NCBI GenBank assembly: GCA_009929485.1 | Contig: SAAJ01000027.1 | Span: forward strand, 1-42,724 | Direction: 5' to 3' | Length of the DNA: 42,724 bases | Source of the DNA: Negativicutes bacterium | GTDB lineage: Bacteria > Bacillota > Negativicutes > Anaeromusales > Anaeromusaceae | In this document: positions 1-42,724 of the stretch, piece after piece | Position numbering within the stretch: position 1 is the first letter of the stretch | How the letters are laid out: each line of letters opens with the position of its first letter | Notes under the pieces: model-generated | Databases searched by the model: none | What the model saw: the letters and a program-made list of their open reading frames with translations, nothing else | Told to the model about the DNA's origin: nothing | Made by a program: the position numbers and the translations under genes

Positions 1-19
1 TGCTTTCATCGAAAAGCAA

Positions 20-472
20 CTATACAACTGGATGGCGGCCTTGCCCAATTACATCAAGGCTTATTTCCCAATTTCCTGCTGCGAAAGTTGAGTTATTAAC
101 TTCTTGAATTTCTGAGTTAAGAGGATAGCAATCCAAAAAAGACGCGATAGCATCAGTACTAGTCAATATCGCCATGTACGGCGAGTGAACCGCCGCAAAA
201 ATACGCCAGGTGCTGACGTAGGGGATAAAACCAGGCTTATGAAAGACAGGATACTCCTCTAAGTCCTCGAGCCTTGGCAAAACCGGCTGAATCCCGGGAT
301 TTTTGGGGAACTCCCGCTGTACATGCCGCCCGCATAAGAAAACATACGCCTCCTTAGAAGACGAGAAGCCTTGAATATGAACCCCCACCTCTCTGGAAGT
401 AATGGCCGCCACATCCTTGCATGTATTTACCAAAGCAAATCCACCTTCAAAATCCACCGCAAAACAGTTCAT
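20..472 (-). CDS. Small hypothetical protein, viroplasmin/RNase H N-terminal-like
   Basis: A 150-residue protein of uncertain function. The N-terminal half (FAVDFEGGFALVNT, then GVHIQGFSSSKEAYVFL) resembles the small caulimovirus viroplasmin/RNase HI N-terminal fold, in which a short beta hairpin is followed by a GF-S--EA-FL helix. I see no RNase H catalytic acidic residues, so an RNA- or DNA-binding role is only a guess. It begins 3 bp after the stop of the upstream ATPase, with a GAGGGG Shine-Dalgarno inside that gene, so it is probably translationally coupled and last in the mobilization operon. It ends 20 bp from the window edge. Confidence 0.6.
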   Translation of the reverse strand: MNCFAVDFEGGFALVNTCKDVAAITSREVGVHIQGFSSSKEAYVFLCGRHVQREFPKNPGIQPVLPRLEDLEEYPVFHKPGFIPYVSTWRIFAAVHSPYMAILTSTDAIASFLDCYPLNSEIQEVNNSTFAAGNWEISLDVIGQGRHPVV

Positions 473-475
473 GAA

Positions 476-2452
476 CTATTCCCCCTCTTCCTTTAGTAAT
501 TCGTCTACTGCTTCTTTGCGCAAAACCAAAAAGTGCCTACGTGGAAATTTTTTTGATTTGCACACATATTCATTGACCTTATTGCCATTGGCTACTTTTT
601 TACCAACAGAAATGTCTTTGCTCAAAAGCAGCTCTTTGATTGTCAGCGGCTTTGTTAGCCATTGCTCCCCCTGCTTTTTGTAGTAACTCACAACCAAATC
701 CCACGCACTTTCAAAACGCACCCAGATTAGATCCGTCTTTTTTTCGTGGAAGCCTATAAATTGGGACTCATCAAGAACATATGTTTCTTCGTCTTTTGCT
801 AGGCCATTCTTGGGTCCTGTGCCAATGCTTTGCATCAAAGCATACAAAAATCTGACTTCCGGTTTTTGCTTTTTGCTATTTTCTTGATGCTGCTGCAGCA
901 AGCTCATAATAGACCGCTCAAACAGCTGCATAAGTTCTGATTTTTCTGCTTCGCCTACCCCGCAGTAAGAAGCAAATTGAAGGACAAAATCAGCCAGCAA
1001 GCGCAGACCCGCTGCCGCATCAATTAAACGGCGCGTTTGTAGCGCTTGCTCATAATAAGCTCTGTATCGGAAAAAGAGCTCACCGCAACCCGATGCTAAG
1101 TCGTCACCATGCTCTTCCAAGAACTGCAGGTACAGGGCAAAATAATTTCTTATAATACTCTGGTCCTTTTGAAAGGTGGTTAATACCCCTCCATCAAAGC
1201 ATCCTTCTACAATTGGCACCATAATGGTGCGATAATTGCTTGATGCTCCAAGGCCCAATTCTTCTTCACCAGTCAGGATAATGCCCGACCTAACTACATT
1301 CCTTGCGACACGGTCAGAATTCTTCATCGACATCTTTGTTGGAAACACTCCGTCTCCAACCGCACGAATGACGTCTTCTGCGGCCTCGACTGCTTTGTTT
1401 TTGCTGCTCTGCTCACTGTTAGAAAAATCGTCCAAGCAAACAGTCTGATCGCGAAGCATGCTGATATTGTATTGCAAGCTGGCCAGGGTAGATGCAATAC
1501 GAATGACTGCATGGTTCCTGTTTCGATCAAAAACATTCGAGATTTCACGGGCGACAGATGTTTTCAACAAATTTGTCCCGCCTTTTAAAAAGAGGACACT
1601 GCGAAACTCAACACCAGCTTTTTTAAGCCAAATAAGACTATAGCCTATGTGCGCGAAAAGCCAAATAATACCAATTGCCGCATTGCCTTTTCCAATGTCC
1701 ACGAATGAGCTTCCGCGCCTAAACAGGGTATACCGATTAGAATCGCGCACATCAGGAATTTCACAGTCTGAATAGAAAGGGTCTGATCCAATGTAGAATT
1801 GGGTTCGACCTTGTCTTGTCATCCAGCCTGTCGTCATGGTACTGACCACCCGTGGCAAGTCTTTCAGGCCATTTTTGACTATATCCGTCAAGTACTCTTC
1901 GATTGCTTCTCTACCAGCAGTGGTAAGCAGCACATCCGGATATTTCTGGTGAATGATTTGATAAATCTGCTTATACTGCTCCATCGGGACTAAAATATGT
2001 TTGATTTCATCGCCCCACGCTTTGCAACGCACTTCACAATGGAGCAATTCCTCAAATACTTTGTCGGTTTTGTATTGCTCTAAAATCTCGACAATACGCA
2101 CCTTCGCACTGCTTATCAGTTCGGTTTCGTCAGTGCTTCTTTTTAAGTTGAGGCCTTCGTCGTCTTCAATATATTTACTACCTGACAAAAACCTACTGCC
2201 TAACAACCGTTCTTGCTTACTTTGCAATACCGAGCCTAACTGCCTAGCCCAAGTCCCATCTTCCAGTGGAATTGCACGCATGGACTGAAAGAAAGAAACA
2301 TTGATGGCCTTTTCCTTCGGCAACACCAAAGTAACCGGCTCCACTTCGCCTTCACCTGCCGGAAGTTTCTCCGGCACCTTTTCCAGCTGAATTTCTCGGC
2401 TCTGCTTCGGCATAAATTCAACAGAATCAAAACTTCCTTTGGGTAAATTCAT
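476..2452 (-). CDS. P-loop ATPase, primase/helicase-like (DUF927-type)
   Basis: A 658-residue protein with a central ATPase core. A Walker A-like loop, GGTNLLKTS, lies at residues 291-299, a Walker B-like CLDDF at about 339-343, and a possible sensor region (GIILTGEE) near residue 390. The loop has Leu where the usual Gly precedes the Lys. The layout, an alpha/beta N-terminal region followed by a RecA/AAA core, resembles DUF927 or phage/plasmid helicase-primase ATPases. It overlaps the relaxase stop by 26 bp and has its own AAGGAG site, so it is cotranscribed with the relaxase and likely acts on element DNA during replication or transfer. Family placement is by motif only. Confidence 0.7.
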   Translation of the reverse strand: MNLPKGSFDSVEFMPKQSREIQLEKVPEKLPAGEGEVEPVTLVLPKEKAINVSFFQSMRAIPLEDGTWARQLGSVLQSKQERLLGSRFLSGSKYIEDDEGLNLKRSTDETELISSAKVRIVEILEQYKTDKVFEELLHCEVRCKAWGDEIKHILVPMEQYKQIYQIIHQKYPDVLLTTAGREAIEEYLTDIVKNGLKDLPRVVSTMTTGWMTRQGRTQFYIGSDPFYSDCEIPDVRDSNRYTLFRRGSSFVDIGKGNAAIGIIWLFAHIGYSLIWLKKAGVEFRSVLFLKGGTNLLKTSVAREISNVFDRNRNHAVIRIASTLASLQYNISMLRDQTVCLDDFSNSEQSSKNKAVEAAEDVIRAVGDGVFPTKMSMKNSDRVARNVVRSGIILTGEEELGLGASSNYRTIMVPIVEGCFDGGVLTTFQKDQSIIRNYFALYLQFLEEHGDDLASGCGELFFRYRAYYEQALQTRRLIDAAAGLRLLADFVLQFASYCGVGEAEKSELMQLFERSIMSLLQQHQENSKKQKPEVRFLYALMQSIGTGPKNGLAKDEETYVLDESQFIGFHEKKTDLIWVRFESAWDLVVSYYKKQGEQWLTKPLTIKELLLSKDISVGKKVANGNKVNEYVCKSKKFPRRHFLVLRKEAVDELLKEEGE

Positions 2453-2993
2453 CGTTTTCCACTCCTTCGTGAATCGTAATGACCGGTAGCTTGTACTTCT
2501 TCAGTACCGCGTTCATGTATTCTTTATAGCCCCGAAGCACCGGCTTCTCCAGGCGAAACTTGCGCCCTCGATTCGGCCCATAAAGAACAATTGAATTTAT
2601 CAAAACATGGACATGTGGCCAAAATACCGCCCCTTTGCTTTTGGTAATATGCACGCCCTGCAAAAACTGTATCCCATATTGCATGAGGTACTCATTGATT
2701 TCCCAGGCAATAAATCCGGCGTCATTGGCCCGTAACAGCCCTTTAAAATCGAGCAAGCAGTGGTAACAAAGTCTCCTGCCCGGATAGCCATAGGCTATAT
2801 GCGGCAAAAGAAAGGATTTTAGAATTTCGTCGGTCGTTCCTTCCGCTGGCACACCAAAACCACTAACCATATTTGGCGTGTCATAGATAAAACCGTTCCA
2901 CGTTCGCTTCTCCGAATCTACAACGTAATCAACCAGTTGCTTCAATCGGAGTTCTTTATCGTTTGGACCAGTAAATACTCGCAGAATTGGCAT
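2427..2993 (-). CDS. Short relaxase/mobilization nuclease
   Basis: A 188-residue protein with the relaxase metal-binding signature H-x-H-x3-N (H127, H129, N133 in FWPHVHVLIN), preceded by a DYVVDSEK segment resembling motif I, where Tyr23 could be the nicking residue. Relaxases nick one strand at oriT and stay covalently bound to it. MOBP-type relaxases are usually 300-600 residues, so this is close to a bare catalytic domain. The start is supported by AGGAGG about 10 nt upstream. It overlaps the preceding ribbon-helix-helix gene by 52 bp and the following ATPase gene by 26 bp. I infer that it mobilizes the surrounding element; a rolling-circle Rep function is the alternative. Confidence 0.75.
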   Translation of the reverse strand: MPILRVFTGPNDKELRLKQLVDYVVDSEKRTWNGFIYDTPNMVSGFGVPAEGTTDEILKSFLLPHIAYGYPGRRLCYHCLLDFKGLLRANDAGFIAWEINEYLMQYGIQFLQGVHITKSKGAVFWPHVHVLINSIVLYGPNRGRKFRLEKPVLRGYKEYMNAVLKKYKLPVITIHEGVENDEFTQRKF

Positions 2994-3229
2994 ATCCGCA
3001 AAACCTCCTGCTTTACGCTGTCCTCATAGCTTTGCTTGCTATCCAGGAGCATAATGCGAAGCTCCATCAGCGCTTGCGTCAGCTCTTGCAAGCTTAAAAA
3101 GACTACGTTTTCCTTGGCGCGCAGGCGCTTAATCACGTATTTGTTCAACGAGAAGCCGCAAGCTGCGGCTTCCCTGGACAATTTTTCATGCAAATCCGCA
3201 GGGAAAGTAATCGTCTGTTTACGGAACAT
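2942..3229 (-). CDS. Ribbon-helix-helix relaxosome accessory protein (MobC-like)
   Basis: A 95-residue protein. The N-terminus (QTITFPADLHEKLSREAA, then GFSLNKYVIKRL) follows the ribbon-helix-helix plan: a beta strand contacting DNA and two helices with a G-S-x-x-Y-turn. A helical C-terminal tail follows. Small RHH proteins of this kind next to a relaxase usually bind oriT and recruit the relaxase (MobC/NikA group). GGGAGG precedes the ATG. It overlaps the upstream gene by 11 bp and the relaxase by 52 bp, so the three are tightly coupled. The sequence is too short to separate a MobC from a simple copy-number repressor. Confidence 0.7.
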   Translation of the reverse strand: MFRKQTITFPADLHEKLSREAAACGFSLNKYVIKRLRAKENVVFLSLQELTQALMELRIMLLDSKQSYEDSVKQEVLRICQFCEYLLVQTIKNSD

Positions 3230-3542
3230 ATGTGCCTCCCTTGATTACAGGAAGCCAAGCTTCGTAGTATTCGATCTGCTGCCACAAGCAGGCCACTTTC
3301 TCTGCATCTAATCCCCCAGTAGCAACCACTTGTTCCATCAACTTCCGCAGGCATTTCACATCCTGTACAAATCGGTCGCTTACAATGGCTATGGGCTTTT
3401 TGCTCCGAAGCTGCATATGAATAACGCGACTTAGCGAAAGCCCCGCTAGGTCCGCTTTGTACCGGAAATCTTGCACCATTAAGACAGGCAACGTCACACT
3501 TACCCGAGTGGTGTCCATTTTAATTTTCTTCTTCTTTCTCAT
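3219..3542 (-). CDS. Small RHH-like DNA-binding protein of the mobilization operon
   Basis: A 107-residue protein starting at the internal ATG (MRKKKKIKMDTTR), which has AAAGGAG about 11 nt upstream. The frame is open to 3659, but the upstream part lacks a ribosome site and looks noncoding. A very basic N-terminus is followed by TTRVSVTLPVLMVQDFRYKA and LSLSRVIHMQL, consistent with a second ribbon-helix-helix fold, then a helical tail. It is first in the mobilization operon and overlaps the next gene by 11 bp. It may be a paralogue of that neighbour, the two together forming an oriT-binding complex or an autoregulator. The function is inferred from fold and context. Confidence 0.6.
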   Translation of the reverse strand: MRKKKKIKMDTTRVSVTLPVLMVQDFRYKADLAGLSLSRVIHMQLRSKKPIAIVSDRFVQDVKCLRKLMEQVVATGGLDAEKVACLWQQIEYYEAWLPVIKGGTYVP

Positions 3543-3690
3543 TTGCAGCACTCTCCTTTCGATAGCGGCCAAGCAGCCGTCGCCACCCAAACCGCTATCT
3601 ATGAAAAAAATATTGGGGTTCCAGAACATGTCCTTGAGTTGTATCTTACTGGAAACCAAGCAAGAAAACTCCCACTAAGTACTGCAAATT

Positions 3691-3731
3691 AAAAAGGCTA
3701 TGAAAAACTTGAAAATCAAGAATCCATAGCC
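3691..3731 (-). terminator. Rho-independent terminator after the ERF operon
   Basis: Arms GGCTATG (3696-3702) and CATAGCC (3725-3731) enclose an inner CTTG/CAAG stem. Read on the minus strand the hairpin is followed by TTTTT. It lies 30 bp after the ERF stop codon and separates the recombination genes from the mobilization genes, implying two transcription units. Confidence 0.75.
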
Positions 3732-3760
3732 CACATTTCCGGAAAGCTTACTATTAAGAT

Positions 3761-4348
3761 TTAAGCAGCCCCCTGTTGGTTTTTCTGACATTTCATGCAT
3801 AAAGGACGACCAAACTTATTCACCGAGACTTTTTCCACGCCTGGTGTAATAGGCATATCGCAATCGCTGCAGCGTGCCGCTTTACCAACGCTGCTTCCAT
3901 TCCCGCGCCCTTGAGTATTCGACATTCCCTCGTCAGTCCGGCTATCGGCTTCAGGGTCATCATTGGTACTAATAGCCAGTCCCATCAAGAATGCATATTT
4001 TATAGCTGCAGTCTGAGCCTTCATAACGGCTTTATCTCCTCCGTCCTGCCCACTTCCCAAACCGACTAACTGAACACTCTCCCCGCTGTCGGCATCCAAG
4101 AGCGTAACGGTAATCCGAACAGTCACTCGCTGCTCGACATTCCCCTTGCTGTTTTGCACCTCGCTTGACTGCAGCACCTCTGGCGTTACTATTGAAGCAA
4201 TTTTGAATTTGACGAGAGCCGCATTCACCTTTTCAAGCACATCTGCGGATGTGGCGTATTTGTAATGATGGAAGTCGTTTAAGCCATTTTTTCTGACCTG
4301 GCTGCACTCAGCCATAACCTGTACTAACTTCCCTGCAATTGCTTTCAT
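3761..4348 (-). CDS. ERF-family single-strand annealing protein
   Basis: A 195-residue protein. The first 130 residues match the ERF family of phage/plasmid single-strand annealing proteins: a helical start, the YKYATSADVLEKVNAAL segment, and the glycine-rich signature GSGQDGGDKAVMKAQTAAIKYAF-like stretch at about residues 95-118. ERF proteins form rings on ssDNA and pair homologous strands without RecA. The C-terminal end adds CSDCD and CMKCQ, a CxxC pair likely to bind zinc. AAGGAGG precedes the ATG. Together with the upstream PD-(D/E)XK nuclease it makes a plausible annealase-exonuclease recombination pair. Confidence 0.9.
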   Translation of the reverse strand: MKAIAGKLVQVMAECSQVRKNGLNDFHHYKYATSADVLEKVNAALVKFKIASIVTPEVLQSSEVQNSKGNVEQRVTVRITVTLLDADSGESVQLVGLGSGQDGGDKAVMKAQTAAIKYAFLMGLAISTNDDPEADSRTDEGMSNTQGRGNGSSVGKAARCSDCDMPITPGVEKVSVNKFGRPLCMKCQKNQQGAA

Positions 4349-4435
4349 TTTTGTCCGTCCTCCTTGTTTTCTTCGTCCGTCCTGTCATGAATCCTTGTAA
4401 ATACTGGCTTTTTTAACTAAACGGACAACTAACAC

Positions 4436-5341
4436 CTAACCTGCATTCGCTTGAACGGACGTCCCGTCCATCTGTCGCAACGTCTGTCCGTAAGAACAAT
4501 GCTCGGCCACCTGGCAGTAATCTTTACACTTGCGATCATGCCAACGCTCCTTACTGCTGCACCGGGGCGGAAGCCGCTTTTCCGCCAACGCCTGCTGCAA
4601 GTTTTGGGCTTTTTTCTGCATATACCGAAGAATCCAACTGTCACTGATGCGGCGAATAGGAATAAGGTATACGGCCTGGTCGATGCCTCGTTCTGCAGCC
4701 ATGCGAAGGCTGCTATCGCGGCATAAGGCTTGGATCACCATTCGATTGACCGCAAGGCCCTGCTGCTCTAGAAGAATGCGGTAATAATTGAGCTGGATCG
4801 CCCAATCCCCTACGCCCCGAACGCCATCGTCGCGCCATTCCTTGCGGTACTTCATCTGTCCTTTCTTCTGACCACTTGCGTAATGTTGGCCAGTTGGCAC
4901 GTCCACTTTATAACGGCCCAGGGCCTTCATAATTTTATAAGAGCTGGTCACCTTCAAATCCCCCAGCACCCCCTCATCTGCGTCTAATATTTGTCCGTAC
5001 AGGTCAAACTTGCCGGTGGTAATGTCATCTCCCAGGCGTATCTCACTGAGCATATTTCCATTCGCATGCTGCTCATGCATTGTATGCACAGCGCTGCCAT
5101 GTAGAGCATAAAGGAGGCTCTGCGGATCTACGGCATATTGGGTCATCTTCTTCAGGTAGGTTTCTCTGGTTCCGGCAATAAGCTCGGTCACGCTGGCTCC
5201 AGTAAGGTTCCGGTTTAAGGAGGCCGCAACGGACCGAAGGGTGGGCAGGAACATGCAGCGCATCGCCTGCTGGCATTGATTTAAACAATCTTCAATAGCG
5301 ATTTGTTTTCCATTGGGGCAGATAAACGCATAGGCTGGCAC
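4436..5341 (-). CDS. PD-(D/E)XK nuclease with C-terminal Fe-S cysteines
   Basis: A 301-residue RecB/Cas4-type nuclease. It has an ALHGSAVHTMHE helix (about 79-90), D113 in GKFDLYG, and the catalytic GDLKVTS (D128, K130). The C-terminus carries C261, C272, C276 and C282, the spacing seen in AddB/Cas4-like nucleases that hold a 4Fe-4S cluster, and the N-terminus has further cysteines (C8, C19, C23, C29). It likely resects DNA ends to feed the ERF annealase encoded just downstream. The start is a GTG with GGAGAGG about 10 nt before it. It overlaps the upstream gene by about 60 bp. Confidence 0.85.
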   Translation of the reverse strand: MPAYAFICPNGKQIAIEDCLNQCQQAMRCMFLPTLRSVAASLNRNLTGASVTELIAGTRETYLKKMTQYAVDPQSLLYALHGSAVHTMHEQHANGNMLSEIRLGDDITTGKFDLYGQILDADEGVLGDLKVTSSYKIMKALGRYKVDVPTGQHYASGQKKGQMKYRKEWRDDGVRGVGDWAIQLNYYRILLEQQGLAVNRMVIQALCRDSSLRMAAERGIDQAVYLIPIRRISDSWILRYMQKKAQNLQQALAEKRLPPRCSSKERWHDRKCKDYCQVAEHCSYGQTLRQMDGTSVQANAG

Positions 5342-5631
5342 AGAGCATCCTCTCCTTTTTCTGTAGTTGTTTCTTCGGTCTCGCTTTCTTCTTCCAGAGT
5401 AGCTACAGCTACCATATCCCCAGTTAAATCGGCTTCCTCCGTAAGTAACAGGCGCAAAGGTAGCTGCTTTAAAAGGGACTGCAAGCTATCTGCCAATACC
5501 TTAGCCTGAGAATAACTGAAGGATGCGCTCAATCGCATTCTCCCACTTTCCAGCGCAATATGCACAGCCCCGCGTTTCCCATCCAAAGTCACTTCTGTAT
5601 CCTGATAGATGTAGCATTGATGGACATACAT
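5281..5631 (-). CDS. Hypothetical protein in recombination operon
   Basis: A protein of about 116 residues that I do not recognise. The first 75 residues look like a compact alpha/beta domain; the C-terminal part is acidic and low-complexity (EEESETEETTTEKGED), probably disordered. The ATG at 5631 is preceded by GAGGAGG; a GTG one codon earlier is also possible. It overlaps the nuclease gene by about 60 bp and lies 27 bp after the DUF932 gene, so it is part of the operon. Small acidic-tailed proteins next to annealases can be ssDNA-binding partners, but nothing in the sequence proves this here. Confidence 0.6.
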   Translation of the reverse strand: MYVHQCYIYQDTEVTLDGKRGAVHIALESGRMRLSASFSYSQAKVLADSLQSLLKQLPLRLLLTEEADLTGDMVAVATLEEESETEETTTEKGEDALCQPMRLSAPMENKSLLKIV

Positions 5632-5658
5632 CACTTCATCCTCCTCACAAAATTGAGC

Positions 5659-6771
5659 TCAACGGGCCAGCGCCAAGGGCGTTATATTTTTCATGGGTCG
5701 GGCTTCTTCTTTAGAAACTGCTACCACCGGTACTGCCGAGGCAGCGCTGGCTAATAGTTCTCCGCCCAGGCGTTCGAGTTCCGTGGCCCTGCCATAGTCA
5801 TCTACGTCCTGGCTGGTTCGGGTCACGGCATTAATCAGGCCATACTGGCTACAGTCTCCAGAGCTAATGAAATGCCGCAGGATGCTGCCTCGTTCGTTCT
5901 GGTTCAAAAGATACCGGTCTGCCAGCACTTCCACCGTCTGCACCGGATTGTTGCCAGTAGGTAGCTGCTTAGCTTGGCGCAACTTGTCTACAGATAGCTG
6001 GAAAAGAGTCTCGTCCACTACGGTTTTGAGTGTGTCTTGAACCTTCATGAAGAAAGTTTTATCGTCTTGGGCCAGCGTTTCATCGGAGAAAATTTCATAA
6101 GCGGCATCATCATTTTCAATCTGCCGCCCTACATGATAACGCTTCTGAGCATAGTCTTTGACGATCAGCCCGTTCTTGCATACCAGCCGGAAGAGAAGCG
6201 GCTCCACCTTAAGACTGCCCAAGCCTACCTCGCTGTTGGAAATAACCATGCCAGCTTGCACCGCATCCCCCACGTCCACCTCCGCCTGCAGACGTTTATT
6301 GATCACCTTAATGAACATATGCGATCCAGTCACCTCGCAGGACGCCAGTTCTGCGCCTTTCATGTCCTTAATGAACGGAAAAACTACCTCCGCCAGCTCC
6401 AGGTTATCCAACCGCCGATAGCGATCCGACAAAAAGGCTCTGGCTTTGCCGTCTAAAGTCCGCACCATGCGGCTGGCCGGCTGCTGGATAAACCAGCGGT
6501 TAATGTTGTAATCGAGCAGTTCCGGATCTTCGCCGCGCATTTTCTGGTAGTACTTTTGCGGAATCTGCAAACGTTCTCCCAACTGCCGATGCATCAGCTC
6601 GCTAACCACGAACTCTTCCGCTCCCTCTGGCAAAACAACCTGCAGCAAGCTTTGCCCTTCTTCCGTCTTGACCGCCAGTTTCCGGGTATCCGCCACAAAA
6701 TCCTTACGATTTTTCCGCTGCCGCTCCAGCTCCTCTGCTAAATCGAAAATGCTTCTGCCTTGTTTCATCAT
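5659..6771 (-). CDS. DUF932 phage/plasmid protein
   Basis: A 370-residue protein of the DUF932 (TIGR03299) family, found on phages and plasmids. Recognizable segments are ERLQIPQKYYQKM, the NRWF strand, and RAFLSDRYRRLDN, which sits in the conserved core near residues 130-140. The biochemical role of the family is not settled; members lie beside ssDNA-annealing and replication proteins, as here. The N-terminus is basic and helical. AAGGAAG precedes the ATGATG start. The gene lies 28 bp after the RadC-like gene and 25 bp before the next one, within the same operon. Confidence 0.85.
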   Translation of the reverse strand: MMKQGRSIFDLAEELERQRKNRKDFVADTRKLAVKTEEGQSLLQVVLPEGAEEFVVSELMHRQLGERLQIPQKYYQKMRGEDPELLDYNINRWFIQQPASRMVRTLDGKARAFLSDRYRRLDNLELAEVVFPFIKDMKGAELASCEVTGSHMFIKVINKRLQAEVDVGDAVQAGMVISNSEVGLGSLKVEPLLFRLVCKNGLIVKDYAQKRYHVGRQIENDDAAYEIFSDETLAQDDKTFFMKVQDTLKTVVDETLFQLSVDKLRQAKQLPTGNNPVQTVEVLADRYLLNQNERGSILRHFISSGDCSQYGLINAVTRTSQDVDDYGRATELERLGGELLASAASAVPVVAVSKEEARPMKNITPLALAR

Positions 6772-6799
6772 GATCGCTTCCTTTCGTTTTAAAATTTCT

Positions 6800-7438
6800 T
6801 TACAGCCAACCGTCCTCTTTGGCGCTGGAGTAACCTAAATGACCTACGATAATATGATCCAGCACATCAATCCCTAGTATTTTCCCGGCTTCCACCATCC
6901 TGCCCGTCAGCATCTTGTCTTCTTGGCTGGGAGTGGTATCGCCGCTGGGATGGTTATGCACCAAGACCACTGCCGCTGCCGCCTGTTTAATGGCTCTTGT
7001 AAATACCTCTCGCGGCGCGACAAGAGCTCCGTCTAAAATACCGGTTGCAACATGGCTGCTCGATAAAATGCGATGTTTAGTGTTAAGCAGCAAAACGTGG
7101 AACTCTTCCTGTGTGCGGTACGAAAGCTGCCGGAAATACTGGAATGCATCTTGCGGACTCCGAATGCCAGGCGGTACTTTGGCTTTACTAAGCCCCTGGC
7201 AGCGCAGCATGAGTTCATACAGCGCTTGGAGCTGCTTGGCTTTTTTCGGACCTATCCCTCGAATCACCGCCATTTCTTTGGGCTGCGTGTTGACCAGCCA
7301 TTGCCGCAAATGCCCGCAGGTTCCATACTCTGCGGCAATTTCCTGTACCGTTGCCTCCGGCAATAACCAAGACAGCAACTCTTCGTCACTGGCTTCCGAA
7401 AAACTCCCCACAACCAAATCATCATTAGCTTTACGCAT
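6800..7438 (-). CDS. radC: RadC-like JAB domain protein
   Basis: A 212-residue protein of the RadC/UPF0758 family. Residues about 56-75 (VIRGIGPKKAKQLQALYEL) form a helix-hairpin-helix DNA-binding motif. The C-terminal JAB domain has the full metal signature H161-x-H163-x7-S171-x2-D174. The family name came from a repair phenotype later assigned elsewhere; the enzymatic role is unknown. Copies on mobile elements are common beside recombination genes, as here, where it is first in an operon with DUF932, a nuclease and an ERF annealase. GAGAGG lies about 10 nt before the ATG. Confidence 0.9.
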   Translation of the reverse strand: MRKANDDLVVGSFSEASDEELLSWLLPEATVQEIAAEYGTCGHLRQWLVNTQPKEMAVIRGIGPKKAKQLQALYELMLRCQGLSKAKVPPGIRSPQDAFQYFRQLSYRTQEEFHVLLLNTKHRILSSSHVATGILDGALVAPREVFTRAIKQAAAAVVLVHNHPSGDTTPSQEDKMLTGRMVEAGKILGIDVLDHIIVGHLGYSSAKEDGWL

Positions 7439-7545
7439 CTTGGCATCGTCCTCTCATTTTGAAATTTGGGCATAAGAAAAAGAGCCAGCAAATTGCCAGC
7501 TCTTCAGCTTCCTTATACCCAGGTTTTCTATGTTACTATGATCCT

Positions 7546-7593
7546 CTGCAGGGTCTTGAAGTATATCTTCAAGACTGCAGCTTCTCTATTATA
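7546..7593 (-). promoter_or_regulatory. Leader inverted repeat and -10 box upstream of the radC operon
   Basis: An inverted repeat with arms GTCTTGAAG (7553-7561) and CTTCAAGAC (7667-equivalent on this window: 7567-7575) is flanked by a second pair of CTGCAG hexamers (7546-7551, 7575-7580). On the minus strand a TATAAT lies just upstream (7588-7593), so the hairpin would sit at the start of the radC operon transcript or overlap the promoter as an operator. No T-run follows, so it is not a simple terminator. I see no good -35 box. Role inferred. Confidence 0.45.
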
Positions 7594-7691
7594 ATATATA
7601 TTTGAATATTGAGACTTTAGCTTTTCTATGCTTTCCGTCTTTACATGTAGCTACACAATTCTAACGTTCTATATTTGCAGCCACTATCTAT

Positions 7692-8063
7692 TTACAAGCG
7701 CGTATAGTCTTGCGAATATCCTGTAGTCAAATTGTTCAGCATCATATAATCATTATTGCCATTTGTAAACGTCAGTGTATCGATGCTACGCCCTCCATTT
7801 ACGGCAATCGTAACCACAAAGTATGTTCCGTCATCCGAAGCATCCCTAAGCTGATAAGACGCCTTACCAAAATCACGATATGTAATCGTTAGTTTACTTC
7901 CATCTTGTGCTTGCCATGTTCCTTGAATCAAATTACTTGCTCGAACAATATCTTGCTGGCTGGCAGCAACCGCATTCTGCGTATCGCACACATGATCAGC
8001 GATAATCGCTCCCACTCCAATTACTATTACAAACATTAATCTCAGCCAAACTTTCCTTTTCAT
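7692..8063 (-). CDS. Small exported protein of unknown function
   Basis: A 123-residue protein from the ATG at 8063, which has AGGGAG about 9 nt upstream. The N-terminus (MKRKVWLRLMFVIVIGVGAIIA) has the basic region and hydrophobic core of a signal peptide or single anchor. The mature part (IQGTWQAQDGSKLTITY, then SDDGTYFVVTIAVNGG and MMLNN) reads as a small beta-rich domain like lipocalin-type or DUF-type 'GTW' repeat proteins, but there is no lipobox. It follows the BREX-associated ATPase by about 50 bp on the same strand. It is probably unrelated to BREX function; I cannot name a family. Confidence 0.65.
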   Translation of the reverse strand: MKRKVWLRLMFVIVIGVGAIIADHVCDTQNAVAASQQDIVRASNLIQGTWQAQDGSKLTITYRDFGKASYQLRDASDDGTYFVVTIAVNGGRSIDTLTFTNGNNDYMMLNNLTTGYSQDYTRL

Positions 8064-8111
8064 AAAGCCCACTCCCTTTTAATTTTAATAACCCTTCGGT
8101 TTAGCCACAAA

Positions 8112-9263
8112 TTACAAGGATGTTCCGATATGATGCACCGGTGTCCCTTCTACATCAAAACACAGCCTTGCCGTCCCTGGAAAAGCTGCAATTAATACCT
8201 TTTTTATTTCAGGCTCATCCTCATTAACGTACTGCTCTTCATCCAAAGAAATTAATTCGCCCGCTTCTAACGACTGGATAACAAACGGTGAGTGAGTAGT
8301 CGCTATAAACTGAACCTTGGGGAAAATTTTCTTCAAGTCTGCCACAACAAGGCGCTGCCATTTCGGGTGCAAGTGTAAGTCCAATTCGTCAATTAAAACC
8401 ACGCCAGGCGTCTCAAGGAGCGCTTGTTCCTTTAACTGCGGATTCAAGGTAGCCATGCGATACGCAATATCTACAATCAGACTCAACATGCACCGGTAGC
8501 CATCGCTAAGCTGGGCATAACTTATTTTCGTCTTATCCGGGAAGATAACAATAACTTCTGCGGACGCAATATCATAGTCTACGGTAATACCTGGCTGAAT
8601 ACGGCCTAAGCAGGTTTTCAGCGCTTGCATTACAGTATCAAATTCACCACTCTCCTCCGGATGCTTTTGTGCACGATGAGCCAACACATCCAGATACTCT
8701 AGGGTATCATTAATCGACTGTTCAAATTGCAACGATTTTGCATAGCCTTTTACTCTTATTTTTTGCTTCTTATACTGCTTGCTGCGTCGAATCGGCTCTG
8801 ACCACAAGCGAGCTGCACTATAATAGGCAACTACAGGCAAAATCAGATCCATATCATCTCGGCTATAAATACGCGCACTATACCCTTGCGTAATTTTATT
8901 AAGCTCACGCAATCCGCCATAAGTGGTATGTCCATTGATTTTATTCACGGACCGTTCCCACTCAACCATTTCTCCACGGATATCGGCCCGGCACTTAACA
9001 AGCACAGGAACTTGAGGTAACAATGCCGCAGACACTTTCGCTGCAACTTCCCGTATATCATTTTTTCTAAAATTCCGCTTATCCGCAGTCTCTAAACCGT
9101 CAAAACCATATATCCAGCCGCCTAATGCCACGCACAAGGCTTCTAAACATGCGGTCTTGCCTTTGCCGTTTTCCCCAACCAATACGGAAAACTGTTTTTT
9201 AAAATGAAATTCTCTTTCTGCAAATCCGCGAAAATTCTTCAAGTAAATATTTTTGATAAACAT
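8112..9263 (-). CDS. AAA ATPase (RecF/OLD-like) at the BREX 3' end
   Basis: A 383-residue ABC-type ATPase starting at ATG 9263, which has GGGGAGGAGGG just upstream; the open frame begins earlier but that part lacks a site. It has LKNFRGF, Walker A GENGKGKT (about 31-38), a signature-like LSDGYRCML, Walker B VVLIDELDLHLHP and a switch His in ATTHSPF. The coiled-coil region is short, as in RecF/AAA_21-type defence ATPases. There is no Toprim nuclease domain, and no HNH or other nuclease gene follows. It lies 35 bp after brxL, so it is likely cotranscribed with BREX as an accessory defence or repair gene. Confidence 0.85.
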   Translation of the reverse strand: MFIKNIYLKNFRGFAEREFHFKKQFSVLVGENGKGKTACLEALCVALGGWIYGFDGLETADKRNFRKNDIREVAAKVSAALLPQVPVLVKCRADIRGEMVEWERSVNKINGHTTYGGLRELNKITQGYSARIYSRDDMDLILPVVAYYSAARLWSEPIRRSKQYKKQKIRVKGYAKSLQFEQSINDTLEYLDVLAHRAQKHPEESGEFDTVMQALKTCLGRIQPGITVDYDIASAEVIVIFPDKTKISYAQLSDGYRCMLSLIVDIAYRMATLNPQLKEQALLETPGVVLIDELDLHLHPKWQRLVVADLKKIFPKVQFIATTHSPFVIQSLEAGELISLDEEQYVNEDEPEIKKVLIAAFPGTARLCFDVEGTPVHHIGTSL

Positions 9264-9298
9264 GCTATCCCTCCTCCCCTTAGGCCATTCGGTCTGCC

Positions 9299-11374
9299 TC
9301 ATTCCACTCCCAGCGCCTTAAACACTGCATCCTCAGCGCTCTGGTAGAAGATAATGTTAAAATGTCCGATCAGATCCGAAGGAACGGTCCCCAAGTCACC
9401 AGCAGACGTAATCGGCAGCAATACTTTTTTAGCGCCGCTGTCCAGACATACCTGCAAAGTATTAGCCAGTTCCTCGACTTTTTTTATCGTCCCGCCAATG
9501 CTCAAGTCCCCAAGCACTACCGCACTGCTGACAGTCGGTTTATTGAGTGCAACCGAGCAAATGGCCACCATAGCTGGCAGCGTCAGGTACTTCGTCATAC
9601 CAATGCCGTTTAAATCCTGCACATGCAACAAATAATCCTTGGTTGTCGTGCTAATGGAAGCGCTGATGTTTCTGGCATTGGCTTTTAGATAGCGATAGGC
9701 CGTATCGATGGCTTCTTTGGCTTCCCGATCAGAACCAATCCCTGTGCGCTCAAATTTTCCGTTCCCGCTGGTCATCTGCATTTCCAGCTTATATACCCCA
9801 ATCATGCCTGTTCGCCCATGAGAGATAGTATAAATATGACCTGGCTTGCCCATGCCTTCAGGAATCAGCTTGCCACCGCCCTGTTCCGGCACGGCTACAT
9901 ATTCTTCATTAAAAGTTTCGCTGTCAATATAGGAAAAATTCACATCGTAAAATTCCATACCGCCGATTTTTTTCAGCTGCTCTTTTACTCGGCGGCGCAT
10001 TTCAAGGGCAAAACGCAGTATTTCCTCGATGTTTTCCTTGGTAAATTGACCGTCCGGATAAATGAGTTTGACCAGTCCGGACACCGTTTTCTTGACGGCA
10101 ATCACATCCCTCTGGTTGAGATTGCTGCCCAGTTTAAAGTACTTTTCAATGGCGTCGGCATAGGAAATTTTCCGCAATTCCCGCATGACTTCTGAATAAT
10201 AGTCGGTAATAAAGCCAAAGCCGTCTGTAAAGTACTGCGGCCTATACTTGGGAATTTCCCAGCCCGGAATATAGCAGTGCATGCGATCCAAAAAAGCCGT
10301 ATCATTACCCATGGCTTCGGGAAAGGGCTCAAACAAATGGGAGGTTTTCAAAATCACATCCACACTCTGATTGATGTTTCCCACAAAGACCATCGAGGCA
10401 TAGGCGTTTTTCTCTTCCTTCCCTCTGGCAAACGAACCGGATGCCATATAGTCCTTCATAATCTGCACGCCGTCTTGATCCTTAAACTTAATCCCCGCCA
10501 CTTCGTCAAAGGCCACACAGTCCCAAAGGCCGACCAAGCCTACGGTTTTGCTGCTCATATTATAGAACAAATTGGCCACCGTAGTCTGACCGCCAGATAC
10601 CAAAATACTGTTGGGGCTGATTTCTTTATAGATATGGGATTTTCCTGTCCCCCTCGGCCCCAGCTCGCATAAATTATAATTGTTCTCAATCAAGGGGATC
10701 ATCCGCGCCAGGTGCAGCCATTTTACCCGTTTATCAAACTGGGACGGCTCCATGCCGGTGCTTCGCAGCACCAAGTCGATCCATTCTTCTTCGGTAAAGT
10801 TGGCTCTGGCGGTTTTTACTTCCTCCAGATCAAGACCAGGCATCTGAATGGGCGTTAAATTACGAACCATAAAGGGACACCCTGGCGCAGCCTCATCATA
10901 GTAGTACTCCATTTTGACAATGCACCAGATACCGCCGCATAACAGCCGCTCATAATCAGACACATAGTTTGAAGCCAAAGGCACTCCTTTTAAGCCCAGA
11001 TTGGAAAACTCAGCCTCATATATATCGTCCCGATAATTGAGTTTTACCGATACTTTATCAATAACCGTATAGCTGCCCCGTTCTCGCAGCTTGGAAATAA
11101 TCTTTTGAGCCTCATCCGGACGCACATAGTTTTCGGCCAGGATCTGCTTTACGTTTTGCACGCCCGCTTCGATTTCATCTTCCTGACGAGAAGAGCAATA
11201 CATGCCAAGAAGGTATTCCAGCACATACACCGGAACATTGGCGCCTTCCTTGATTTTTTTCGTCAAATCCTTGCGGACAATTTTCCCGGCAAAATACGTA
11301 TGCAGTTTTTCTGTCAGCGTCTCCGCCTGACTGTCATCAATGACGTTTACCGCAGCTTCTGCAAATTCGCTCAT
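9299..11374 (-). CDS. brxL: BREX Lon-like ATPase BrxL
   Basis: A 691-residue BrxL. Walker A GPRGTGKS lies at 239-246 and Walker B VAFDE at about 287-291, followed by the AAA core. The C-terminal part (PTVSSAVVLGDLSIGG, then GAKKVLLP) matches the Lon protease-like domain that defines the family. BrxL forms DNA-encircling multimers and is needed for phage exclusion in type 1 BREX. It follows pglZ by 12 bp on the same strand, the canonical end of the type 1 gene order. Length is normal for the family. Confidence 0.95.
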   Translation of the reverse strand: MSEFAEAAVNVIDDSQAETLTEKLHTYFAGKIVRKDLTKKIKEGANVPVYVLEYLLGMYCSSRQEDEIEAGVQNVKQILAENYVRPDEAQKIISKLRERGSYTVIDKVSVKLNYRDDIYEAEFSNLGLKGVPLASNYVSDYERLLCGGIWCIVKMEYYYDEAAPGCPFMVRNLTPIQMPGLDLEEVKTARANFTEEEWIDLVLRSTGMEPSQFDKRVKWLHLARMIPLIENNYNLCELGPRGTGKSHIYKEISPNSILVSGGQTTVANLFYNMSSKTVGLVGLWDCVAFDEVAGIKFKDQDGVQIMKDYMASGSFARGKEEKNAYASMVFVGNINQSVDVILKTSHLFEPFPEAMGNDTAFLDRMHCYIPGWEIPKYRPQYFTDGFGFITDYYSEVMRELRKISYADAIEKYFKLGSNLNQRDVIAVKKTVSGLVKLIYPDGQFTKENIEEILRFALEMRRRVKEQLKKIGGMEFYDVNFSYIDSETFNEEYVAVPEQGGGKLIPEGMGKPGHIYTISHGRTGMIGVYKLEMQMTSGNGKFERTGIGSDREAKEAIDTAYRYLKANARNISASISTTTKDYLLHVQDLNGIGMTKYLTLPAMVAICSVALNKPTVSSAVVLGDLSIGGTIKKVEELANTLQVCLDSGAKKVLLPITSAGDLGTVPSDLIGHFNIIFYQSAEDAVFKALGVE

Positions 11375-11386
11375 CAGAGCACCACC

Positions 11387-13909
11387 TTATACGTTAAATC
11401 CGAAGTCGTTGGCAAAGGCAATGTCCATCACGACTTCATGGCGCAACGCTTCTACGCCGTTTTTCGTGTCCAAGGCCACCAGGTAATAGCGCTTCGCCTT
11501 ATTGTACTGCTGATTTTTGAAGGTAAAACGCAGCCGGAAAATTCGTTTTTGCGGTTCAGCCTCTTTGCGGTCAGCCACATAGATGCATTCCCCGGAAATA
11601 GGATCTTGGTCTTCCGAGACAAAGAACAACCGGTATTCTGTCGCTTTTACCACGTCACTGACCGGCTCGGTTTGAATAAAATCAAGGGAAGCAATGAGAT
11701 TGGTGATCTTCTGCACCATACTCACCATCGCAATTTGCGCCGTGCGGGTTTCAGTATGGTATCTCTCCGTCCGCACATCCAGTACCGGTATCAGCATTTC
11801 CTGCGGCGACGAGCCGCCATGCACATAATTTTGGCCACCGCCGGGAACCTTAAACACTTGGGAGCCAATTGGAAAAGAGACGCTTCTTTCGTCGGCATTT
11901 CCCAACAGCCTACCCAAGGGAAGCGACGCTACGCCATCTTCTGCCAATGGAGACGAGGAAATGATAAAACGGCGGTTCACAAAATTGCCTTTTCCGGCAA
12001 TACCGCTAATCTTATCGCTTTCTGTCAGCTTATCGCGCTTATAGATAAAGCCGTGATCGGCAGTCACAATAAAATGATAGGTATTGGCGCTGCCTGACAG
12101 CCGTTTGATTAAATCATAGATTTCCCCTACCGCTTCTTCGCACGCATGAAAGACCTCATCTTCCGTGTTGGCTTTGTCGCCACGGGCATCAATCTGGTTA
12201 TGGTACACATAGACCACATCCATACCGGTAAAGAGCTGCCGCAAATCAGCCCGTTTCATCGTCTTTAGCTCGTCAAACTGCACACAACGACTGCTGGGAT
12301 TGTAGCTTTGCAAAATTGCTTCCCGCTGCTTCAAATCCTCGCAAGGAAGACCATCTGCCAACACCTTGAAGTCTCCGGTAAGTTCCAACATCTTATGCGG
12401 CAACAGCGCCGCCATGCCCAGCCGCGTATAGGACGGCAAAATGCCGACCATAGCCTCCAATTTCACCGTACACTGCGCATCGTCCTGCAATTTTTGATGC
12501 AGATAGCTTCCGGCCTCATAGCGCAAAGCATCTGAAATAATGACAACAACTTTATCCTTGCTGCCTTCCACATAACGCGAGAAAAACTTGCGCTGCAGCG
12601 GCAGTGCCTGCGGCCATGGTTCTTCACAAAAAGCTGCGTTCCAATGAGGCAGCGCCTTTGCCAAGTACTCATTCGTATATATATTTTCCACCAAATCCCG
12701 CAGTTTTTCATACTCTGCCGTTTCAGCCAGCTGGCTATAGGCATAGTAGAACTCCCGGTAATACCGATCCAGTTGATAATCCCTTGTCCGATACTGTTTT
12801 ATAATGCCCTCTAAGTCAGCCGGACAGGAATAATTGGCTGCCCCAATCAAATAAAATGCGCTTGCCAGCATCTGATACTGCCCTGCAACAGCCGCTCCGA
12901 AATGCTTTTTGCGTCGATATTCGCAAAGCGCCGGTATATCAAGACCATTCAGCTTAGCGCCAACATTTTCATTTAATAAGCGTTCCGTAATCCACCGCAG
13001 GAAAAAGACATCCACCACGGCAAAGGTATCGCAATCCAGCAGTTCTTCGGCTTCATACGTTTCAAGCACAGCCACCGCCTTAAGGGTTGACGCCATCATG
13101 TCCGAAATAGCATCATACCGCTCCCGATAGAGGATGTTATTCATCAGATTATCCAAAAAAGCAATGCAGTTGCCTGTCTTATACGAAACAAAGCTGCGCC
13201 AGCTTACCGGCTGTTCGCCTTTCAAAAAGCGGACTGTATACGTCACAAACAACGTCACGACAAATTTTTCTAACGTCGGCTCACTGTCGCTATAGCCGAA
13301 TTGTTCTTCACACAGCCGCCAAAAAGCAGACAACAAATCGTACTTGGCCAGCTCCGCCAAGTACTTATTTTCTTCAAAATCGTCTTCCGTCAAAACCACG
13401 CGCAGCACTTCTTCAAAAGAAGCCGTGCGGGTTTTGCAAAGAACGCTCATAATAGCAACTTCAATGCTTTCTTGGGTGAAGTTTTCAAGCTCCAGGTCGT
13501 AGAACTTTTGTGTCCGCTCTTTCGCTCCAAAAAACTTAATATGCTTCTGGATAAGAGGCTTAAACTTTTCATCGATGCCTAAGTCTACCGCCAACAGTGA
13601 CGCACGATCCGCAAAGAACTGCTTTGAATACAGCAGCATATCTTCCAAGTGGTTCTCCCGCACAGACGGCTTCGGGAACGGCGCATACACCAGATAGCTT
13701 GTTTCCGGTTCCACGCGCTCTAAGAAATACTTGGTATAAAACTGGTTGTCTTGCTGCAAATGATACACCTTCGCCCCAACCAGCTCCAAAGTATCAACAT
13801 CCTCAGCAAACTCGGCGTTTTCATCGTACCAGAAAACCAGCTTCCGGGTATCGGCGGCAAACTCGGCATTTAGTTTGTCGGTTATTTGCTTTAAGTTCAA
13901 TTCAGCCAT
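11387..13909 (-). CDS. pglZ: BREX type 1 alkaline-phosphatase-like PglZ
   Basis: An 840-residue PglZ of the BREX-1 type. The alkaline phosphatase-superfamily core shows VVVIISDALRYEAG near residues 455-465 (metal and nucleophile region) and TADHGFIYKRD near 615-625 (metal ligands D and H). PglZ is the BREX signature protein and works with PglX in site-specific methylation and defence. AAAGGGG precedes the ATG. It lies between a repeat-filled spacer upstream and brxL downstream, separated from pglX by an inserted ATPase/nuclease pair. Confidence 0.95.
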   Translation of the reverse strand: MAELNLKQITDKLNAEFAADTRKLVFWYDENAEFAEDVDTLELVGAKVYHLQQDNQFYTKYFLERVEPETSYLVYAPFPKPSVRENHLEDMLLYSKQFFADRASLLAVDLGIDEKFKPLIQKHIKFFGAKERTQKFYDLELENFTQESIEVAIMSVLCKTRTASFEEVLRVVLTEDDFEENKYLAELAKYDLLSAFWRLCEEQFGYSDSEPTLEKFVVTLFVTYTVRFLKGEQPVSWRSFVSYKTGNCIAFLDNLMNNILYRERYDAISDMMASTLKAVAVLETYEAEELLDCDTFAVVDVFFLRWITERLLNENVGAKLNGLDIPALCEYRRKKHFGAAVAGQYQMLASAFYLIGAANYSCPADLEGIIKQYRTRDYQLDRYYREFYYAYSQLAETAEYEKLRDLVENIYTNEYLAKALPHWNAAFCEEPWPQALPLQRKFFSRYVEGSKDKVVVIISDALRYEAGSYLHQKLQDDAQCTVKLEAMVGILPSYTRLGMAALLPHKMLELTGDFKVLADGLPCEDLKQREAILQSYNPSSRCVQFDELKTMKRADLRQLFTGMDVVYVYHNQIDARGDKANTEDEVFHACEEAVGEIYDLIKRLSGSANTYHFIVTADHGFIYKRDKLTESDKISGIAGKGNFVNRRFIISSSPLAEDGVASLPLGRLLGNADERSVSFPIGSQVFKVPGGGQNYVHGGSSPQEMLIPVLDVRTERYHTETRTAQIAMVSMVQKITNLIASLDFIQTEPVSDVVKATEYRLFFVSEDQDPISGECIYVADRKEAEPQKRIFRLRFTFKNQQYNKAKRYYLVALDTKNGVEALRHEVVMDIAFANDFGFNV

Positions 13910-13923
13910 ATCTTACCCCTTTA

Positions 13924-14000
13924 CAGGTGATAGTTGCATTGGGAAGTAGGAAGTTACAGTAGGCAGTTGCCGTAGGAAGACGCAAGTTGGAAGTTGCATC
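13924..14000. repeat. Low-complexity repeat array A, pglZ upstream spacer
   Basis: About 75 bp of imperfect short units such as GGAAGTAGGAAGTTACAG, AGGCAGTTGCC and AAGTTGGAAGTTGC. It fills nearly the whole gap between the pglZ start and the 168-residue gene, and is the same sequence type as array B at 15556-15718. Confidence 0.8.
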
Positions 14001-14001
14001 T

Positions 14002-14508
14002 TCAATTGACGACTTTTACCTCACGAACCAAATTATACTTTTTAGCCAGCTCTTCATTCATCACTACGACTTCGCTTTTCCAAATTTGTCGATGAGCAAA
14101 AATATTCGCTTCCAGTGCATCTTTAATGGGCGATAGCCACTCGATTTGATGACCATTAATAATGAGAATAAACTTATAGCTTGCCTGGCTGTTATCAGAG
14201 GATCCAACCTTTCCCGGGATTGAATACTTTGGGTGTCTTCCTATCGCCGCAGACAAGTATAAGGCAAAGGAATGCAAAAACTTTTCAGATATTTCGTTGA
14301 TAAATCCCCAAAAATCTTTTTGGTTACCTGGCTGCGGAGAACTTGATTTTGCTTCAACAAAGTCAAGACGACTCTCTTCTAAGGAAGCAATAAATTCTAC
14401 CGTTTTAATGCCCTCTCCCACACTAGCATGCAATTCTGATCCTTCCATTAGAAAGACCCGTTCCTCCTCAAACTCAAAAACCATGTTCGATTCCGTTATT
14501 CTTTTCAT
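14002..14508 (-). CDS. Putative PD-(D/E)XK-like partner of the adjacent ATPase
   Basis: A 168-residue protein I do not recognise by family. It has a short RLDFVEAKSSSP segment near residues 47-58, where D, then E-x-K, at the end of a hydrophobic strand fits the core of PD-(D/E)XK nucleases; earlier glutamates could complete the site. The ATG overlaps the stop of the upstream ATPase gene (ATGA), so the two are translationally coupled and likely form one complex. The pair interrupts the usual pglX-pglZ junction. An ATPase-plus-nuclease defence module is my inference; the motif alone is weak. Confidence 0.6.
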   Translation of the reverse strand: MKRITESNMVFEFEEERVFLMEGSELHASVGEGIKTVEFIASLEESRLDFVEAKSSSPQPGNQKDFWGFINEISEKFLHSFALYLSAAIGRHPKYSIPGKVGSSDNSQASYKFILIINGHQIEWLSPIKDALEANIFAHRQIWKSEVVVMNEELAKKYNLVREVKVVN

Positions 14509-15533
14509 TCCGTCATAGCCCTTCCCACTTCTTCTTCGTAAAGCTGAATAAAGGTATCACGAATATCATTCTTTTCTAAGTCTTTAAAACGTCCACTACT
14601 TTCGCACTTTACACCGCTCTCGGTTTTATATAAGGAATGAAATTGAATGGTTGTATCCTTCTTTGCTTTAACATCAAAATACTTAGACAGAATATAATCA
14701 TGGGTGGCAATAAACACTTGCACACCGCTTTCCTGCAATTCCAGCAGCATCTCCACAATCAACGGGATGTGGATCGGATTAAGATTGGCTTCCGGTTCAT
14801 CCCAGAACAATACGGCTCCTTTTTCAAGAGTTCCGTTTTTCATCAATTGCCACAGCAACGCAATCTTCCGAATGCCTTCCGCAACTAAATTAAACTCCAC
14901 CTTCGAACTTCCGTGTTTTAAATAAAATCGATCTTTTTCCCCATTAAAGAACACTTTTCCTTCTATGATCCGCTCAAGACGCCGCAGTTGCTGCACCTTG
15001 CTTTGCGGATCTTTGCCTGCCGATATATCCACTTTAGCTGAGTGGATAACATCAAGATAGGTGTCATCAAATTCAATATTATTTTTTTCCGCCGCTGAAA
15101 TCAGATTATACGAATTCGACAAGATCTCTTTGGCCGGAATGAACGTACTTTTCAGATTGTTTAATTTACTTTCCCAGCTTGCTTCGTTCGTTACTTCCGC
15201 ATCCCACTTCTTAGTTTTCGTATGAAAATTTGCAGATATAATTTTTGTCGCTCCATTTACACCTGCAAAAATTTTCACCTCAGCCGTTCCTGCTCCCTGC
15301 TTACGGGTAATCAAACGACTAATACGAAAATCATCAGGTTGAAACGTCCGTACAATTTTTTGTGAGAAAGACACCTTCGGATCGACAGCTTGACATGCCG
15401 AATAAATCAACTTCATCAGATGTGTTTTTCCGGTCCCGTTTTCACCAATAAAAACATTAATCCCTTCACAAAAGTTAATCTCTGCCTCTTCAAATACTGT
15501 AAAGTTATTGAGTTGGACTTTCTTGATTGGCAT
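14505..15533 (-). CDS. AAA ATPase (AAA_21/OLD-like) inserted in BREX operon
   Basis: A 342-residue ABC-type ATPase from ATG 15533 (MPIKKVQLNNFTVF), with AAGGGGGG just upstream. The frame continues upstream into repeat array B, which gives a spurious N-terminus. Walker A GENGTGKTH lies near residues 29-37, Walker B VLFWDEPEANLNP near 250, and the switch His in ATHDY. A short coiled-coil middle and no Toprim domain fit AAA_21-type defence ATPases that act with a separate effector. The next gene overlaps it by 4 bp and may be that effector. Confidence 0.85.
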   Translation of the reverse strand: MPIKKVQLNNFTVFEEAEINFCEGINVFIGENGTGKTHLMKLIYSACQAVDPKVSFSQKIVRTFQPDDFRISRLITRKQGAGTAEVKIFAGVNGATKIISANFHTKTKKWDAEVTNEASWESKLNNLKSTFIPAKEILSNSYNLISAAEKNNIEFDDTYLDVIHSAKVDISAGKDPQSKVQQLRRLERIIEGKVFFNGEKDRFYLKHGSSKVEFNLVAEGIRKIALLWQLMKNGTLEKGAVLFWDEPEANLNPIHIPLIVEMLLELQESGVQVFIATHDYILSKYFDVKAKKDTTIQFHSLYKTESGVKCESSGRFKDLEKNDIRDTFIQLYEEEVGRAMTE

Positions 15534-15555
15534 TCCGAATGCCCCCCTTTTGTTG

Positions 15556-15718
15556 TAAGTGGCAGTAGGCAGTGGGAAGTTGCAGGGGGAAGTCACAGTA
15601 GGAATCTGCCCGCTTCCTTCTTCAACTTATAGCTTCAACTGCCTTCTTCCATCTTCCGTCTTCCTTCTTCAACTTACCGCTTCAACTTACCTCTTCAACT
15701 GCCGTCTGCCGTCTTCAA
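15556..15718. repeat. Low-complexity repeat array B with orientation switch
   Basis: About 160 bp of imperfect short units. From 15556 to about 15602 they are purine-rich on the plus strand (GGCAGTAGGCAGTGGGAAG). From about 15610 to 15718 they are the reverse complement type (CTTCCTTCTTCAACTT). The two halves could pair into a long imperfect hairpin. The array runs directly up to the pglX stop codon at 15719-15721. Confidence 0.8.
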
Positions 15719-18700
15719 CTAAATCTTCGCCAGCACTTCCAGCTTCTTACCATCTGTACCGATCTGAACCTTTTCATAATTCACTTTTACCCCATCATCG
15801 AGGTCAATGGCAATACGCGCCAGCGCCAGATGGGCTATCTTTTCATCGTAATCCTTCGTTTCTTGCAGCTGCTTAGTCAGCTTGTCCTTGCGCTTTTCCG
15901 CCATTACCACTTCGCGGGCATTTGTGCTGTTGTCGATGGTTTCCTGCATCCGGACAATTTCGCGTTCGTAGACACGCTGCATCTTGTGTAGATAGTCAAT
16001 ACGTAAATTGCCGATGGTGTTTTCGTCATAACGGTGCATGTAAATCAGGGCCTTAAACCCATTGGCCTTACCGCTGTCAAAGAGCCAGTAAATCGGGCGC
16101 TTTTGGTATATCTTGCAGTGGTCCTTGAAGAAATCTTTGAGGAAGTAGTTGCGGATAATATCCCGAGCAGTATCGCCCTTGCTGCCTAACGCCCTGGCAA
16201 TAAAGTCGAGGTTTTCTTCGAGTTTTTCCACGCCATATACTTTTTTGACAAAAGCAACGAAAAGACCGACGATGTCATCTTCAAAATATTCCTCATCGGT
16301 AATGGGAATAATATTATCCTTATCAGGGATGAATGTGCTGTATTTACTGTCATCCCATTGTCCACCAGCATAGACAAGTCCGTCTTCATCAAGACTGTAG
16401 CGACCAAACATACAGCCAACGGCATACGAAATAAAGCTACGAATATCACGACCTAAATCTGCTTTACGGATAGTTACGTCTTTATCTTCTACGTCTGGAG
16501 TGAGTTCATCTTGGAGACCATAGATTTCGATGAAGATGCGGTTCAATTCTTCTTCATTACTTTTCAATTGAACAAATTGCATCTCAGATAATTGTTGCCA
16601 CTGTACATAACTTTCAGTAATAGAGTTTTCACCACATAGCAATAAATGCTTTTTAAAATCCCATGATGTCTCGAAAAGGTCCCACTCGTTCCGAGATAAA
16701 CGGATATTATCATGTACAATTCTATCAACATCTATCTTCTTATTTTTATTAAATAATATGGGCAATCGTGCAATATCACCGGCTTGAAAATTAATCGTAG
16801 GAGCAAGAACCTGCAGCATTTCCAACGCAATTAGCGTATTGCAATATCCCAATAAATAGAATACATTTTCTTTTGACGTATAAAATGACATTCCAGCAAT
16901 ATCTGAAAGGTTACATAATTTTAGTCTAAACGATGGTTTTACTGACGAAATTAAAGACCAAGAAACAGAGAGTGTAAACTTTAAATCTAAAGGATAATCT
17001 TGTACATTACGCCCGTCAGCTTTTGCACAATTGAAAATCTCATTTCCACTATTTTCCCAATTAACTACATAATCATTATTTCCATACCATTTTCTGAAAT
17101 CCCCTCCTTTGTTATAAGGGAACCATTTAGCGCTTGACTGTATTGCTTCATTTGCGTCTTTTGCTGATAAATTAGTTTTATTACTCGAAACTTCCCACCA
17201 TAGACGTAAAAATCTGCCATTATCTCCTGTTTTCATCCCGTTCCTGGCAGTAGCTAAATTACCAAGCAGCACCCCTTCTTTAAATGCCTTAATAAAATTG
17301 TAACTTAATGAAAAAACAAGAGGTGTTCCAGGAATCGAATGAAATTCACTATTTTTTTTTGCAAAACAGTCATTAGCGTCTTTCTTACGCAAAAAGACTT
17401 TGTTCTTATCATCTGTCACACGTCCGGTATTCAAATCAAAGTATATCCCGTTATACTCTTTGATCGTGGAATTACGGATAACAAAAGAGCAAGCATGCGC
17501 CACTTGTGAATTCATTTCAGGAAAGCTATTAAAACCTATTTTAAGTAGATTAACAATCCTCTTTTGGAGAATCTCTTCTCTTAAATCTTCAAAGCTCGTT
17601 AAAAACATCCACGACTGCATTGTGATCATAGCTTGATAGCCATTTTTTTTTGCCATTTGCCCACATTTTTTGATGAAAACTGCATACAAATCTGCCTTAG
17701 CATTAGGATAATTATCTTTAACATATTTATTAGTTTTAGGTTCTGAGTTTGTCATTGCCATATACGGCGGATTAGTCACTACCACGTCATATTTTCTCGC
17801 CAACACAGCGCCAATTTCTACCAACAAATACAATTGAGATTGGGTATCGTCCACGCCAACCATATCAAAGGATAACTGTCCGGTCAAATCCAGCTTATCA
17901 ACAAACTGGCGCAGCAGTTCCCAATCATAGCTGTCCACGTTCAAGATGGAGCCGTATTCCTTGGCGTCAATAAAGGTATCCAGCAAACCTTGTATTTGCA
18001 GCAGCGCCACATTGCGCTGCATTTCGTCCATGCCAGCACCGAAGTATTGCATTTGGTCACGATTGATGCCGTTGCTTTCTTGAATAGCATATACGTGCAG
18101 CTTGGTCTCGCCGTTCAAAATGCGGCGATTATACTGTCGCGCCTTCATCATCAGGGCAAAATAGGCAAGCTGATAAGCACGATTATCAATATCAAGTCCA
18201 AAAATATTGTTTTCTATAATGCTCTTAGCAGCATCGCGCTGACTGTAGCCGCAGCTTTCATAGATCTGCATCAATACGTCAAAAGCATATACCAAAATAT
18301 GACCGCTTCCCATGCAAGGATCTATGATTTTCACATTTTCAATGTGAAAATCAGTGTAGAGAGTTAAGAGTTGAGAGTTTAGTTGCTTGCGAACCTCTGG
18401 CTCTTGTTCAGCTTCGGTCAGATAGTATTTCCAGCCCATTTTATCTGCAATATTTTTTTCTTTTGCTATCCGTTCTTGTTCGCTTAACTCTAACCCCTTC
18501 AAACTCCACTCAATGAAAATCCTCCCCAGAGAATTTTCGACCATATACCGCACGATCCAATCGGGAGTAAACAGCTGCGTAGCGGCAGGAATGCGTTCTT
18601 TAGTAATTTTGACGTTCTTCTTTAATAGCGCAAAGGTTTCATCCTTGGGCTCTGTGTTGTAGTACTGATAAAGCCAGCCAATGATCTCTACCTGGCCGCT

Positions 18701-19513
18701 TGGAGCCTCTTCTTCTATCAATTCACCGCGCTTGATAGCCTCTTCGTCCGCTTCGGTTCTAATTTTGAAGTCCTCTTCCGGAAGATCATGTACCAGATGA
18801 TACACTACGCCTTCTTTATCGGTAAAGGCCACATTCAGAAGAAGCTCGGTATAGTCGCTGGTCTTTTCAAACAGATTGGGAAGAATGGCATTGAGCGCAT
18901 TGCACTGCTTAATAAAGAGCAGTCGAAAAAGCTCATCCAGCAGATTTGCCTGCTTCAGCTGCATAATGCGGTCTTTTTCATACGGAGTAAACTCAAGGTC
19001 TGTGTCAAAGGGATTGGTCACCAAGTCCGGTTCGTCTTTGCCTGCGCTTTCTGAGGAAATCACGCGTACGCGCGAAGGAATATATTCGTTAACCTCCATA
19101 AAACGCACAGCAATTAAACGGTTAAACCAAGTATAAGCTACTTCTTCCACAACAGCTTTAAAAGCAATGTTGAGAGTTGAGAGTTCAGAGTTGAAAGATA
19201 AGAGTTCAGGTTTGAGAGTTGAGAGTTCAGAATCTAAACTCTTATACCTGCTCCCTAAACTCTCAGTTCTAAGCTCTAAACACTTAACCCTAATTTTCTC
19301 CGCTAAGGCTTCGCGTTGTTTAATTTCAACGCCGGAAATAGAATACGGCTCTTTCGTGCCGATATCAAAAAACTGCACGTCCTTTGTCGATTGCGGCAAA
19401 GGTTCTTTTATTTCTTTTTCGGAAATGCCAAGCAGTCCCGCCTTATATGTGATATCGGCAATCAATTTATTTCTGGCCCATATGGCAAAGTTCTTAATGG
19501 CGCTTTTGTTCAT
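15719..19513 (-). CDS. pglX: BREX type 1 adenine-specific methyltransferase PglX
   Basis: A protein of about 1264 residues. The ATG at 19513 is preferred over 19522 because AGGGGGAG is about 10 nt from it. Motif I DPCMGSGH lies near 396-403 and the N6-adenine motif NPPY near 577-580; YTWFNRLIAVRFME (about 127-140) is typical of PglX. It methylates host DNA at the BREX site, and phage lacking the mark is blocked. Two segments are repeat-encoded and unlike PglX: residues about 77-115 (LELRTESLGS, SELSTL twice) and about 375-386 (QLNSQLLTL). They lie between, not within, catalytic motifs. The frame is intact, so function is plausible. Confidence 0.95.
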   Translation of the reverse strand: MNKSAIKNFAIWARNKLIADITYKAGLLGISEKEIKEPLPQSTKDVQFFDIGTKEPYSISGVEIKQREALAEKIRVKCLELRTESLGSRYKSLDSELSTLKPELLSFNSELSTLNIAFKAVVEEVAYTWFNRLIAVRFMEVNEYIPSRVRVISSESAGKDEPDLVTNPFDTDLEFTPYEKDRIMQLKQANLLDELFRLLFIKQCNALNAILPNLFEKTSDYTELLLNVAFTDKEGVVYHLVHDLPEEDFKIRTEADEEAIKRGELIEEEAPSGQVEIIGWLYQYYNTEPKDETFALLKKNVKITKERIPAATQLFTPDWIVRYMVENSLGRIFIEWSLKGLELSEQERIAKEKNIADKMGWKYYLTEAEQEPEVRKQLNSQLLTLYTDFHIENVKIIDPCMGSGHILVYAFDVLMQIYESCGYSQRDAAKSIIENNIFGLDIDNRAYQLAYFALMMKARQYNRRILNGETKLHVYAIQESNGINRDQMQYFGAGMDEMQRNVALLQIQGLLDTFIDAKEYGSILNVDSYDWELLRQFVDKLDLTGQLSFDMVGVDDTQSQLYLLVEIGAVLARKYDVVVTNPPYMAMTNSEPKTNKYVKDNYPNAKADLYAVFIKKCGQMAKKNGYQAMITMQSWMFLTSFEDLREEILQKRIVNLLKIGFNSFPEMNSQVAHACSFVIRNSTIKEYNGIYFDLNTGRVTDDKNKVFLRKKDANDCFAKKNSEFHSIPGTPLVFSLSYNFIKAFKEGVLLGNLATARNGMKTGDNGRFLRLWWEVSSNKTNLSAKDANEAIQSSAKWFPYNKGGDFRKWYGNNDYVVNWENSGNEIFNCAKADGRNVQDYPLDLKFTLSVSWSLISSVKPSFRLKLCNLSDIAGMSFYTSKENVFYLLGYCNTLIALEMLQVLAPTINFQAGDIARLPILFNKNKKIDVDRIVHDNIRLSRNEWDLFETSWDFKKHLLLCGENSITESYVQWQQLSEMQFVQLKSNEEELNRIFIEIYGLQDELTPDVEDKDVTIRKADLGRDIRSFISYAVGCMFGRYSLDEDGLVYAGGQWDDSKYSTFIPDKDNIIPITDEEYFEDDIVGLFVAFVKKVYGVEKLEENLDFIARALGSKGDTARDIIRNYFLKDFFKDHCKIYQKRPIYWLFDSGKANGFKALIYMHRYDENTIGNLRIDYLHKMQRVYEREIVRMQETIDNSTNAREVVMAEKRKDKLTKQLQETKDYDEKIAHLALARIAIDLDDGVKVNYEKVQIGTDGKKLEVLAKI
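18355..18388. repeat. Repeat-derived segment C inside pglX
   Basis: A short run of GAGAGTTAAGAGTTGAGAG type units in frame within pglX, encoding QLNSQLLTL just before the methyltransferase motif I. It is the same unit family as arrays D, E and F. Short, so chance similarity cannot be excluded. Confidence 0.6.
19168..19288. repeat. Repeat-derived segment D inside pglX, with orientation switch
   Basis: About 120 bp inside pglX made of units such as GAGAGTTGAGAGTTCAG (19172-19230) that change to the reverse type (CTAAACTCT, CTCTCAGTTCTAAG) after about 19233. In frame it encodes alternating SELSTL-like residues at PglX positions about 77-115. The two halves are largely complementary. Confidence 0.8.
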
Positions 19514-19530
19514 CAGTCGCATGCTCCCCC

Positions 19531-20021
19531 TTAGTTTTAGAGTTGAGATTTTAGAGTTTAGAGTTAAGAGTCAAAGATTGAGGGTTTAGTTGCAAAGAGA
19601 CAGTTTTAGTAGTAGCTGTTAACATTTTCCTCAATTCGAGACAGTCCGTTGTGATTGATTCAAATTCAGCTTGGCTTAAATAATCCGTTTCATAGAGGAT
19701 TTCCAACCAATATTGCGTTTCCGCACATTCTTTCAAGGCAATATATACCTTGGCTAAAAAGTCTTTTTTAGAGCTGCCGCATCCAGCCTCAGCTAAATTT
19801 GCACCAATACTCGTACCCGAACGCAAAAGCTGTTTCGACAATACATATTCTTTTTTCTCATCGCATAAATACTTATAAAGCCTCACGATTCGCACTGCAA
19901 AATGCTTACTCTTAGATCTCGCCGTATTTTCATTTTCCATAGGTCTCACCCTTCAGCCAACCTAATTTATCTAATCTCTTATCTCTAAACTCTGTCCTCT
20001 AAACTCTGCCCTTAAAACTCA
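19531..20021. mobile_element. Candidate repeat-flanked four-helix-bundle unit
   Basis: A four-helix-bundle gene is bracketed by arrays E (19531-19592; TTTTAGAGTTTAGAG type) and F (19964-20021; CTCTAAACTCTGTCCTC type), which are in opposite orientation and so form imperfect terminal inverted repeats; AGAGTTTAGAG occurs in E and, reverse-complemented, in F. The unit sits between brxC and pglX, genes that are normally adjacent. No transposase or clear target-site duplication is visible. Calling it mobile is inference from structure. Confidence 0.5.
19551..19940 (-). CDS. Four-helix-bundle protein (S23/TIGR02436 family)
   Basis: A 129-residue protein from ATG 19940, with GAAGGGTG about 9 nt before it. 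The sequence KHFAVRIVRLYKYL, then SKQLLRSGTSIGANLAEA, KDFLAKVYIALKECAET and WLEILYETDYL, is the hallmark of the family first known from intervening sequences of 23S rRNA genes and related to Avd of diversity-generating retroelements. Family members bind nucleic acid or pentamerize; their role as free genes is unknown. The last residues (LNPQSLTLNSKL) and the stop codon come from repeat array E. It is not a BREX component. Confidence 0.9.
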   Translation of the reverse strand: MENENTARSKSKHFAVRIVRLYKYLCDEKKEYVLSKQLLRSGTSIGANLAEAGCGSSKKDFLAKVYIALKECAETQYWLEILYETDYLSQAEFESITTDCLELRKMLTATTKTVSLQLNPQSLTLNSKL

Positions 20022-23000
20022 ATATTAACCACAGTATCTTCTTCCAGTTCGCCCAAAATCCGCTCGCGCAGCGAAGCCAGGTGCTTATCTACGTCCTGGG
20101 CCGATTCAATCTGCCAGGAAGCGGCCACATTGACGGTTTTGATGCTGATGTTCTTGCGTTTTTTGATTTTTGGCGCTGGTATAGGTGACTGCTCTGGTTT
20201 GTCATAACCGGTTTTTCCTTCTGCAACGACCTTCGCTTTTTCTAGTTCCAGTACGATTTGTTTATCTTTATTGTCAATTTCGGTTAACAAGCGTAGTTTC
20301 AGAGCATCGGCTTCTACTTTTATATTTTGCAAAACCGCTACGTTATTGCACCTGTCCGCTTTAGCGCGAATCTCGTCAAAGAGCTGTAAAAATCTTGGGG
20401 TCAGCTCATTTTTATAGCTCTTGCTTCCAAGCTTTTCAAACACTCTGCTTCTGGCATCTTCAATGGCATGCAAAACAGGCTCTTCCATACTCTGGAGAAC
20501 CTTTAAATAGGCATTATTAAAGCGGTCTAGCAGTTCCGGCAGCTTAGGAATATCCTTATAGGGAGCTTCTTTGTGCAAGATGCTCTTAATCGCAGCAACC
20601 GCAGTTTCTACTTCTTCGTCAACAATAAAGGTCTTGCTATCATCATAGATATGCATACTTTTTAGCGCATCTTCAAAGATTTTCTTTTGCTCTCCTGCAA
20701 AAAAGGCTTTTACCGGCTCATAGTCATCGGCGAACTCAAGATAGTCGTCGCGGTCTGTATGGATTTTCTTGAAAAATTCCATCGGCCCTTGCAGTTGGAT
20801 AACGGCGCGCAAAAGAGCTTTCCCGTTGGCAACGGTCTTTTTCCCTGGCAAAGCCGCAGCTTTCTGCTGAATCTCGATTTTTTCCAGATCCGTGAGCAGC
20901 GTTTGTCCGTAGGTCTGAAAGGACTTCATCATCGCGTCGTCTTCGTCGTTGATGCTGGAGACGCCAAAGAGCTCCTTCATAACCTCCCGAACGCTTTTTT
21001 TCTGACTGTCATTGGCTTTTTCACGGCGCTCGGTGAGCAGTTTTTCCACATACTCTTTCTTGGTCAGATAACGAATAATTTCTTCTTCACTCTTATTCAT
21101 AAGAGTAACGCTGCTGCCGCTGACAGTAAGGGCTATATCGCCATTTTTAAAGAGTTTGGCCACCAGCCACTCTACATCGTCTTCCACAAAGCCGTAGGGC
21201 GCTTTCATGAAACGATCCAGCAGGCTCTTCATGGACGTTTTGAGGTGCGAAATCGAATTGGCAGAAATATGGCTTTGCATATCGTTTAGGGCATGTACAT
21301 TCGCAGGAGTATCGCCATCTAGATTCAATACCTGCTGCGACGAGTGTCTAAACAAGTCGCGGATGTTGGCTTCGCTCATGGCCACGTCAATATAGCTTAG
21401 CTTATGATACACAGTTGAAACCAAACGCCCTAAGGCGTCATTGATTCTGGCGGCTGCGTCCTTACTGGATATTTGCGCCTTATCGCCATTTACATAGATA
21501 TCCGCCTCTTTCATAGCTTCTTGCAAAAACAACTTGGCATTGGCGCTGCGTTCGCGCATTTCAACCCGCTTGGCTTCTTTAATGGTTTCAAATTTAGTCA
21601 GTGTTTTGGAAGTAGTAAGGCGCAGGTACTTTTCAATTTTTAAGGCGCTGCGCAGTTCATCAATAAAAACGGTGTCCTTAGGCAAAACAACCAGCACTTC
21701 CTGTTGCTGCCCGGACAGCATGCGCAGCGTCATTTCATCATCGCCGTACTCGGATTTTGGCGTCAGTATATGCACGCCGATAGCATGGTTTTGGTTGGCC
21801 TTATAGGGACGGTCGTCAACCACCTGGTTAAAGGAAAAGTTGTAGCGTCCGTTAAACGACGGATAGCGATATTTTTTATCGGTAAAAATATCCTCAAAAA
21901 TCAGCTCCGACAGTTTACCCAGCACTTCGCCCATTTCCACGTTCTGATTTTCGATTTCCCGGTTAATTTCCTGCTCTTCATCAGTCAGGAAAACATAGAC
22001 GTCGCCATTCTTTTGCACCAAAGTCTGACGCACAAGTACCTTTAAGGCTTCTTCCACTTTCTTTTTTAGGTCGATGCGGTCTGCGTCAATATCGTCAATC
22101 ATCAGACTGGTGATATTATCAAGATTGGCAGTGATCTCTTTGACATATTTAATCATAAACAGGGTCTTTAGTACGTTTATCGCAAAGCAGTCTTCTTCCC
22201 TGTCCGGATTGATATAATCGTTTTCCCCGGCCCGGATAATGACGCCTTTGTGGCTATGATCCAGAAATTGATGCAAGGCGTCGTAAAAGACATTGAACGG
22301 AATCACCGCGCCGGTTTCCTTATGCATCAGTTTCATGGCTGATTCTTTAAAAAGGGCAATCATGGAGCGTTCCCCTTCGGACAAATGCTTGCCCGAGGCC
22401 CCATGCGTACGAATGGACGTCAAAACGCTTGCCAGCAGGTTGAACTGATACGGCACAAACGGATACACCGCCGCAAAATCTTGTTCATCCCCATAGAGTT
22501 TTTTATCAATGCCATCATTAAAGACAATCAGGTTTTTGATAATGGTGGCTTTTTGCTCATATAATAGCCGCAGGGTTTGCTCAGGAGTGGGTTTTTTAGC
22601 CAAAATCCTTTTTTTAATGACTTCATCGACATTGGCCGAAGACAGCGACAAACGGGTGTCAAAACGCCCCTGAATTTTGGAGAAGTCATTGCTCCGCAGC
22701 CCCATATCTTTGGCGATGGCGTCAATATCCTGCTGACTGGTAACAACAACCCATGCCTTGCCTTGGCAAGCAGTGCCAAGGTCTTCGGTCACTGTTTGCA
22801 GGTTCAGCATGAGTTTGGTATCGTCCCCTATGTACTGGCCAATTTCATCCACCAGGAACACCACGTGATGATTGTTGCCTTTACGGTCAATATACTCCTT
22901 TACCAGTTTGGCAAAGTCTTCAATACTGATGGTATAGGTCTCTGTCGCTTTTTCGCACCAGTTGCGGGCCGCCGCCTCGCTCATGAACTCCATAGCTGCA

Positions 23001-23644
23001 AGAACGTCCACAATGGCGTCTTGAATAAAATCAAACTTATGCCGGGACTGCTCCCAAGGCTTGCCGAAATCGTCGGCAAATTTTTCTTTGAATTCCTCAT
23101 AGCGCCCAGCTTCCGTCAGGGTGCGCTCCAAATCCGCCAAAAATGGAATCGAACCGCAGAAGCCCTGCATTTCGTTGAATACTTTTAAAAACACCGACAC
23201 AATGGCGTCTTTAGACTGCTTGCCGGTCATTTCGCTTTTGGAGTCAATATTAAAGAGAACGACATCGGTCTGAGGCGCAATACTGGCAGCCAAGCGCATA
23301 TCCGCCAGCACCATGGCATCGTCAATCTTATGGTCTTCAGTAAAATAATCTAAGGCTTTTTTGCCGTTTACCTCTTTATTTTCGAGCAGGTACGACAAAA
23401 TTTTCAGGAAGTGGGATTTACCACTGCCAAAGAAGCCGGAGATCCAAACGCCCATCTTATCGGTATGCCCGTTAATCCCCCGTTTATAGCTACTGAAAAA
23501 CTCGGCAAAATGCTTGCGGAGTTCCCGCGTAACCACGTACTCCTCCAGCTCTTGACGAATATTTTCATCGTCTCCCTGACCTACCTTAATAACGCCTTTA
23601 ATATCACGGTCAATCTCTTTGGCAAACAGTTCTTTTAGTATCAT
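20012..23644 (-). CDS. brxC: BREX P-loop ATPase BrxC
   Basis: A protein of about 1210 residues. The preferred start is ATG 23644 with AAGGAG about 9 nt upstream; a TTG at 23662 overlapping the brxB stop is the alternative. Walker A GFFGSGKS lies near residues 70-77, and Walker B VVFLVDEIGQY near 270-280. BrxC/PglY is the large ATPase of BREX, required for defence and methylation. Long helical regions follow the ATPase core, and a basic linker (PKIKKRKNI) lies near the C-terminus. The stop codon falls at the edge of repeat array F, whose GAGTTT supplies the final two codons. Confidence 0.95.
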   Translation of the reverse strand: MILKELFAKEIDRDIKGVIKVGQGDDENIRQELEEYVVTRELRKHFAEFFSSYKRGINGHTDKMGVWISGFFGSGKSHFLKILSYLLENKEVNGKKALDYFTEDHKIDDAMVLADMRLAASIAPQTDVVLFNIDSKSEMTGKQSKDAIVSVFLKVFNEMQGFCGSIPFLADLERTLTEAGRYEEFKEKFADDFGKPWEQSRHKFDFIQDAIVDVLAAMEFMSEAAARNWCEKATETYTISIEDFAKLVKEYIDRKGNNHHVVFLVDEIGQYIGDDTKLMLNLQTVTEDLGTACQGKAWVVVTSQQDIDAIAKDMGLRSNDFSKIQGRFDTRLSLSSANVDEVIKKRILAKKPTPEQTLRLLYEQKATIIKNLIVFNDGIDKKLYGDEQDFAAVYPFVPYQFNLLASVLTSIRTHGASGKHLSEGERSMIALFKESAMKLMHKETGAVIPFNVFYDALHQFLDHSHKGVIIRAGENDYINPDREEDCFAINVLKTLFMIKYVKEITANLDNITSLMIDDIDADRIDLKKKVEEALKVLVRQTLVQKNGDVYVFLTDEEQEINREIENQNVEMGEVLGKLSELIFEDIFTDKKYRYPSFNGRYNFSFNQVVDDRPYKANQNHAIGVHILTPKSEYGDDEMTLRMLSGQQQEVLVVLPKDTVFIDELRSALKIEKYLRLTTSKTLTKFETIKEAKRVEMRERSANAKLFLQEAMKEADIYVNGDKAQISSKDAAARINDALGRLVSTVYHKLSYIDVAMSEANIRDLFRHSSQQVLNLDGDTPANVHALNDMQSHISANSISHLKTSMKSLLDRFMKAPYGFVEDDVEWLVAKLFKNGDIALTVSGSSVTLMNKSEEEIIRYLTKKEYVEKLLTERREKANDSQKKSVREVMKELFGVSSINDEDDAMMKSFQTYGQTLLTDLEKIEIQQKAAALPGKKTVANGKALLRAVIQLQGPMEFFKKIHTDRDDYLEFADDYEPVKAFFAGEQKKIFEDALKSMHIYDDSKTFIVDEEVETAVAAIKSILHKEAPYKDIPKLPELLDRFNNAYLKVLQSMEEPVLHAIEDARSRVFEKLGSKSYKNELTPRFLQLFDEIRAKADRCNNVAVLQNIKVEADALKLRLLTEIDNKDKQIVLELEKAKVVAEGKTGYDKPEQSPIPAPKIKKRKNISIKTVNVAASWQIESAQDVDKHLASLRERILGELEEDTVVNIEF

Positions 23645-23658
23645 TCGCTTCCACTCCT

Positions 23659-24240
23659 TCAATCTACGAGCCGAAAGGCCCGATAATAGTTGTCGTCTTT
23701 AATGGAGCCAAACAAAACCAACTCTTGTCCATCGTATTTCCCCGGATAAAACATGACTACAGGCACACGGTCCATCGCCTGGTGCAGATTGTTAAGCACC
23801 TTATGAGAGCGCAACAAGGGATAGCATTTCCCAATGCCTGTCAAGAAAACTACCGCCTCTTGAGGCGTGCGCTCTTGAATGTACTTCACAATCAAACTAT
23901 CGTCATCGTTAATTCGTAGCAGGTTCCCCACAGCTTTTACAATGCGATCCATCCCTTTTTTCTTTTCAAACTGCACGCATTGCTCCAAAAAGCCTTCTGC
24001 TTCCAACAAATCAACCAGAATATCATAGAGGTCAAACACCAACAGCTCAAAGCCGTCACTCCCCTTGCTATTCTTGGACTTCATATAGTGCACACGTTCG
24101 CGTACAAGAAGCTCTTGCTGCGCCGGATAGTCAAACACATAATAGCCGACTTCATTTCCCAACCCCTTGTTTTCGCGAAACTCGGGACGCTTAATCAGCT
24201 GCTCCACCGCATCCAGCCGTTCTTCTAAGGTGGTCATCAT
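23659..24240 (-). CDS. brxB: BREX protein BrxB (DUF1788)
   Basis: A 193-residue BrxB. Typical segments are the start LEERLDAVEQLIKRPEF, YYVFDYPAQQELLVRERV and the C-terminal PVVMFYPGKYDGQELVLFG. The family (DUF1788) is a core type 1 BREX component of unknown enzymology, needed for defence. It begins with ATGATG overlapping the brxA stop by 4 bp, with AGGAG upstream, and its stop nearly abuts brxC, so translation is coupled. Length is normal. Confidence 0.95.
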   Translation of the reverse strand: MMTTLEERLDAVEQLIKRPEFRENKGLGNEVGYYVFDYPAQQELLVRERVHYMKSKNSKGSDGFELLVFDLYDILVDLLEAEGFLEQCVQFEKKKGMDRIVKAVGNLLRINDDDSLIVKYIQERTPQEAVVFLTGIGKCYPLLRSHKVLNNLHQAMDRVPVVMFYPGKYDGQELVLFGSIKDDNYYRAFRLVD

Positions 24241-24839
24241 CTCACTCCTGTCAGTGCATGAAGCAGTACGTCCATGCTGTTAGCTGTTAAGTATTCTTCT
24301 ACAGATTTATCCAAAATGGGTTTTAAAATTTTCCGCGCCCCAACTCCATGCTCCAGCAAACCGGCTTCCATAAGCATGGTTTTGTAGCAAGTACCCAATC
24401 GCTTTAGCGTATAATCCTGCCATGCTGCCACTTTCTCGCTTTGGAGCTGCTTGTTCTTAAAAAAGATGGCTATATCACTATCAGCCAAGGTATCCATTCC
24501 CAGCAGCAGCTTTTCGCGATACACCTCATACATAAATTCAAAAAACAAGCAATCGCTTCGCATAATTGCCAGCAAGACAATGAACTTCTGATTAGATATG
24601 TCACAGTCTTCAAATAGAGCCAGGAACGAAGCGTCCAGCTCCTTTACACGCGTAGAAACCGAATTAAAAATTTGCACAGCCCTTGTCTGAGTGGGAGCGG
24701 CAAATAGATTATCCTGAAGGTTCAGTTGCTTAATTTCCGGCAGCGTCTTTCCCTGGTTCAACAAGCCAACCACTTTCCGAAACTCAGCAAACCAAAAGGA
24801 AAGCTTAACCATCCCTGCACTATATTCTTTCTGTTTCAT
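24237..24839 (-). CDS. brxA: BREX protein BrxA (DUF1819)
   Basis: A 200-residue BrxA starting at ATG 24839 (MKQKEYSAGMVKLSFWFAEF), which has GGAG about 10 nt upstream. The open frame extends to 24878 but has no site there. The helical protein with LNLQDNLFAAPTQTRAVQIFNSVSTR-type core and RSDCLFFEFMYEVYREKL fits DUF1819; BrxA is a small DNA-binding helical protein in solved systems. First of the BREX structural genes, 35 bp after the HTH regulator and overlapping brxB by 4 bp. Confidence 0.93.
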   Translation of the reverse strand: MKQKEYSAGMVKLSFWFAEFRKVVGLLNQGKTLPEIKQLNLQDNLFAAPTQTRAVQIFNSVSTRVKELDASFLALFEDCDISNQKFIVLLAIMRSDCLFFEFMYEVYREKLLLGMDTLADSDIAIFFKNKQLQSEKVAAWQDYTLKRLGTCYKTMLMEAGLLEHGVGARKILKPILDKSVEEYLTANSMDVLLHALTGVR

Positions 24840-24874
24840 CTTTGTCTTTCTCCTATATCCTGCTTCCCTACTTC

Positions 24875-25093
24875 TCACAGCGCCTCATTGGTGATGGGAA
24901 CCACTTCCACAATGTCGCCAATATCGCAGTTAAGGGCGCGGCAAATCTTGACCAAGACGTCCATGGAGACAAATTCATTATTGGAAAGCCTGCTCATCGT
25001 ATTAGGACTAACGCCAATTGCCTGGCGCAGTTCCGTTTTCTTCATTCTCTTGTCGATCAAGAGCTTAAACAGCTTGTTGTAGCATACATCCAT
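24875..25093 (-). CDS. XRE-family HTH regulator preceding BREX
   Basis: A 72-residue Cro/C1-type helix-turn-helix protein: MKKTELRQAIGVSPNTMSRL forms the HTH, and LVKICRALNCDIGDIVEVVP completes the five-helix domain. There is no partner or sensor domain. AGAGGTG precedes the ATG. It lies immediately before brxA on the same strand, so it is probably the local regulator of the BREX operon. Many BREX loci use a larger WYL-domain BrxR, so this small XRE protein is a different arrangement. Its operators probably lie in the 25094-25300 intergenic region. Confidence 0.85.
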   Translation of the reverse strand: MDVCYNKLFKLLIDKRMKKTELRQAIGVSPNTMSRLSNNEFVSMDVLVKICRALNCDIGDIVEVVPITNEAL

Positions 25094-25139
25094 CGTTTAG
25101 CACCTCTTATGAAAATTCATGATTGAGCCAAGTTACCGC

Positions 25140-25200
25140 TATAGATCCCCGAGCACAAGATATACTTTGTTGCGAAATAACTTCAATACTATATATAAAT
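25140..25200 (-). promoter_or_regulatory. Possible BREX operon promoter
   Basis: On the minus strand TTGAAG (near 25183-25188) and TATATC (near 25161-25166) are 16 bp apart, upstream of the HTH-brxA operon. The match to consensus is moderate and other AT-rich hexamers are nearby, so this is only a candidate. Confidence 0.35.
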
Positions 25201-25264
25201 TCACCTTTAAAATTCTAAATTCACGCTAACAAACAAAATATCCTCTTTTTGCCACAAATACAAA

Positions 25265-25280
25265 GCAACATAATAGTAAA
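25265..25280 (+). repeat. 16-bp promoter repeat, copy 1
   Basis: GCAACATAATAGTAAA, perfectly repeated at 25561-25576. It lies about 22 bp before the first excisionase-like gene. A TTGCCA at 25249-25254 is 16 bp from TAATAG, so the repeat covers the likely -10 region and could also be a regulator site. Confidence 0.7.
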
Positions 25281-25302
25281 TAATCTTAGGAGGTGATACA
25301 TC

Positions 25303-25482
25303 ATGCAAATTGAAAAACTGGTTCTTCACGTATCTGATGCAGCTAGCCTTATCGGCGTAAGCTCTCATAAAATCTACGAAATGATTCGGAACAGGGAACT
25401 GCCTGCCTACAAAGCCGGAAAAGCATGGAAAATCCCTGCAGACGCTGTGGAAGATTATATTAAGTTACGGCTGAGCAAATAG
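25303..25482 (+). CDS. Excisionase-like small HTH protein
   Basis: A 59-residue protein. The sequence VSDAASLIGVSSHKIYEMIRN and LPAYKAGKAWKIPADAVEDYI is the compact winged-HTH of the HTH_17/excisionase family: a MerR-like helix-turn-helix and a short wing ending in W-K-I-P. AGGAGG lies 8 nt before the ATG. Such proteins act as recombination directionality factors or as small regulators. There is no integrase gene in the window, so the partner is unknown. A second related gene follows at 25602 behind the same 16-bp repeat. Confidence 0.8.
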   Translation: MQIEKLVLHVSDAASLIGVSSHKIYEMIRNRELPAYKAGKAWKIPADAVEDYIKLRLSK

Positions 25483-25560
25483 CATTTTCTATGCTTTAAT
25501 CTTATTTTTCGTGCTTCAGTTATCACTTATATTACAGCTATTTTTTACTTCACCACCATT

Positions 25561-25576
25561 GCAACATAATAGTAAA
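25561..25576 (+). repeat. 16-bp promoter repeat, copy 2
   Basis: Second perfect copy of GCAACATAATAGTAAA, 26 bp before the second excisionase-like gene. The spacing to the start codon is similar to copy 1, implying shared promoter or operator function. Confidence 0.7.
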
Positions 25577-25601
25577 AAACATTAGAAAGGAACGTGAAAT
25601 T

Positions 25602-25787
25602 ATGTTTGAGGACTATGGTGATCTTTTAACGGTGGATGAGTTTTGTGAAATGCTCTCCATCGGGAAAAACGGTGCTTACCAGCTATTAGCATCTGGAAGG
25701 GTAAAAGCCTTCCGCTATAACCGGGTGTGGAAAATTCCTAAGCAGGCAGTCGTTGAATATGTGCTTACCCAAAGCAAGTTGACTTAA
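25602..25787 (+). CDS. Excisionase-like small HTH protein, second copy
   Basis: A 61-residue HTH_17/excisionase-type protein: LLTVDEFCEMLSIGKNGAYQLL is the HTH and KAFRYNRVWKIPKQAVVEYV the wing. GAAAGGAA precedes the ATG. It is only distantly similar to the gene at 25303, yet both are preceded by the same 16-bp repeat, suggesting either duplication or joint regulation. It ends next to a terminator-like hairpin and a degenerate copy of the tRNA-Ser flank. A directionality-factor role for a lost or distant integrase is possible; simple transcription control is the alternative. Confidence 0.8.
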   Translation: MFEDYGDLLTVDEFCEMLSIGKNGAYQLLASGRVKAFRYNRVWKIPKQAVVEYVLTQSKLT

Positions 25788-25821
25788 ACCAGTCCGGTCG
25801 GTAATTGCTTCTAGGATTCCC

Positions 25822-25864
25822 AAAATCAAAAGGCTTTGCGGTAAATCGCAAAGCCTTGATTTTA
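25822..25864. terminator. Bidirectional terminator, copy of the tRNA-Ser terminator
   Basis: GGCTTTGCG (25832-25840) and CGCAAAGCC (25847-25855) with flanking AAAATCAA/TTGATTTT give a strong hairpin with T-runs on both sides, serving the convergent excisionase-like and AlbA/HATPase genes. The same hairpin and its right flank recur beside tRNA-Ser at 36220-36265. Confidence 0.75.
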
Positions 25865-25897
25865 TTGATTTTAATGCCAAAGAGGAAGAGACCGTTA

Positions 25898-27340
25898 TTA
25901 CTTCGCCACAAATTTCTGATGACGACTTTTAGGTTTATCAGGTAAAGTCAGTTTCAACTTTCCAGCCTGCACCAACGGCCAAACATATTTCTGCATGGCA
26001 TGGTTCATTGTCTTTAGCCCCACGTACTTTCTTATTTCCTCCCTCGTTCTAGGCACCTTGCAAAAAAATAATATATCTTGCTCTTTTACATGGCTTGGCG
26101 TATCTTCTGCCGCTATACCCCTGTCATTATAGAGGGTTACCGCAAAGCTTCCTCGCGCATCAGCAAATTCCGGTTTCATTAAGCCAGCTTCTTTCATAGC
26201 CCTATAGATGGTTGGTATCCCTGAATATCGGTTCTCAGTAAGCCCCAAGTCTTCCATCATAGTGGCAATAACCGGATTTCTGGTATCTGGCTGCACCTTG
26301 CCTATATTGTCGATTCTAAAACGCCCATAAATACCCCCTGGATTTTTAATTTCCAAACGATTTTTATAGAGCAAAATCTGTATCGGCATTCCTTCCGTAT
26401 GAATGCTATAATCCCTATGAATCAGTGCATTCAAAATAATTTCGCGAATGGCTTCCAACGGATACTCGGTTCGATCATTTCTCTTGCCTGTTTCTTTATC
26501 CACAATCGTTTTTATCGCCATATTTTTATGAACAAACCGTACAGCTTCTTCCAGCATTTCTGGCAGCGTACCATCAATTCGCTTATTATCAATAAATCGC
26601 TCTCCTACACTGCCGGTTTCACCGATTTCTTCTCCCGGAACAACCACAGCTGTAACGCACAATTGCGGGAAATATCCTTGCGGATATTTTCCAAACATAA
26701 GCATGCCCGCTAATGTGGGCGTTCCTCCTCGCGTCACTCCCATTAATTCATATATTTCCGTCACAGGCATCATCGCCAATTTTGGTTTTCTGTCTTTTAA
26801 GGAAATCGTATATTTTTCCAGCTTAGTTTGATCCAACATTGAAAAGTCCAAACGTTCAATCGCACGTATATCATCCTGATACTTTTTCCGGAAGGCATCA
26901 TAGCTGTATATTTCATACTCGGTCATGGGTTCATCCGAATCACCCACACGAATATACGAGCCGGTAAGCCTGCCTTTCCCTGTGTAAAAGCAGGGCTTGT
27001 CCGCAAGTTCTATTTCTGGTATTTCCGCTGCAACAACAATCTGTCCATCGAGCTTGCAGCAGGTAAAAACAGCCCTTACGATAGGCTGCATTTGCTTACA
27101 TTGCGCCACTATCTTCTTTTGCAAATCCGCAGCATTATACACGCCAACAACTTCAAAGCCCGTACTTTCTTTAAGGCCAAACAGAATAACTCCGCCGCCA
27201 GCATTATTGGCAAAAGCAGATATGGTATCATACAGCTTTTTCGGACAATCTATATGCGCTTCTTTCACTTCAATATCATGAAACTCGGTATTAAAGGTTT
27301 GTACTTTCCGAATTAATTCTTCTAAATCTCTTTCAAGCAC
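25898..27340 (-). CDS. AlbA_2/HATPase DNA-binding regulator (Schlafen-type)
   Basis: A protein of about 480 residues. The N-terminal AlbA_2/Schlafen domain shows FHDIEVKEAHIDCPKKLY, then FANNAGGGVILFGLKE and SYIRVGDSD. The C-terminal part has the HATPase_c_4 region (REIILNALIHRDYS, IKNPGG, TENRYSGIPTI) and a winged helix. Such proteins are often annotated as RecG-like or transcriptional regulators; their biochemistry is poorly defined. The GTG at 27340 is 7 nt from AGGAGG and is preferred over the GTG at 27346. The stop lies 13 bp from the degenerate attachment-like sequence. Confidence 0.8.
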   Translation of the reverse strand: MLERDLEELIRKVQTFNTEFHDIEVKEAHIDCPKKLYDTISAFANNAGGGVILFGLKESTGFEVVGVYNAADLQKKIVAQCKQMQPIVRAVFTCCKLDGQIVVAAEIPEIELADKPCFYTGKGRLTGSYIRVGDSDEPMTEYEIYSYDAFRKKYQDDIRAIERLDFSMLDQTKLEKYTISLKDRKPKLAMMPVTEIYELMGVTRGGTPTLAGMLMFGKYPQGYFPQLCVTAVVVPGEEIGETGSVGERFIDNKRIDGTLPEMLEEAVRFVHKNMAIKTIVDKETGKRNDRTEYPLEAIREIILNALIHRDYSIHTEGMPIQILLYKNRLEIKNPGGIYGRFRIDNIGKVQPDTRNPVIATMMEDLGLTENRYSGIPTIYRAMKEAGLMKPEFADARGSFAVTLYNDRGIAAEDTPSHVKEQDILFFCKVPRTREEIRKYVGLKTMNHAMQKYVWPLVQAGKLKLTLPDKPKSRHQKFVAK

Positions 27341-27359
27341 AAGCACCCCTCCTTTCTTT

Positions 27360-27435
27360 GATTATACAACAATTAAACAAAATTGTTTATTCGTTTTGTT
27401 TAAAATTTAGCTTATTTTTTAAAGAAAGCTAAATT
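27360..27435 (-). promoter_or_regulatory. Promoter with nested inverted repeats upstream of the AlbA/HATPase gene
   Basis: TATAAT on the minus strand (27360-27365) is followed upstream by three overlapping palindromes: AACAATT/AATTGTT, AAACAAAA/TTTTGTTT, and AATTTAGCTT (27404-27413) with AAGCTAAATT (27426-27435). They lie where operators are expected, suggesting autoregulation. Confidence 0.5.
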
Positions 27436-27512
27436 CATTTGTTATACTAAGTTTTTTTGAAAAAATCATAAACTTTTTAGTTTAAACATCTAACTTCAAT
27501 AAAGGGTGCAAC

Positions 27513-27610
27513 AAATTCGGCTAAAAATCCCCCATACATACTGGCCGAAATTCATTATTCGCAGCACTAATTTCGGCTATAATATGGCAAACTATAATTT
27601 TAGCCGAAAT
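27513..27610. repeat. Four-copy TAGCCGAAAT motif cluster
   Basis: The motif appears at 27513-27523 (AAATTCGGCTA), 27542-27552 (TGGCCGAAATT), 27569-27579 (AATTTCGGCTA) and 27601-27610 (TAGCCGAAAT), alternating in orientation, so it makes two inverted pairs. It lies immediately after the truncated DUF4143 gene. Confidence 0.7.
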
Positions 27611-28158
27611 CAAATACAAAAAGCCGCATATAATGGCACTGTTTTTTTGCCATCTTCAAAGCCAAAATTTTTGGTTGAAAGCTTAATGGCATATTCCGGC
27701 TTAAACATCTGCATATACACCCCCAGGCTTTTCGCTCGGGTATTATCCGCAGCTTTCACCTCAATGGGTATAATCTGTCCCTGACGCTGAATAATAAAAT
27801 CAACTTCTGCGCTGCGCTCCGAGATCCAATAATAGCTCGTGTACCCGCTAGCAGTAAGCTGAGCGCACACGTAGTTCTCGACCATTCCGCCTTTAAAATC
27901 GTTCAGCTCTTCCGACAAATACAAAATATCTTCCGGCACAATGTCCTTCTTCGCGCACAAAAGGCCAACGTCTGACACATAGATTTTGAATGCATCAATG
28001 TCCCGATAGTTCTCCAATGGCTTCTTAGGATGCTCCGCACGATATATTTTGGTTACAATCCCGGACAAGCTAAGCCATTCGATGGCGTTTTCAAATTCGG
28101 AAGCCCGGCCGCCTTTTTTCACAAGTTTATATTGGGGTCTCGCCAGCAAAACGCGCAA
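27610..28158 (-). pseudogene. Truncated AAA_14/DUF4143 ATPase, C-terminal part only
   Basis: The 182 visible residues match the DUF4143 C-terminal half of AAA_14 ATPases: VKKGGRASEFENAIEWLSLSGIV, then FKIYVSDVGLL, GGMVENYVCAQL and the nuclease-like SAEVDFIIQR with IPIEVKA. Full proteins are about 400 residues, with an N-terminal P-loop ATPase that is absent here. There is no good ribosome site at the apparent ATG. The break lies within 30 bp of a 21-bp-arm palindrome at 28187-28239, which may mark the deletion junction. I call it a pseudogene. Confidence 0.75.
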
Positions 28159-28186
28159 AACGTACGCTAAGTCAGTTCAGGCTCAT

Positions 28187-28239
28187 AGAGAACAACACAA
28201 GCCAGAAACTTGGTAAAGTTCTGGCTTGTGTTGTTCTCT
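28187..28239. repeat. Long palindrome with 21-bp arms
   Basis: Near-perfect inverted repeat: arms 28187-28207 and 28219-28239 are exact complements, extended by CTT/AAG with one bulged A. It lies between the truncated DUF4143 gene and the EamA gene. The T-run is on the wrong side for a minus-strand terminator. Confidence 0.75.
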
Positions 28240-28285
28240 AAAAAAATGGCGTAACATACCTAATCTTCTTTTCTAGCATATAGAA

Positions 28286-28708
28286 TCAATACTTCAAAAG
28301 AACAATCCCGGCAACAATTAGAAATGACGCAACAATTTTGTAAAAATTAAGTTTCTCACCTAAAAATAAAATACCTAAAAACAGAGCTACTAGCGGAAAT
28401 GCTGCAACAATCGGAGATACTCGTCCTATTTCTCCGAATTTTAGTGCATAATAATAAGCCAGTTGACCTATTAAAGCAGCGCAAATACCTTCAAGTGCAA
28501 TATATGTAGTATCTTTTATCGTTATTCCAGCAACATTTCCCCATTGCCCTGTTACAGTAACCGTTACTAATAGGATTGCACTAATAATCAGGCTACGAAT
28601 AGTGAGTGCGGCTAATGGTGACACAGCACCTAATCCCAATTTTCCAAAGATCGGCGCAATGCCCCAAAACACCATCGCTATACCAGCCATTAGGTAGGCA
28701 CTAAACAT
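28286..28708 (-). CDS. EamA/DMT-family half-size transporter
   Basis: A 140-residue membrane protein with about five hydrophobic helices (AYLMAGIAMVFWGIAPIFGKLGLG, IISAILLVTVTV, LFLGILFLGEKLN), typical of a single EamA repeat of the drug/metabolite transporter superfamily; such half-size members work as dimers. The ATG at 28708 has AAGGGAG about 9 nt upstream; a TTG at 28717 is the alternative. It is last in the MarR-TauE-EamA operon, 34 bp after the TauE gene. The substrate cannot be read from sequence. Confidence 0.85.
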   Translation of the reverse strand: MFSAYLMAGIAMVFWGIAPIFGKLGLGAVSPLAALTIRSLIISAILLVTVTVTGQWGNVAGITIKDTTYIALEGICAALIGQLAYYYALKFGEIGRVSPIVAAFPLVALFLGILFLGEKLNFYKIVASFLIVAGIVLLKY

Positions 28709-28742
28709 TTTACTCAACTCCCTTTTCGTTTACAGCCCAATA

Positions 28743-29480
28743 TTAGATAATTCTAAAAGTCATTAGCCCCCCGAGAACTAGAACTCCAATTAGTATAATC
28801 TTTTTAAACAAGTCGTATGAGACTTTAGGTAATATTCTACTACCAATAATTGTTCCTAAAATTGCTGATAATACAATAAGTGATAGTAAAATTATATTTT
28901 CTTGTAAATAACGGAAGTTTGTATAGGCGTAAACTGGTATGCGTGTGGAATCAATGATGACAGCAATTAGCGCTGAAGATACTATTAGCTCTTTCTTTTC
29001 CAATCCGTAATTTAGCAGATATAAAGATCGGATTGCCCCTTGGTTGCCTATTAAACCACCTATCAACCCTGACAGAAATCCGCCAATAAAATCCACGTTA
29101 TTTGGCAGTTTCACTTTTATATGATTGGGAATCAACGACAGTAAAGCGTATGTTATTAAAAACAGTCCAACCCCTACTTTGAGCCAAGCGCTATCAAGGT
29201 AGATTTGAGAGTAAGAACCAATAAAAGCGCCAATTATGCTCACCACCCCAAATCGTTGTATTATCCTCCAGTTTATCTCTGATCGATATATGGCTAACCT
29301 AGATATATTATTGAAGAAGTGAACAATAGCTGCCAAGAATATGGCTACCTTTACATCAAAAAACAAGGCCATGATCGGCATCATAATAGTGCCAACTCCA
29401 AATCCCGTAAAAAGGGTTACTACCGAAGTTCCCAATGTAACTAAAACGAGCATGACATATTGAGAGTACATTAATTCCAT
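28743..29480 (-). CDS. TauE/SafE-family anion exporter
   Basis: A 245-residue membrane protein with about eight hydrophobic segments. It has the TauE/SafE duplicated pattern: TLFTGFGVGTIMMPIMALFF in the first half and GFLSGLIGGLIGNQGAIRSL in the second. Family members export sulfite, sulfoacetate or similar organosulfur anions. The ATG at 29480 has GAGGTG about 9 nt upstream. A TTGACT-17-TATGCT promoter and a large palindrome lie just upstream, consistent with control by the MarR gene next to it. Confidence 0.85.
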   Translation of the reverse strand: MELMYSQYVMLVLVTLGTSVVTLFTGFGVGTIMMPIMALFFDVKVAIFLAAIVHFFNNISRLAIYRSEINWRIIQRFGVVSIIGAFIGSYSQIYLDSAWLKVGVGLFLITYALLSLIPNHIKVKLPNNVDFIGGFLSGLIGGLIGNQGAIRSLYLLNYGLEKKELIVSSALIAVIIDSTRIPVYAYTNFRYLQENIILLSLIVLSAILGTIIGSRILPKVSYDLFKKIILIGVLVLGGLMTFRII

Positions 29481-29510
29481 TACTTTCACACCTCTTTCTG
29501 CTTTACTACA

Positions 29511-29580
29511 CTTATTATACGATTAAAGTATTATACTTATATCGTATAATAAGCATACACTTTTCCTTAAAATCAGTCAA
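29511..29580 (-). promoter_or_regulatory. TauE promoter with nested MarR-type operator
   Basis: On the minus strand TTGACT (29575-29580), 17 bp and TATGCT (29552-29557) form a promoter. Directly downstream, CTTATTATACGAT (29511-29523) and ATCGTATAATAAG (29541-29553) are perfect 13-bp inverted arms around a second palindrome, AAGTA-TTA-TACTT (29526-29538). The site overlaps the -10 box, so binding would repress. Confidence 0.7.
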
Positions 29581-29605
29581 TACCTTCTTTTGAACATATT
29601 TCTAC

Positions 29606-30031
29606 TTAATCAGTTTCATTTAGAAAATTAGCACTATCTGTTATTTTTTTTACAAGATTTATAAAGTGCTTTTTTTCTTCTGCATCTAGAGCCGACAATA
29701 TTGAGCTAAAAAATAACTGATCTTCTTCAATATGATTTTTCACAATTTCTTTTCCCTGGGATGTGTGATACAAATAAACTGCTTTACGATCTGCTTTATC
29801 TCTTTCTCGCCTGACGAAACCTTTCTTTTCCAACCGTTCAACAATACCTGTTAATGTTGAAGGTTTAATATGATAGTTTTCCGCAAAATCATTAAATCTC
29901 CAAGGATTTTCGTTGCGAATATGTTCTATGACATATAATTCCTTCGGAGATAACCCTGTACGTTCCATCTGTTGGTCTTCTTTAGTTTTAAACAAGTGGA
30001 TAAGCTGATGAAGTATATGGAAATCATCCAT
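29606..30031 (-). CDS. MarR-family transcriptional regulator
   Basis: A 141-residue regulator from ATG 30031, with AAAGGAG about 11 nt upstream. The winged HTH is visible: FNDFAENYHIKPSTLTGIVERLEKKGFVRRERDKADRKAVYLY, in which the wing D-R-R-A/D-x-K pattern is typical of MarR. Flanking helices form the dimer interface. It is first in an operon with TauE and EamA transporters. Palindromes containing GTATAATAC occur both at its own start region (30066-30074) and at the TauE promoter, so it probably represses itself and the exporters, relieved by a small ligand. Confidence 0.9.
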   Translation of the reverse strand: MDDFHILHQLIHLFKTKEDQQMERTGLSPKELYVIEHIRNENPWRFNDFAENYHIKPSTLTGIVERLEKKGFVRRERDKADRKAVYLYHTSQGKEIVKNHIEEDQLFFSSILSALDAEEKKHFINLVKKITDSANFLNETD

Positions 30032-30061
30032 TATAAAAAAGCTCCTTTCATAATAAAGTAC

Positions 30062-30090
30062 TATAGTATAATACGTGATACGTATCATAA
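30062..30090 (-). promoter_or_regulatory. MarR promoter/operator region
   Basis: GATACGTATC (30077-30086) is a perfect palindrome, and GTATAATAC (30066-30074) is shared with the reverse strand of the TauE operator. The cluster lies 35-60 bp upstream of the marR start, the position expected for an autoregulated promoter. Confidence 0.55.
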
Positions 30091-30202
30091 TGTTACACCG
30101 ATTTCTTATACATGTCTACTCAAAGAAAAAATGCTTCAATGGACTAGTATAATAAAAGCGCACACCCAAAAGGTGATATGATAAAAATAGGGGTGTGATG
30201 AA

Positions 30203-30478
30203 ATGGTAAAAAAGTATACTGACGAATTTAAAAAAGACGCTCTTAAATTAGCAGGAGAAATAGGCGTCAGTAAAGCAAGCGAACGATTAGACGTATCCAT
30301 TAAAAGCCTATATGCTTGGCAACGTGCAGATCGAATCAAACAGGGCGCACCGCCAAAAGGCCTTAAGGCAGGCGAAAGTCCAGAAGACGGCTTCAAACGT
30401 TTAGAACGAGAAAATGACGAACTGCGTGAAGCCAACATGATTTTGAGGAAAGCACTGGGTTTTATGGCGGGTCGATAG
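30203..30478 (+). CDS. IS3-family transposase OrfA
   Basis: A 91-residue OrfA. The N-terminal helix-turn-helix (YTDEFKKDALKLA, then GVSKASERLDVSIKSLYAWQ) binds the IS ends, and the C-terminal leucine-zipper-like helix (RLERENDELREANMILRKAL) mediates multimerization. GGGGTG precedes the ATG. A G-GGT-TTT heptamer at 30457-30463 lies near its end in the overlap with OrfB, in the correct phase for -1 frameshifting to the fused OrfAB transposase. Confidence 0.92.
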   Translation: MVKKYTDEFKKDALKLAGEIGVSKASERLDVSIKSLYAWQRADRIKQGAPPKGLKAGESPEDGFKRLERENDELREANMILRKALGFMAGR

Positions 30479-31362
30479 CCGGAATTAAACCTCGTCACTT
30501 ATATGCACGGATTGCCGAAAACCGTGGCAAAGCAAGTGTTGCCCTCTGCTGCATGGTACTTTCGGTTCGCCGTGAAGGCTACTATGCATGGCAAAAGCGT
30601 AAATGCCGTCTGAATCAAGACGGCGAACTGGCATCGGCCCTTACTGCAATCAGGAAAAAACATCCGAAATACGGGGTGCAAAGTCTGCTTGATGCATTGC
30701 CTTCGACCATAACTAAGCCGAGCTATGGCAAATGCTATAAACTATGCCGGGAAAACAATTTGCTACATCGACGTAAAACCCCGCGGGGCATCACAAAACG
30801 TAATCCGGAAGATCAGTTAAGTGATGACTTAATCCAACGCGATTTTAAAGCAGCCGAAGCAAACTCAAAGTGGCTTTCGGATATAACTGAAATGAAATGT
30901 GCTGACGGAAAGCTATATTTGGCGGCGGTATTCGACTGTTTTGACGGCGCGATCGTAGGAATGTCAATGGCCTCACATAAACGCGCTGAACTTTGCTCAG
31001 CTGCCTTACTCAGTGCAATCGGTCGTTATGGAAAAAGGAACGGTCTGATTTTTCATTCGGATCGCGGCAGTCAATATACAAGCCGTGAGTTTCGCCAAGA
31101 GCTAAAAAGGCACAAGTTAGAACAAAGTATGGGCCGTACCGGTAGTTGCTATGACAATGCTCGCATGGAAAGCTTTTTTGCTACGCTAAAGAAAGAACTG
31201 ATTTATGAACTGCCTTTGTCTAAACTGACACGCGAGCAGGTTCGACAACGGATTTTTGCCTGGATCGAATCATACTATAATATCGAAAGACGGCATACTT
31301 CCAACGAAGCAAATATGCCGCCTCTTAAAAAACGTGCTTTATTTCAAATTAAGGTTGCCTAG
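30430..31362 (+). CDS. IS3-family transposase OrfB (DDE integrase)
   Basis: The OrfB frame is open from 30430; the first internal ATG is at 30553, but expression by -1 frameshift from OrfA is the usual mode. The DDE catalytic core is intact: D in WLSDITEM, D in FHSDRGSQY, and E in NARMESFFATLKKE. Upstream is the HTH_21-like region (IRKKHPKYGVQSL). Length, about 270 residues from the ATG, is normal, and the protein looks functional. Confidence 0.92.
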   Translation, partial: SQHDFEESTGFYGGSIAGIKPRHLYARIAENRGKASVALCCMVLSVRREGYYAWQKRKCRLNQDGELASALTAIRKKHPKYGVQSLLDALPSTITKPSYGKCYKLCRENNLLHRRKTPRGITKRNPEDQLSDDLIQRDFKAAEANSKWLSDITEMKCADGKLYLAAVFDCFDGAIVGMSMASHKRAELCSAALLSAIGRYGKRNGLIFHSDRGSQYTSREFRQELKRHKLEQSMGRTGSCYDNARMESFFATLKKELIYELPLSKLTREQVRQRIFAWIESYYNIERRHTSNEANMPPLKKRALFQIKVA

Positions 31363-31641
31363 TTTTATTTTTGTTCGTTTTTAGGTGTGCGGTTTTGTTG
31401 ATAGTTTCATTCTATTCATGTTTTATAGTGTAATTTTTATTTATTATATACCGTTATTTTACATCTTTTCATATGGATGTTCAACGTAAAGCTCGGATAG
31501 CGTACAATTAAGTTCGCAAAAGTGCTTAAACGGACCTAAGATAGCCAACGCATTGGCTTTCACTCTCCGTTGCTAATTTCTAAAGATACTTCTTCTACTA
31601 TAGCATTACTTCATGAAAATCTTCAAAAGGAGTGCCTCCAC

Positions 31642-32487
31642 ATGGAACATCCCCAACCCAACCAGCTCGCGCTTTTTATTGACGGCGAAAATACCAAACC
31701 TGATTTTGAACAGTTGCTTTCTTTTTGCAGCTCATATGGAGAAATACGCCTTGCTCGCATTTACGGCAACCGAGATTTGTTGCGCATTTCCCGCTGGCAA
31801 AAAGCCTGCAAGCAATTCCATTTTGAACCGGTTTACTCCGAAAAAGGACAAAAAAACAGCGCCGACATGCTTTTAGTGGTCGACGCTGTAGAAACTTTGT
31901 ATCGTTATCCGGAAATCACCACGTATGTCATTGCTTCTGTAGACTCTGATTTCCTAGCGCTCGTCCATCGGCTTCGTAAGCACAAGAAACAAACCATCGG
32001 TATTTCCACGAGCTATCCTCCTGCCTTACTGCGGGGAGCATTCCATGAGTATCATACTTTGCTACGCCCGGAGTGGGACGTATTTGAATTTTGCGCTCAA
32101 CAATTCTATCTGGCTTATTTAGACTGTCAGGTTTATGATGGCTGGGCCTTAGCCGATGAAATATTTTTTTCTTTGCCGGATCCAGTGCCATTTTTACAAC
32201 GCTTGCACCAAATGGGTTTTGATAGCTTTTTCTCCTTCCTGAAAAACTGCCGAATGTTTTCTATCCACAAGGAGAAAATGCATTTACCCAAAAGTCAGAT
32301 TGTATCCTATTGGATACGCAATCCATTTGAGCTCTTTTCAGAACCAGCAACAGAAAATATTCAGCCCCAATTCCAACAATATGCCCATGATTATTACATG
32401 CGAAATCAGCGCCACGTTTCTACAGGCATTCCTGGTTTGCTACGCCAATTTGCGTCAGCACCACCAGCGCAGACACTAGATTCATAG
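31642..32487 (+). CDS. NYN-domain protein (LabA/DUF88-type)
   Basis: A 281-residue protein from ATG 31642, where AAGGAG sits about 10 nt upstream; the frame opens at 31570 but lacks a site. The NYN nuclease core has its acidic residues in place: D in LALFIDGEN, D in NSADMLLVVDAV, and D in IASVDSDFLALVH. PIN-like NYN domains bind a metal and cleave RNA. The C-terminal part (about 170-280) is probably an OST-HTH/LOTUS-like or unknown helical domain. It stands alone between the IS3 element and the UvrX gene. Function beyond a likely RNA nuclease is unknown. Confidence 0.85.
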   Translation: MEHPQPNQLALFIDGENTKPDFEQLLSFCSSYGEIRLARIYGNRDLLRISRWQKACKQFHFEPVYSEKGQKNSADMLLVVDAVETLYRYPEITTYVIASVDSDFLALVHRLRKHKKQTIGISTSYPPALLRGAFHEYHTLLRPEWDVFEFCAQQFYLAYLDCQVYDGWALADEIFFSLPDPVPFLQRLHQMGFDSFFSFLKNCRMFSIHKEKMHLPKSQIVSYWIRNPFELFSEPATENIQPQFQQYAHDYYMRNQRHVSTGIPGLLRQFASAPPAQTLDS

Positions 32488-32497
32488 CATTTAGCTT

Positions 32498-33775
32498 CTA
32501 AGTACTCTCTCCCTTATGCCCGCCAACATACCCTGCCCTCTCCAGATACGTCCCTCCAGCCATAGAGCCGGCATAGAATATTACCTTTTTCCCAAACTTA
32601 TCCCGTAACCGATCTACGGTAGCATCTAAAGAATGCTGCCGTTCGTCGCCATCGAAAAACAGTTCTAGCTGCTCGTGCCCTGCAGATGATATTTTCCCCG
32701 CTGTCACGTTAACTGAACGCACAGGTTCCCCATGCCAGCGCTTACAAAACTCTTTTCTCGCCAAGTCACTGAGCAAGTCCGTCGAATGCTCTGGCCGAAC
32801 CAGCTTAATACGAGCCGTAAATCCTGGCTGCAGCTCGCGGTCCGAATAACCAATGCCAAGATACATCTCTTGGCATTTTTCTTTATGCTTGCGAAGCCTA
32901 GCGCAGATATCGCCCACCATTTCCTTAATCACAATGAGGATTTCGCTCTGGTCGTAATAGTCCCGCATCAATATTTGGTTCTTACTGTATGACGTGCTCT
33001 TGGGTTTGACCTTCTGCGCAATGATGCTGGCATCCAATCCCCAAGCATGGTAATACAGCTGCAGCCCCATTACGCCCATACTTTTTTGCAGCGCCAACGG
33101 ATCAGCGCGAGCTAACGCCTCTATCGTATAGATTCCCATGCGTTTGAGCTGGTTATCGTACCCCTTGGAGATTCCCCAAAAATCAGTCATAGGGTTTATT
33201 TTCCATACGGTTTGCGGCACCATCTCGTACGTCCACTTTGCGATCCAAGGTGACCGCTTTTTGGCCTCGTTGTCTAAAGCCAACTTGGCAAGGAGCGGAT
33301 TGTCCCCGATGCCTGCAGTCACAATCAGCCCCAGCTCGTCCTTGACCGTATGAAGAATTTTCAGCGCAATGGTTTCTGCCGGGCCAAACAGGTTGAGCGA
33401 TGCCGTCACATCTAGAATGGATTCATCAATGCTATAGACATGCAAATCTTCATCGGTCACGAATCGTCGGAAGATGTTCTGAATGTCTCGATTCCGCTGC
33501 AGGTATAGTGCCATGTTTGGCTCTACGACCATAATCGGTGAGCTCTTGGGAATCTCGAACAGGCGGCTGCCTGTTTTAATGTTGTACTCCTTTTTTACGC
33601 GTGGGCTGCTGGCAAGTACCACGGCACCAGTTCGTCGTAAATCAGAAACAACGGCTATATATGCCTCAAGCGGATCAAAGCCGCGTCGAACCGCCTCTAC
33701 AGACGCAAAGAAGGATTTTACATCGATACACAGCACAGAACGACGCGGGAATTTAGAGAAATCAACGAGACCCAT
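32498..33775 (-). CDS. Y-family DNA polymerase, UvrX-like
   Basis: A 425-residue Y-family translesion polymerase. It has the catalytic CIDVKSFFASVEAV near residue 15 and YSIDESILDVT near residue 115, with intact D and D-E metal ligands, then the HhH thumb (YTIEALARADPLALQKSMG) and the little-finger domain. The ATG at 33775 is about 7 nt from GAGGG; 33781 is the alternative. It overlaps yolD, the normal uvrX-yolD pairing of Firmicute phages and plasmids. A LexA-type box upstream of the pair points to SOS induction. Confidence 0.92.
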   Translation of the reverse strand: MGLVDFSKFPRRSVLCIDVKSFFASVEAVRRGFDPLEAYIAVVSDLRRTGAVVLASSPRVKKEYNIKTGSRLFEIPKSSPIMVVEPNMALYLQRNRDIQNIFRRFVTDEDLHVYSIDESILDVTASLNLFGPAETIALKILHTVKDELGLIVTAGIGDNPLLAKLALDNEAKKRSPWIAKWTYEMVPQTVWKINPMTDFWGISKGYDNQLKRMGIYTIEALARADPLALQKSMGVMGLQLYYHAWGLDASIIAQKVKPKSTSYSKNQILMRDYYDQSEILIVIKEMVGDICARLRKHKEKCQEMYLGIGYSDRELQPGFTARIKLVRPEHSTDLLSDLARKEFCKRWHGEPVRSVNVTAGKISSAGHEQLELFFDGDERQHSLDATVDRLRDKFGKKVIFYAGSMAGGTYLERAGYVGGHKGEST

Positions 33776-33911
33776 CTTCATCCCTCATCTGCTCGTTATG
33801 CTCAGACAGCAGCATCCCAGCCCATTTCATCATGCCCCGGTCCACGTAGAATACCTGAGCCATCTGCTGGTAGAAAGGAATCGTCATTAGATCAACAGTA
33901 TGCTCTTGCAT
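33762..33911 (-). CDS. YolD-like small protein paired with UvrX
   Basis: A 49-residue protein starting at ATG 33911 (MQEHTVDLMTIPFYQQMAQV), with GAGGTG upstream. The upstream in-frame region is noncoding and carries the LexA box. Short proteins of this kind (YolD family, 'WxGM' end, here KWAGMLLSEHNEQM) are found immediately before UvrX-type polymerases; their function is unknown. It overlaps the polymerase start, so the two are coupled. It is short for the family (about 90-110 residues), so it may be a reduced version. Confidence 0.7.
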   Translation of the reverse strand: MQEHTVDLMTIPFYQQMAQVFYVDRGMMKWAGMLLSEHNEQMRDEDGSR

Positions 33912-33939
33912 TATCATCACCTCTTGAGATAATAATATC

Positions 33940-33953
33940 AGAACGTTTGTTCG
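33940..33953 (-). promoter_or_regulatory. LexA (SOS) box upstream of yolD-uvrX
   Basis: On the minus strand CGAACAAACGTTCT matches 13 of 14 positions of the Bacillus-type SOS consensus CGAACRNRYGTTYC. It lies about 30 bp upstream of the yolD start, so the polymerase is likely LexA-repressed and induced by DNA damage. Confidence 0.8.
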
Positions 33954-33961
33954 ATGTGAAG

Positions 33962-34001
33962 AAAAAAAGGACAGCCCTGGAACCATAGTCCCAAAGGCTG
34001 T
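33962..34001 (-). terminator. Terminator after the 581-residue gene
   Basis: ACAGCC (33971-33976) and GGCTGT (33996-34001) with an inner TGG/CCA stem, followed on the minus strand by seven Ts (33962-33968). It ends the 34039-35784 transcript before the SOS operon promoter. Confidence 0.75.
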
Positions 34002-34038
34002 AATCACGATACTCCTTGATTCCCCTTCAACGTATCAA

Positions 34039-35784
34039 TCAAATCATGCCTAGCTCGCCTGCATATTGCGCTACTGCTTCATCGTAAGCGTCTTTTATTC
34101 CAGATAATGTTGGCCTTATCGTATCCCAACTTCCCATATTGTCTAGAGAATTGCTTACACCTTCTTCTAAAGCAAGACGATATCTATCTATTTGATCCAC
34201 AGTCTCCCTATCAAACAAATTCATAAAATAGCGTCGCCGCATCAAATGAACCAAATACAACCTTGTTTCTATGCCATCATTATTAGCCGGACGGAGAATA
34301 ATCGTACTAAGCTTTACGTTTTTCTCCCCCCCATCCATTCCATATCGTGTAATCGTGAAATTGTTATTGAGCGGTGTAGCACAACATTGCATCATCGTAA
34401 TAATTTTCCAAAAAGCAACCGTTTGCTTATTAGGCTCTACTATAAGTTGCATCAGCTTCATTGCGTGAGAAAACGATTTAGAGACATCAGCATCATAGCC
34501 CAAAAAGATTTGTACTTCCCGCCAGTATTGCCTTATCACTTTTTTTGCTTCATCATAAGAAACTTCACACAGAGCCACTTTGGGGTCCATAAAAAGAGGA
34601 CGAACCTTGAGCTGCTCTTCATTCAACGATTCCATTTTTATCATGGAATGTTTGAGTATATATTGAAATTGGTATAGCTTAAGTTTCATTTCTTCTTTTA
34701 GCAAATTAAACAACACTTCAGAAAATAAGCTTCCACAAAACTCTGTTTTTTCATCCTTCGGCTCAAGACTCCATATCATTCTATAAAATGCAGATATATT
34801 CTCGGGAGGATGACCGCTTAAACCTACATTGTACATTGCAGTTATAAAATCGTTATACCATTTTTCCCAAAAGCTTTTTAGCACCATATACGCTAGAGCC
34901 GCACTTTCTCCCGCCATACGCATTATTTCTTGAAGGAACTCATTCATTACGTATCTATAAGGCTTATTAGGGATAACTGCCCCTTTTGTACCATCAAATA
35001 AGTCCCACGGAATTTTATTTCGATTTTTTAGCATTGCGAAAAAGTTCATTCTATATTTTATCCGTTTTCCATCTTGATCTCGCTTGTTTTTTCGTTTTTC
35101 TTTACTTTTTTCATTATAATACTCTTTAATCGGAGGTGGTTCATAAAGAATAGACTCAAAGCAATCACACAATGATTCATATTCATTTTTACGACTCCCA
35201 ACATCAATACCCCAAAGCACTTTCAAATGATCTTTTATTGTATGATTGTTCCAATGTCTACGTCTTTGCTGATCAGTTTTTCCACTATCATTCAAACCAG
35301 CGATGCGTTTGATTTTAAAAATTTTACTATACTTTGGATTGCTTACTTTCGTAATGCGTGCATATTTTTTTGATTTCTTCAAAAAAATGCTTTTATTCAA
35401 TAGCAACAGCTTCCGTAAGCTATCGCCTTTGTATTCCATGTATTTTATCCAAAACCAAACTGCACCTATACCATATGCACTAAGATTCCGCATAGTTGTT
35501 CTTGTCTTCAGTACTTTGTTCATTTGCTCGACATTCCAAACTTTTTCACCTGACAAGTACATTTTCAAGTCCAAGGCTTCTTTCCGACATTGCAGAATAA
35601 TACTCTTAAGCATTTTATCTTCATATTCCAAATCTTCTTGCGAAAATCCGCTTTTACAATCGGTCACTATCTTCTTGAAAAAATCAGCAAATTGAGTCAG
35701 CCTCTCGTTGCTTGTATCTTCTATTGCTGCGATCAATAGGGCATCAAAAGATATTTGCAAATCTTTAAAGTTCATTAAAGCCAC
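34039..35784 (-). CDS. Unrecognised 581-residue protein
   Basis: I do not recognise this protein. It is mostly helical, with no transmembrane segments, no P-loop and no clear catalytic motif. A strongly basic stretch lies near residues 230-245 (EKRKNKRDQDGKRIKYR), and a KKSKKYARI region near 135-145. Cysteines are scattered without a zinc pattern. The GTG at 35784 is right after GGGGGC; the ATG at 35775 with spacing about 10 is equally good. It is a single-gene unit with its own terminator, lying next to the tRNA-Ser end of the island, a position often held by cargo or defence genes. A structure search is the useful next step. Confidence 0.75.
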   Translation of the reverse strand: MALMNFKDLQISFDALLIAAIEDTSNERLTQFADFFKKIVTDCKSGFSQEDLEYEDKMLKSIILQCRKEALDLKMYLSGEKVWNVEQMNKVLKTRTTMRNLSAYGIGAVWFWIKYMEYKGDSLRKLLLLNKSIFLKKSKKYARITKVSNPKYSKIFKIKRIAGLNDSGKTDQQRRRHWNNHTIKDHLKVLWGIDVGSRKNEYESLCDCFESILYEPPPIKEYYNEKSKEKRKNKRDQDGKRIKYRMNFFAMLKNRNKIPWDLFDGTKGAVIPNKPYRYVMNEFLQEIMRMAGESAALAYMVLKSFWEKWYNDFITAMYNVGLSGHPPENISAFYRMIWSLEPKDEKTEFCGSLFSEVLFNLLKEEMKLKLYQFQYILKHSMIKMESLNEEQLKVRPLFMDPKVALCEVSYDEAKKVIRQYWREVQIFLGYDADVSKSFSHAMKLMQLIVEPNKQTVAFWKIITMMQCCATPLNNNFTITRYGMDGGEKNVKLSTIILRPANNDGIETRLYLVHLMRRRYFMNLFDRETVDQIDRYRLALEEGVSNSLDNMGSWDTIRPTLSGIKDAYDEAVAQYAGELGMI

Positions 35785-35874
35785 CGCCCCCAGTCTATAA
35801 TCTCAAGCAAAGTGCATCACTTTTCATAACGGAATTTTAAAATGTGCTGCACTTACTCTGTTTTAGTTCGTCCG

Positions 35875-35892
35875 CTTGTCCTGCTTGTCCTG
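35875..35892. repeat. 9-bp tandem duplication
   Basis: CTTGTCCTG occurs twice in direct tandem. It lies in the 480-bp gap between the 581-residue gene and tRNA-Ser. On the minus strand it reads as QDKQDKRTN followed by a stop. Confidence 0.6.
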
Positions 35893-35947
35893 CAAAATAA
35901 CACCTACTACTCCCCCTTGATATATCAGGCGGAATACCAAAATCGTA

Positions 35948-35981
35948 CCGGACAGAGGACAAAACCGCCTATTTTGTCCGG
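35948..35981. repeat. Inverted repeat in tRNA-Ser flank
   Basis: GGACAAAA (35957-35964) pairs with TTTTGTCC (35972-35979), and an outer CCGGACA (35948-35954) can pair with TGTCCGG (35975-35981) instead. The rest of 35785-36271 has no convincing gene. Confidence 0.6.
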
Positions 35982-36176
35982 CTCCAAGCACCCCCTAGAG
36001 ATGCTTATTACCATGCAGTATGTGCATCAGCTTAGCATGTCGAACTGCATCACCAATACAACGTAAGTGGAATCAAAGCGCTTACGTTTATGCTAAAATT
36101 ATCGCTTTTCATTACTCCTCGCTCAGTCCCAAAAGCATAATATACCCCATTCATTTAAGCACCTCATTTTCCTTTT

Positions 36177-36198
36177 GAGGTCAAAATGAGGTCAAAAT
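36177..36198. repeat. 11-bp tandem direct repeat near tRNA-Ser
   Basis: GAGGTCAAAAT occurs twice in perfect tandem, 74 bp from the tRNA-Ser 3' end. On the minus strand the region is open and reads DFDLILTSKGK then stop, an ending I associate with tyrosine integrases. It could be an integrase arm-type site. Confidence 0.65.
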
Positions 36199-36219
36199 CG
36201 TATATTTTACTTTTGACGT

Positions 36220-36253
36220 AAAAAAAAGGCTTTGCGGCAAAATCCGCAAAGCC
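36220..36253 (-). terminator. tRNA-Ser terminator
   Basis: GGCTTTGCGG (36228-36237) and CCGCAAAGCC (36244-36253) form a 10-bp stem, followed on the minus strand by eight Ts. It lies 18 bp after the tRNA-Ser CCA end and terminates the tadA-tRNA-Ser transcript. Confidence 0.85.
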
Positions 36254-36271
36254 TTGATTTTATTGAGTTAA

Positions 36272-36361
<90 letters not shown>

Positions 36362-36366
36362 AAATG

Positions 36367-36831
36367 CTATTTTTTACGCCGTTGCCGAAAGAATTCTTTC
36401 ATAATGCCAGCGCATTCTTCCTGCCGCACTCCGGAGGTAACCTCTAACGAGTGGTTCAATGCAGGATGTTGTACGATATTGAACAAAGACTCCACAGCGC
36501 CAGCTTTAGCGTCCGCGCTTCCATAGACAAGGCGCGTAACACGGCTATTCACGAGGGCTCCCGCACACATCGAACACGGCTCAATTGTAACATAAAGCGT
36601 TGTCCCAGTCAAACGCCAGCGAGACAGTTTCTCGCAGCCTTGGCGGATCGCCAGCATCTCTGCATGCGCGGTACCGTCATGGCCGGTTTCGCGAAGATTG
36701 TGCGCCGCCGCCACTACTTGACCTTCATAGACCAATACCGCCCCGATGGGGATCTCTCCTTTTTCGGCGGCTTTACGCGCTTCTTCCAAAGCCAAGCCCA
36801 TGTAATAGTCATCCTGTTCCTGCTGCAACAT
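36367..36831 (-). CDS. tadA: tRNA adenosine(34) deaminase TadA
   Basis: A 154-residue TadA that converts A34 to inosine in tRNA-Arg(ACG). The zinc deaminase motifs are present: H56-A-E58 (Zn ligand and proton shuttle) and P85-C86-x2-C89. AVLVYEGQVVAAAHN and RLTGTTLYVTIEPC are typical. Length is normal. It is preceded by a consensus promoter at 36860-36888 and followed after 5 nt by tRNA-Ser. An essential-type core gene, it marks backbone DNA. Confidence 0.97.
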   Translation of the reverse strand: MLQQEQDDYYMGLALEEARKAAEKGEIPIGAVLVYEGQVVAAAHNLRETGHDGTAHAEMLAIRQGCEKLSRWRLTGTTLYVTIEPCSMCAGALVNSRVTRLVYGSADAKAGAVESLFNIVQHPALNHSLEVTSGVRQEECAGIMKEFFRQRRKK

Positions 36832-36859
36832 AGCCAGCCTCCGTTTTCATGCTGGGGGT

Positions 36860-36888
36860 ATTATAAAATACCCTTTTTCTCTTGTCAA
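36860..36888 (-). promoter_or_regulatory. Consensus promoter of tadA
   Basis: On the minus strand TTGACA (36883-36888) and TATAAT (36860-36865) are exactly 17 bp apart. The -35 box overlaps the stop codon of the Crp/Fnr gene. This is a full sigma-A consensus promoter, giving tadA and tRNA-Ser independent high expression. Confidence 0.88.
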
Positions 36889-37559
36889 GAAGACAGGTCA
36901 AGAAGCTGTTCTTCCTGTAACAAGACAATGCGATTCCCCTCCATCGAAATCCACTTGCGCCTTTTAAAATCACTTAAAGTACGGCTTAGGGTTTCCCGCG
37001 AGGTTCCCATCAAACCAGCCAGCTCCTGCCGGGATTCCGGTAATTCCAAAAGCGGCTTCCCTGCTGCGTCTCGATGTCCCTGCTCCCGGCTCAAGCGCAG
37101 CAATAATTCCGCCGTCCGAGCAGGCACATCCTGCAACGCCAATTCCTTGATTTTTTGCTGGGCGTACAGTAAGCGCTGACTCAACGAGCGAATCAAGAGC
37201 AACGCCAAGGCGTTGTTTTCCAAAATTAATTTTTCCAGGTCCTCATTGCGAATCAAGCCAATCCGACTGTCTTCAACCGCTATCGAAGCAGCTGGATAGG
37301 GCAGATGGTTAAATAAGAGCACTTCCGCAAAAATCTCTCCCGTTTTTAGAAATTTGATAATGTGCTCCCTCCCGTCTTCCGCCGTTTTGACAATTTTCAC
37401 TCGCCCTGTGCGCACAAAATGGAGTCCTTCTCCTGGTTCTCCTTCTAAAAAAATGCTTTCCCCTTTTTTATACGTCCTCTCCAAAACAACCGCATCAATT
37501 CGCTGTAACACCTCTGTCGGCAAATCGCCAAACAGCGGCACTTGCTTCAAATATTCCAC
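36885..37559 (-). CDS. Crp/Fnr-family transcriptional regulator
   Basis: A 224-residue regulator. The N-terminal cNMP-type beta barrel covers about 10-125 (GESIFLEGEPGEGLHFVRTGRVKI, IGLIRNEDLEKL). The C-terminal HTH_Crp is at about 165-205 (ESRQELAGLMGTSRETLSRTLSDFKRRKWI). It has no N-terminal cysteine cluster, so it is not a classical oxygen-sensing Fnr; the ligand is unknown. The start is a GTG with TAGGGATG upstream. Target genes cannot be told from this window; nhaA nearby is not obviously in its regulon. Confidence 0.93.
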   Translation of the reverse strand: MEYLKQVPLFGDLPTEVLQRIDAVVLERTYKKGESIFLEGEPGEGLHFVRTGRVKIVKTAEDGREHIIKFLKTGEIFAEVLLFNHLPYPAASIAVEDSRIGLIRNEDLEKLILENNALALLLIRSLSQRLLYAQQKIKELALQDVPARTAELLLRLSREQGHRDAAGKPLLELPESRQELAGLMGTSRETLSRTLSDFKRRKWISMEGNRIVLLQEEQLLDLSS

Positions 37560-37669
37560 TTCGCATCCCTACCGTTTCTTCATTTAGTTGCCGACCCTAT
37601 CCAAACATGTTAGAATAACTTTAATGTTAATCACATCTGTTCTTTCATGAAACTCTCAAGGAGGACTCT

Positions 37670-37891
37670 ATGAAATACCTCGATACCTTAATCCGCATGT
37701 TATCGATCTGCAAATATGGTTTAGTTATCGGCTATGTATACGCCGCTTTTGTTCTGATCTACCAAGATTACGACATAACCACTCTTTTTCTGGTTTCCTT
37801 TGCTTATCTTTTCGTCGTTGCCATCTTCGCTTTCTTTGAGCGCCAGCTGCGCAAACGCTACGATTCTATTTGCGCAAAGTTTAATTCTTAA
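37670..37891 (+). CDS. Small two-helix membrane protein
   Basis: A 73-residue protein with two hydrophobic helices (YGLVIGYVYAAFVLIY at about 15-30 and LFLVSFAYLFVVAIFAFF at about 38-56) and a basic C-terminal tail (ERQLRKRYDSICAKF). AAGGAGG lies 8 nt before the ATG, so it is a real gene. It is divergent from the Crp/Fnr gene, so the 37560-37669 spacer holds both promoters. Function unknown; such proteins often assist larger membrane proteins. Confidence 0.7.
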   Translation: MKYLDTLIRMLSICKYGLVIGYVYAAFVLIYQDYDITTLFLVSFAYLFVVAIFAFFERQLRKRYDSICAKFNS

Positions 37892-37988
37892 GAGGGCTGT
37901 GCAACGCTGCAACTCTGTCGTTTATACAAAATTCGCGACGGCTTATCCAAACCCTGTTTTTTAGCTCAAAATTTGCATAAGATAAATC

Positions 37989-38036
37989 AAAACTGCCGTT
38001 AGTAAGCAAGCATGCTCGCTTACTAACGGCAGTTTT
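37989..38036. terminator. Bidirectional terminator between the small membrane gene and nhaA
   Basis: Perfect 19-bp arms, 37989-38007 and 38018-38036, beginning AAAACTGCC and ending GGCAGTTTT. The A/T ends give a T-run on each strand. It separates the convergent genes at 37670 and 38045. Confidence 0.85.
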
Positions 38037-38044
38037 CGCATTGA

Positions 38045-39421
38045 TTACACCTGGTTTTCTAACAAGTCTTTGTTTTTTAAAGCGCGCCCGCATCCAAGCA
38101 GTAAGCCTACGCCTAAAAACGTAGATATTAAAGAAGCAAGAAGGATCGCCAATTTAGCCGATTCCAAAAAACGCACTTCCACAAAAGCCAAATTAGCAAT
38201 AAAGATAGCCATCGTAAACCCAATGCCTGCAAAACATCCCGCCGACCACATCTGCCGCCAAGACATACCATTAGGCCGTTCGGCAACGCCCAGCTTCTCC
38301 AAAAGCCAGCAAACACCTACAATTCCAACAGGCTTTCCCAGAGAAAGCCCTGCAATGATTCCTAACGACAATGGCTCAGTCACACTCCCTAATAGTTCCG
38401 GCTGAATGGTTACCCCCCCATTGGCCAAAGCAAACAACGGCAAAATGGCATAGGCAACAGCCGGATGCAGCGCATGCTCCAGCCGCTGCAAGGGGGTCCC
38501 TGCATCACGATACAGTTTAGCAATCTGGGCCAATACATCATGATAGACTGGATCTGCTAAAACCTTTTTTTCTGAAGAAACTAAGGTTTGCAACTTGCGC
38601 GTCAGCGCATCGCCTTTTTCCGCCGCCTTAGCCCTAGAAATGCGGGTGTGCACCGGAATAGCAAAGGCAGCCAGCACGCCTGCCAAAGTAGCATGTACGC
38701 CGGAAAAAAGGATCGCTCCCCACAGCAACACCGCCAACCCTAAATAAGAACTTACATTCCGCACTCCAGAACGATTTAAATAGAGCATGAACGCAAAAAT
38801 ACCCGCACCAGCTCCCAGCCATCCCCAGACTGGCGCCGGGGAATAAAACAGTCCAATTAACAAAATCGCCCCGATGTCATCCACAATAGCTAGCGCCGTC
38901 AGAAAAATTTTCATCGTAACCGGCACCCGCTTTCCTAGTAAAGACAAAACGCCCAAAGCAAATGCGATATCTGTCGCCGTAGGAATTGCCCAACCTCTTA
39001 CGGTCTCTGGGCTGCCAACTTGAAGTGCTGCAAAAAGAACTGCAGGCATAATCATGCCGCCCGCGGCGGCTGCCACCGGAAATAAGGCTTTACGCCAAAC
39101 CGACAGTTCTCCTACGAGAAGTTCTCTTTTTATTTCTAAGCCGATCAGAAAAAAGAAAATTGCCATCAAACCGTCATTGAGCCAATGGTGTAAACTTTTC
39201 TTCAAAACAAAACCGTCCAGAAAAACTCCCAAATACGATCCTTCCCACAATGCATAATACTGCTCTGCAAAACTGGAATTAGCCCAAACCATGCCAATAA
39301 CCAAAGCTACTAAAAGAAGATTCCCCCCTAACGAGTTCGCTTGCATAAACTTTTTAAAAGGTTCAGTCACAATATATTGCAACTGCCTCGCAATCCGCAA
39401 TTTCAAGCGGCTTCTACGCAT
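38045..39421 (-). CDS. nhaA: Na+/H+ antiporter NhaA
   Basis: A 458-residue NhaA with about 12 transmembrane helices. Family signatures are visible: NDGLMAIFFFLIGLEIKRE (near 80-100), PTATDIAFALGVLSLLG with the conserved Asp in TDIAFA, and FLTALAIVDDIGAI with the DD pair used for sodium and proton exchange. It exports Na+ in exchange for protons for pH and salt homeostasis. The N-terminus is basic and the C-terminal is normal. It is a single-gene unit ended by the strong terminator downstream. Confidence 0.97.
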   Translation of the reverse strand: MRRSRLKLRIARQLQYIVTEPFKKFMQANSLGGNLLLVALVIGMVWANSSFAEQYYALWEGSYLGVFLDGFVLKKSLHHWLNDGLMAIFFFLIGLEIKRELLVGELSVWRKALFPVAAAAGGMIMPAVLFAALQVGSPETVRGWAIPTATDIAFALGVLSLLGKRVPVTMKIFLTALAIVDDIGAILLIGLFYSPAPVWGWLGAGAGIFAFMLYLNRSGVRNVSSYLGLAVLLWGAILFSGVHATLAGVLAAFAIPVHTRISRAKAAEKGDALTRKLQTLVSSEKKVLADPVYHDVLAQIAKLYRDAGTPLQRLEHALHPAVAYAILPLFALANGGVTIQPELLGSVTEPLSLGIIAGLSLGKPVGIVGVCWLLEKLGVAERPNGMSWRQMWSAGCFAGIGFTMAIFIANLAFVEVRFLESAKLAILLASLISTFLGVGLLLGCGRALKNKDLLENQV

Positions 39422-39651
39422 ACCGCCACCTCCAAGCTATTTTCGCTCCCAATAATCAACCTTTTCCAAGAGTTTGCCTTGCTATTTTCCCTTAACATTC
39501 GCTTCTCCTGCACTCTCGTTTCAAGGATTTCTCTTTTATTCCTTGCGTTCCTTCTTCAACAGCTGCTTTGCTGCTTGTTTTTTCAAGCCTCATGAGCTAT
39601 AATAAAGTCCGTCGGAACAAGCGAGTTTGCCTTGTTTTGATATAGTTTCGA

Positions 39652-39726
39652 GCGGGTGTAGCTCAGTGGTAGAGTACCGGCTTCCCAAGCCGTGGGTCGA
39701 GGGTTCGAATCCCTTTACCCGCTCCA
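39652..39726 (+). tRNA. tRNA-Gly(CCC)
   Basis: A 75-nt tRNA. The acceptor is GCGGGTG/TACCCGC (one G-U) with encoded CCA. The anticodon CCC is at 39684-39686 in a TTCCCAA loop. D-arm GCTCAGTGGTAGAG and T-arm GAGGGTTCGAATCCCTT are standard. The 3' end faces the restriction-modification island, as expected of an attachment site. Confidence 0.96.
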
Positions 39727-39737
39727 GATTTTCACAA

Positions 39738-39766
39738 GCATTCAGCAAAACGCTGAATGCTTTTTT
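39738..39766 (+). terminator. tRNA-Gly terminator
   Basis: GCATTCAGC (39738-39746) and GCTGAATGC (39752-39760) form a 9-bp stem followed by six Ts. It is 11 bp after the tRNA. Confidence 0.88.
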
Positions 39767-39835
39767 ATTTGCATATTTAGTATTTTTATGCATTAGGTTT
39801 GAGTTTTAATTCTATCCTTTATATCAAAAAGAATA

Positions 39836-39863
39836 GGAGAAGCCCTTGGTGACAGGCTCCTCC
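39836..39863 (-). terminator. Possible minus-strand terminator after the hsdM island
   Basis: GGAG-A-AGCC (39836-39844) pairs with GGCT-C-CTCC (39855-39863) with one mismatch; a T-rich tract follows on the minus strand. It could end transcription from hsdM, about 215 bp upstream. The 39767-40077 gap otherwise holds only the tandem repeat. Confidence 0.5.
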
Positions 39864-39996
39864 ACAAATAACGACTATTAAATTGATATTAGTATATAAT
39901 GCGAGCTGCATAAAATCAAGTCATTTTGATTTCTTTCTTTTTCTTATTGATAACCTTGTACCTCATTTTTAGCCTTATTTTATTTCAGAACTCTTG

Positions 39997-40020
39997 TTTG
40001 CGGACCATTTTGCGGACCAT
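39997..40020. repeat. 12-bp tandem direct repeat between tRNA-Gly and hsdM
   Basis: TTTGCGGACCAT occurs twice in perfect tandem. On the minus strand it reads MVRKMVRKQEF then stop in a short open stretch, like the duplicated tails I associate with tyrosine integrase genes. It lies about 270 bp from the tRNA-Gly 3' end. Confidence 0.65.
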
Positions 40021-40077
40021 TTGCTCCTTTTCACCTGCATTAAGCGACTTTCAGCTGTACTGCTACAATATTTTGCT

Positions 40078-41832
40078 TTATGGCAACTCAGGCAACCCAA
40101 GCTCTTTCAAAAATTGGTTATGTTTAGCCTTAGCCTTGCTAATAGTATCTTCTATTGCATCCAAACTCTTTTTTACACATGCAAGGTTAACAATTTCTTC
40201 TTCCTCAGCCGTACTAACATATCTTGAAACATTTAAGTTGAAACCATTCTTTTCAATTTCTTCCATAGATACACGTCGAGAGTATTTTTTGTCATCTTCT
40301 TTTCGATATTGATATGTATCAACTATTTTGTCAATATGCTCTGGCAATAAGACATTTTGCCGCTTACCCCTGTCATAGTACTCACTTGCGTTGATAAACA
40401 GCACATCATCAAATTTTTTGCACTTTTTAAGCACAAGAATACAAACTGGAATACCGGTTGAGAAAAACAAATTAGCCGGTAAACCAACAATCGTGTCAAT
40501 ATTTCCATCCTTGAGTAGCTTTGTTCTGATTTTCTCCTCCGCACCACCACGGAACAGAACACCATGAGGCAAGATGATTGCCATAGTTCCCTCATCACTT
40601 AAAAAGTGAAACCCATGAAGTAAAAATGCAAAGTCGGCTGCTGATTTTGGTGCAAGGCCGTAGCTTTTAAAGCGGAAATCCTCTGCCAAAGTATCGTTAG
40701 GCTCCCAGCGGAAGCTGAAGGGTGGATTGGCTACTACTGCATCACATTCCAACTTTTGAGCTGGATTCATTTCATTAAGAAAGTCCCAATCATTTCGCAG
40801 TGAATCTCCATGAAATATTTTAAACTCGGAATCTTTAAGCCCATGCAGAAGCATGTTCATACGAGCAAGGTTGTAAGTTGTAATATTCTTTTCCTGTCCG
40901 TATATCTGACCGATACTATTAGTACCAAGCTGCTTTCTAACATTAATTAGAAGCGAGCCGGAGCCACACGCAAAGTCAAGCACGTTTTTGAGATACTTCT
41001 TTTTCCCAGTACTTGGGTCTTGGCTGTCAAGAGTAACTATGCGAGAAAGAATAGTTGAAATTTGCTGGGGCGTATAAAACTCCCCAGCTTTTTTGCCTGA
41101 ACCTGCGGCAAATTGCCCTATTAAGTATTCATAAGCATCACCCAAAAGATCACTTTCATTGGGAAACTCCGATAATCCTTCTGCAATAGCAGTTATTATT
41201 GAGCACAGCGTTATGTTTCGCAATTCATAATTCTTCCCAAGTTTCTCAGAGTCAAGGTTAACCTCTGAGAATAATCCACGAAACGTGCTATCAAAGGATT
41301 CGTTTTCTATAAACTTAAAGGCTGCCTGCAAGTTTTTTAAAAGATCTTTACTTTGTGTGCGAGCCAATTCATATATATTACTCCAGAGATAATGTGGCTT
41401 AATTACAAAGTGAACTTTACGGCGCATTTGTTTTTCAAACATCGTCACCTGATCTAAATTATTATTATACCAAACGATAAGCGGAGTTAACTTTTTACTT
41501 TCAAATACTGCAAAATGCTCGTCAATCATCATCTTTTTTGCGTTTTCTTCTAGTTGTTGTTTGCTAAAATAATTCGATATCTGTTCTTTCAATAAATTAA
41601 TCGTCTCATCTTGTTTGCCAGCACTATAAATGCCATCAATTTCCTTTTCACATTGCAAATAATCGCTACCAAGCTCTTTTTTCGCTGCCTCTTCATAATT
41701 ATCCGAAAGATAGCGCAAGAAGAGAAAAGATAACATATAATCACGAAAGTCGTCGGCGTTCATGGCTCCGCGTAATTTATCGGCGATACCCCATAGGGTT
41801 GCGCCTAATTGTTTTTGTTGTGCATCAGTCAT
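40078..41832 (-). CDS. hsdM: Type I restriction-modification methyltransferase subunit HsdM
   Basis: A 584-residue N6-adenine methyltransferase. The N-terminal helical HsdM domain (LWGIADKLRG, FLFLRYLSDNYEEAA) is followed by motif I DFACGSGSLL near 284-293 and motif IV NPPF near 367-370. HsdM pairs with HsdS for specificity and with HsdR for cleavage. The ATG overlaps the stop of the upstream AAA gene by 4 bp. No hsdS lies on the downstream side, where the next gene is tRNA-Gly, so hsdS and hsdR must be to the right of the window or lost. Confidence 0.95.
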   Translation of the reverse strand: MTDAQQKQLGATLWGIADKLRGAMNADDFRDYMLSFLFLRYLSDNYEEAAKKELGSDYLQCEKEIDGIYSAGKQDETINLLKEQISNYFSKQQLEENAKKMMIDEHFAVFESKKLTPLIVWYNNNLDQVTMFEKQMRRKVHFVIKPHYLWSNIYELARTQSKDLLKNLQAAFKFIENESFDSTFRGLFSEVNLDSEKLGKNYELRNITLCSIITAIAEGLSEFPNESDLLGDAYEYLIGQFAAGSGKKAGEFYTPQQISTILSRIVTLDSQDPSTGKKKYLKNVLDFACGSGSLLINVRKQLGTNSIGQIYGQEKNITTYNLARMNMLLHGLKDSEFKIFHGDSLRNDWDFLNEMNPAQKLECDAVVANPPFSFRWEPNDTLAEDFRFKSYGLAPKSAADFAFLLHGFHFLSDEGTMAIILPHGVLFRGGAEEKIRTKLLKDGNIDTIVGLPANLFFSTGIPVCILVLKKCKKFDDVLFINASEYYDRGKRQNVLLPEHIDKIVDTYQYRKEDDKKYSRRVSMEEIEKNGFNLNVSRYVSTAEEEEIVNLACVKKSLDAIEDTISKAKAKHNQFLKELGLPELP

Positions 41833-42724
41833 TCCTGCTCCTCCTGAACTTGAGCGTCTTCAAATAGCTTTTTATTAAAATTATAATCTTCTAAAAAATT
41901 ATTTAATATGTTTTTGAAGTGTTCTTTATTATCTGGTACCATTTCTATCGGGTCAAATAAAGAATAATTCCCATGACTCAAAAGGTCTAATATTCTTTTA
42001 TACACAGGCCCCTCTTCGTCCTCTCCCTTTCTTATACAAGAAGAAAAGTGCGCAAAACCATGAAAAGATGCTGTCTTTTCTAATATATTCCTAAGAATAT
42101 TAAAGTGATATGAATATAATTCACCTGAATCAGACGCTTTTTTCAATTCCTTTAATAACGCAACATGATGAAAGAAAGGTGTTTTTGTGGTGTCTTTAAG
42201 TATATAGGTTCCGCTCTTGGTGTTTTGTAAAAACAATTGTTCTGCTTTATTAATTTCATTACATAAAACATTAAAAAACAATGTATGATGTGATGAAACA
42301 ATCACCTTGACATCATTACTGCTCATTAATTGCGCCAAATGACTTGCCACGGCAATAACATTATTGTCATCCAAAGAAGAAATAGGGTCATCAACGTAGA
42401 TATACTTTACCCAATTATATGATTCTTCTTTATCCACTACCAACTGCACAACAGCAAGAAAGAAACACCACACAAAGATATTTTCCTCACCACGAGATAT
42501 TTTTATATTATCAATCCGCTGAGTAGTACCCGAAGTCAGGACATCTCTGGAAAATATAATTGCCGAGTTTTCATAATTGATAGTGAAGTCGAAATCGGCA
42601 TACCGATGGAGCAATGGACGAATTTTGCTTTCCATTTCTAATTCTTGTAGTCCTGCAAAAAATTTGGAGTTACTGTTTAACTTTAATAATCGCTCAGCAT
42701 CATTATCTAAATCATTATCCCAAT
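41829..42724 (-). CDS. AAA_13-type protein, RloC/PrrC-like, C-terminal part
   Basis: The frame is open through the right edge, so this is the C-terminal part of a larger protein; the ATG at 42635 is internal. It carries the ABC signature SRGEEN, Walker B YIYVDDPISSLDD and the switch HH in VSSHHTLF, typical of the AAA_13 ATPase of RloC and PrrC. Downstream, R-x3-E (in LRNILEK, R at 42090-42092) and then H in LLSHGNYS (41973-41975) fit the R-E-H arrangement of the PrrC anticodon nuclease, with E to H spacing 35 (32 in PrrC). The overlap with hsdM ties it to the type I system. The Walker A is outside the window. Confidence 0.8.
   Translation of the reverse strand, partial: WDNDLDNDAERLLKLNSNSKFFAGLQELEMESKIRPLLHRYADFDFTINYENSAIIFSRDVLTSGTTQRIDNIKISRGEENIFVWCFFLAVVQLVVDKEESYNWVKYIYVDDPISSLDDNNVIAVASHLAQLMSSNDVKVIVSSHHTLFFNVLCNEINKAEQLFLQNTKSGTYILKDTTKTPFFHHVALLKELKKASDSGELYSYHFNILRNILEKTASFHGFAHFSSCIRKGEDEEGPVYKRILDLLSHGNYSLFDPIEMVPDNKEHFKNILNNFLEDYNFNKKLFEDAQVQEEQE

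Follow-up and report, generated by a model that had tools for sequence, protein, structure and literature searches.

Inverted arrays of a seven-nucleotide repeat around an S23 gene and within the reading frame of the neighbouring BREX methyltransferase gene pglX

We know of no accepted explanation for the heptamer arrays that are scattered through bacterial genomes. Among the described cases are the arrays of the Beggiatoaceae (TAACTGA), one orientation of which is translatable (PMC4679880), and those of Xanthomonas and Nostoc (GGGAATC; PMC4692102). The structures of S23 (23S rRNA-IVP) proteins have been solved and no function is known for them (PMC4990558), and S23 genes have been noted within cas loci (PMC3936711). 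Here we describe an S23 gene bordered by heptamer arrays in a window of 42,724 nucleotides (the whole stretch of DNA analysed) from a Negativicutes bacterium, together with a related array inside the adjacent gene pglX. Linking S23 genes with heptamers places both in a testable setting, in which the gene for a small protein usually has inverted 7-mer arrays of its own on its flanks. This association outweighs the pglX insertion in importance, the in-frame arrays being occasional by-products; the pglX case illustrates that arrays can add protein sequence to a conserved enzyme and leave its frame unbroken. We found no literature linking S23 genes to heptamer arrays in open-licence papers, and we do not claim priority.

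The locus shares with the intervening sequences (IVS) of 23S rRNA (PF05635, TIGR02436; Coxiella, PMC4990558) the protein family, the inverted ends that base-pair in RNA and an insertion that does not destroy the host gene, and some of the S23 loci surveyed below do lie in 23S rRNA. It differs from them in that the S23 unit lies in a protein operon, ends in 7-mer arrays and apparently has an arm-only copy in an open reading frame. The Rickettsia palindromic elements (RPE; PMC10969869) are also palindromic repeats that lie in frame in protein genes and are translated, but their sequence and peptide are conserved across many genes of one genome, whereas the arrays described here are local (1.65 kb) and only the 7-nt period is common between lineages. 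The heptamers of Beggiatoaceae and Xanthomonas/Nostoc are likewise tandem 7-nt units and mostly intergenic; unlike the present ones they occur genome-wide, with one sequence per organism, and no S23 link has been reported for them. A miniature inverted-repeat transposable element (MITE) would similarly be short, have inverted ends and be the cargo-less relative of a gene-bearing unit, but the present unit has neither a transposase parent nor a dispersed set of genome copies, and no target duplication is recognisable against relatives this diverged.

The gene pglX (15719-19522, minus strand) encodes a BREX-1 adenine methyltransferase of 1267 aa as called, which resembles the solved PglX/BrxX structures 8c45 and 9ewz and matches the NCBIfam model BREX_1_MTaseX (NF033452) over nearly its whole length, scoring 1378 bits (cut-off 500). 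Its frame is open throughout, with no internal stop, and the methyltransferase motifs DPCMGSGH and NPPY are present; by homology, the true start is probably the ATG at 19513 (M4). The locus has the complete gene order of BREX type 1, namely brxA, brxB, brxC, pglX, pglZ and brxL, with brxC at 20012-23662 on the minus strand (NF033441).

Residues 78-118 of PglX are encoded by an array of degenerate 7-nt units lying head-to-tail (19168-19290, minus strand), which was detected by TRF and as inverted repeats and is absent from 26 homologues and from the relatives G522 and G530. On the plus strand, GAGTTGA/GAGTTCA units extend to 19231 and are followed by a reverse-complement half from 19232 to 19290. 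As pglX reads (minus strand), the first half (19232-19290) corresponds to the upstream arm of the S23 unit described below, with GTTTAGA-like units, and the second (19168-19231) to its downstream arm, with TCTCAAC-like units. At 19169-19231, TRF reported units of 7 nt (9 copies) and of 21 nt, and the array reached a lag-7 score of 26/35, while that of block-shuffled windows (n=100) never exceeded 23. A 7-nt repeat translates into a 7-residue repeat whichever frame is used, so that an array free of stops encodes a periodic peptide; the second half encodes SELSTLK-PELLSFN-SELSTLN. The two halves are predicted to pair in a strong hairpin (-45.5 kcal/mol, z -4.3). Sequence, TRF, inverted repeats and shuffles all agree with the sequence-only reading, which had placed an array with a central switch of orientation at about 19168-19288 within the pglX frame. 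A CRISPR array was rejected on account of the head-to-tail 7-nt units without spacers, and a reading in terms of phase variation was considered and set aside.

Two shorter tracts lie farther into pglX, both on the minus strand. One, of upstream type, was found as an inverted repeat at residues about 337-350 (18474-18511), in a loop that is longer than that of G522; the other, of downstream type, was found by pattern match at residues about 380-390 (18353-18382, QLNSQLLTL) and brings no net gain in length. This smaller inverted pair (18345-18520) showed no excess RNA folding (z -0.1). A search of the 3.2-Mb genome for AGAGTTN repeated four times, with at most 3 mismatches, gave 8 matches, all at 18353-20007 of this contig (C100; about 1.65 kb); the reversed pattern, which served as the control, gave 4, counted without their places. 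Five other contigs, sampled over 247 kb, had no lag-7 arrays of any sequence (at least 23/35). In this genome, the 7-mer family was found only around the S23 gene, a connection that the sequence-only reading had not noted.

The S23 gene (19551-19949, minus strand; 132 codons) lies between brxC and pglX and is the sole copy in the genome. Its product is a four-helix-bundle protein of the 23S rRNA-IVP family (PF05635, 2e-30; TIGR02436, 3e-33; PDB 2rld), with a PF05635 score of 105.6 bits that places it well within the family (cut-off 33.8). The gene is bordered by two 7-mer arms on the minus strand, both seen by TRF and the lag test: an upstream arm (19966-20011) directly 3' of the brxC stop, and a downstream arm (19533-19590) that doubles as the C-terminal coding sequence of S23. 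Both consist of the same 7-mer as the pglX array, are in opposite orientation to each other and pair in the predicted RNA fold (z -3.8); the unit lies about 250 nt upstream of the pglX array. In five relatives (G116, G380, G229, G522 and G530) there is no S23 gene and brxC stops about 15-30 nt before pglX. Judging from these empty sites, the S23 unit is an insertion in the brxC-pglX spacer, where both the stop codon of brxC and the ribosome-binding site of pglX were preserved. An Rfam scan of 13800-20200 found no known RNA family, and the unit does not lie in an rRNA gene. The last 13-15 residues of S23 (about SLQLNPQSLTLNSKL) come from codons within its own arm (19551-19590), and the open frame that precedes the pglX start also crosses this downstream arm.

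Alignment of PglX with homologues of the same phylum (36-76% identity in the N-terminal part) showed a gap at residues 81-119 in 26 of 26, as had been expected of an insertion, and among these 26 no orthologue sharing the residues without the DNA repeat was seen. Among pglX genes with an open frame, that of G522 is the nearest (67% identity, rising to 85% over the first 80 residues); its linker reads VIR-NKEQQFDYLT-AYKAVIEEVAYTW; in the window it reads KIR-[41 residues]-AFKAVVEEVAYTW. Compared with G522, about 123 nt stand in place of about 30 nt of native linker, which lengthens the gene by 93 nt net and the protein by 31 aa with the frame kept. In most other PglX proteins the linker has about 2 residues, so that the net gain is about 39. 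The earlier estimate of about 39 added residues thus suits the PglX proteins with shorter linkers, but against the closest relatives the difference is a net 31, with 41 residues in place of 10. Likewise, the proposed insertion without a break in the frame agrees with the intact 1267-aa frame and the gap in the relatives, but it was not a clean insertion, the native linker having been replaced as well. The array insertion is known from one genome only; G522 and G530 have empty sites for both the S23 unit and the array, and G116 and G380 for the S23 unit. No target-site duplication is recognisable at the pglX array, where the relatives are too far diverged and the native linker is replaced. These comparisons support the view of the pglX array as an in-frame addition. 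In G530 (L182) the N-terminal frame of pglX is interrupted, with an open frame of 132 aa.

To model the protein, we used AlphaFold2 on residues 1-480 of PglX with 27 sequences; the NPPY motif lies outside this segment. The model had a mean pLDDT of 83 and a pTM of 0.85, with a TM-score of 0.7 to solved BrxX/PglX structures. In it, the helix 65-93 extends into the insert, residues 93-109 have a pLDDT below 50 and the helix 110-144 begins within the insert; on this basis, the insert is predicted to form a flexible tip on a pre-existing helical hairpin. This low-confidence tip within an otherwise mostly confident fold agrees with the extra loop or coil that the sequence-only reading had expected. 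It is plausible that the array is harmless to PglX.

S23 genes of other genomes were surveyed in two samples, one of 51 loci of the same subfamily (50 of them scored) from Clostridia, Bacteroidota, Spirochaetes, Campylobacterota and others, and one of 30 loci from a phylum sample. An array was scored where the lag-7 score was at least 20/35 within the 220-nt flanks, on at least one side. Flanks with a 7-nt period were found at 47/50 and 23/30 S23 genes, respectively, against at most 9/50 and 7/30 for the other lags (4-13) and 4-7% for control segments elsewhere in the loci. The arms are inverted within a locus, and a locus's own arm pair ranked first in 16 of 30. In a stricter comparison, heptads were present in 31 of 44 S23-adjacent gaps versus 28 of 100 other intergenic gaps (odds ratio 6.1, p 3e-6). 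Because 28 of the 100 gaps away from S23 carry heptads, the link between S23 and heptads is an enrichment, with heptads occurring away from S23 in those genomes too. The heptad varies by lineage (GAGTTTA, GGAATTA, GAGTGTG, TTATGAA and others), and the S23 gene is co-directional with both neighbours in 57/78 cases. Despite the family name, only 2 of the 37 loci scanned with Rfam lie in 23S rRNA. S23 genes with 7-nt-period flanks inside 23S rRNA were seen at L135, L137, L056 and L066, and such examples link the heptad-flanked S23 genes with the classical intervening sequence. Near-identical S23 copies within a genome were discarded as proof of transposition, because the duplicated segments extend beyond the gene (they are rRNA operons in G116 and G056), and no movement of S23 units was observed. 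We tentatively propose, at somewhat less than even odds, that S23 genes with inverted 7-mer arms form a widespread, undescribed class of elements that includes the classical 23S rRNA intervening sequence as a special case. Within this class, the heptad would change from lineage to lineage at a constant period of seven, and the arms would be copied gene-less into nearby genes, sometimes in frame.

That repeat arrays can be translated, as suggested from the window, is borne out in other genomes. In-frame arrays were found in a DegT aminotransferase (L049; net +28 residues compared with PDB 7b0d), in a UDP-glucose dehydrogenase (Ugd; L125; +4 and +7 residues compared with PDB 3pid) and in a PlsC-like acyltransferase (L113; insert outside the PDB alignment), and probably in a type III Mod methyltransferase (L084; array outside the PDB alignment); these arrays resemble the arms of their local S23. 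Two other PglX lineages have differing heptads in the loops of the window's short tracts, AGTGGGC in G201/G298 and CCACTCC in G207. The PglX loops at residues about 340 and 385 thus carry lineage-specific heptad tracts (window 18345-18520; L073 9158; L033). Most arrays are intergenic, and translation is therefore the exception that survives. The 21-nt superperiod was rejected as a mark of coding selection, being clear in L113 only (0.80 at lag 21 versus 0.68 at lag 7) and weak or absent elsewhere; the open reading frames over arrays in L126 and L047 were dismissed as spurious (translated repeat or antisense frame).

Because the pglX array keeps the arm order of the adjacent S23 unit without its gene, we favour the interpretation, with a probability of roughly 0.6, that it is an arm-only (cargo-less) derivative of that unit. 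The parent would consist of an upstream 7-mer arm, the S23 gene and a reverse-complement 7-mer arm, located after the brxC stop and ahead of the pglX ribosome-binding site. A gene-less copy of both arms, upstream-type followed by downstream-type, would then have replaced the linker of about 30 nt, adding 93 nt net. Its survival would be due to a preserved frame, the lack of an in-frame stop and the position of the residues at the turn between two long helices, where they would extend the helical hairpin. We infer the S23 unit as source, the route of arm copying, the exposed tip and a working PglX. The pglX array resembles the S23 arms at the level of the 7-mer consensus only, and so the direction of copying cannot be read from it. 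S23 may also be a frequent companion of heptads rather than their source, since heptads are common away from it (28/100 gaps). On such grounds, and as heptamer arrays are known in genomes with no mention of S23 (PMC4679880, PMC4692102), one could suppose that heptad arrays form a general repeat class with its own mode of spreading (e.g. slippage or recombination between arrays), that S23 merely sits among them and that the pglX array came from neighbouring arrays with no role for S23. We consider this unlikely in view of the confinement of the 7-mer family here to the S23 neighbourhood, the strong enrichment in S23-adjacent gaps and the arms that are inverted and matched within the locus (16/30).

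Replication slippage in place, from a short native pglX sequence and independently of the S23 unit, would explain the tandem 7-nt and 21-nt periods, but it yields direct repeats and would leave the inverted second half unexplained; in addition, the 7-mer occurs outside pglX and the relatives' linker holds no seed sequence, which leaves this origin highly improbable. The strength of the predicted hairpin, together with the cleavage by RNase III of the stem of the S23-bearing Coxiella IVS (PMC4990558), might instead point to a regulatory RNA structure in the pglX message, kept for tuning the expression or processing of the methyltransferase. However, the array occurs in one genome only, cleavage within the open reading frame would destroy the message and the other inverted pair in pglX lacks excess folding, and we regard such a role as very unlikely. 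Least probable of all is an assembly fault or a decaying gene, in which the array would be artefactual or pglX non-functional. The genome is indeed a draft (134 contigs, 4.4% contamination), repeats are easily misassembled and the relative G530 has a broken pglX frame; against this stand the intact frame with its catalytic motifs, a net change that is a multiple of 3 and the independent in-frame arrays in other genomes. An arm-only derivative of the S23 unit thus remains our preferred origin of the array.

Other parts of the BREX locus also carry additional genes. Between pglX and pglZ lies a HEC-02A/HEC-02B defence pair (14505-15596 and 14002-14508), flanked by a second, distinct family of inverted 13/7-nt arrays (13932-13993 and 15557-15714), of which no further copies were found elsewhere in the genome. 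Relatives carry differing extra genes at the brxC-pglX and pglX-pglZ junctions (L068 5454-6358; L073 6654-8343; L069 9533-10252), and for this reason both junctions look like hot spots of insertion. A gene for a PtuA-like AAA ATPase (8112-9302) directly follows brxL on the same strand.

Follow-up and report, generated by a model that had tools for sequence, protein, structure and literature searches.

Successive insertions at a single RNA gene can give composite islands by tandem accretion, as described at a tRNA or tmRNA gene for the ssrA islands of Dehalococcoides (PMC3146451) and for Shewanella island CGI48 (PMC8978831). In these two cases the islands are nested at one RNA gene and are bounded by direct repeats, which are recognisable 3' ends or short att cores. 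The tRNA-Ser(CGA) locus explored here is alike in its succession of islands, its boundary repeats and its putative nesting, whereas at the site centred on here, near position 25829, mainly a terminator hairpin is left. Tyrosine-integrase islands at tRNA-Ser form a second comparison: contig C96 of the same genome carries int and xis, putative arm repeats and a tRNA half at the distal end, whereas the 25829 site itself has neither integrase nor arm repeats. With intrinsic (rho-independent) terminators the site shares a GC-rich stem, T-rich tails and a position between convergent genes; unlike an ordinary one, it has the sequence of a tRNA terminator 10.4 kb away. A search of literature listings on attachment sites returned nothing on orphan tRNA terminators as island fossils.

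The orphan hairpin and its flank

The window is the whole stretch of DNA analysed, 42,724 nucleotides of a Negativicutes bacterium. Its features around the two hairpins are:

25303..25482, plus strand: second HTH_17 protein
25602..25787, plus strand: HTH_17 protein ('excise' domain family, match to TIGR01764), convergent on the hairpin
25830..25857, no strand assigned: orphan hairpin, copy of the tRNA-Ser(CGA) terminator, bidirectional terminator-like, between convergent genes
25858..25885, minus strand: flank with identical spacer, then decayed tRNA-Ser 3' end (GGCATTAA, CCTCT)
25898..27346, minus strand: AlbA_2 / RecG-C-terminal-like protein of 482 aa, last gene before the scar
36226..36255, minus strand: tRNA-Ser terminator, parent-type copy
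36272..36361, minus strand: tRNA-Ser(CGA), anticodon CGA, integration target

Window positions 25780-25930 were used as BLAST query against the whole genome (3.2 Mb, 134 contigs). Hairpin and flank (25829-25885) matched the tRNA-Ser(CGA) terminator flank at 36224-36282 with 85% identity over 59 bp (E 6.9e-11), and direct reading found an identical 22-mer at the two sites, 10.4 kb apart; the original prediction of such an alignment, with about 22 identical bases, is thereby confirmed. Position 5382-5440 of C96 matched with a score equal to that of the tRNA-Ser flank and C73:1807-1864 with 83% (E 5.5e-9), the remaining matches being the query itself and its own reverse. Hairpins of this type with both 11-base arms exact occur at four places in the genome, namely on C51, on C96 and twice in the window. 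An 18-mer running from the hairpin edge into the flank occurs at three, all tied to the tRNA-Ser locus (the tRNA-Ser itself, the distal att on C96 and the 25829 site), and, among 300 class genomes, in two belonging to one species (the source genome and G002).

Both window hairpins are predicted to form strong folds (z about -5), and terminator scoring picks them out on either strand. The orphan one sits between the stops of convergent genes at 25787 and 25898, and is a predicted intrinsic terminator with GC-rich hairpin and T-rich tail. These properties would suit a plain bidirectional terminator serving two convergent genes, which would resemble the tRNA terminator because the sequence is reused in the genus, with no attachment site involved. 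The bare hairpin indeed also stands 3' of a single unrelated gene, for chemotaxis, in each of the four genus genomes (C51 in the source genome), and at two further places near, and downstream of, tRNA-Ser in G001 and G003. We nevertheless consider this explanation unlikely: copies are few and mostly at one locus, the flank beyond the hairpin is common to the tRNA-Ser copies only, and the C73/G002 copy clearly contains tRNA sequence. Hairpin plus flank did not turn up behind a range of unrelated genes; behind the chemotaxis gene the hairpin is bare.

The flank beyond the orphan hairpin was scored against the tRNA 3' end (CCTCT..GGCATTAA), giving a local score of 11, where a full match gives 44. 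Of 2000 shuffles, 2 attained this score, as did 110 of 20000 random 44-mers when unanchored and 6 of 4000 when anchored at the hairpin, and six control flanks around five other hairpins of the same type had no such match. Likeness to the acceptor end is thus weak, yet beyond chance; of the expected direct repeat at the distal boundary of 25.9-36.27 kb the terminator is intact and the tRNA part weak. Less decayed copies score 18 (C73) and 19 (G002), the latter extending over 73 bp at 88% with 22 bp of tRNA included. In G002 (C1:396714-396786) a P-type ATPase gene now takes its last codons from the decayed tRNA end.

Outside the genus the 22-mer was found in one unrelated yak-rumen contig and one phage contig only. 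A shorter 19-mer was found in 12 viral stretches, 11 of them new, none of which reaches into the tRNA. Among 20 of 51 phage records matching the tRNA-Ser flank, the matches are mostly to its tRNA part, with several annotated phage tRNA-Ser genes, and a search of plasmids with this flank gave no match. One IMG/VR viral contig (L021:1668-1693) lacks the hairpin but has 26 nt exactly in common with the spacer and hairpin arm at tRNA-Ser.

A probable larger element between the tRNA-Ser and contig C96

Further features of the window are:

8112..25093, minus strand: BREX system (brxA, brxB, brxC, pglX, pglZ, brxL) accompanied by AAA ATPase genes, on the side of the scar away from the tRNA
27571..27609, plus strand: 39-bp palindrome TTTCGGCTA..TAGCCGAAA; its only other copy in the genome lies in the tRNA-Ser flank of C96, 5648-5686
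30203..31362, plus strand: transposase in two ORFs (HTH_Tnp_1, rve), an IS within 25.9-36.2 kb
31570..32487, plus strand: NYN-domain protein; the module 31627-34000 is 81% identical to part of the G003 tRNA-Ser island
32498..33781, minus strand: Y-family polymerase (IMS), in the 31627-34000 module with NYN
34039..35784, minus strand: 581-aa protein without family match, adjoining the tRNA end; among 60 genomes matched in its own only
36176..36197, minus strand: two direct 11-mers (TTTTGACCTCA), putative integrase arm sites; the same 22-mer stands at C96:5185-5206

The tRNA-Ser(CGA) gene is an island hotspot. G002, of the same species, represents the empty site, its tRNA-Ser being directly followed by the hairpin and then chromosome. 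In the source genome the same chromosome resumes on C96, behind a tRNA 3' half that begins in the anticodon loop. C96 encodes an HTH_17/Tn916-Xis protein, a tyrosine integrase, an AAA protein and an AlbA_2 protein ending beside the att; the actual xis-int pair of the locus is on C96. The 22-bp double repeat lies inside both ends (36176-36197, and C96:5185-5206, inward of the distal att), in the same sense relative to the tRNA and with no further exact copy in the sequences scanned. From their sequence and position the two repeats are putative integrase arm sites of one element, which would place the 25829 site inside it, as a scar of greater age. The 39-bp palindrome likewise links 27.6 kb to the att flank on C96, and occurs also in G002 (413097-413135). 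A tRNA half at the distal end, an integrase, putative arm repeats and an empty site being all present, the window leftward from 36.27 kb probably belongs to a larger integrase element ending at 36.2 kb and on C96, a link inferred across intervening contigs that are not joined.

Genes of the stretch at 25.9-36.2 kb encode AlbA_2, a DUF4143 fragment, EamA, TauE, MarR, an IS, NYN, a Y-polymerase and two unknowns. No Phage_integrase was found among the scanned proteins of 25.9-36.27 kb, only the IS transposase; the 581-aa protein was considered as integrase and rejected, having no family match. The idea that this stretch is a separate old element is plausible, though no integrase was found and it is nested in a larger element. 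Strains lacking it do exist (G001 and G002, at the tRNA-Ser locus), but they also miss the rest of the larger element and therefore do not separate the two parts. It had further been proposed that excisionase-like genes stand next to its end. This part finds no support, since the HTH_17 genes are on the other side of the scar and the xis-int pair is on C96. Relatives of the 25602 gene had an integrase within about 1.5 kb in 1 of 11 cases, on the opposite strand, and type I restriction genes in two, and the gene was rejected as an excisionase; no integrase gene adjoins the 25303 gene in the window. On that side, the BREX cluster contains a PtuA-like (8112-9302) and a HEC-02A-like (14505-15596) AAA ATPase gene, and pglX and brxC are separated by a gene for a 23S rRNA intervening-sequence protein.

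Rightward of the tRNA (36272-39727), identity of the window is 89.8% with G002 and 90.2% with G001, as against 98.5% (C51), 99.2% (C96) and 97.5-98.4% (C73) for other contigs compared with G002. Either this flank was imported, perhaps with the element, or the contig, C100, belongs to another strain; contamination of the assembly is listed at 4.36%, and only one full tRNA-Ser(CGA) gene was found in it. The variable arm of the window tRNA differs from that on C96, and a 3' half supplied by the element was considered; this is not safe, because the right-hand chromosome is itself only about 90% identical to G002.

Recurrence of the tRNA-Ser terminator in other genomes

At the same tRNA, G003 has a 26-kb island with integrase, in which a module near the distal att is 81% identical to 31627-34000 and is followed by AlbA_2. 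Window and G003 island have gene order and orientation in common (UmuC, NYN, AlbA_2, att). The AlbA_2 proteins belong to different families, however. That of the window finds no match at 1e-40 in G001-G003, and its identity with the AlbA_2 of C96 is 24%. The closest relatives of the window AlbA_2, at 71-72%, are in G004, which is of another family, and G007. In G004 the gene lies 2.3 kb from tRNA-Ser(CGA) and the terminator of that tRNA is repeated before and after it, the three copies found in the whole genome (84% complete) all being at the tRNA-Ser locus. In G007 the gene is near a tRNA-Gly instead, and there is no such terminator repeat.

For a broader survey, tRNA-Ser(CGA) was sought in 160 class genomes and found at 79 places in 76 of them. 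The 75 places outside the genus were combined with the four genus genomes and G004 to a set of 80, of which the 75 regions with a complete flank and 2 kb or more of downstream sequence were tested, the other five being dropped. We scored downstream recurrence of the first 60 bases flanking the tRNA, with 25 cross-genome flanks and 60 scrambled hairpins as controls, both applied to the downstream side alone. Recurrence exceeded all cross-genome controls in 14 of the 75 regions and all scrambled hairpins in 15; in 66 no repeat beat the scrambled-hairpin control by 10 or more. Seven, in which G000 (the source genome) and G002 are one species, were clear on both controls, with margins of 7 or more and 10 or more respectively: G154, G004, G002, G066, G000, G151 and G114. 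The tRNA half at the copy is kept in G154, partial in G002 and not clearly present in the other five. G001 and G003 came out negative, their tRNA-Ser being followed today by a different terminator; old-type hairpins stand at about 2.3 and 4.7 kb, measured downstream from the tRNA in G001 and from the distal att in G003. Many terminators in the 75 regions start with TCAAGGCTT or a near variant, so that tRNA-Ser(CGA) is a usual place for this hairpin type. Nearly identical tRNA-Ser terminators were seen in different families, at L188 (G019) and in the C2 flank of G001 after 164526, as though a terminator moved along with the 3' half of its tRNA.

Copies consisting of the terminator only, in G004, G066, G151 and G114, could also mean that the terminator itself is the site at which the integrase of some islands acts, so that a tRNA half was never in the repeat. 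The phage contig with its exact 26 nt of spacer and hairpin arm would agree with this. We regard it as very improbable, given that the C96 and G003 sites begin in the anticodon loop, that the copies in G002 and G116 retain partial tRNA ends suggestive of decay, and that no integrase stands beside the copies in G004, the one terminator-only case with genes read.

A probable decayed attachment site and its implications

We read the 25829 site as the remnant of a decayed attachment site, with a probability of roughly 70%. The original prediction of such a site is thus probable, with an 18-mer confined to the locus, a hairpin type at home there and parallels elsewhere, while its tRNA remnant is thin. 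An old island would have integrated at tRNA-Ser(CGA) through site-specific recombination, by which the original 3' half of the tRNA and the terminator attached to it were displaced to the far end of the island. Being functionless, the displaced tRNA half would have decayed; the hairpin would have survived because the two genes now converging on it can still use it to end transcription. The island (about 25.9-36.2 kb) would have lost its integrase, or never had one, and may now be carried inside the larger composite element between the tRNA-Ser at 36.2 kb and C96, which has its own xis and int. The 25829 site would then be a late stage of a process in which an att site, once displaced, sheds its tRNA half but retains the terminator. 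Direct observations are the repeat, its restriction to the locus, the hairpin, the two outer ends with the putative arm repeats that they share, and the parallels in other genomes; order of events, selection on the hairpin and descent from one integration are what we infer from them.

Against this reading stand the weak tRNA part, the lack of arm repeats around the site and of an integrase in the stretch, the bare hairpin on C51, the 66 of 75 regions in which the scrambled-hairpin control was not beaten by 10 or more, and the fact that a bidirectional terminator is exactly what a pair of convergent genes requires. The inner att is moreover not fresher than the one on C96, as the latest insertion would need to be, so that the composite-element step has to be assumed. 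Copying of the hairpin among the copies at this crowded locus by homologous recombination or gene conversion, with no integrase, is a mechanism to which we give hardly any credence: the locus is a patchwork, with a relic of a G003-like island end after a chemoreceptor gene in G002, but gene conversion leaves the parallel at the same tRNA in another family unexplained.

If the decayed-site reading is right, a terminator that has survived can mark where a degenerate island ends, the layers of insertion at one tRNA can be ordered, and the occurrence of a BREX-bearing segment beside cargo of DNA-repair type in one composite element is explained. Orphan copies of a tRNA's own terminator may even be a general fossil record of island insertion, in which the tRNA half decays and the terminator is kept, a generalisation that we offer tentatively and at somewhat less than even odds. 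If true, such hairpins would order and bound old islands that are missed by repeat finders seeking tRNA ends.
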